This document shows, one piece after another, positions 1 through 24,261 of a stretch of 24,261 nt of DNA. Numbering within the stretch: the stretch's first letter is position 1; each line of letters opens with the position of its first letter. Below the pieces are notes generated by a model. That model searched no databases. It was given only the letters and a program-made list of their open reading frames with translations, and was not told the origin of the DNA. Both the position numbers and the translations under genes were made by a program. This DNA comes from a virus: IMG/VR virus record IMGVR_UViG_3300045999_003435, positions 1 through 24,261 of that record. One strand, 5' to 3'.

Positions 1-2
1 AG

Positions 3-962
3 GCATACGACAACGCCAACGCTAACCGCGAAGACTTGTCGAACATCATCTACGACATCTCGCCGGTTGATACGCCCTTCATGTCCAACATTGGTCGTGA
101 CACGGCGTCGAACACCTACTTCGAGTGGCAAGTTGACGAGCTGGCGGCTGCTGCCGCTAACGCTGCAATCGAAGGCGCTGACGCCGGTAATGCCGACTTC
201 ACCGCGACTGTCCGTGTTGCCAACTACACCCAGATCAGCCGCAAGATCATCTCGGTCTCTGGCACCGCTGACAGCGTGAACACTGCCGGTATGCGTACCG
301 TCATGGCTTACGAGACCGCCAAGAAGGCAAAAGAGCTGAAGCGCGATATGGAGTTCATCCTCCTGTCGAACCAAGCTGGTGTTGCCGGTTCTGGCACCTC
401 GACGGCTCGTAACACGGCTGGTTTGCCCACTTGGCTCATCAGCAACTCGATCACCAACGGTGCTGTGAAGCCCGAGATGTCTGGCTCTGACGGCAACGGT
501 TATCCCGACACCGCTTGGACCAGCCTTTCGACCTCGACGGACGTTGCGTTCACTGAGACGATGCTGAAGACTGCTATTCAGAACGTCTGGGCTGAAGGCG
601 GCGATCCGAAAATCCTCATGGTTGGCCCGTACAACAAGACGGTCGCCTCTGGGTTTGCTGGTCTTGCCGAGCAGCGCGTCACCTACAATAGCGCCAAGCC
701 GCTGAAGATCATCGCAACGGCTGACGTTTATCTCTCGGACTTCGGCGAAGTTGCCATTGTTCCGAACCGCTTCCAGCCCGAGAACTTCGCGTTCGTGCTG
801 GACCCGGAATACGCTTCGGTCTCGTACCTGCGTCCGTTCCGCACGTTCGACATCGCCAAGACTGGCGACTCGGACAAGAAGGAAATGGTCGTGGAATACG
901 GCCTCCGCATTAAGTCTGAAAAGGCTCATGCGGCTATCGCCAACCTTACGCCTTCGGCCTAA
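3..962 (+). CDS. Major capsid protein, SU10-like (5' partial)
   Basis: Forms the icosahedral head shell. The reading frame is open to the left edge, so the start codon lies outside the window and the TTG at 36 is only an internal codon. The visible N-terminus reads AYDNANANREDLSNIIYDIS followed by PVDTPFMSNIGRD. This 'REDLS..IY.ISPxDTPF' block and the following 'YFEWQVDEL' are the signature I know from the SU10-type (DUF5309) major capsid family with HK97 fold. The C-terminal half contains the family-like stretch 'DVYLSDFGEVAIVPNRFQPEN' ending in a conserved 'GLRIKSEKAHAAI' tail. About 319 residues are visible, close to full family length, so few residues are missing. A strong hairpin follows the stop, as is common after highly expressed capsid genes. 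Confidence 0.9.
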   Translation, partial: AYDNANANREDLSNIIYDISPVDTPFMSNIGRDTASNTYFEWQVDELAAAAANAAIEGADAGNADFTATVRVANYTQISRKIISVSGTADSVNTAGMRTVMAYETAKKAKELKRDMEFILLSNQAGVAGSGTSTARNTAGLPTWLISNSITNGAVKPEMSGSDGNGYPDTAWTSLSTSTDVAFTETMLKTAIQNVWAEGGDPKILMVGPYNKTVASGFAGLAEQRVTYNSAKPLKIIATADVYLSDFGEVAIVPNRFQPENFAFVLDPEYASVSYLRPFRTFDIAKTGDSDKKEMVVEYGLRIKSEKAHAAIANLTPSA

Positions 963-967
963 TCTAA

Positions 968-997
968 ATAAATGGGCGGCGAAAGCCGCCCATTTAT
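968..997 (+). terminator. Perfect 13-bp hairpin after the capsid gene
   Basis: The left arm at 968-980 (ATAAATGGGCGGC) pairs without mismatch with 985-997, closed by a GAAA tetraloop. It starts 6 bases after the capsid stop codon. The downstream side is only mildly T-rich (TTTATCTA), so it may be a partial terminator or a 3'-end stabiliser that lets some transcription reach the next genes. The arms themselves start with ATAAAT and end with ATTTAT, so it could act in both directions. Confidence 0.8.
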
Positions 998-1014
998 CTA
1001 AAGGAATGGGGAAT

Positions 1015-1341
1015 ATGAAAGAAGAATACGCTCCCGGAACGTTCAGCCTCGGAACTGACACCTTCTCAGGAACAACGACAAAGATGCACATCACACACGA
1101 TGGCATCATGCACTTTGAGGATTCGGTAAGTATTGACGCGATTGCCGAACAGGCAAGGCAGGAGCGGAATGAAAGCTCTCGCACGTCAAAGTCTGGAGAT
1201 ATGGTTAAGGTCGCCAGCTTGCCAATGATGGTGTATCTCGATCTCGTTAAGCGTGGTATTATTCGCGACAGAGCAGAGATGAAGAAGTGGCTGGCCTCGG
1301 ATGAGGCTCTTCCGTACAAAACACATTGGATGAAGAGCTGA
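1015..1341 (+). CDS. Small conserved head-region protein of unknown function
   Basis: This is a 108-aa acidic/basic soluble protein with no membrane segment. It lies between the capsid gene and the head-tail adaptor, so a minor head or head-completion role is inferred from position only. The ATG at 1015 is preceded by AAGGAATGGGGA. An in-frame ATG at 1006 would add three residues but leaves almost no room for a ribosome site. The N-terminal half is rich in Thr/His (HITHDGIMHFEDS). The C-terminal half is a helical segment, 'MVYLDLVKRGIIRDRAEMKK'. The stop overlaps the next start as TGATG, which suggests translational coupling. Confidence 0.7.
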   Translation: MKEEYAPGTFSLGTDTFSGTTTKMHITHDGIMHFEDSVSIDAIAEQARQERNESSRTSKSGDMVKVASLPMMVYLDLVKRGIIRDRAEMKKWLASDEALPYKTHWMKS

Positions 1342-1958
1342 TGGCGACAATTACCAATTACGCTACGCTACAGTCCACGATTGCCGATTATCTCAATCGA
1401 GGTGATCTTACGTCGCAAATCCAAACCTTTATCCAGTTCGTAGAAGCCGACATCAACACGCGCCTACGTTGCCGCGAAATGATTGTCCGGTCTGAGGCTA
1501 CGTCTTCTGCCGAGTATGTTCAGCTTCCGTCAGACTGGCTGGAGGCTATCAATCTTACGATTGTTGGTGGAAAGAGCCCGCTGCGATATATCACTCTTGA
1601 TAAGAGCGATCAGGTTAACGAGGCAAAGTCCTATACGTCTCCGGCCTTCTATTCATTGATGAATGGTGCGATTGAGATTGTTCCGCCTCCTGCCGACGAT
1701 ATTGATATTGAGATGATTTACTACGGTAAAGTTCCAGCTCTCTCCGACGCTACCCCGACAAACTGGCTGCTGACCAAGGCTCCTGACGTGTACTTGTATG
1801 GAGCAATGGTTCACGCCGCCCCGTATCTTATGGATGATCCTCGCGTTCAGGTTTTTGGTCAGGTATATCTGTCTCGCGTTGAGTCACTGAATGAAGAGTC
1901 TCAGAAATCATTGCACAGCGGCTCTCCGCTTGTTGCCAGAACACAGAGGACGTACTGA
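1341..1958 (+). CDS. Head-tail adaptor (connector) protein
   Basis: This is a 205-aa protein predicted to form the ring below the portal that joins head to tail. The pattern matches the adaptor proteins found next to SU10-type capsids: an N-terminal helical part (YATLQSTIADYLNRGDLTSQ, then IQTFIQFVEADINTRLR), a beta segment 'EYVQLPSDWLEAINLTI', a 'YYGKVPALSD..PTNWLL' motif, and a helical 'PDVYLYGAMVHAAPYLMDD'. The longer reading from 1326 would overlap the previous gene. I chose the ATG at 1341 because it forms the TGATG junction used repeatedly in this operon. The gene ends in another TGATG overlap with the following gene. Confidence 0.8.
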   Translation: MATITNYATLQSTIADYLNRGDLTSQIQTFIQFVEADINTRLRCREMIVRSEATSSAEYVQLPSDWLEAINLTIVGGKSPLRYITLDKSDQVNEAKSYTSPAFYSLMNGAIEIVPPPADDIDIEMIYYGKVPALSDATPTNWLLTKAPDVYLYGAMVHAAPYLMDDPRVQVFGQVYLSRVESLNEESQKSLHSGSPLVARTQRTY

Positions 1959-2350
1959 TGGCTGGACTTACAAACTTTGGCGAAGACCTTGTTCTAGATT
2001 TCTTGTTCACAACTAGCACGGCGACCCGTCCGACTGCTTGGTACATCTCGCTTTACACTGTGGCTCCGACTGAAAGCACAGGTGGCACGGAAGTCTCTGG
2101 TGGCTCGTATGCCCGCACATCTGCCAGCTTTTCTGTGTCCGGTACTGCACCGACAACGGCTTCAAACTCTGCGGCTGTCGAGTTTGTTGAGGCATCGGCC
2201 TCTTGGGGGACGGTTGTAGCCGCCGGGGTCATGGATGCGTCTACGGGGGGAAACCTTATTGCCTACGCAGACCTTACCGTAAGCAAGGCTGTCGGAACTG
2301 GCGACGTGTTGAGGTTCAACACGGGTGAAATTGACATAACGCTCGACTGA
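1958..2350 (+). CDS. Gp80-like tail/appendage structural protein
   Basis: This is a 130-aa, mostly beta-strand protein. The pattern 'FLFT..TATRPTAWYISLYT', 'PTESTGGTEVSGGSYARTSA', 'SNSAAVEFVEASASWGTVVA' and C-terminal 'GDVLRFNTGEIDITLD' is the one I know from a widespread small phage virion family often labelled tail fiber or Gp80-like. No enzyme motif is visible. It sits between the adaptor and the fibre genes, coupled by TGATG overlaps on both sides. The family's exact place in the virion is not established from sequence, so 'appendage structural protein' is the safest description. Confidence 0.72.
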   Translation: MAGLTNFGEDLVLDFLFTTSTATRPTAWYISLYTVAPTESTGGTEVSGGSYARTSASFSVSGTAPTTASNSAAVEFVEASASWGTVVAAGVMDASTGGNLIAYADLTVSKAVGTGDVLRFNTGEIDITLD

Positions 2351-3120
2351 TGGCTCTTGGCCGCCCATATGGAGAATATGGATATGGTGACGGAGCCTTC
2401 GGGACTTCTGTCACCATAGATGCGGCTTGTCTTGTTGAGATTACGTCTAACGCTTCTGCCTCTGCCAACAAGGACACCCCTGCATCTGTTGTCATGGTTT
2501 GCGCGTCTGGCGCACAGATGTCCGGCCAGCTTGTACTGGGTGTTCGTGCAACTGCCACATGCCAGAGCAATTCGACTGCCAGCGCTTCCATTGTTAGGCA
2601 GGCTTCAGCTTCAGCGGTATGCCAGTCTTCTGCGACGGCACGGGCATCCTTAACCCTTGGAGCGTCAGCTCAGGCTGCTAGTACATCTGACGCCTCGGCT
2701 AACGCCTATACAGTTTCTCTGGCATCTGCTAGCGGCGCGTCAACAAGCTCTGCTACATTTGCGGCTGGTGTGACTATGCTTGCTGCGGCGTCTGGCGCTT
2801 CTACGTCTGATGCAAATGCCTCTGGAAGCGCAACATATTATGCTGTACAACTAATACAGGTTTACAGTAATGCGTTCGCGTCTGGGAAAGGCATTTATTC
2901 TGCCCGGATAATTGCTTCGGCATTGTCTAATATGACTGCGAACGGTCGTTATTTGTGGGAAAAAGAGATCGTGGCTGCTGAGAGTTGGTCTGGGCAAGGT
3001 GTTCCTTCCGCGACTTGGGCAGCACAAGCAACATCGGCTCAGGCGTGGTCTGGTAGTAGTATTCCGGCGGAGGTTTGGGCAGCGCAAGAGACACCGGCCC
3101 AAGCGTGGGTTAATCAGTAG
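2350..3120 (+). CDS. Ala/Ser-rich putative fibre or appendage protein
   Basis: This 256-aa protein has very low complexity. After a Gly/Tyr-rich start ([15 protein letters not shown]) it consists largely of alternating Ala/Ser/Thr beta-type stretches such as '[15 protein letters not shown]' and '[15 protein letters not shown]', repeated with about 28-32-residue spacing. It closes with two copies of a 20-residue tryptophan repeat. No signal peptide, membrane segment or catalytic motif is visible. Such composition and the position between a Gp80-like protein and the tail fibre suggest an elongated virion fibre or host-contact protein. That role is inferred from context and composition only. Confidence 0.6.
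2986..3105 (+). repeat. Two tandem 60-bp units encoding a WSG...WAAQ repeat
   Basis: Units 2986-3045 and 3046-3105 each encode a 20-residue repeat of the form WSGxxxPxxxWAAQxTxAQA, with a third partial unit (W-V-N-Q) before the stop. The two DNA copies differ at many third and some first positions, so the repeat is old and kept at protein level. It forms the C-terminus of the Ala/Ser-rich fibre-like protein. Confidence 0.8.
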
Positions 3121-3131
3121 GAGCAGCCGTC

Positions 3132-4148
3132 ATGGCCGATTCGTTTACAGCAAACCTTAACCTTACCAAGCCGGAGGTTGGCGCGTCTCGCGACACTTGG
3201 GGCGGCAAGCTTAACACCGATCTGGACACGCTCGACGCTCTCTTTACAGCCAATGGAACTGGAACGTCTGTTGGCTTAAAGGTTGGTACCGGCAAGACGC
3301 TCAACGCGACTGATGGTACTGTTTTAATCCCGGCTGTCGCGAGCCCTGCCCAGACGGCTGACGGCTCCATGGTTTGGGACAGCGACGACAATCTCTTGAC
3401 GGTTGGTGACGGCTCGTCGCGCAAGGTTATGGTTGATACTAGCACCGCGCAAACGTTGACAAACAAAACCCTGACAAGCCCGACGCTGACTACTCCAGCT
3501 CTTGGCACGCCCGCATCTGGGGTTATGACTAGCGTTACCGGGCTTCCGCTAACAACTGGTGTTACTGGAACTCTTCCCATTGCTAATGGCGGCACTAACG
3601 CAACTACGGCAGGTGATGCAAGAACTAGCTTGGGTCTTGGCACTGTGGCGGTTGAAAATACGGTTCCTGTAAGCAAGGGCGGTACTGGTGCCACGACGCT
3701 TACCGCCAACAACGTGATCTTGGGCAATGGAACTTCTGCTGTTCAGTTGGTTGCTCCCGGAACGTCAGGTAATGTTCTAAAAAGCAACGGAACGACTTGG
3801 GAGAGCGCGGCGGCAGGGGCTGGCGGTGTAACGTCCATAACCGCTGGAACCGGACTCACTGGTGGGACGATTACGACCAGCGGGACGATTGCGGTTGATA
3901 TTTATACTGGCACAACCGTTAATAATACGAGCTACCCGATTGGTTCGTATGTTTCTTCTCAAACCGACAGCGACATAAACGTAAATTCATCATCGACGAT
4001 ATTTAGCCCACCGACCGGTGGATCGGCGCGGTTTTATAAAAGCTCGCAGGGGACGGGGTCGGCTGCTCTTACCGGGACGTGGAGAGCAAGGGGGCGCACG
4101 CCGCAACAAGCTTGCGAATATACCTATCTGTTCCAAAGAACGGCGTGA
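3132..4148 (+). CDS. Tail fibre protein
   Basis: This 338-aa protein is predicted to be a receptor-binding fibre. The N-terminus '[20 protein letters not shown]' followed by '[11 protein letters not shown]' is a recurrent virion-anchoring segment of fibres in marine and alphaproteobacterial phages. The middle has the classical trimeric-fibre signatures: '[20 protein letters not shown]', '[20 protein letters not shown]' and '[20 protein letters not shown]', then a Gly/Thr-rich shaft ([15 protein letters not shown]). The C-terminus '[10 protein letters not shown]' resembles the knob-end strand of many fibres. AGGAG lies 8 bases upstream of the ATG. The C-terminal third differs in character from the shaft, as expected for the variable, host-specific part. 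Confidence 0.85.
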
Positions 4149-4163
4149 GACTGGAGAAGTAAC

Positions 4164-4415
4164 ATGGACAACTTAGCCAAGAACCTTAATGTTATTTGCC
4201 AGTGGGTTGACGGTGGATACAACTGCACGGTTGATCTGTGGGATAGCTGGTCCCAGACTTGGGAAATTGCAGTTCAGTATTGCGCCCGTGAAGGCGACCC
4301 TGCACCTGTAAATCAGTGGATAATTGAGCAGATAGGCACTGGGGCGTATGATCCCATTGGCGCTTGCCAAGTCCTAGCTGATGCACCACCAAGCGACGGC
4401 CCTGTGGTGCTTTAA
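4164..4415 (+). CDS. Small protein of unknown function, fibre-adjacent
   Basis: This is an 83-aa soluble protein, rich in Trp and with four Cys (C12, C21, C40 and C68 by my count). Its even W/C spacing suggests a compact beta-rich fold. I do not recognise the family. GGAG lies 9 bases upstream of the ATG. It directly follows the tail fibre and overlaps the next gene by one base (TAATG). A fibre-assembly or accessory virion role is possible from position but has no sequence support. Confidence 0.6.
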   Translation: MDNLAKNLNVICQWVDGGYNCTVDLWDSWSQTWEIAVQYCAREGDPAPVNQWIIEQIGTGAYDPIGACQVLADAPPSDGPVVL

Positions 4416-4684
4416 TGCTAGAGTCAAAGCCTCTTAATGTTGGAAAATTGGTCGGGTCGATAAACGATTTTCCACTCGTTGGGGACGTTTTGCCGATGCA
4501 CAGCCACGATGCTTCCAGCCTGCATATCTCCATCGTGGCTCGTGGTTCTTTCCGCGCTCACGGCAATGGATGGGATCGCACGTTAAACTGTGGCGATGTT
4601 GTTGACTGGAAGGCCAACGACCCGCACGAGTTCATTTCCTTAGAGCCAGACAGCCGAATGGTAAACATCCAGAGGGGCGCGTAA
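4415..4684 (+). CDS. Small cupin-fold protein
   Basis: This 89-aa protein looks like a single minimal cupin barrel. It has 'PMHSHD' with H29 and H31, then a 'LHISIVARGSFRAHGNGWDR' strand pair, a tight turn 'LNCGDVVDWKANDPHEF' with G60 and H71, and a closing strand 'SRMVNI'. The H-x-H plus later His arrangement is the metal-binding pattern of cupins, although the usual Glu of motif 1 is not in its normal place. Function is unknown. It could bind a metal or sugar in the virion, or act as a small enzyme. It is coupled by one-base TAATG overlaps to the previous gene and to the holin-like gene, so it is part of the same transcript. Confidence 0.65.
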   Translation: MLESKPLNVGKLVGSINDFPLVGDVLPMHSHDASSLHISIVARGSFRAHGNGWDRTLNCGDVVDWKANDPHEFISLEPDSRMVNIQRGA

Positions 4685-4857
4685 TGGAACCTCACAACCA
4701 AGAGGCAGCAAAATTGATAACTGACGGCCTTTCGGTTGTGACGGTTTTGGGGACTTTGGCTGGCCTGCTCCCGGCAGTTGCTGCATTGTTTACGATTATC
4801 TGGACGGGTATTCGTATATACGAGACTGAGACTTTTCAGCGCTGGCTGGGCAAGTAG
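4684..4857 (+). CDS. Holin-like small membrane protein
   Basis: This 57-aa protein starts MEPHNQEAAKLITDGLSVVT. It has one long hydrophobic region (about residues 16-44, VVTVLGTLAGLLPAVAALFT then IIWTGI) that could hold one long or two short membrane segments. It ends in a charged tail, RIYETETFQRWLGK. The 'LPxxAALxTIxWTGIRIYET' pattern is what I know from small predicted holins in podoviruses of marine and alphaproteobacterial hosts. Its role would be to permeabilise the inner membrane at lysis. The ATG overlaps the cupin stop (TAATG). The lysis cassette continues with membrane proteins, endolysin and spanins. Confidence 0.75.
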   Translation: MEPHNQEAAKLITDGLSVVTVLGTLAGLLPAVAALFTIIWTGIRIYETETFQRWLGK

Positions 4858-4872
4858 GGGCAAGGTAATGGT

Positions 4873-5343
4873 ATGGACCCTGCTACAATCGCTGTCATAT
4901 TCGGAGTAGCCAAAGCTTCCTTTAACGCCGTACAGCAAGGTATTAAGTTTGGCAAAGACATCAACTCGATGTGTGGTGACATTGCCAAGCTGTACGGGTC
5001 AGTCGCCAAACTAACGCAAGCCAGCAAGACGCCGCCGAAACCAAAGCTGTTCAGCAAAGTCACTGCCGAGGAAATCGCTCTCGACACCGTGATGAAGCGG
5101 AAAGAAGCGGCGGAGATGGCGGAGAAGGTGAAGAACGACTTTGTATCTATTTACGGTCTGCATGGGTGGGAGGAGGTTCTCAAGGAGGTCATTCGGGTAC
5201 GAAAGCAACAGAGGCTACTTGAGGAAGAGAAAGCCCGCGCAGCCAAGCAGATGCGAGACGACTTGATGCAGCTAGGGCTGGTTGTACTGGTAGCGATAAC
5301 GATCATGGTGGGCTTATTTATTCTGGCAGTTTGGATGGCATGA
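4873..5343 (+). CDS. Coiled-coil, C-terminally membrane-anchored protein of unknown function
   Basis: This is a 156-aa protein. The N-terminus 'MDPATIAVIFGVAKASFNAV' is a hydrophobic/amphipathic helix. A long charged helical middle (about residues 63-132, with 'VRKQQRLLEEEKARAAKQMR') follows, then a clear membrane segment at 134-154. I recognise the family as widespread in marine phages next to lysis or tail genes, with no known function to my knowledge. The predicted topology, a soluble N-terminal part with a C-terminal anchor, would suit a lysis regulator, a holin partner or a membrane protein of superinfection exclusion. The ATG at 4868 is out of frame. The ATG at 4873 begins the conserved MDPATI sequence. 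Confidence 0.75.
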   Translation: MDPATIAVIFGVAKASFNAVQQGIKFGKDINSMCGDIAKLYGSVAKLTQASKTPPKPKLFSKVTAEEIALDTVMKRKEAAEMAEKVKNDFVSIYGLHGWEEVLKEVIRVRKQQRLLEEEKARAAKQMRDDLMQLGLVVLVAITIMVGLFILAVWMA

Positions 5344-6032
5344 TGGCGAAACCTCCTATTAAAAAACCAGCAGCAAAGAAGTCGCCGACAAAGAAACCTG
5401 CTGCTAAGGCTACAGAAGTTGCTGCTCCCAAGCCTCCGGGCGGGCCGATAGACAAAGTTCTTGATCTCGTTAAGTGGGTAGATAGCCCGTTTAAACTTGC
5501 GACAGTAGTGGTTCTTGGCGTCCTCGGTCTTGGTGGCTACATCGTCTACCAGCAGCAGGACAAGCTAGTTGGGGCGATTACTTCTCGCGAGACAATGCCA
5601 GTGCTGCTGTCAGATGAGCGGTTGTCGTCTATGGCTCGTGATTTGATCCGGGACACACGAGCCGAGACTGTTATTATTCACGAGATCGACTTAGCCAAGA
5701 ACGCTAGGACGACTCGAATTGCCCAGTCTCCAGACGGTCGCTTTGCAGCGCTGGAAGGAAAGAAGGGCGCGTTCTTCAGCGGATCACCTGACAGAAACAA
5801 AGCCGCAGTAGCCATGCTCAATGGTGAGGTTCTGTGTGAGCCCTTTACTGCATCCTCTGACGTAGGTGACTGGATCATCTCAAGGGGCGTAACCTACGCC
5901 TGCCGTGGATCAATCCCTCCTGAAGCCGGTCATATGGCCGGGTACATAGCCGTTGGCTTCAAACAAGAGCCTAGAGATACGACGGCAACCAAAGCACGGA
6001 TCAATCAAACCGCCAGAGACATGGCAAAGTAA
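5343..6032 (+). CDS. Single-pass membrane protein with Lys/Pro/Ala-rich N-tail
   Basis: This is a 229-aa protein. Residues 1-35 are a basic, disordered tail with repeated KKPAAKKSPTKKPAAK-type motifs. Residues 52-69 form a membrane segment (LATVVVLGVLGLGGYIVY). The remaining 155 residues are a folded, probably periplasmic domain with alternating helices and strands ('RDLIRDTRAETVIIHEIDLA', 'GDWIISRGVTYACRGSIPPE') that faintly resembles a GAF/PAS-like core. I do not recognise a named family. ATG codons at 5340 and 5343 are both possible; 5343 gives the TGATG junction typical of this operon. Its place between a membrane protein and the endolysin suggests a lysis-related or envelope role. Confidence 0.7.
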   Translation: MAKPPIKKPAAKKSPTKKPAAKATEVAAPKPPGGPIDKVLDLVKWVDSPFKLATVVVLGVLGLGGYIVYQQQDKLVGAITSRETMPVLLSDERLSSMARDLIRDTRAETVIIHEIDLAKNARTTRIAQSPDGRFAALEGKKGAFFSGSPDRNKAAVAMLNGEVLCEPFTASSDVGDWIISRGVTYACRGSIPPEAGHMAGYIAVGFKQEPRDTTATKARINQTARDMAK

Positions 6033-6044
6033 TTGGAGAGTATT

Positions 6045-6764
6045 ATGAGAATGTCGGCAGCAGGACTTGCTACGGTAAAAGAGTTCGAGGGTCTTAGACT
6101 AAAGGCGTATAAGTGTCCTGCGGCTGTCTGGACAATTGGCTATGGTCACACCTCCGCCGCTGGCGCACCAGAAGTAACACCCAAGCTTGAGGTCACAAAA
6201 GAAGAGTGCGAGGCCATCCTCAAGCGTGACATGAAGCAGTATGAAGACGGCGTTAACAAGCTGGTCAAGGTTAGCCTAACGCAGGGTCAGTTCGATGCTC
6301 TGGTGGATTTTGCCTACAACGCTGGTGTCGGCGCTCTGCAAAAGTCTACTCTTCTGAAGCGTGTCAACGCAGGCAAGTTCGACGAGGTCCCTGCTGAGTT
6401 CATGAAGTGGACAAGGGGCGGCGGCAAAGAGTTACCGGGTCTTGTTCGTCGTCGCCGTGCTGAAGTGAAGCTGTGGCGTGGTCTTGATGTTAAGGCTCCG
6501 GTTGTCACATCTCAGGCTCGCCTTGCTCCAGACCAGCCGCAGGCATCCAAGTCAATCGTCCAGTCGAAAGAAGCCAATGCAGCCGTAGCTGCGGGTGGAT
6601 TGGGCGCTGTAGCTATCGCTCAAGAAGTGATGCCGATGATGAAAGAGGGCGGAGACCTTTTGGGTTCACTCAGCCCGACTGTGATGATATTGTTGGTAAT
6701 CATCGCGGCAGCAGGTGTTGTGTGGTACTTCCGTAAGCAGAGGCTAGATGAGGAGGGGTCATGA
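6045..6764 (+). CDS. Endolysin, GH24 T4-type lysozyme with C-terminal membrane segment
   Basis: This 239-aa muramidase cleaves the MurNAc-GlcNAc bond of peptidoglycan. Its active-site triad, E15-C24-T30 (in 'EFEGLRLKAYKCPAAVWTIG'), keeps the T4 spacing E-x8-D/C-x5-T, with Cys in the Asp position as in P21-type endolysins. The 'QFDALVDFAYNAGVGALQKS' and 'GLVRRRRAEVKLW' motifs are standard for GH24. The lysozyme domain ends near residue 150. About 55 linker residues follow, then a strong C-terminal membrane segment (about 209-227) and a charged end. The C-terminal anchor is unusual. The start is ATG 6045, 6 bases after GGAG; the TTG at 6033 is less likely. It overlaps the spanin gene by 4 bases. 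Confidence 0.9.
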   Translation: MRMSAAGLATVKEFEGLRLKAYKCPAAVWTIGYGHTSAAGAPEVTPKLEVTKEECEAILKRDMKQYEDGVNKLVKVSLTQGQFDALVDFAYNAGVGALQKSTLLKRVNAGKFDEVPAEFMKWTRGGGKELPGLVRRRRAEVKLWRGLDVKAPVVTSQARLAPDQPQASKSIVQSKEANAAVAAGGLGAVAIAQEVMPMMKEGGDLLGSLSPTVMILLVIIAAAGVVWYFRKQRLDEEGS

Positions 6765-6991
6765 TAGCCCTTCTTCTAACTCCGGTAGGAAAGTATTTCG
6801 CTGCTACATTTGTGGTAGTGATGATATTTGGCTCTGCTTATGTTAAGATCAGAGCTGACGCTGTGCGAGAAGTGGTCGCGCAATCAACAACTGAGGCGTT
6901 GAAAAGGACACAGGATGCGATTGCTGCTGGCGATTCCGTTGATGTTAGTCCTGAGCGGTTGCTCGAAAATGATGGAAGTAGGCGCGACTAA
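6761..6991 (+). CDS. Rz-like inner-membrane spanin subunit
   Basis: This is a 76-aa protein with an N-terminal membrane segment (about residues 11-27, KYFAATFVVVMIFGSAY). A short charged helical periplasmic part follows (AVREVVAQSTTEALKRTQDA). This is the layout of an i-spanin, which spans the periplasm with its partner to fuse inner and outer membranes at the last step of lysis. It is shorter than lambda Rz (153 aa). Support comes mainly from the context: it starts within the endolysin stop and overlaps a lipoprotein gene in another frame. Confidence 0.7.
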   Translation: MIALLLTPVGKYFAATFVVVMIFGSAYVKIRADAVREVVAQSTTEALKRTQDAIAAGDSVDVSPERLLENDGSRRD

Positions 6992-7109
6992 GCCTGCTGC
7001 TTGTTCTGTATGGCGCGATGTTTCTTGGTCTGGAAAAGATACCCGGCAAACCATTGTCGAGGTTAAGGTAAACAATGCGCGCCGGCAAGGCTATTGCGAG
7101 GGTAAGTAA
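6915..7109 (+). CDS. Rz1-like outer-membrane spanin lipoprotein
   Basis: This is a 64-aa protein with a lipoprotein signal peptide, MRLLLAIPLMLVLSGC. The lipobox is LSGC, so C16 would be lipidated and kept in the outer membrane. The mature part is about 49 residues with further Cys near both ends (SVWRDVSWSGKDT, ending QGYCEGK). It starts 77 bases inside the i-spanin gene in the +1 frame and runs 118 bases beyond it. This is the 'overlapped' spanin arrangement. It ends in a TAATG overlap with the next gene. Confidence 0.8.
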   Translation: MRLLLAIPLMLVLSGCSKMMEVGATKPAACSVWRDVSWSGKDTRQTIVEVKVNNARRQGYCEGK

Positions 7110-8845
7110 TGCCTTTAGTCCCGATTGATGTTCCTCCCGGAGTTGTAAGGCGTGCCACGCCATTGCAGTCTGCTGGGCGCTATTGGGACTCCAACCTAAT
7201 CCGCTGGCGCTCTGGCAAGCTGCTTCCGGTAGGGGGTTGGAGCAGAATTACATCGTCTCCGCTTGATATAACGCCATACGCTATCTTCTCTTGGAATACG
7301 AACTACAACATTCCAATAACCCTGATCGGTGGATACTCTAAGCTGTTCTCCCTAGAGGGTAGCACCTACACTGACATAACGCCTGATGGCTTCGTAACGC
7401 CGGAGGATACTGAGTTTGGTGGTTACGGCGCCTATAATTACGGTGCCTTGCTGTACGGTGACGACACCGACGTAACCTATCCGCGCCCTCAGTCAGCCCA
7501 GTTCTTTTTGCCGTTCTCTTGGACAATGGACACTTGGGGTAGCGATGTTTTGCTTGTTGCTTCCAGCGACGGCAGGCTTCTCCATTTCGAGGAGGGTGAG
7601 ACCAAAGCGCATCAGGTTGGTATCACCGACATCGTTACTGCTATTCGCGCCTCAAACATCATCACAGTTACAACAACAGATCATCATGGCTTCGCCAATG
7701 GCGATAGCATTGTGGTTGCCGGTGTTAGCGTTGGGAGCATGAATGGGACATTCACCATCACGTCTGTCCCGACAGAAACCACATTCACTTATGCAGACTC
7801 CGGCAGCAATGCGACTGGAACTGGTGGAACTGCATCTACTCTTATCCCGTGTCCAACCAACAATCGTGGCGTCTTCGTAACCACGGAGCGATATGCTGTC
7901 TTGTTTGGTGCAGGGGGCAATAGTCGCCGCGTTGCTTGGTCTAATCAGGAAGACTACACGAATTGGGACTTTGCCAACGTAACAACGACTGCTGGCTTTC
8001 TTGATCTCGACACGTCAGATTCCATAATCATGGCCGCTGGCGTCAGAGAAGGAACCCTGATCTGGACGAACAATGAAGCATGGATCATGCGCTACATTGG
8101 TCTTCCCTTCGTCTACAGCATCGAGCGGATAGGCCAAGGCTGCGGGTTAATGGCTCCCCAATCGTTTGCAACGACAGCGGGGCGCTGCATCTGGATGGGC
8201 AAAGAGGGCTTCTGGCTCTATGATGGCGGTGTTGTGAAGCCTCTGCCATGCGATGTCGGGTCTTTTGTCTTTGAAGGAATGGACCCTAATTCTGGGGCTT
8301 TGTATTCGCACGGATCAGACAATGGCGTCTTTCCCGAAGCTTGGTTCTGGTACCCCGAGCTGGGAGAGGACACACCAAACAGGTACGTGATTTATAACTA
8401 TGCCGAAGGATGGTGGTCGATAGGCGAGATGGAGCGAACAGCTTCTTCGCCTGCTGGTGTCTACACCTACCCCATACTTGGGGCTAGCGACGGCAATCTG
8501 TACTTCCATGAGGATGGCTGGACTGATGCCGGTGTTCCAATTACGACTGACAGATATGCTGAGACTGCTTCTATCAATGTTCTGGGCGGAAATAAAATTG
8601 CTAACATCACTCAGGCCATTACGGACAGCGGATACAGCTACGACAACACGCAGCTTACCCTGTTCAGCACGTTTGCTCCGCAGGGCGCTGAGTCTTCTTT
8701 TGGTCCCTACATCTCGCGCTCTGACGGGTATACGGATATGAGAGCTTCCGGTCGCGACTTCAGGGTCAAGGTCGAGTCAACAAAAGATGAAGAATGGAGC
8801 ATTGGAGCGATGAGGCTTGAGGTTAAACCCGGGGGGCAGAGATGA
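7109..8845 (+). CDS. Large beta-rich virion protein, probably tail hub/stabilisation protein
   Basis: This is a 578-aa protein without membrane segments. Repeated 'GG..W..I', 'DGRLLHFEEGE', 'GKEGFWLYDGGVVKPLPCDV' and 'SDGNLYFHEDG' blades suggest a beta-propeller. The start 'VDVPPG..RxATP..S.GRYWDxNLIRWRSGKLxPVGGW' type pattern is known from podovirus structural proteins that occupy the place of P22 gp10-like packaged-DNA stabilisation or tail-tube proteins. Residues about 172-245 form what looks like an inserted beta domain ('HHGFANGDSIVVAGVSVGSM'...'NGTFTIT'). It begins at the o-spanin stop (TAATG), so late structural genes resume directly after lysis genes. The exact virion role is inferred. 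Confidence 0.7.
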   Translation: MPLVPIDVPPGVVRRATPLQSAGRYWDSNLIRWRSGKLLPVGGWSRITSSPLDITPYAIFSWNTNYNIPITLIGGYSKLFSLEGSTYTDITPDGFVTPEDTEFGGYGAYNYGALLYGDDTDVTYPRPQSAQFFLPFSWTMDTWGSDVLLVASSDGRLLHFEEGETKAHQVGITDIVTAIRASNIITVTTTDHHGFANGDSIVVAGVSVGSMNGTFTITSVPTETTFTYADSGSNATGTGGTASTLIPCPTNNRGVFVTTERYAVLFGAGGNSRRVAWSNQEDYTNWDFANVTTTAGFLDLDTSDSIIMAAGVREGTLIWTNNEAWIMRYIGLPFVYSIERIGQGCGLMAPQSFATTAGRCIWMGKEGFWLYDGGVVKPLPCDVGSFVFEGMDPNSGALYSHGSDNGVFPEAWFWYPELGEDTPNRYVIYNYAEGWWSIGEMERTASSPAGVYTYPILGASDGNLYFHEDGWTDAGVPITTDRYAETASINVLGGNKIANITQAITDSGYSYDNTQLTLFSTFAPQGAESSFGPYISRSDGYTDMRASGRDFRVKVESTKDEEWSIGAMRLEVKPGGQR

Positions 8846-9072
8846 GGGCGAACCTTCCTCCTGCTCCAGACAGGTATGATTCGGCTTATCTTACGCGGGC
8901 CTTGTCTGAACTGGATCGCCTCATAGGCCTTAGCCTTTCCAAGTCAGAGGCTTCGTCTTCAGTTCTACTTCTCTCGCCGGGCGGCTTGGTGTATAAGGTA
9001 ACGGTAGATGACAGTGGAACTCTAATCACGACTTCGGTGCCGCTTGGACAATCGGGAGCAACTTCTTTCTAA
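8842..9072 (+). CDS. Small conserved phage structural-region protein
   Basis: This is a 76-aa protein starting MRANLPPAPDRYDSAYLTRA, followed by a helix (LSELDRLIGLS) and a beta hairpin 'LSPGGLVYKVTVDDSGTLIT'. This pattern recurs in podoviruses of alphaproteobacteria between the large beta-rich virion protein and the GNAT-like virion protein. Its function is unknown to me. The ATG lies in an ATGA overlap with the previous stop. Confidence 0.7.
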   Translation: MRANLPPAPDRYDSAYLTRALSELDRLIGLSLSKSEASSSVLLLSPGGLVYKVTVDDSGTLITTSVPLGQSGATSF

Positions 9073-9073
9073 A

Positions 9074-9409
9074 ATGGAGAAAGCGCTTCGCCTGTCTGGT
9101 GGAACGCATACCATAGAAGACGTAGTGGAGGCTCTCCGCGACGGGCAAATGCAAGCTTTCTGGAATGATACGTCTATTGTCATAACAGAGGTTGCCCATA
9201 CCCCCAGAAGACAGTTTGTTAGTATCTTTCTGTCGGCTGGTGATCTTGACGGTGTAATGGCCCTGCATGACAAAATCTATGACTGGGCTGTTGAAAGCGG
9301 GTATGATTTTGCAAGGATACTTGTTCGCCCCGGCTTTTCGCGACTACTTGAACGCAAGGGCTGGAAAAAGCGTCAAACCGTAATGGAGCTAGAATTACAT
9401 GGGCGGTAG
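9074..9409 (+). CDS. GNAT-like virion-associated protein
   Basis: This is a 111-aa protein with the outline of a small acetyltransferase fold: strands 'TSIVITEVAHTPRRQFVSIF', a helix 'GVMALHDKIYDWAVESGYDF', then 'ARILVRPGFSRLLERKGWKK' and a final strand. Proteins of this type occur in the internal-virion gene block of many podoviruses, including T7-like phages, and I place it there by analogy. The acetyl-CoA P-loop motif is not clear, so it may be structural only. Start choice: ATG 9074 follows the previous stop by one base, while an in-frame TTG at 9044 would overlap it. The gene ends 11 bases inside the next one. Confidence 0.65.
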   Translation: MEKALRLSGGTHTIEDVVEALRDGQMQAFWNDTSIVITEVAHTPRRQFVSIFLSAGDLDGVMALHDKIYDWAVESGYDFARILVRPGFSRLLERKGWKKRQTVMELELHGR

Positions 9410-10325
9410 TCCTCCGGCACAACAAACGATCACCAACAAGACTGAGCTTCCTGCTTGGCTTGAGGCCGTGACCAAAGAGAACATTGCGCTTGCGCAGAGG
9501 GTTGCTGACCGGCCCTATGAGGCTTACGGCGGGCAGCTTGTTGCCGGGTTTAGCCCTGAGCAGGAACAGGCGTTCCAGTACGGTCTTTCCGGCGTAGGCC
9601 AGCAGGCTCCTAACTATCAAGCTGCGCAGCAGGCTGCTGCCGGAGTTGCCGGGTATCAGCCGCAGAATGTCACCGCACAGAACTTCTTGCAGGGCGACGT
9701 TGGCGCATACATGAACCCCTACATCCAGAATGTAGAAGATCGTGCGATTGCCAACGCCCAGCGCTCCGCGCAGATGAACATCAATCAGCTTGGCGCAAGC
9801 GCAGCTCGTTCTGGCGGATTTGGTTCGCGTCTTGGGGTTGCCGAGGGCGTTGCTGCTGCTGAAGCGGCCCGTGGTGTTGGTGACTTGTCGGCACAGCTTC
9901 GCTCTCAGGGCTTCCAGCAGGCTCAGGGTATTATGTCTCAGGATCAGGCCCGTGCGCTTCAGGCTGATCTGGCGAACCAAGCTGCTGGTCTTCAGGGTGG
10001 TCAGCTCAATCTTCAGGCCGCAGGACAGATGGGCGCTCTTGCAGGTTCAGCCCAACAGTCTCGGCTTGCCGATCTTGGTGTTCTGTCTGGCATTGGCGAG
10101 CAACAGCAGGGCATGCAGCAGCGTCTTCTTGATGAGCAGTATGCTCGATTCCTTGAAGAGCGTAACGCTCCGATTGAGGGTCTTAACCTTCGTCTTGCTG
10201 CAACATCTGCTACGCCGTATGGCGAGACAAGAACGCAGACCGGACCCGGCCCTCAAGGCCCAAATGCTTTGATGACTGGCCTTGGAGCTGCGGCGAGCAT
10301 TGCATCCATCATCGGCGCTCTCTGA
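9399..10325 (+). CDS. Ala/Gln-rich internal virion (DNA-ejection) protein
   Basis: This is a 308-aa protein. A Pro/Gln start (MGGSPPAQQTITNKTELPAW) and a 'FSPEQEQAFQYGLSGVGQQA' segment are followed by long Ala/Gln-rich helices ('NINQLGASAARSGGFGSRLG', 'QGGQLNLQAAGQMGALAGSA'). It ends in a hydrophobic Gly/Ala/Ile helix (ALMTGLGAAASIASIIGAL). This matches a common family of predicted ejection or internal core proteins in alphaproteobacterial podoviruses, comparable in role to T7 gp14. The hydrophobic end could insert into the host membrane on infection, which is inference. It overlaps the preceding gene by 11 bases and the next by one. Confidence 0.7.
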   Translation: MGGSPPAQQTITNKTELPAWLEAVTKENIALAQRVADRPYEAYGGQLVAGFSPEQEQAFQYGLSGVGQQAPNYQAAQQAAAGVAGYQPQNVTAQNFLQGDVGAYMNPYIQNVEDRAIANAQRSAQMNINQLGASAARSGGFGSRLGVAEGVAAAEAARGVGDLSAQLRSQGFQQAQGIMSQDQARALQADLANQAAGLQGGQLNLQAAGQMGALAGSAQQSRLADLGVLSGIGEQQQGMQQRLLDEQYARFLEERNAPIEGLNLRLAATSATPYGETRTQTGPGPQGPNALMTGLGAAASIASIIGAL

Positions 10326-11014
10326 TGATTACGACTGCGCTTCACTTCTCTGGTGGTAAAGATAGCTTGGCCTGCCTGTATATGTATCGCCATCGCTGGA
10401 AGGATATGTATGTCATCTGGGTCAATACAGGCTCTCTCTATCCCGAGATGCAGGCGTATATGGACAAGTGGAAGGCGATCCTTCCGCACTTTGTTGAGGT
10501 CAAGACAGACCAGCCCAAGCAGGTAGTAGAGAATGGATGGCCTGTTGACGTTCTGCCTGTCAACAACATGCCTCTTGGTCGTGTTATTTCTGGCAGCGAT
10601 GCCCCTTTGATGCAGCCTTATACATCTTGTTGCGCAACGAATATCTGGTTCCCTTTGCATGAAGCCACGCTCAAGTTAGGTGTGACTGAGGTTATCAAGG
10701 GTCAGAGGATCGAGGATGGGTTCAAGTCTCTTGCTCGCAACGGAACCGAGTTTCAGGGCTTGACCTACATTATGCCTATCGAGGACTGGACCACTGACGA
10801 AGTGTTCTCGTATCTGAATATGATGGAAGTAGAGCTTCCTCCGGGGGATAATGATGGTGAGAAAACTGGCCGCGATTGCTGGGATTGCACTGCGTTCTTA
10901 GGCGACAACCAACGCAGAATTGCTAACCTTCCTGAAGACCGCAAGAATGAGATCAAGCGCCGTCTTGGGATTATAAAGAAGTCCATAGACGATCAGTGGA
11001 ATTGGGTGGATTGA
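10325..11014 (+). CDS. PAPS/APS reductase-like PP-loop protein with Fe-S type cysteines
   Basis: This is a 229-aa member of the adenine-nucleotide alpha-hydrolase superfamily. The PP-loop is SGGKDS (residues 9-14). Further family motifs are 'VNTGSLYPEMQAYM', 'KGQRIEDGFKS' and 'PIEDWTTDEVFSYL'. C102-C103 and C185-x2-C188 form a CC-x81-CxxC pattern, the arrangement that ligates a [4Fe-4S] cluster in bacterial assimilatory APS reductases. The C-terminal ECGLH-type catalytic cysteine motif of true reductases is absent, because the protein ends in DDQWNWVD. So it may activate a substrate by adenylation or work in sulfur or nucleotide modification rather than reduce APS. It sits inside the ejection block, with one-base TGATG overlaps on both sides. 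Confidence 0.85.
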   Translation: MITTALHFSGGKDSLACLYMYRHRWKDMYVIWVNTGSLYPEMQAYMDKWKAILPHFVEVKTDQPKQVVENGWPVDVLPVNNMPLGRVISGSDAPLMQPYTSCCATNIWFPLHEATLKLGVTEVIKGQRIEDGFKSLARNGTEFQGLTYIMPIEDWTTDEVFSYLNMMEVELPPGDNDGEKTGRDCWDCTAFLGDNQRRIANLPEDRKNEIKRRLGIIKKSIDDQWNWVD

Positions 11015-11829
11015 TGGCGAATATCAGCGACATTGCTTCCTACATCTACGGGCGTGCGCCGAACTTTAATGTTGATCCCAACCTTGCTCTTGGCGTTGCT
11101 CGCTTTGAGGGCTTGAACCCTAATACCATCGGCTCCCCCACCTTCGGGAACAGGGACTCTCGCGGCTATTCCTTCGGGCCGTTCCAGCTCTTCTCTGGCT
11201 CTCCAGACCCAAGGAAAATTGCTCCGGGCGGGATGGCCTACGAGTTTCAGCAAAAGTTTGGCAACGCTCCCAGCCGAGAGAACTGGCAGCAGCAGGTGGA
11301 CTTTGCTCTGGAGCGTATGGGCAAAACAGGAACCGGACCGTGGCATGCTGTCAAAAACCGTGGTGGCGTAGGTCCGGTAACTCAGGGTGGTCGCGAGTAT
11401 GCAGAAACGCTAGGGCTGCTTGGGGACATGAACAATTACCCGGAACTGTCCTCGCAGATACCGCGTTCCGCGATGCCCTATAATGCGCCCTCAGATGCCG
11501 AAAAAATGGATCGGTCCTATATTACCCCCGCCGCAGCACCTGTCTATGCCAACGACTTCGCGACTATGGCTCGCAGGGCTGGCAACTACTTGGCTCCTAG
11601 CCTTGTTGATGCACCAGTGGAGTTGACGCCGGAGCAGATTGCTGCGCAGCAGGCTGCGACGACCGCTAATGCCGAAACGTCCAAGCAGTACAATACTGCG
11701 GCTGCCGGGCTGCTCAATCTTGCCAGATTGTCTGCCCAGCCCGGGCAAGCGCCAATGATGCAGATGCTTCAAAACGAGCCGGTACGTGGTCAGTATCGAC
11801 CCATCCAAAGAACGAGAGGATTACTGTAA
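11014..11829 (+). CDS. Virion-associated lytic transglycosylase-like protein
   Basis: This is a 271-aa protein. Residues about 5-130 form a lysozyme/SLT-like domain: 'DPNLALGVARFEGLNPNTIG' with E32 as likely catalytic acid, and 'SRGYSFGPFQLFSG' (a G-x-FQ motif) downstream. Residues 150-271 are a Pro/Ala-rich extension with helical 'TPEQIAAQQAATTANAETSK'. It probably opens a local hole in the cell wall during genome ejection, like the N-terminal domain of T7 gp16 but as a separate protein. There is no signal peptide, which suits a packaged protein. The ATG at 11014 lies in a TGATG overlap; the TTG at 10996 would run into the previous gene. Confidence 0.78.
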   Translation: MANISDIASYIYGRAPNFNVDPNLALGVARFEGLNPNTIGSPTFGNRDSRGYSFGPFQLFSGSPDPRKIAPGGMAYEFQQKFGNAPSRENWQQQVDFALERMGKTGTGPWHAVKNRGGVGPVTQGGREYAETLGLLGDMNNYPELSSQIPRSAMPYNAPSDAEKMDRSYITPAAAPVYANDFATMARRAGNYLAPSLVDAPVELTPEQIAAQQAATTANAETSKQYNTAAAGLLNLARLSAQPGQAPMMQMLQNEPVRGQYRPIQRTRGLL

Positions 11830-12317
11830 TGGCATCTTTGATGGACAGCATTATGAACCAGTATCGTGAGAAGAGCGCGATGCGTGCGTTGCCGTTTAAT
11901 GCTCCATACGGCGGCTTGGGTGGCGCAACAGAGTCGATGGCTGGGGGCACGTCTGCCCCTCGGCCTATGATGATGGGAGCTCCGAGTCCTATGTTTTCTC
12001 AGCCGCCGATGATGATGAACACAGATCAGGGGTACGGCGGAACTGCGGGCGCAATGGGTCCACTTTCGACTCAGGCTGCTCGCCCCTCTCTGCCCGGTCG
12101 CACGCCCGGATTTCTGGATCAGCTCTTGTCTGGCCCGAATTATCAGTCGAACAATATGCCTGTGGATATTCGCGCTCAGGGTCCGTCTATGCCGGGTCAG
12201 GAGATGCCTATTCAGTCTATCAACTATGGCGACCCTAACAGCGCTGCCGACTTCTTTCGCGCAGATCAGCTAATGATGCAGAATCCTAACATCCCCGGCT
12301 TTCTGGGAGGATACTAA
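11829..12317 (+). CDS. Met/Pro/Gly-rich disordered protein of the ejection block
   Basis: This is a 162-aa protein with a short N-terminal helix (MASLMDSIMNQYREKSAMRA). The rest is low-complexity Met/Pro/Gly/Gln sequence such as 'PRPMMMGAPSPMFSQPPMMM'. There are no membrane segments and no catalytic motif, and I do not recognise a family. It overlaps the transglycosylase stop as TAATG and is followed 2 bases later by the next internal virion gene. A role as a small, flexible virion or assembly protein is plausible from context only. Confidence 0.6.
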   Translation: MASLMDSIMNQYREKSAMRALPFNAPYGGLGGATESMAGGTSAPRPMMMGAPSPMFSQPPMMMNTDQGYGGTAGAMGPLSTQAARPSLPGRTPGFLDQLLSGPNYQSNNMPVDIRAQGPSMPGQEMPIQSINYGDPNSAADFFRADQLMMQNPNIPGFLGGY

Positions 12318-12319
12318 CG

Positions 12320-13663
12320 ATGGCTGAAGGTTTCTTGGGCGGTCTCAGCGACTTCGCCGGAGGCGTAGGCGACTTCTTCACGGGCGGTGGCGTGTACGGT
12401 GACCCAAAGAACATTAACCAGCGCTATGGTGTGCCGGAGGCTGACGTTCGTCAGGCCGGTCTAGGCGCTTTGGGCAATGTTGGTGCGCTGCTTCTTGCTG
12501 CCGGACAGTCTCCAGATCGGGGCCAGCGTGCGCAGTTCTTGGGGCAGCTTGGTGGTGCCGTAAGCGGTATGAACACCGACATCTACAAGTCCTCGCAAGC
12601 TCGTCTGATGAACGCGCAGCAGCAGGGGGCTATGCGTGAGCTGGAAGAGAATAGGGCTTTGTCTGCTTGGGCTCAGAGCCCAGAAAACCTGAAGAGCGTC
12701 GGCTTGACGCCTGAACAATTTAGGGTCGTTGGAACAGCAGGTCTAAAGGAAATTGTTAAAAATACGACTTTAGCGGCTGCGAAAATTACACCCGCTCAGC
12801 GAGCCGCAGATGCGGCTATTGCGGCCATTGTGTCCGGTGGTTCAGCTCCTGCGCCTATCTCCACGCAGCCTCAAGTCGCGCCCCCCTCGGTGCCTCCTGT
12901 AGCAGCTCAAACTCAAGATCAGGCCCAGACTCAAGTTGCTCCGCAAGCTCAGCCCTCCGCCCCTAGACAGTCGATTAGTGGCGAAGACATGGCGAGGGCT
13001 GTGGCTGAGAACCCTGCGGTTATCTTTGGTCGCCCGGAGGTTGCGAAAAACCTTGCGCAAATTAGCGACTCTCTTGGAAAGGAATCGAGAGAAGTTAGAA
13101 CCGCGATGCAAAAGGAATATCTGAAGCCAATCTTCGAGCGTGCATCGTCAATCAACTCGCTTATCCCCGCGCTTGATGCCGCAGAAAAAGCCATACAGGC
13201 GGTTCCGGGGGGCCCGGCTGCGCAAGCCTTAAACTACTATGGTAAGGTTGCCTCCTCTCTTGGGTTGCCTGTGCCAGAAGGCTCTGCGCAAGCCTCTATT
13301 CTCAGCTCTATTGGAACCCAACTTGCCCCCATATTCAAATTGCCGGGTGCAGTTTCAAATGCGGAAATGGCTCTGTACACAACTGCCGGGCCAAGTCTTG
13401 GAGATACTCCAGAGGCTAACAAACTAAAGATTGATCTTATGCGCGCTCTTGGGGCAAGGGCAAAGGCTATCGCAGATATTGGATATAGATATGGCGGCAA
13501 GCCTGAGTTGTTTGAAAGACTTGCTGAGTTTGATAAGCCGGTATTTACTGAGGACCAGAGAAAGCGACTTGAGCAGGCTGCCGGAATATCAGCCCCCAAG
13601 GCAAAGCCGTCAGCCGCCGCCCCCGTTGGGGGCGCTCGACTCGTTAGAGAAATAAGACAGTAG
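12320..13663 (+). CDS. Internal virion / DNA-ejection protein (447 aa)
   Basis: The protein starts with a Gly/Phe-rich amphipathic segment (MAEGFLGGLSDFAGGVGDFF), then 'VPEADVRQAGLGALGNVGAL' and long helices. The middle (about residues 175-215) is a Gln/Pro/Ala-rich linker (VAPQAQPSAPRQS). The C-terminal half is again helical ('LNYYGKVASSLGLPVPEGSA'). Large Ala-rich helical proteins with amphipathic N-termini are typical of podovirus ejection proteins, so an internal core role is inferred. GGGAGG lies 7-8 bases before the ATG. Confidence 0.65.
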   Translation: MAEGFLGGLSDFAGGVGDFFTGGGVYGDPKNINQRYGVPEADVRQAGLGALGNVGALLLAAGQSPDRGQRAQFLGQLGGAVSGMNTDIYKSSQARLMNAQQQGAMRELEENRALSAWAQSPENLKSVGLTPEQFRVVGTAGLKEIVKNTTLAAAKITPAQRAADAAIAAIVSGGSAPAPISTQPQVAPPSVPPVAAQTQDQAQTQVAPQAQPSAPRQSISGEDMARAVAENPAVIFGRPEVAKNLAQISDSLGKESREVRTAMQKEYLKPIFERASSINSLIPALDAAEKAIQAVPGGPAAQALNYYGKVASSLGLPVPEGSAQASILSSIGTQLAPIFKLPGAVSNAEMALYTTAGPSLGDTPEANKLKIDLMRALGARAKAIADIGYRYGGKPELFERLAEFDKPVFTEDQRKRLEQAAGISAPKAKPSAAAPVGGARLVREIRQ

Positions 13664-13670
13664 GTGGATC

Positions 13671-15854
13671 ATGCCAGTATATTTGATGGATACAGGAGAT
13701 GGTCGTCGCCTAGAAATCGAGGCCGACACCCCAGATGCAGCCGTGGCGTTCGCGAACTCTTGGGCTTCCGAGAACCCGTACACGCGCTCCGAATCATCTT
13801 CTATGGCTGGGGTGCTGCCTGCTGGGGCTGAGATTGCACCGACTGAGGTTAGGTCTCTGCCAGAGCAGGCTGCGATCATCCCGCAAGGAATTGCTGGCTT
13901 CGGCTCTGGGGTGGCGCAAACAGCTACAGGTATAGGAGAGCTACTACCGGCGCAGTATGGGGAAGCTGCTGCTCGCGCAACTCAATACTTGCAGGGCGTC
14001 GGCGCTCCAGAAATGCAAACGGCTGGAAGGATTGCTGGTTCTATCGCACCCGGCGCAGCCGCGATGCGGGGAGTTCAGGCTCTTGGCGCTGGAGCTAGGG
14101 CTTTGGCACCGTCCCTGTCCACAGCCCCTGCTGCTCTGCGCGGTATAGGCACGGTAGCAGGAGGAACTATAAGTGGCGGAGCAGCTGGCTTGGCCACCGG
14201 CATCAGCACCCCTACGGGCATAGAGGATCGTGAGCAGCGTTTTGGGCAGAAGCTTGAGGCGGCAAAAACAGAAGGAGCCATAGGCGCTGGTCTTGGATTT
14301 GGCCTTTCGGCAGTGCCTCAAGCCATAATGGCGGCACAAGCAATTCGCCCGTCGCAAAACAGGTTTGTTGCGGAGAGAATGCAAGGCATTACTCCACAGC
14401 AATTCAACGAAGCTGAGGCGCTTTCGCAGGAGGCGGAGAGGCTTGGTGTAAGGATTACCGCACCGGAGGCTTTGCAAGCTGTCACCCAAGGCGGAACATC
14501 TCTTGGTGCGCTACAGCGAAGGCTGGAGACATCGCCGGGCGGTGAGCAGTTATTCTCTCAGTTTATGGCATCCCGCCCGCAGCAGACGCAAAGAGCCGTA
14601 TCGGGGCTGCTTGACGACATTGCTCCGCCGACCACAACTCCTTCTCTCCTTGAGGCTCAAACCCGCAGAGCTGCGGAGGATATTCGCACGGCCCCAATTG
14701 AGGCAAGAAGCGCAGCCATGCGTCCAGACTTAGACCTTATGGAAGGCGTTCGCGTCGATCCTCAGTCGGTTAAGGAGCTTGTCGGCGGCATACGGAAGCT
14801 GGCTGCTGCAAAGGACGAGACTGGCAGGATCATTGCGCCCGGACTCCAGCAGCTTGAGTCTTTGCTGATTAAGTCGCCTGCTGTTCCTGAGACGGTAATT
14901 CCTCGACGCCTTAGCGAAAGCGGTACTTTCTATCTCCCGGCTCAAAGATTGCCCGGGAAGCCAGAAGAGTATGTGACAGACGCAAACACGCTGAGCGCTA
15001 TATACCAGCAGGTTGGGGACTTAATATCTCCGAAGTCATACGCCGCTGAAGGCTTGAGCCGCTACCAGCAGGGAGTATTGAAGCCTGAACTAAAGAAGCT
15101 GTCGCAACTTCTGAAGTCTCAGGTCGAGCCGTACAAGCAGGCTATGGAAACTGGAAAGCGGCTATCTCGTCGTTTGGAGGAGTTCAACGTAAGCCCAAGC
15201 GGAAGGCTTGCTCAAGCCGAGTCTTTGTCTGGACAGCAGGCCGTAATGCTCCCGGAAGGGCAAGCACTACAGGCCGGACAAGAGAATGAGATTGCAAGAC
15301 TGTTTGGGTCTATGGGCGAACTCGCCCGTCCAAATATCCGACAGCAACTCGCAAATGTAGCTAACAGAACTGCTGGTCAGCTAACATCCGCCGGTCTGCC
15401 CAACCAGTACGCTGGAGCGGCATTCGCCGCAGCACTACAGAGAAACCCGCAGTACCAACGCAACCTGACTGCGGCTATGCAGGCGTCTGGTGTTCCATCC
15501 CAACCCGCGCAGCGGCTTCTGGATGTTCTGCAAGCAACTGGGTATCGCCAACGTCCGGGGTCTGCAACGGCATCAAACTTGGCGGAGCAGGAGGCTATGT
15601 CAGCTCTCGGGCTGGGCGCGGCTAGACAGGCACTAACTGCTCCGGGCAGAACAATCAGTCAGGCGTTCGCACGTCAGAACCAAGAAGAGGTGACGCGCAA
15701 CCTGTCTGAGATTGCCCTTTCTGGACCAGAAGGCATTCGCACGCTTCAGAGGATGGCTCAAAATGCAGGTCTTGAGGGCGAGACGGCTCGCAGGATACTG
15801 AGGTCCAGAAACATCGCCGTCCCCGGAATACTTGGGGCCGTAGGCGAGCGGTAA
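13671..15854 (+). CDS. Large internal virion / DNA-ejection protein (727 aa)
   Basis: This is the longest structural protein of the window and the last gene of the late operon. Residues 1-40 form a small beta-alpha unit (MPVYLMDTGDGRRLEIEADT). About 60-190 is a Gly/Ala-rich hydrophobic region ('IPQGIAGFGSGVAQTATGIG', 'GTISGGAAGLATGIS') that could cross a membrane. The remainder is mostly long Ala/Gln/Arg helices. It resembles the large last protein of the ejection complex in other podoviruses (T7 gp16-like position) but lacks a visible transglycosylase motif; that activity is in the separate gene at 11014. GGTGGA precedes the ATG. The role is inferred from composition and order. Confidence 0.65.
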   Translation: MPVYLMDTGDGRRLEIEADTPDAAVAFANSWASENPYTRSESSSMAGVLPAGAEIAPTEVRSLPEQAAIIPQGIAGFGSGVAQTATGIGELLPAQYGEAAARATQYLQGVGAPEMQTAGRIAGSIAPGAAAMRGVQALGAGARALAPSLSTAPAALRGIGTVAGGTISGGAAGLATGISTPTGIEDREQRFGQKLEAAKTEGAIGAGLGFGLSAVPQAIMAAQAIRPSQNRFVAERMQGITPQQFNEAEALSQEAERLGVRITAPEALQAVTQGGTSLGALQRRLETSPGGEQLFSQFMASRPQQTQRAVSGLLDDIAPPTTTPSLLEAQTRRAAEDIRTAPIEARSAAMRPDLDLMEGVRVDPQSVKELVGGIRKLAAAKDETGRIIAPGLQQLESLLIKSPAVPETVIPRRLSESGTFYLPAQRLPGKPEEYVTDANTLSAIYQQVGDLISPKSYAAEGLSRYQQGVLKPELKKLSQLLKSQVEPYKQAMETGKRLSRRLEEFNVSPSGRLAQAESLSGQQAVMLPEGQALQAGQENEIARLFGSMGELARPNIRQQLANVANRTAGQLTSAGLPNQYAGAAFAAALQRNPQYQRNLTAAMQASGVPSQPAQRLLDVLQATGYRQRPGSATASNLAEQEAMSALGLGAARQALTAPGRTISQAFARQNQEEVTRNLSEIALSGPEGIRTLQRMAQNAGLEGETARRILRSRNIAVPGILGAVGER

Positions 15855-15875
15855 AAAAAAACTCAAAAATAATTG

Positions 15876-15905
15876 TTGACTCCCCCGTGATCTGTCAACT
15901 ATGGT
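15876..15905 (+). promoter_or_regulatory. Predicted early promoter with GANTC site on the -35 box
   Basis: The -35 box TTGACT (15876-15881) and the -10 box TATGGT (15900-15905) are 18 bp apart. Transcription would start near 15912, 20-odd bases before the ATG at 15934. The A/T-rich stretch upstream (15853-15875, including nine A's) could act as an UP element. GACTC at 15878-15882, a GANTC (CcrM) site, overlaps the -35 box. This is the clearest sigma70-type promoter I can see and lies where late genes give way to early genes. Confidence 0.6.
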
Positions 15906-15927
15906 TGTCAAGTGGATCGCGGGGGAG
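15880..15927. promoter_or_regulatory. Long inverted repeat over the early promoter and the next gene's ribosome site
   Basis: The arms CTCCCCCGTGATC (15880-15892) and GATCGCGGGGGAG (15915-15927) are reverse complements with a single mismatch, which would be a G-U pair in RNA. The centre is 22 bases. A second dyad, GTTGAC (15875-15880) with GTCAAC (15894-15899), is nested in it and overlaps the promoter. As DNA this looks like a two-part operator. In a read-through late transcript it would fold and hide the GGGGGAGGA ribosome site of the gene at 15934. There is no U-run, so it is not a standard terminator. Confidence 0.55.
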
Positions 15928-15933
15928 GAAAAC

Positions 15934-16035
15934 ATGGAACCCTTTAGTATCGCAGTTGTAGCTTTCTTTGTGCTGCCAGTTGTGTTTTTGGGTCTTGTTG
16001 CTCTCTGCGCGATGTTCGACGGAGAGGACGAATGA
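15934..16035 (+). CDS. 33-aa single-pass membrane peptide
   Basis: The short gene encodes MEPFSIAVVAFFVLPVVFLG, then LVALCAM and an acidic end FDGEDE, so nearly the whole peptide is one membrane helix. GGGGGAGGA lies 5 bases upstream of the ATG, the strongest ribosome site of the early region. It is the first gene after the predicted early promoter and overlaps the next gene as ATGA. Its function is unknown. Early single-pass peptides in phages often alter the host membrane or exclude other phages, but nothing in the sequence shows this. Confidence 0.65.
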   Translation: MEPFSIAVVAFFVLPVVFLGLVALCAMFDGEDE

Positions 16036-16229
16036 ACCCGATAAACCTCATAACAAACGACGACGGAACCTACACGCTTGAGTATTTTGGCCGTGTCGTC
16101 GGCTACATCAAGCGCTCATTGGATTTCACAGGAAGCTCCATCTTCAGGGCAGTCAGTGTGCAAGGTGGCCTATGCTACGCAAGCACGCTCGAAGACGCAC
16201 GCTCTGGCTTGCTGGAGATGTCGCGATGA
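16032..16229 (+). CDS. Early 65-aa protein of unknown function
   Basis: This is a small soluble protein of mostly beta strands: 'LITNDDGTYTLEYFGRVVGY', 'GSSIFRAVSVQGGLCYASTL', then a short helix 'EDARSGLLEM'. I do not recognise the family. The ATG overlaps the preceding stop (ATGA), and its own stop overlaps the next ATG the same way, giving strong evidence that it is translated within the early operon. Confidence 0.6.
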   Translation: MNPINLITNDDGTYTLEYFGRVVGYIKRSLDFTGSSIFRAVSVQGGLCYASTLEDARSGLLEMSR

Positions 16230-16495
16230 ATGGATACCTCACCGCCGGGCTTCGTGGCTTCAAGGTTCGCGAGGCTGTGACTCCAATCCTTGAGAAGAGT
16301 GGCGTACCGTGGTCTGTCATCACTGGACCAAGGCGCTTTCCTCACATCGTCTCAGTAAGGCATGAAATCTTTGTTGTTCTGCGCGAGCTTGGGTTTTCAT
16401 ACACAAAAATCGGCATGATCTGCAACCGTGAGCATACAACCGTAATTCACGGAGTTAGACGTTACATGGAGAGAGTGAATGAACAATATAGCTGA
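16226..16495 (+). CDS. Stand-alone DnaA domain IV-like DNA-binding protein
   Basis: This is an 89-aa protein. From about residue 36 it matches the C-terminal DNA-binding domain of DnaA: 'RRFPHIVSVRHEIFVVLREL', 'GFSYTKIGMICNREHTTVIH' and 'GVRRYMERV'. The 'REHTTVIHGVR' segment (68-78) is the DnaA signature helix-turn-helix (consensus DHTTVLHA), which reads the DnaA box. The ATPase and other DnaA domains are absent. The longer reading from 16172 overlaps the previous gene, whereas the ATG at 16226 gives an ATGA junction. It could compete with host DnaA at oriC or at promoters, or mark a phage origin. Both are inference. Confidence 0.85.
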   Translation: MNGYLTAGLRGFKVREAVTPILEKSGVPWSVITGPRRFPHIVSVRHEIFVVLRELGFSYTKIGMICNREHTTVIHGVRRYMERVNEQYS

Positions 16496-16757
16496 CACGT
16501 TGGATGAGCGCGAAGAGGAGTACGGAAGGTACGCAGACCTCTCCCACCTTCTTGAGTCTATCATTGAGGCATATACCTGCTCTAAAAACTGGGTGAACAT
16601 GGAACCCTATCAAAGAGTAGCGCTCTACATGGATGCAATGAAGACAGCTCGCATCCTGAACGGCAACCCGGACAACATCGACTCTTGGCATGACAAGGCT
16701 GGCTATTCGGAGCTGGTTGTAAAAGAACTGAAGTGGAGAAGAGACCATGACAAATAA
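16479..16757 (+). CDS. DUF6378-type phage protein
   Basis: This is a 92-aa helical protein. 'ADTLDEREEEYGRYADLSHL' and 'YQRVALYMDAMKTARILNGN' followed by 'PDNIDSWHDKAGYSELV' match the small family I know as DUF6378, common in early regions of phages. The conserved 'K.ARILNG.P...DSWxDxAGY' block resembles the metal-binding helices of MazG-like nucleotide pyrophosphohydrolases, but full catalytic E-x-x-E motifs are not evident. A nucleotide-pool role is therefore only possible. GGAGAG precedes the ATG, and it overlaps the DnaA-like gene by 17 bases. Confidence 0.75.
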   Translation: MNNIADTLDEREEEYGRYADLSHLLESIIEAYTCSKNWVNMEPYQRVALYMDAMKTARILNGNPDNIDSWHDKAGYSELVVKELKWRRDHDK

Positions 16758-17025
16758 TCAGATCAGAACCATCGTCGAGCGCATCGAGAAGATGGAAGAA
16801 GAGAAACTGGCGATTACCACAGACATCAGCGAAATCTACAAAGAGGCCAAAGCAAACGGCTTCGATGCGAAAATTATCAAGAAGATTGTCGCTATGCGGA
16901 AGAAGGACGCCAACAAGCTGGCAGAGGAGCAAGCGATCATGGATGTGTATATGGCGGCTCTGGGTATGCTTGCAGATACTCCGCTGGGGATGGCCTCAAT
17001 GGATAGAGCAAGGATGGGCGAATGA
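16747..17025 (+). CDS. gapR: GapR-family (DUF2312) nucleoid-associated protein
   Basis: This is a 92-aa protein matching GapR over its full length: 'IRTIVERIEKMEEEKLAITT', 'DISEIYKEAKANGFDAKIIK', 'KIVAMRKKDANKLAEEQAIM', then 'DVYMAALGM'. Caulobacter GapR is about 89 aa. It forms a clamp-like coiled-coil tetramer on overtwisted AT-rich DNA ahead of replication forks and RNA polymerase, and assists topoisomerases. The family is essentially confined to alphaproteobacteria and their mobile elements. A phage copy could support phage replication or displace the host protein. It overlaps its upstream neighbour by 11 bases and the next gene by 4. Confidence 0.9.
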   Translation: MTNNQIRTIVERIEKMEEEKLAITTDISEIYKEAKANGFDAKIIKKIVAMRKKDANKLAEEQAIMDVYMAALGMLADTPLGMASMDRARMGE

Positions 17026-17555
17026 GGGCTGCAACGGCTGCTCTTCTGGTGTTTGCGCTTCCAGCGCAGGCATCAGAGACGGCAGCCGAGTTCTTCGCCA
17101 AGGATAGGGGTCTAGCGCATGCAAAGACAGAAGCAGAAGCCAAGCCGGGTCCGGCCTCTCAAAGCAAAGCGAAAGAAGTTATCGCCCGTGAAGTTGAAAA
17201 AACGCTCGGTGCGCAATGGGTTTCCGTTGCTTTCGACCAAGCGAGGCGGGAATCGAACTTTCGCCCAAACGCCATCGGCGTCAAGCTTGGCAAAAGGCAT
17301 GGGCATCAGCGAGCGGTTGGCATCTTCCAAGTACTTCCATCCACTGCTCGGGGCTTGGGGTTTGATCCTCGTCGGCTTACTGATCTGGACTATGGGGTGA
17401 AGGTTGGCGTTGCTTATATGGGTGAGTGCATCAAGGCTGGAGTCAAAACATCAAGCCAAATGAACTCATGCTTTCTTTATGGCTATCATGGTTGGGGAAG
17501 AGCAAATGCGAAAAAGCGTAATCATCTGCAACGATCTGCACGACATTCTGGCTAG
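17022..17555 (+). CDS. Exported lytic transglycosylase (SLT domain) in the early operon
   Basis: This is a 177-aa protein with a signal peptide (residues 1-17, MRAATAALLVFALPAQA, probable cleavage after A17). A charged linker follows, then an SLT domain from about residue 60: catalytic E77 in 'ARRESNFRPNAIG', 'RAVGIFQVLPSTARGLGFDP' with the G-I-F-Q motif (100-103), and 'DLDYGVKVGVAYMGECI'. It should cleave peptidoglycan in the periplasm with formation of anhydro-muramic acid. The end 'FLYGYHGWGRA' is the normal domain end, followed by a short basic tail. An early, exported cell-wall enzyme is unusual, because the lysis genes are late. It overlaps the next gene by about 50 bases. Confidence 0.85.
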   Translation: MRAATAALLVFALPAQASETAAEFFAKDRGLAHAKTEAEAKPGPASQSKAKEVIAREVEKTLGAQWVSVAFDQARRESNFRPNAIGVKLGKRHGHQRAVGIFQVLPSTARGLGFDPRRLTDLDYGVKVGVAYMGECIKAGVKTSSQMNSCFLYGYHGWGRANAKKRNHLQRSARHSG

Positions 17556-17835
17556 GTCAGCACTGCCGGACATTCTTGTCCCTAGAGACTTAGCGCACGA
17601 TGCGCTCCAGCAGATCATCCACACGCGCAAGCGCATTTTGGAGCTGGAAGACGCACTGGATGTCGCACGGGAAGACAGGAAGCGAGACCGTATCTATCAC
17701 TTGGAGACATTTGGCAGGATGACGCGGGTGCTGAAGCAATACGCCTGTGAATGCTCTGAGGAGTGCGAAGAGAAGCCAGAGGACGCATCTTATTGTGGCT
17801 GGGCAGCAAAGCAGGCGATGGAGGGGAAGGTATGA
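17506..17835 (+). CDS. Early 109-aa protein with coiled coil and Cys-rich end
   Basis: I do not recognise the family. The N-terminus 'MRKSVIICNDLHDILARSAL' is followed by a helical 'IHTRKRILELEDALDVARED' coiled coil. Near the end comes 'QYACECSEECEEKPEDASYC' with five cysteines that could bind a metal. The ATG at 17506 follows GGGGAAG at proper distance; earlier in-frame ATGs at 17479 and 17488 lie deeper in the transglycosylase gene. The stop overlaps the next ATG (ATGA). Confidence 0.6.
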   Translation: MRKSVIICNDLHDILARSALPDILVPRDLAHDALQQIIHTRKRILELEDALDVAREDRKRDRIYHLETFGRMTRVLKQYACECSEECEEKPEDASYCGWAAKQAMEGKV

Positions 17836-18068
17836 CTTTCGAACCATCAGGGACATTACCCGGCAGAGAAAACAGGAAGCTGCGGCAGCGGGTGCATGAG
17901 TTAGAGCAGGACTTGAAACGTGTCAGGATCGTGATGAGGGACGCAGCCATTGAGGCTTCCGACATCACAGACTTTATCAAGCGTGGCATGACAGAAAGGG
18001 CGGGACACTATGCAGGAGCATTGCAGCGAAAGCTCGACGTTGAACGATCAAGTGGCCCCAGCATCTAG
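17832..18068 (+). CDS. Early 78-aa coiled-coil protein
   Basis: This is a small, highly charged protein. Residues 10-45 ('NRKLRQRVHELEQDLKRVRI') form a predicted coiled coil, followed by 'EASDITDFIKRGMTERAGHY'. No family is recognised. It begins in an ATGA overlap. Its last 59 bases are shared with the next gene in another frame. It may pair with the coiled-coil protein immediately upstream, but that is speculation from composition. Confidence 0.55.
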   Translation: MTFEPSGTLPGRENRKLRQRVHELEQDLKRVRIVMRDAAIEASDITDFIKRGMTERAGHYAGALQRKLDVERSSGPSI

Positions 18069-18327
18069 GCATCAAGGCTCTCCGATTAAGGACGAGCTGG
18101 GGAAAAGGTTTGGTCGGCTAACTGTTGTTCAGCGAATTTATCAGAAGCGAAAGCTGACGCAGCGATGCAGGGCGATATGGGAATGCAGGTGCGATTGTGG
18201 GGCTGAGATAAAAGTGTCCGGCAACCTGTTGCGCAAGGGCGTCTTCAAAGAGTGCGCAACATGCGCAGCAGTTTGGGAGAAGGTTAGTGAGCGAGCGAAA
18301 CAAGGAAATCATCAGACTATGGAATGA
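18010..18327 (+). CDS. Small zinc-ribbon-like phage protein
   Basis: This is a 105-aa protein. The core 'LGKRFGRLTVVQRI' followed by 'WECRCDCGAEIKVSGNLLRK' and 'ECATC' is a pattern found in many phage proteins, alone or next to HNH and AP2-like domains. It normally reads 'GKRFGRLTV...W.C.CDCG....V....L..G...SCGC'. C59, C61, C63, C82 and C85 probably bind zinc, suggesting nucleic-acid contact. The ATG at 18010 lies 59 bases inside the previous gene and has GGCGGGA upstream; TTG 18040 or GTG 18052 are possible later starts. Confidence 0.65.
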   Translation: MQEHCSESSTLNDQVAPASRHQGSPIKDELGKRFGRLTVVQRIYQKRKLTQRCRAIWECRCDCGAEIKVSGNLLRKGVFKECATCAAVWEKVSERAKQGNHQTME

Positions 18328-18808
18328 AGAGAAGAGCGCTAAGGAAGTTGCAGGTGTTATCGGTGTTACCAAGAACGTGGTCATATCCGTTATCACGAAG
18401 GCCAGAGACAAGGGTCTCATCACAAGGGCGAAGCTACCAAGCAACAGGTCTCGCGGAGCGTTTGGTCAGGCCATCCTTCGTAACAAGAAGCGGGTGGTGG
18501 AGAAGAAGGCAACGGCCATGCCGAAGCTGTTCGTTGCAGACAAAGAGAAAGAAGACGCTGTTGCTATCGGTGTGTCCTTTCTTGAGCTTAACCATGATGG
18601 GTGCAGGTATCCAACAAGCCGGTTCGAGGGGCAGCATTACTTCTGCGGCGAACCAAAGCGAGACACGAAGACCAGCTATTGCGAGCTACATCATGCGCTT
18701 TGCTGGCACGAGAAGAAAAGGCTTACGCCTTCGGAGATGTTGAAATTGAAGACCATGTATGCCAAGCGCGCATGGATGCAAAGCAGGGGGAAGCAGAATG
18801 AGCGATGA
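18287..18808 (+). CDS. gcrA: GcrA-family cell-cycle transcription regulator
   Basis: This is a 173-aa protein. The N-terminal helix-turn-helix 'RNKEIIRLWNEEKSAKEVAG' and 'VIGVTKNVVISVITKARDKG' has GcrA layout (W-x-E, A-x-x-x-G-V-T-x-N-x-V). The C-terminal part 'HDGCRYPTSRFEGQHYFCGE' and 'SYCELHHALCWHEKK' matches the conserved C..YP....FCG.P...YC..H region that contacts sigma70 in GcrA. In Caulobacter GcrA rides on RNA polymerase and activates promoters with methylated GANTC sites. The phage protein could redirect this activity. Translation starts at GTG 18287, 6 bases after GGAGAAGG; this start places the HTH at the usual distance. It overlaps the previous gene by 41 bases. Confidence 0.85.
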   Translation: MSERNKEIIRLWNEEKSAKEVAGVIGVTKNVVISVITKARDKGLITRAKLPSNRSRGAFGQAILRNKKRVVEKKATAMPKLFVADKEKEDAVAIGVSFLELNHDGCRYPTSRFEGQHYFCGEPKRDTKTSYCELHHALCWHEKKRLTPSEMLKLKTMYAKRAWMQSRGKQNER

Positions 18809-18839
18809 TCTTGTGAAGCGGATACAGGCAGGGAGCTAA
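18798..18839 (+). CDS. 13-codon mini-ORF after gcrA, possible gene remnant
   Basis: The ATG at 18798, 6-7 bases after the strong ribosome site GGGGGAAG, opens a frame for MSDDLVKRIQAGS and then a stop. 'MSDDLVKRLR...' is a common beginning of a small early phage protein family, so this may be a remnant cut short by a stop codon, or a leader peptide coupling gcrA to the next gene. It overlaps the end of gcrA by 11 bases. Confidence 0.35.
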   Translation: MSDDLVKRIQAGS

Positions 18840-18843
18840 GACT

Positions 18844-19086
18844 ATGGGAAAAAAGAAGGGGATTAATCTTTGGACGCCGGAGGAGGACAAGCACGTCGAG
18901 GAAAACTACACCGGATATGCTTCTATTCCGATTATTGCAAAAACGCTGGCGCGCACTGAGAAGTCTGTTGCGAGCAGGATTGCGATCACAATAAGCGGCA
19001 CTGGGGGACGTAGGATGGAGGAAGAGAAACAAGCCTGCATCCTTCACAGCCTCGACCTTTTGAGATCAGGCGGGCGGTACAAATAG
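18844..19086 (+). CDS. Myb/SANT-like small DNA-binding protein
   Basis: This is an 80-aa protein. Residues 8-48 resemble a single Myb/SANT-type three-helix unit, 'LWTPEEDKHVEENYTGYASI' and 'PIIAKTLARTEKSVASRIAI', with the first Trp of the motif and a recognition helix rich in Arg/Lys/Ser. Similar 'W..EED..L...Y....I..IA..L.RT..SV..R' proteins occur in phage early regions. DNA binding is inferred; the target is unknown. A second, acidic helix follows (MEEEKQACILHSLDLLRSGG). An 85-base gap follows the stop. Confidence 0.65.
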   Translation: MGKKKGINLWTPEEDKHVEENYTGYASIPIIAKTLARTEKSVASRIAITISGTGGRRMEEEKQACILHSLDLLRSGGRYK

Positions 19087-19171
19087 TTGTCTACAAGCGC
19101 GATGTATTCAACGGATTGTATCAATCTAGTTTAGCTGCCAATAGTAATTGACGACACAAGAAAGGGACAAC
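19087..19171 (+). promoter_or_regulatory. Intergenic gap with a GATTG-TAT-CAATC palindrome
   Basis: The 85-base gap between the Myb-like gene and the nuclease gene is AT-rich and has a perfect 13-bp dyad, GATTGTATCAATC, at 19114-19126. This size suits a small repressor such as the Cro-like protein encoded nearby. I could not fit convincing -35/-10 boxes (TTGTCT at 19087 has no partner at proper distance), so a promoter is possible but not shown. AAAGGG at about 19161-19166 serves the ATG at 19172. Confidence 0.35.
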
Positions 19172-19981
19172 ATGAGAAACGAGCGGATCGAAGACCTGTT
19201 GGCAAGCGACTACCACAAGATCGAGGCTCTATCGGCTTCTGGTGCGAAGTCTCTACTGCGTTCCCCGGCTCACTATTTAGCTATGAAGGAAACATTCAAA
19301 GAGCCGACCCCGGCTATGCGTTTGGGGACGGCTGTTCACACGATGATCTTAGAGCCGGAGAAATTCGAGGAAGAGATCGCCGTGATGCCGAAGTTCGACA
19401 AGCGCACTAACTTGGGCAAGAAGGCAATCGAAGAATGGAGCGAGGAGCAGACAGGCAAATGCATCATCGACCACTACCAGCACGAACGCGCAAAGCAGAT
19501 CGCTGAAAGCGTTTGGTCACATCCTTTCTTCAAGGAGCGGGTGAATGGTGGGCGATCTGAGTCAACGCTTCTCTGGGAACAGTACGGAGTCCAGTGCAAA
19601 GCACGTTTGGACTATTGCAAAGATCAGACGATCTTCGACGTGAAGACTTGTCAGGACGCCTCGCCAGAGGGGTTCGCAAAGCAAATCGCCAACTTCCAAT
19701 ACCACGTACAGGCCGCTCATTACTCGATGGGCTTCCGTCGCGTCACAGGGGATAAGCTGGAGCGGTTCGTCTTCATTGCTGTTGAATCTGACTTTCCGCA
19801 CATGGTTGGAATTTACACGCTCGACCGCAATTCGCTTTATGCCGGGCAGATGAAAATGGAGACGGCAGCCAAAGCATACAAGCACGTCTTGGATGGGTCT
19901 GCGGATCGGAACTATTCAAGCAAGGTCGTTGAACTAAGCGTTCCTAATTGGGCAATGCCTGAACCTTTTGCGAGGGGGTAA
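19172..19981 (+). CDS. RecE/exonuclease VIII-like PD-(D/E)XK nuclease
   Basis: This 269-aa protein is predicted to degrade one strand of double-stranded ends for recombination. Motifs in order: 'ASGAKSLLRSPAHYLAMKET' at the N-terminus, 'MRLGTAVHTMILEPEKFEEE' with H56, 'CKARLDYCKDQTIFDVKTCQ' with D147, D156 and K158 as the D-x(n)-D-x-K metal site, and 'QYHVQAAHYSMGF' with the Q-x3-Y motif. This is the family pattern of phage RecE-type nucleases. No annealing protein (RecT/Beta) is visible beside it. The start is ATG 19172 with AAAGGG upstream; TTG 19148 is less likely. The next gene begins one base after its stop. Confidence 0.85.
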   Translation: MRNERIEDLLASDYHKIEALSASGAKSLLRSPAHYLAMKETFKEPTPAMRLGTAVHTMILEPEKFEEEIAVMPKFDKRTNLGKKAIEEWSEEQTGKCIIDHYQHERAKQIAESVWSHPFFKERVNGGRSESTLLWEQYGVQCKARLDYCKDQTIFDVKTCQDASPEGFAKQIANFQYHVQAAHYSMGFRRVTGDKLERFVFIAVESDFPHMVGIYTLDRNSLYAGQMKMETAAKAYKHVLDGSADRNYSSKVVELSVPNWAMPEPFARG

Positions 19982-19982
19982 G

Positions 19983-20192
19983 ATGAAAGAAAAGGAGATA
20001 CTGAAGCTTCTTGAGAAGCGTAGGCTTGAGCATGGGATTTCTAAGCGTGAGTTCTCTACCCGTGCAAAGCTGTCGCATGCTACCTACGCCTCGCTGTTCA
20101 AGCCCAAACACGAGATGAGCCTGCGCGTTGCATCTGCAATGCTGCAAAGCGTCGGGGCCAGATTGGAAATAGTAGATGATACTAGCAATTGA
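19983..20192 (+). CDS. Cro/XRE-type small helix-turn-helix protein
   Basis: This is a 69-aa protein that is essentially one HTH domain: 'KLLEKRRLEHGISKREFSTR', 'AKLSHATYASLFKPKHEMSL' and 'RVASAMLQSVGARLEIVDD'. The layout (SxxEFSxxAxLSxATYxxL, helix 2 to helix 3) fits XRE/Cro-like regulators. GGGGGTAAG lies just upstream of the ATG at 19983. It sits between the recombination nuclease and the resolvase and overlaps the latter by 17 bases. It may control the early operon, possibly through the nearby palindrome at 19114; this is inference. Confidence 0.7.
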   Translation: MKEKEILKLLEKRRLEHGISKREFSTRAKLSHATYASLFKPKHEMSLRVASAMLQSVGARLEIVDDTSN

Positions 20193-20643
20193 TCCCGGAG
20201 CTAAGGGCGCGCTGGCGTTCTTTAATCCTGCAACTGGTGCTTTGGAGTTGGTGGACACACCGACCGTTGAAGTGAAGCGTGGGGCGAAGACAAAGAACGA
20301 GATCAGCGCGCAGATGCTTGCTGGGATTATCAGGGCTCGGTCGCCGTCTGAGGCGGTTGTGGAGAAGGTTGGAGCAATGCCGGGCCAAGGTGTCTCAAGC
20401 ATGTTTCAATTTGGGCGTGGCGTTGGGATGATCGAAGGCGTGCTTGCTGCTTTGGAAGTCCCGGTAACATATGTGGCACCACAGAAATGGCAACGGGATG
20501 TAGGTGCAAGGGCGGGGAAGGATGGAAACCGGCAGCGTGCTGCTGAATTATTCCCGGCTTATGCGCAGAGCTTCGCGAGAGCGAAAGACGACGGGCGGGC
20601 TGATGCTGCGCTCATGGCTTGGTGGAGGGCGGCAAATGGATAA
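20176..20643 (+). CDS. RuvC-like Holliday junction resolvase
   Basis: This is a 155-aa RNase H-fold nuclease that should resolve branched DNA before packaging. Acidic active-site positions are visible: D6 in 'MILAIDPGAKGALAFF', E63 in 'EAVVEKVGAMPGQGVSS', and the C-terminal pair around D139/D143 in 'ARAKDDGRADAALMAWW'. The 'SMFQFGRGVGMIEGVLAALE' segment is typical of phage RuvC-like proteins. Length is close to E. coli RuvC (173 aa). The start is ATG 20176, inside the end of the HTH gene; the stop overlaps the next gene by 8 bases. Confidence 0.85.
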   Translation: MILAIDPGAKGALAFFNPATGALELVDTPTVEVKRGAKTKNEISAQMLAGIIRARSPSEAVVEKVGAMPGQGVSSMFQFGRGVGMIEGVLAALEVPVTYVAPQKWQRDVGARAGKDGNRQRAAELFPAYAQSFARAKDDGRADAALMAWWRAANG

Positions 20644-20875
20644 TGAGTATTCTATGGTGAAGCCGGAGTCGGTTGATCTGGCTTATGAAATCCTGAACCA
20701 GTTTCAAGGGGCTGATGCTGCTGTCGTCTTCCCCGCACTGGTTGTCATCGTGACGGAGTTAATCGCGCAGACCTGCACGGATCGGGCAGAGGCGAAGCTC
20801 GTTGCGCTCGGAATTTTTGAATCGGTAGCTGAGAGCCTGAAGCACTCGGAAGAGTTAGGCCCGCTGTCCAACTAA
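20636..20875 (+). CDS. Early 79-aa helical protein of unknown function
   Basis: This is an acidic, mostly helical protein: 'VDLAYEILNQFQGADAAVVF', 'PALVVIVTELIAQTCTDRAE', 'AKLVALGIFESVAESLKHSE'. The amphipathic pattern, with a hydrophobic stretch 'AAVVFPALVVIVTELIA' too short and polar-flanked to be certain as a membrane segment, suggests a small helical bundle. I do not recognise a family. The ATG at 20636 overlaps the resolvase stop. A 47-base gap with a small hairpin follows. Confidence 0.6.
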   Translation: MDNEYSMVKPESVDLAYEILNQFQGADAAVVFPALVVIVTELIAQTCTDRAEAKLVALGIFESVAESLKHSEELGPLSN

Positions 20876-20881
20876 TCCCAG

Positions 20882-20898
20882 CCTTGGGGGTTCCAAGG
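20882..20898 (+). other. Small 6-bp hairpin before the SSB-like gene
   Basis: CCTTGG (20882-20887) and CCAAGG (20893-20898) can pair around a GGGTT loop, a few bases after the stop at 20875. There is no T-run, so it is not a classical terminator. It might mark an RNA-processing site or be chance. Confidence 0.3.
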
Positions 20899-20922
20899 TA
20901 TAACAAGCGAAAGAGTAAGAAC

Positions 20923-21540
20923 ATGGCACTTGGTTTGAAGTTCGACACGTCCGGCACTGGTCGCAAGTATATTCCCTTCGTCAAGTTCGACGCGAAGTCG
21001 GGAGACATGCTGATCGTCAACAGCACCCCGCAGTCAGACGGAACATGGGAGAAGTCAGAGGTTGAACTAAAGCTTCCGACTCATGCGATCTGTGATCTGG
21101 CAAACATCGAGATCGGCTGGATTGGGTTCATCGACGGCAAGTTCGACAACGTGATGGCTAAGGCCGGTGAGAAGATGCCAGCCTGCCCCAGCTCAGAGCA
21201 TAAGCAAGGCGTTCGCCTGCGCATGTTCTTCAAAGAGCATGGCCTGCGCGAGTTCATGCACACGTCGAAGAATGTCCTGCGCGTCATTGACGCAATCCAC
21301 ACGCAGGCAGAGGGAGAGCAGGCAGCCAACCCCGGCAAGGTTCCGGTCGTCTCGATTAGCGGCACCGAAACCATCAAGATGCAGACCAAGCAAGGCGAGC
21401 TTCGCTTCAAGGTTCCGGTTATGGAGATCGTGAAGTGGGTGGAGATGCCAGCCGAAATGAAGGAAGCGGCGTCTGGAGCTGAGCCTGCAAAGCCTACGAC
21501 TGCGGCGAAGCCTGTAGCGGAGCTTGACGACGACTTTTAA
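20923..21540 (+). CDS. SSB-like single-stranded DNA-binding protein
   Basis: This is a 205-aa protein. The N-terminal part ('MALGLKFDTSGTGRKYIPFV', 'KFDAKSGDM') and the following strands are typical of a phage family placed just before primase-helicase genes and thought to be single-strand binding proteins. The C-terminus is a disordered Ala/Pro linker ending in an acidic tip with terminal aromatic residue, AELDDDF, as in SSBs and T7 gp2.5. It would coat single-stranded DNA at phage forks. The OB-fold itself cannot be proven by eye. The start is ATG 20923; a TTG at 20884 would add 13 unconserved residues. Confidence 0.65.
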   Translation: MALGLKFDTSGTGRKYIPFVKFDAKSGDMLIVNSTPQSDGTWEKSEVELKLPTHAICDLANIEIGWIGFIDGKFDNVMAKAGEKMPACPSSEHKQGVRLRMFFKEHGLREFMHTSKNVLRVIDAIHTQAEGEQAANPGKVPVVSISGTETIKMQTKQGELRFKVPVMEIVKWVEMPAEMKEAASGAEPAKPTTAAKPVAELDDDF

Positions 21541-21548
21541 TAAAAAAC

Positions 21549-21583
21549 GGGGGCGATGGGCGGGAGAGCTCACCATCGCCCCC
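21549..21583 (-). terminator. 11-bp GC-rich hairpin with T-run in the minus direction
   Basis: GGGGGCGATGG (21549-21559) pairs perfectly with 21573-21583 around a 13-base loop. On the minus strand the stem is followed by GTTTTTTATTA, a proper intrinsic terminator for leftward transcripts. On the plus strand no T-run follows; there is only another small hairpin (CCTGC-CGC-GCAGG, 21582-21594), so rightward transcription could be slowed but not cleanly ended. It lies between the SSB-like and primase-helicase genes. Confidence 0.7.
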
Positions 21584-21611
21584 TGCCGCGCAGGAAGGGG
21601 AAGGACACGGC

Positions 21612-23888
21612 ATGTTGAACATACCAGAAAACAAATTCAGCGATAGCACTTCAATCACTTTGGGCATTGCCACAGGCGGCGCAACAGATGTTAAGCTCAA
21701 GCCTACCCTGTTCTCGTGGGAGTCGTTCAAGAATCGCCTACGCTCTCCACGGATTGGGGACAAGGGCGGCAGCTACTACATCCGTGGCGGCGACCTGATC
21801 GAGAACAAGCGGTCTGACGAGAACCTGCGCACGGCTGAGATGATAATCTTGGACGGCGACAGCCGCTTTGATCCAGAAACAGGCGAGATCATCAACGGGG
21901 CACCTGACCTGAACAAGGTCTGCGCTGCGCTGGAAGAGATGAATATCACGTTCTGCGCTCACACGTCCCACAGCTACGTTCCAGATCAGCTCTGGAAGTA
22001 CAGGATTATAATCCCAGCAAGAATTGATAGCGGGGAAACCTTAACAGCTTGCGTTGCCTATCTGATCGACAGCTTGGTTGCGCGTGGTATCCATCTTGCT
22101 GACGTGCCGGAGAACCATCGTTGGTCGCAGCCTTGGTTTACGTCTAGGGTTCGAGATCGTGCGGCTAATGAAGAGTTCTTATTCTTTGAGCATACCGGCG
22201 CGGTGTTCGATCCCTACGGGGCGGTACTCTGGAACGATGCGCGTGTTTTAGCGTCAGAGGCTACAGCAAAGGCGCGTGCGCCTGCTGCTGGTCCCGTTGA
22301 GAAATCCGGGGCCATTGCAGAGTTTAACGACAGTCACGGGCTTGAATGGGTCCGATCTGAGCTTGAGGGTGCAGGCTATCGCTTCGGATACTTTGACCGC
22401 ACGCATGATGCCTACCGTTACATGCGACCGGGATCGTCCACTAAAACCTTCGGGCTTGTCGTCTTCAAAGGGTCAATGGGTCACTGGTGTACATACTCGC
22501 ATCACGGCAGCGCCGATAGATTATCTGGCAAGGTGTGCGATCCGTTTCAGCTTGTCGCCGAATTGCGTTACGGGGGCGACCTGAAAGCGGCTGCGGCTGG
22601 TGTGTTGCAAAAGATCGCGAAGCCTAGCGTAGTGGAGCAACTAGCCCAACGTGCGGAGAAGCGCAACCTTGAGCGTGAACTTGAGGCGTACAGTTTGGGA
22701 GACGTGCAGGAAGAGGCGGCAGCCTCTACTCCAACACCTAGTGTTACAGAACCAAAGCGCCGGATCGAGCTTATCAAGTGGGGCGAGTTGCGCGATGAGC
22801 CTGTGCGTTGGACGATCAAGGACATTCTACCTGCAAACAGCTTCGGGGCTCTGTATGGGCATCCCGGGTCATACAAGAGCTTCGCGGCTCTGTATCTAGC
22901 GGTAGCGATTGCTGGCGGTCTGGAAGCCTTCGGAAAGCCATGCGTGCAAGGTCCGGTCATCTACATAGCTCTGGAAGGTGGGGCTGGTCTGAAGCGTCGG
23001 CGGGATGCTCTGAAGCAATCAATGGGGCTGCCCGACGATCTGCCTTTGTTCTTTATCAAGTCGCAGCTTAACCTTGGATCGACATTGGAGGACCGCGACG
23101 CATTGGTTGCTGAGATTAAACGCATAGGCGTAAAGCCCTCTCTGGTCATTATTGACACGTTTGCGAGGGCTACGCCTGGCATCGAAGAAAACAGCGCTAA
23201 GGACGTGGGCTCGGCTATAACGATCATGTCCTCGCTGCAAGATGATTTAGGCTGCGGCGTTCTGATTATTCACCATAGCGGCAAAGACCAAGCCAGAGGC
23301 ATGCGCGGATCTTCTGCGTTGCTGGGTGCGGTAGACCTAGAGCTTGAATGCCAGAAGATAAGCCAAGAGGGTTCGACGGACAGAATCGGAAAGCTAACCG
23401 TCACCAAACAGAAAGACGGCGAGGACGGGATCGTTCTTGGTTATCGGATGGACGTGATTGCGCTCTCGCAGATAGACCCGGAGGCTACATCTTTGGCGCT
23501 TGTGCCGATTGCGGAGAATGAGCTAGCCGACGCCTCGAAGGTTAAGAGCGCCAAGGACAACAAAACGGGCGTTGATGCAAAGATAGCTCTAGAGGCATTG
23601 CATCAGGCTATCGGTGAGGGCGGCGACGTTCCGCCGATAGGTGACAGAGCGCCACGAGGGACAAAGGCCGTACGCGAAGCGTTGTGGCGGGATTATTGGA
23701 GAAAGACAACGACCAAGGAAGGCGGGGCAGAACGTACAGGATGGTCGAGAGCTAAAGAGAACCTGACGACAACTGGGCGCGCTGCGCATTGGGGGGAATG
23801 GTGGTGGGTCGTCAAACAGGAAGAAGCACACGCCGACCCATTTAAGAGCGAGCGCGTGCTAGAGAGGTCTGATGATATGCCGTTTTAG
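21612..23888 (+). CDS. Primase-helicase fusion (AEP-like primase + RepA/RecA-like ATPase)
   Basis: This is a 758-aa replication protein. Residues about 60-200 look like an archaeo-eukaryotic-type primase: 'AEMIILDGDSRFDPETG' with D81/D83, 'AHTSHSYVPDQLWKYRIIIP' and 'WSQPWFTSRVRDR'. A linker domain (about 240-335) follows, then a RecA-like helicase core: Walker A GHPGSYKS (416-423), Walker B LVIIDTFAR (D515), sensor 'GVLIIHHSGKDQARGMRGSS'. The Walker A variant with Pro and Tyr is normal for the RepA/AAA_25 group. The protein should lay primers and unwind DNA at phage forks. The C-terminus ends ERSDDMPF, an SSB-like tip. GGAAGGGGAAGGA precedes the ATG. It converges with the minus-strand gene, overlapping it by 4 bases. 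Confidence 0.85.
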   Translation: MLNIPENKFSDSTSITLGIATGGATDVKLKPTLFSWESFKNRLRSPRIGDKGGSYYIRGGDLIENKRSDENLRTAEMIILDGDSRFDPETGEIINGAPDLNKVCAALEEMNITFCAHTSHSYVPDQLWKYRIIIPARIDSGETLTACVAYLIDSLVARGIHLADVPENHRWSQPWFTSRVRDRAANEEFLFFEHTGAVFDPYGAVLWNDARVLASEATAKARAPAAGPVEKSGAIAEFNDSHGLEWVRSELEGAGYRFGYFDRTHDAYRYMRPGSSTKTFGLVVFKGSMGHWCTYSHHGSADRLSGKVCDPFQLVAELRYGGDLKAAAAGVLQKIAKPSVVEQLAQRAEKRNLERELEAYSLGDVQEEAAASTPTPSVTEPKRRIELIKWGELRDEPVRWTIKDILPANSFGALYGHPGSYKSFAALYLAVAIAGGLEAFGKPCVQGPVIYIALEGGAGLKRRRDALKQSMGLPDDLPLFFIKSQLNLGSTLEDRDALVAEIKRIGVKPSLVIIDTFARATPGIEENSAKDVGSAITIMSSLQDDLGCGVLIIHHSGKDQARGMRGSSALLGAVDLELECQKISQEGSTDRIGKLTVTKQKDGEDGIVLGYRMDVIALSQIDPEATSLALVPIAENELADASKVKSAKDNKTGVDAKIALEALHQAIGEGGDVPPIGDRAPRGTKAVREALWRDYWRKTTTKEGGAERTGWSRAKENLTTTGRAAHWGEWWWVVKQEEAHADPFKSERVLERSDDMPF

Positions 23889-24106
23889 GCTTCAATCTTA
23901 ACCTTGGCCTTATTAGCATTGTGCTTTGCGCGTCGTGCTTTTAGGGCCAAGGTTATTTGCGCGACAGCGCCGGGCGATAGTGGTCTATCAGACCTTGCAT
24001 CGCACCAGCGCCTAACCGTTCGCTCGTTTGCATCTGCAATCCGGGCAAGCTCAAGCTGATTAATACCAAGGCGTGCAAGTTCGTCTCTTAGGTCTTGCGG
24101 CGTCAT
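23885..24106 (-). CDS. Helix-turn-helix (XRE-like) regulator, minus strand
   Basis: This is a 73-aa protein. 'MTPQDLRDELARLGINQLEL', 'ARIADANERTVRRWCDARSD' and 'RPLSPGAVAQITLALKARRA' form the standard HTH_XRE pattern (xxxQxELAxxxxxxxxTVxRW), followed by a Lys-rich tail. The reading frame is open up to 24241. However, the ATG at 24106 has a G7 ribosome site just upstream and starts exactly at the domain, so I take it as the start. It overlaps the upstream minus-strand gene by 47 bases and meets the primase-helicase gene tail to tail. It could be a lysogeny or early repressor, or a Cro-like protein; the operator is not seen. Confidence 0.72.
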   Translation of the reverse strand: MTPQDLRDELARLGINQLELARIADANERTVRRWCDARSDRPLSPGAVAQITLALKARRAKHNANKAKVKIEA

Positions 24107-24261
24107 AGCCCCCCCTTGCTGCCAAGATTGCCAATCGCGCCGAAATGTACACATCGTGCGGGATGCGATCGGCTGGAATAGTTTTAAGCACACGATCCAG
24201 AGCATCGAAAAGAGAGGGAGCGGCAGCAAGTAAACATCCATGTTCCATTGCCAGAGCCTTG
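24060..24261 (-). CDS. Small early-type protein, minus strand, probably 5' partial
   Basis: The frame is open from the right edge (K-A-L-A before the ATG at 24248) to a stop at 24060. The sequence 'MEHGCLLAAAPSLFDALDRV', 'LKTIPADRIPHDVYISARLA', 'ILAARGG' has the look of a small helical phage protein family with 'LxAAPxLLxAL' repeats. The gene may start at 24248 (62 aa) or further right, outside the window. Its 3' end overlaps the HTH gene, so both are probably in one leftward operon. Confidence 0.5.
   Translation of the reverse strand, partial: KALAMEHGCLLAAAPSLFDALDRVLKTIPADRIPHDVYISARLAILAARGGYDAARPKRRTCTPWY

Follow-up and report, generated by a model that had tools for sequence, protein, structure and literature searches.

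A phage operon with GapR-, GcrA- and DnaA domain IV-type genes and the recurrent neighbourhood of GapR and GcrA in phages

Phage GcrA (phiCbK) and phage GapR (Erythrobacter phage) were known before only as single curiosities. A role in changing the host replicative state has been proposed for phage-borne GcrA, as in phiCbK and Agrobacterium phage Atu_ph08 (PMC3556154, PMC6630229). GapR has already been reported in Erythrobacter phages R34L1/L2 (PMC12185513), as has the kinship of DsbA with GapR (PMC7824862), and it is established that Caulobacter GapR stimulates gyrase and topo IV (PMC8510090). The claim that the R34L1 GapR is the first in a phage genome is contradicted by at least 151 INPHARED records that contain GapR. 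No paper naming GapR, GcrA, DnaA and phage together was found in an open-access library. The window analysed here (24,261 nucleotides of IMG/VR record IMGVR_UViG_3300045999_003435) carries genes of all three families on the same strand. Some 15 kb of the phage's sequence lie outside it, it gave no megablast match against phage records, and the host is probably an alphaproteobacterium.

Operon layout and control element

The region around the three genes is organized as follows.

15868..15930, + strand: conserved control element (promoter scan, inverted repeat, cross-relative conservation)
15934..16035, + strand: 33-aa ORF, probably a single transmembrane helix (MEPFSIAVVAFFVLPVVFLGLVALCAMFDGEDE, read directly)
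16032..16229, + strand: 65-aa protein, no assigned function (ORF list; overlaps its neighbours, ATGA)
16226..16495, + strand: stand-alone DnaA domain IV (DnaA-box-binding HTH), 89 aa (Pfam Bac_DnaA_C)
16479..16757, + strand: DUF6378 protein (Pfam, 4e-7)
16747..17025, + strand: GapR/DUF2312 protein, 92 aa (Pfam and PDB matches)
17022..17555, + strand: lytic transglycosylase (SLT) with a signal-peptide-like start (Pfam, 1.4e-7)
17479..18068, + strand: two overlapping ORFs, 17479-17835 and 17763-18068 (ORF list)
18010..18327, + strand: small zinc-binding protein, kin of phage HNH endonuclease family phrog_374 (PHROG, E 1.5e-12)
18287..18808, + strand: GcrA-type protein, 173 aa, with an N-terminal HTH and a C-terminal C-C-C-H domain of the sigma70-interacting type (Pfam)
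18844..19086, + strand: small SANT/Myb-like DNA-binding protein (PHROG transcription regulators, 4.9e-5)
19148..23888, + strand: replication/recombination block (profile matches and synteny with L003, L102 and L005), made up of the next five genes
19148-19981, + strand: exonuclease VIII-like
19968-20192, + strand: XRE HTH
20176-20643, + strand: RuvC-like resolvase
20884-21540, + strand: SSB-like
21612-23888, + strand: RepA-type AAA_25 primase-helicase

Overlapping ORFs run without a break across 15934-18808 (+), with the DnaA domain IV, GapR and GcrA genes all inside. This overlap and the conserved promoter-like element just upstream support one transcript for 15934-18808, in line with the single operon that the first-pass annotation had predicted for the three genes; we infer its early timing from the adjoining replication genes. 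The first gene of the operon is the 33-aa ORF, a similar ORF being present in the relatives L002 and L003. The 65-aa protein gave no Pfam match and has homologues in L005 and L016, and all four relatives keep the DUF6378 gene in its place between the DnaA domain IV and GapR genes. The operon holds more than regulators: the genes between GapR and GcrA are the transglycosylase, the two unassigned ORFs, which had no significant family match in Pfam or PHROG, and the HNH-related zinc protein. The SANT/Myb-like gene comes after GcrA in L003 and L102 too, and the block genes of L005 are named exodeoxyribonuclease 8, holliday junction resolvasome and repA.

The control element comprises a promoter-like -35 (TTGACT, 15876-15881) and -10 (TATGGT, 15900-15905) found by promoter scan, with a GANTC (15878-15882) sitting in the -35, and a 13-bp inverted repeat (CTCCCCCGTGATC, 15880-15892 / GATCGCGGGGGAG, 15915-15927) whose right arm contains the ribosome-binding site of the 33-aa ORF. 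It is near-identical in L002 and L003 (1-3 mismatches per 40 nt), against a whole-region identity with L003 of 73%. Folded as RNA, the element reaches -33.6 kcal/mol (z -4.5). An Rfam search gave no match.

Three homologues of host regulators

The families named in the first-pass annotation were all recovered by profile searches. The GapR-type protein covers the whole coiled-coil DNA-binding domain of Pfam (GapR_DNA-bd, PF10073; E 1.9e-28, 98.3 bits vs cut-off 22.6, profile positions 2-72 of 72), and its matches to GapR structures in the PDB range from E 1e-24 to 5e-14 (best 1.4e-24). It passes the broader GapR subfamily model NF010247 (99.4 vs cut-off 94) and falls under the cut-off of NF052541, the NCBIfam equivalog of Caulobacter GapR (89.7 bits vs 140). 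From these scores we read it as a member of the GapR family rather than as an established functional equivalent of Caulobacter GapR.

The GcrA-type protein scores above the Pfam cut-off (PF07750; E 6.7e-12, 46.5 bits vs 26.9, profile positions 5-147 of 155), its profile matches Caulobacter GcrA 7ye1 (E 1.7e-6) along the HTH as well as the C-terminal domain, and it has the invariant residues C106, C120, C132 and H135. With 28.7 bits it lies under the cut-off of 280 of NF050816, the NCBIfam equivalog of cell-cycle GcrA, and judged by its scores it is a family member, not the equivalog. A fold search returned generic HTH proteins, with 7ye1 at rank 5 (E 0.12), and was thus non-discriminating.

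The 89-aa protein matches Bac_DnaA_C (PF08299; E 1.7e-9, 38 bits vs cut-off 31.5) over residues 22-79. Its AlphaFold model (pLDDT 90) agrees, since the top seven Foldseek matches of the predicted fold in the PDB are all DnaA chains (3pvp TM 0.78, 1j1v TM 0.73); a PDB profile search placed designed helical repeats on top via compositional bias, and Foldseek was cleaner. The AAA+ domain III is absent from the ORF, full-length DnaA models reach 20-25 bits vs cut-offs >340, and the protein, as read from its sequence, is the box-binding domain of DnaA only and not a DnaA. It retains the NREHTT signature, and its box-reading positions by alignment are R37 and E69-H70-T71, the equivalents of the E. 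coli residues that read the DnaA box (R399 and D433-H434-T435). Two close relatives carry a changed D-H pair in this motif (HHTT in L002, DPTT in L003), and DnaA domain IV may therefore bind other sites, phage sites included.

Such sites were looked for in phage DNA. No DnaA-box array was found in the window, L003, the near-complete L002/L102 pair or the complete genome MW202711, where perfect boxes number 0, 1, 0 and 0, respectively, without clusters; canonical phage-borne boxes are thus an unlikely target of DnaA domain IV, and canonical boxes as the phage origin, showing neither excess nor cluster, were discarded. An iteron array, also searched for in phage sequence, was not found either. 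These results count against phage DNA as the sole target, an alternative in which DnaA domain IV would bind an origin or regulatory site, GapR would be a late-transcription/replication clamp like T4 DsbA and GcrA would activate phage promoters. Consistent with it, a link between T4 DsbA and the GapR family has been reported (PMC7824862), GapR homologues of Rhodobacter phages carry the annotation DsbA-like, and a conserved GANTC overlaps the operon -35 even though the genome has fewer GANTC sites than expected (44 vs 65). However, 7 of the 15 GANTC sites of the region are common to L003, which by itself makes a conserved promoter site unremarkable; we rejected it as a specially conserved site and consider this alternative highly improbable. 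A tie between GANTC depletion and GcrA was also rejected (pooled O/E lower in GcrA-positive phages, 0.52 vs 0.66, p 0.14).

Recurrent GapR-GcrA adjacency and contrasting rates of change

We surveyed 59 dereplicated phage neighbourhoods around GapR, counting a gene as near when it shares the strand and lies no more than 1.5 kb away. The null was a same-strand permutation, which allows for the early region. No family is near phage GapR as often as GcrA (9/59, 3.4 expected, p 0.0008), also in excess without the lineage of the window (8/55, 2.7 expected, p 0.0006), and it is near GapR in only one of 80 bacterial loci (phage vs bacteria, Fisher p 0.002). The proximity of DnaA domain IV to GapR was first taken as significant (p 0.01) and dropped once the discovery lineage was left out (p 0.20). 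The idea that the three genes go together beyond random early genes is thus supported in part: it holds for GapR with GcrA, and for DnaA with GapR only when the discovery lineage is counted. CcrM-like methyltransferases, considered as further GapR partners, occur in 14/59 neighbourhoods and are not enriched (p 0.30).

Individual genomes add to this picture. DnaA domain IV lies beside GapR again in at least four other lineages. In the unrelated phage L046, an IMG/VR contig, three consecutive genes that almost or actually overlap encode GapR, the C-terminal domain of GcrA and DnaA domain IV; GcrA and DnaA domain IV are immediate neighbours or overlap in L046, L060, L313 and L342, and in the records behind L023 and L026 they lie within ~250 bp of each other. 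Together with a GapR-GcrA adjacency that is well above chance in phages and near zero in bacterial loci, these arrangements would suit the dedicated module proposed in the first-pass annotation, the three proteins acting jointly on the host cell cycle to seize replication and transcription timing. Nevertheless, besides the lost DnaA-GapR enrichment, the reciprocal test finds GapR in only 3/53 GcrA-centred phage loci, GapR alone is common in phage records, a transglycosylase shares the operon and GapR evolves like a replication-core gene. Support for the module is uneven and comes from the GapR-GcrA pairing and the L046 trio; joint seizure of the host cell cycle by the three proteins is unproven and we judge it unlikely.

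The opposite view, that the three are accessory regulators acquired separately from alphaproteobacterial hosts and pooled where small DNA-binding proteins collect, with no joint function, accords with the wide occurrence of each family singly in alphaproteobacterial phages and with the joint presence of GcrA and DnaA in 8 GapR-bearing records vs ~6.5 under independence. DnaA domain IV, DUF6378 and GapR form a block whose synteny extends over four genomes, of which three have GcrA; its loss in the fourth, the complete MW202711, fits separate acquisition and indicates that GcrA is not essential to the block. Yet the GapR-GcrA excess survives the same-strand permutation, and DNA methyltransferases, an early family found in more loci, are not enriched, which makes separate acquisition doubtful as well.

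Rates of change differ sharply between the genes. GapR (dN 0.07-0.08) is as slow as RepA (0.09), SSB (0.10) and RuvC (0.03-0.06), whereas DnaA domain IV (0.42-0.55) and GcrA (0.55-0.62) are among the fastest genes, and other accessory operon genes change as fast. The contrast is as expected if GapR belongs to the replication core and DnaA domain IV and GcrA adapt to host partners; relaxed constraint could also lie behind the latter two. In phage isolates GapR lies beside DNA polymerase (RHph_Y5A, Milano, 7-7-1, RLK), Pol III beta (Psul1), a sliding clamp (Cr30), a helicase (RapA) or a resolvase (Azospirillum Cd), and these replication-gene neighbours, with its slow evolution, point to a role of GapR in the phage's own replication. 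Lysogeny was set aside, no tyrosine integrase being found in L002, L003 or MW202711, and so was a defence function, PADLOC giving no match for the three proteins.

Proposed roles and comparison with known systems

We favour, with a probability of roughly 0.4, an early or middle operon of a virulent podovirus-like alphaproteobacterial phage in which the three host-factor homologues would perform separate tasks. We infer the biochemical activities, the targets and any cooperation of the three proteins. GapR may form a ring on overtwisted DNA and aid host gyrase/topo IV against positive supercoils, ahead of phage RepA-driven forks and of strongly transcribed phage genes. The stand-alone DnaA domain IV would fill DnaA boxes without the AAA+ domain needed for DNA opening, most likely on host DNA (oriC, DnaA-regulated promoters), as a decoy competing with DnaA and restraining new host initiation. 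GcrA would bind sigma70-RNA polymerase and steer it, perhaps to GANTC promoters including the phage's own. A bolder and rather unlikely reading makes of the genes a recurrent takeover cassette of reduced alphaproteobacterial cell-cycle factors that would stall initiation in the host, relieve phage forks of supercoils and redirect sigma70. The parts of such a cassette would be a phage-type GapR, a DnaA cut to its DNA-binding domain and a GcrA trimmed in some phages to the domain that binds sigma70.

The statistically supported GapR-GcrA neighbourhood in unrelated phages, where the operon sometimes also holds a DnaA-box-binding domain, makes host cell-cycle reprogramming directly testable. Small natural proteins of this kind might inhibit DnaA and GcrA in Caulobacter and rhizobia, and stand-alone GcrA C-terminal domains beside GapR suggest natural sigma70 decoys.

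Compared with described systems, the window GapR resembles Caulobacter GapR (CCNA_03428 / DUF2312 / UPF0335) in its full DNA-binding domain (E 6e-20 to solved structure). Unlike most bacterial GapR loci examined, it is of the phage type, with the C-terminal tail LADTPLGxAA that is common in phage GapR and present in 2/80 bacterial loci, each of which has a GcrA- or DnaA-type gene close by. The DnaA domain IV shares fold and HTT recognition motif with E. coli 1j1v, M. tuberculosis 3pvp and PHROG 27829 ('DnaA-like replication initiation protein'); unlike full DnaA it has, by its sequence, no domains I-III, which would make ATP hydrolysis and DnaA-style helicase loading impossible. GcrA with HTH and C-terminal domain is also borne by Caulobacter phage phiCbK (gp222) and Agrobacterium phage Atu_ph08. 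The window GcrA is distant, as tblastn at E 0.01 gave it no match in INPHARED phages. In Atu_ph08, GcrA directly follows the GapR gene (hypothetical in the record); unlike the window, this phage has no DnaA domain IV match. In Mesorhizobium phage vB_MseS-P1 the GcrA-type gene (annotated GcrA cell cycle regulator) is close to the GapR gene (annotated DNA-binding protein), but this phage differs in gene order, in being temperate (integrase) and in having a weak DnaA-type match 3 kb off. L046 has all three genes in a row, in another order than the window and with only the C-terminal domain of the sigma70-binding type in its GcrA.

Identity and conservation of the three proteins

The assignment of three early proteins to DnaA domain IV, GapR and GcrA in the first-pass annotation was borne out by Pfam in all cases, with clear domain limits:

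16226-16495, plus strand: DnaA domain IV alone, 89 aa, without AAA+
16747-17025, plus strand: GapR (DUF2312), full GapR domain
18287-18808, plus strand: GcrA, HTH and C-terminal C-C-C-H domain

A confident predicted model of the DnaA piece had only DnaA among its best seven PDB matches, GapR matched GapR structures in the PDB at an E of about 1e-24, and GcrA matched the GcrA structure 7ye1 by profile. Against the NCBIfam equivalog models of their Caulobacter counterparts, GapR and GcrA both scored below the cut-off, so that both are family members and not proven equivalents.

In the window, an IMG/VR virus record of 24,261 bases, an SU10-type major capsid protein is followed by tail and internal virion genes and then by a replication block whose last gene is a RepA-type primase-helicase. 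Three relatives were found, with no tyrosine integrase detected in any of them: L002/L102, a single 38,445-b contig that is near-complete since its two ends overlap each other, the 25-kb L003, and the circular 39.7-kb phage MW202711.1. A PAPS-reductase-like protein (window 10325-11014) is encoded among the virion genes and kept in all relatives. The host likely belongs to the alphaproteobacteria, because the nearest non-phage relatives of the window GapR are nearly all Hyphomicrobiales and, among 14 control genomes, GapR was matched in Caulobacter only and GcrA in Caulobacter, plus one Sulfolobus match.

The order DnaA domain IV-DUF6378-GapR is common to the window, L002, L003 and MW202711. 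GcrA follows some distance after this block in the window, L003 and L102, always ahead of a Myb-like gene and an exonuclease, and is absent from MW202711. L003 carries an additional HTH-only GcrA copy (12648-12929) immediately before the full-length one. Rates were compared by dN only, since synonymous sites were saturated. GapR (0.07-0.08) falls with RuvC (0.03-0.06), RepA (0.09) and SSB (0.10), while DnaA domain IV (0.42-0.55) and GcrA (0.55-0.62) are high, as are other accessory genes of the operon (up to 0.4-0.6).

Neighbours of GapR in phages

Many phages encode GapR-like proteins, which were matched in 151 INPHARED records and at least 364 IMG/VR stretches. We reduced 86 loci, chosen by similarity to the window GapR and lying on contig fragments, to 59 neighbourhoods by dereplication; ORFs were called simply and clustered into families with one HMM each. 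Families were ranked by presence within 1.5 kb of GapR on the same strand, against permutation of positions among same-strand genes within each locus, with p-values that account for kinship solely through dereplication by DNA similarity. GcrA ranked first (9/59, 3.4 expected, p 0.0008) and DnaA domain IV second (6/59, 2.3 expected, p 0.01); DNA methyltransferases occur in more loci, yet are not enriched near GapR by the same permutation (p 0.30). The first-pass reading was to fall if the three genes stood together no more often than random early genes. With the window's lineage left out, GcrA was still in excess near GapR (8 observed, 2.7 expected, p 0.0006), and DnaA did not reach significance (3 observed, 1.6 expected, p 0.20). 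Near 80 bacterial GapR loci, GcrA was found once and DnaA never. In a sample drawn by RepA similarity, GapR carriers more often had DnaA (6/15 versus 3/29 of the others, p 0.04) and GcrA (5/15 versus 1/29, p 0.01), an excess confounded by host range because GapR and GcrA are both alphaproteobacterial.

Both partners accompany GapR in 8 of about 47 GapR records, where independence predicts 6.5. Among 53 GcrA-centred neighbourhoods, DnaA occurs in three and GapR also in three, adjacent in all of them (p 0.04). Given this joint presence close to independence and the low GapR count around GcrA, the association is recurrent but optional, GapR-GcrA being strongest. The three genes are consecutive in L046, an IMG/VR contig unrelated to the window, with ParB-like and methyltransferase genes after them:

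stop at 4709: GapR
4706-4936: GcrA C-terminal domain, 76 aa, Pfam 1.1e-11
4926-5555: DnaA domain IV protein, Pfam 1.1e-18

GcrA also lies beside or overlaps DnaA domain IV in three other loci (L060, L313, L342). Of 22 named isolates checked, five have GcrA-type matches; in Milano, 7-7-1 and vB_MseS-P1 the match covers the C-terminal domain only, scores below the cut-off in some, and lies no more than about 0.6 kb from GapR. DnaA and GapR are 0.5 kb apart in ppBjS10J-1. A gene of locus L059 (768-1124), next to GapR, likewise matches only the C-terminal part of GcrA, which is of the sigma70-interacting type.

Phage-type GapR often ends in a LADTPLGxAA tail (window 16963-17022, many phage loci). 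In the 80 bacterial loci it is confined to L202 and L268, both with a gene of GcrA or DnaA type close by, and these tailed copies are therefore probably of prophage origin. The annotated ORFs that contain the GapR homology in Ruegeria phage 45A6 (L191) and Rhodobacter phage RcMeacham (L194) are far longer, at 352 and 442 aa, which suggests fusions of the GapR domain. Some GapR phages, L023, L026 and L076 among them, have far fewer GANTC sites than expected (observed/expected 0/44, 2/32 and 6/38, respectively), which hints at pressure exerted by CcrM-type methylation in the host.

The upstream element and proposed roles

From a 33-aa ORF at 15934 to the end of GcrA at 18808, each gene overlaps the next. 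Two features lie within 15868-16035:

just upstream of the operon: 63-bp control element, promoter-like pair and long inverted repeat
from 15934: 33-aa micro-ORF, probably transmembrane, first behind the element

A promoter scan alone found 5 where 4.6 were expected by chance, so the evidence for the element is its conservation: it is almost unchanged in L002 and L003, where the region as a whole is 73% identical, and has no recognisable copy in MW202711. The first ORF has its ribosome-binding site in the right arm of the repeat. In read-through RNA from late genes upstream, the predicted hairpin (-33.6 kcal/mol, z -4.5) would fold shut and hide this site, while a transcript begun at the candidate promoter has no left arm; the hairpin could thus be a switch that stops early-gene translation from late transcripts. 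Where the two contig ends of L002/L102 overlap (L002:13336-13551, L102:1-120), the same operon contains a glycine/tyrosine-rich repeat ORF (GSGYGYGSG...).

The sequences suggest the following activities, which we put forward as proposals. A protein reduced to the box-binding domain of DnaA is able to compete and unable to initiate. Since, in addition, the phage DNA examined has no DnaA-box cluster, the natural target of DnaA domain IV would be the host origin or DnaA-controlled promoters. Relatives differ in its recognition motif (DPTT, HHTT), as would fit a change of targets or, alternatively, a loss of box specificity. The window GcrA, with HTH and sigma70-type domain, is a putative cofactor, while the genes with only the C-terminal domain beside GapR (L046, L059, Milano, 7-7-1, vB_MseS-P1) would yield sigma70 decoys rather than activators, possibly natural ones. 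Gyrase and topo IV are stimulated by Caulobacter GapR, which binds overtwisted DNA (PMC8510090); phage GapR may act at phage forks, because in isolates it lies beside replication genes and its dN is like that of the phage replication core.

Comparison with described phage proteins

We found no description of the GapR/GcrA/DnaA domain IV combination or its recurrence in the open-access literature searched. Phage GcrA has been known since phiCbK (PMC3556154) and also from Atu_ph08 (PMC6630229), and DsbA provides a further phage link to the GapR family (PMC7824862). A phage GapR was described in an Erythrobacter phage and called the first (PMC12185513), whereas many deposited phage genomes, among them the INPHARED records counted here, carry one.
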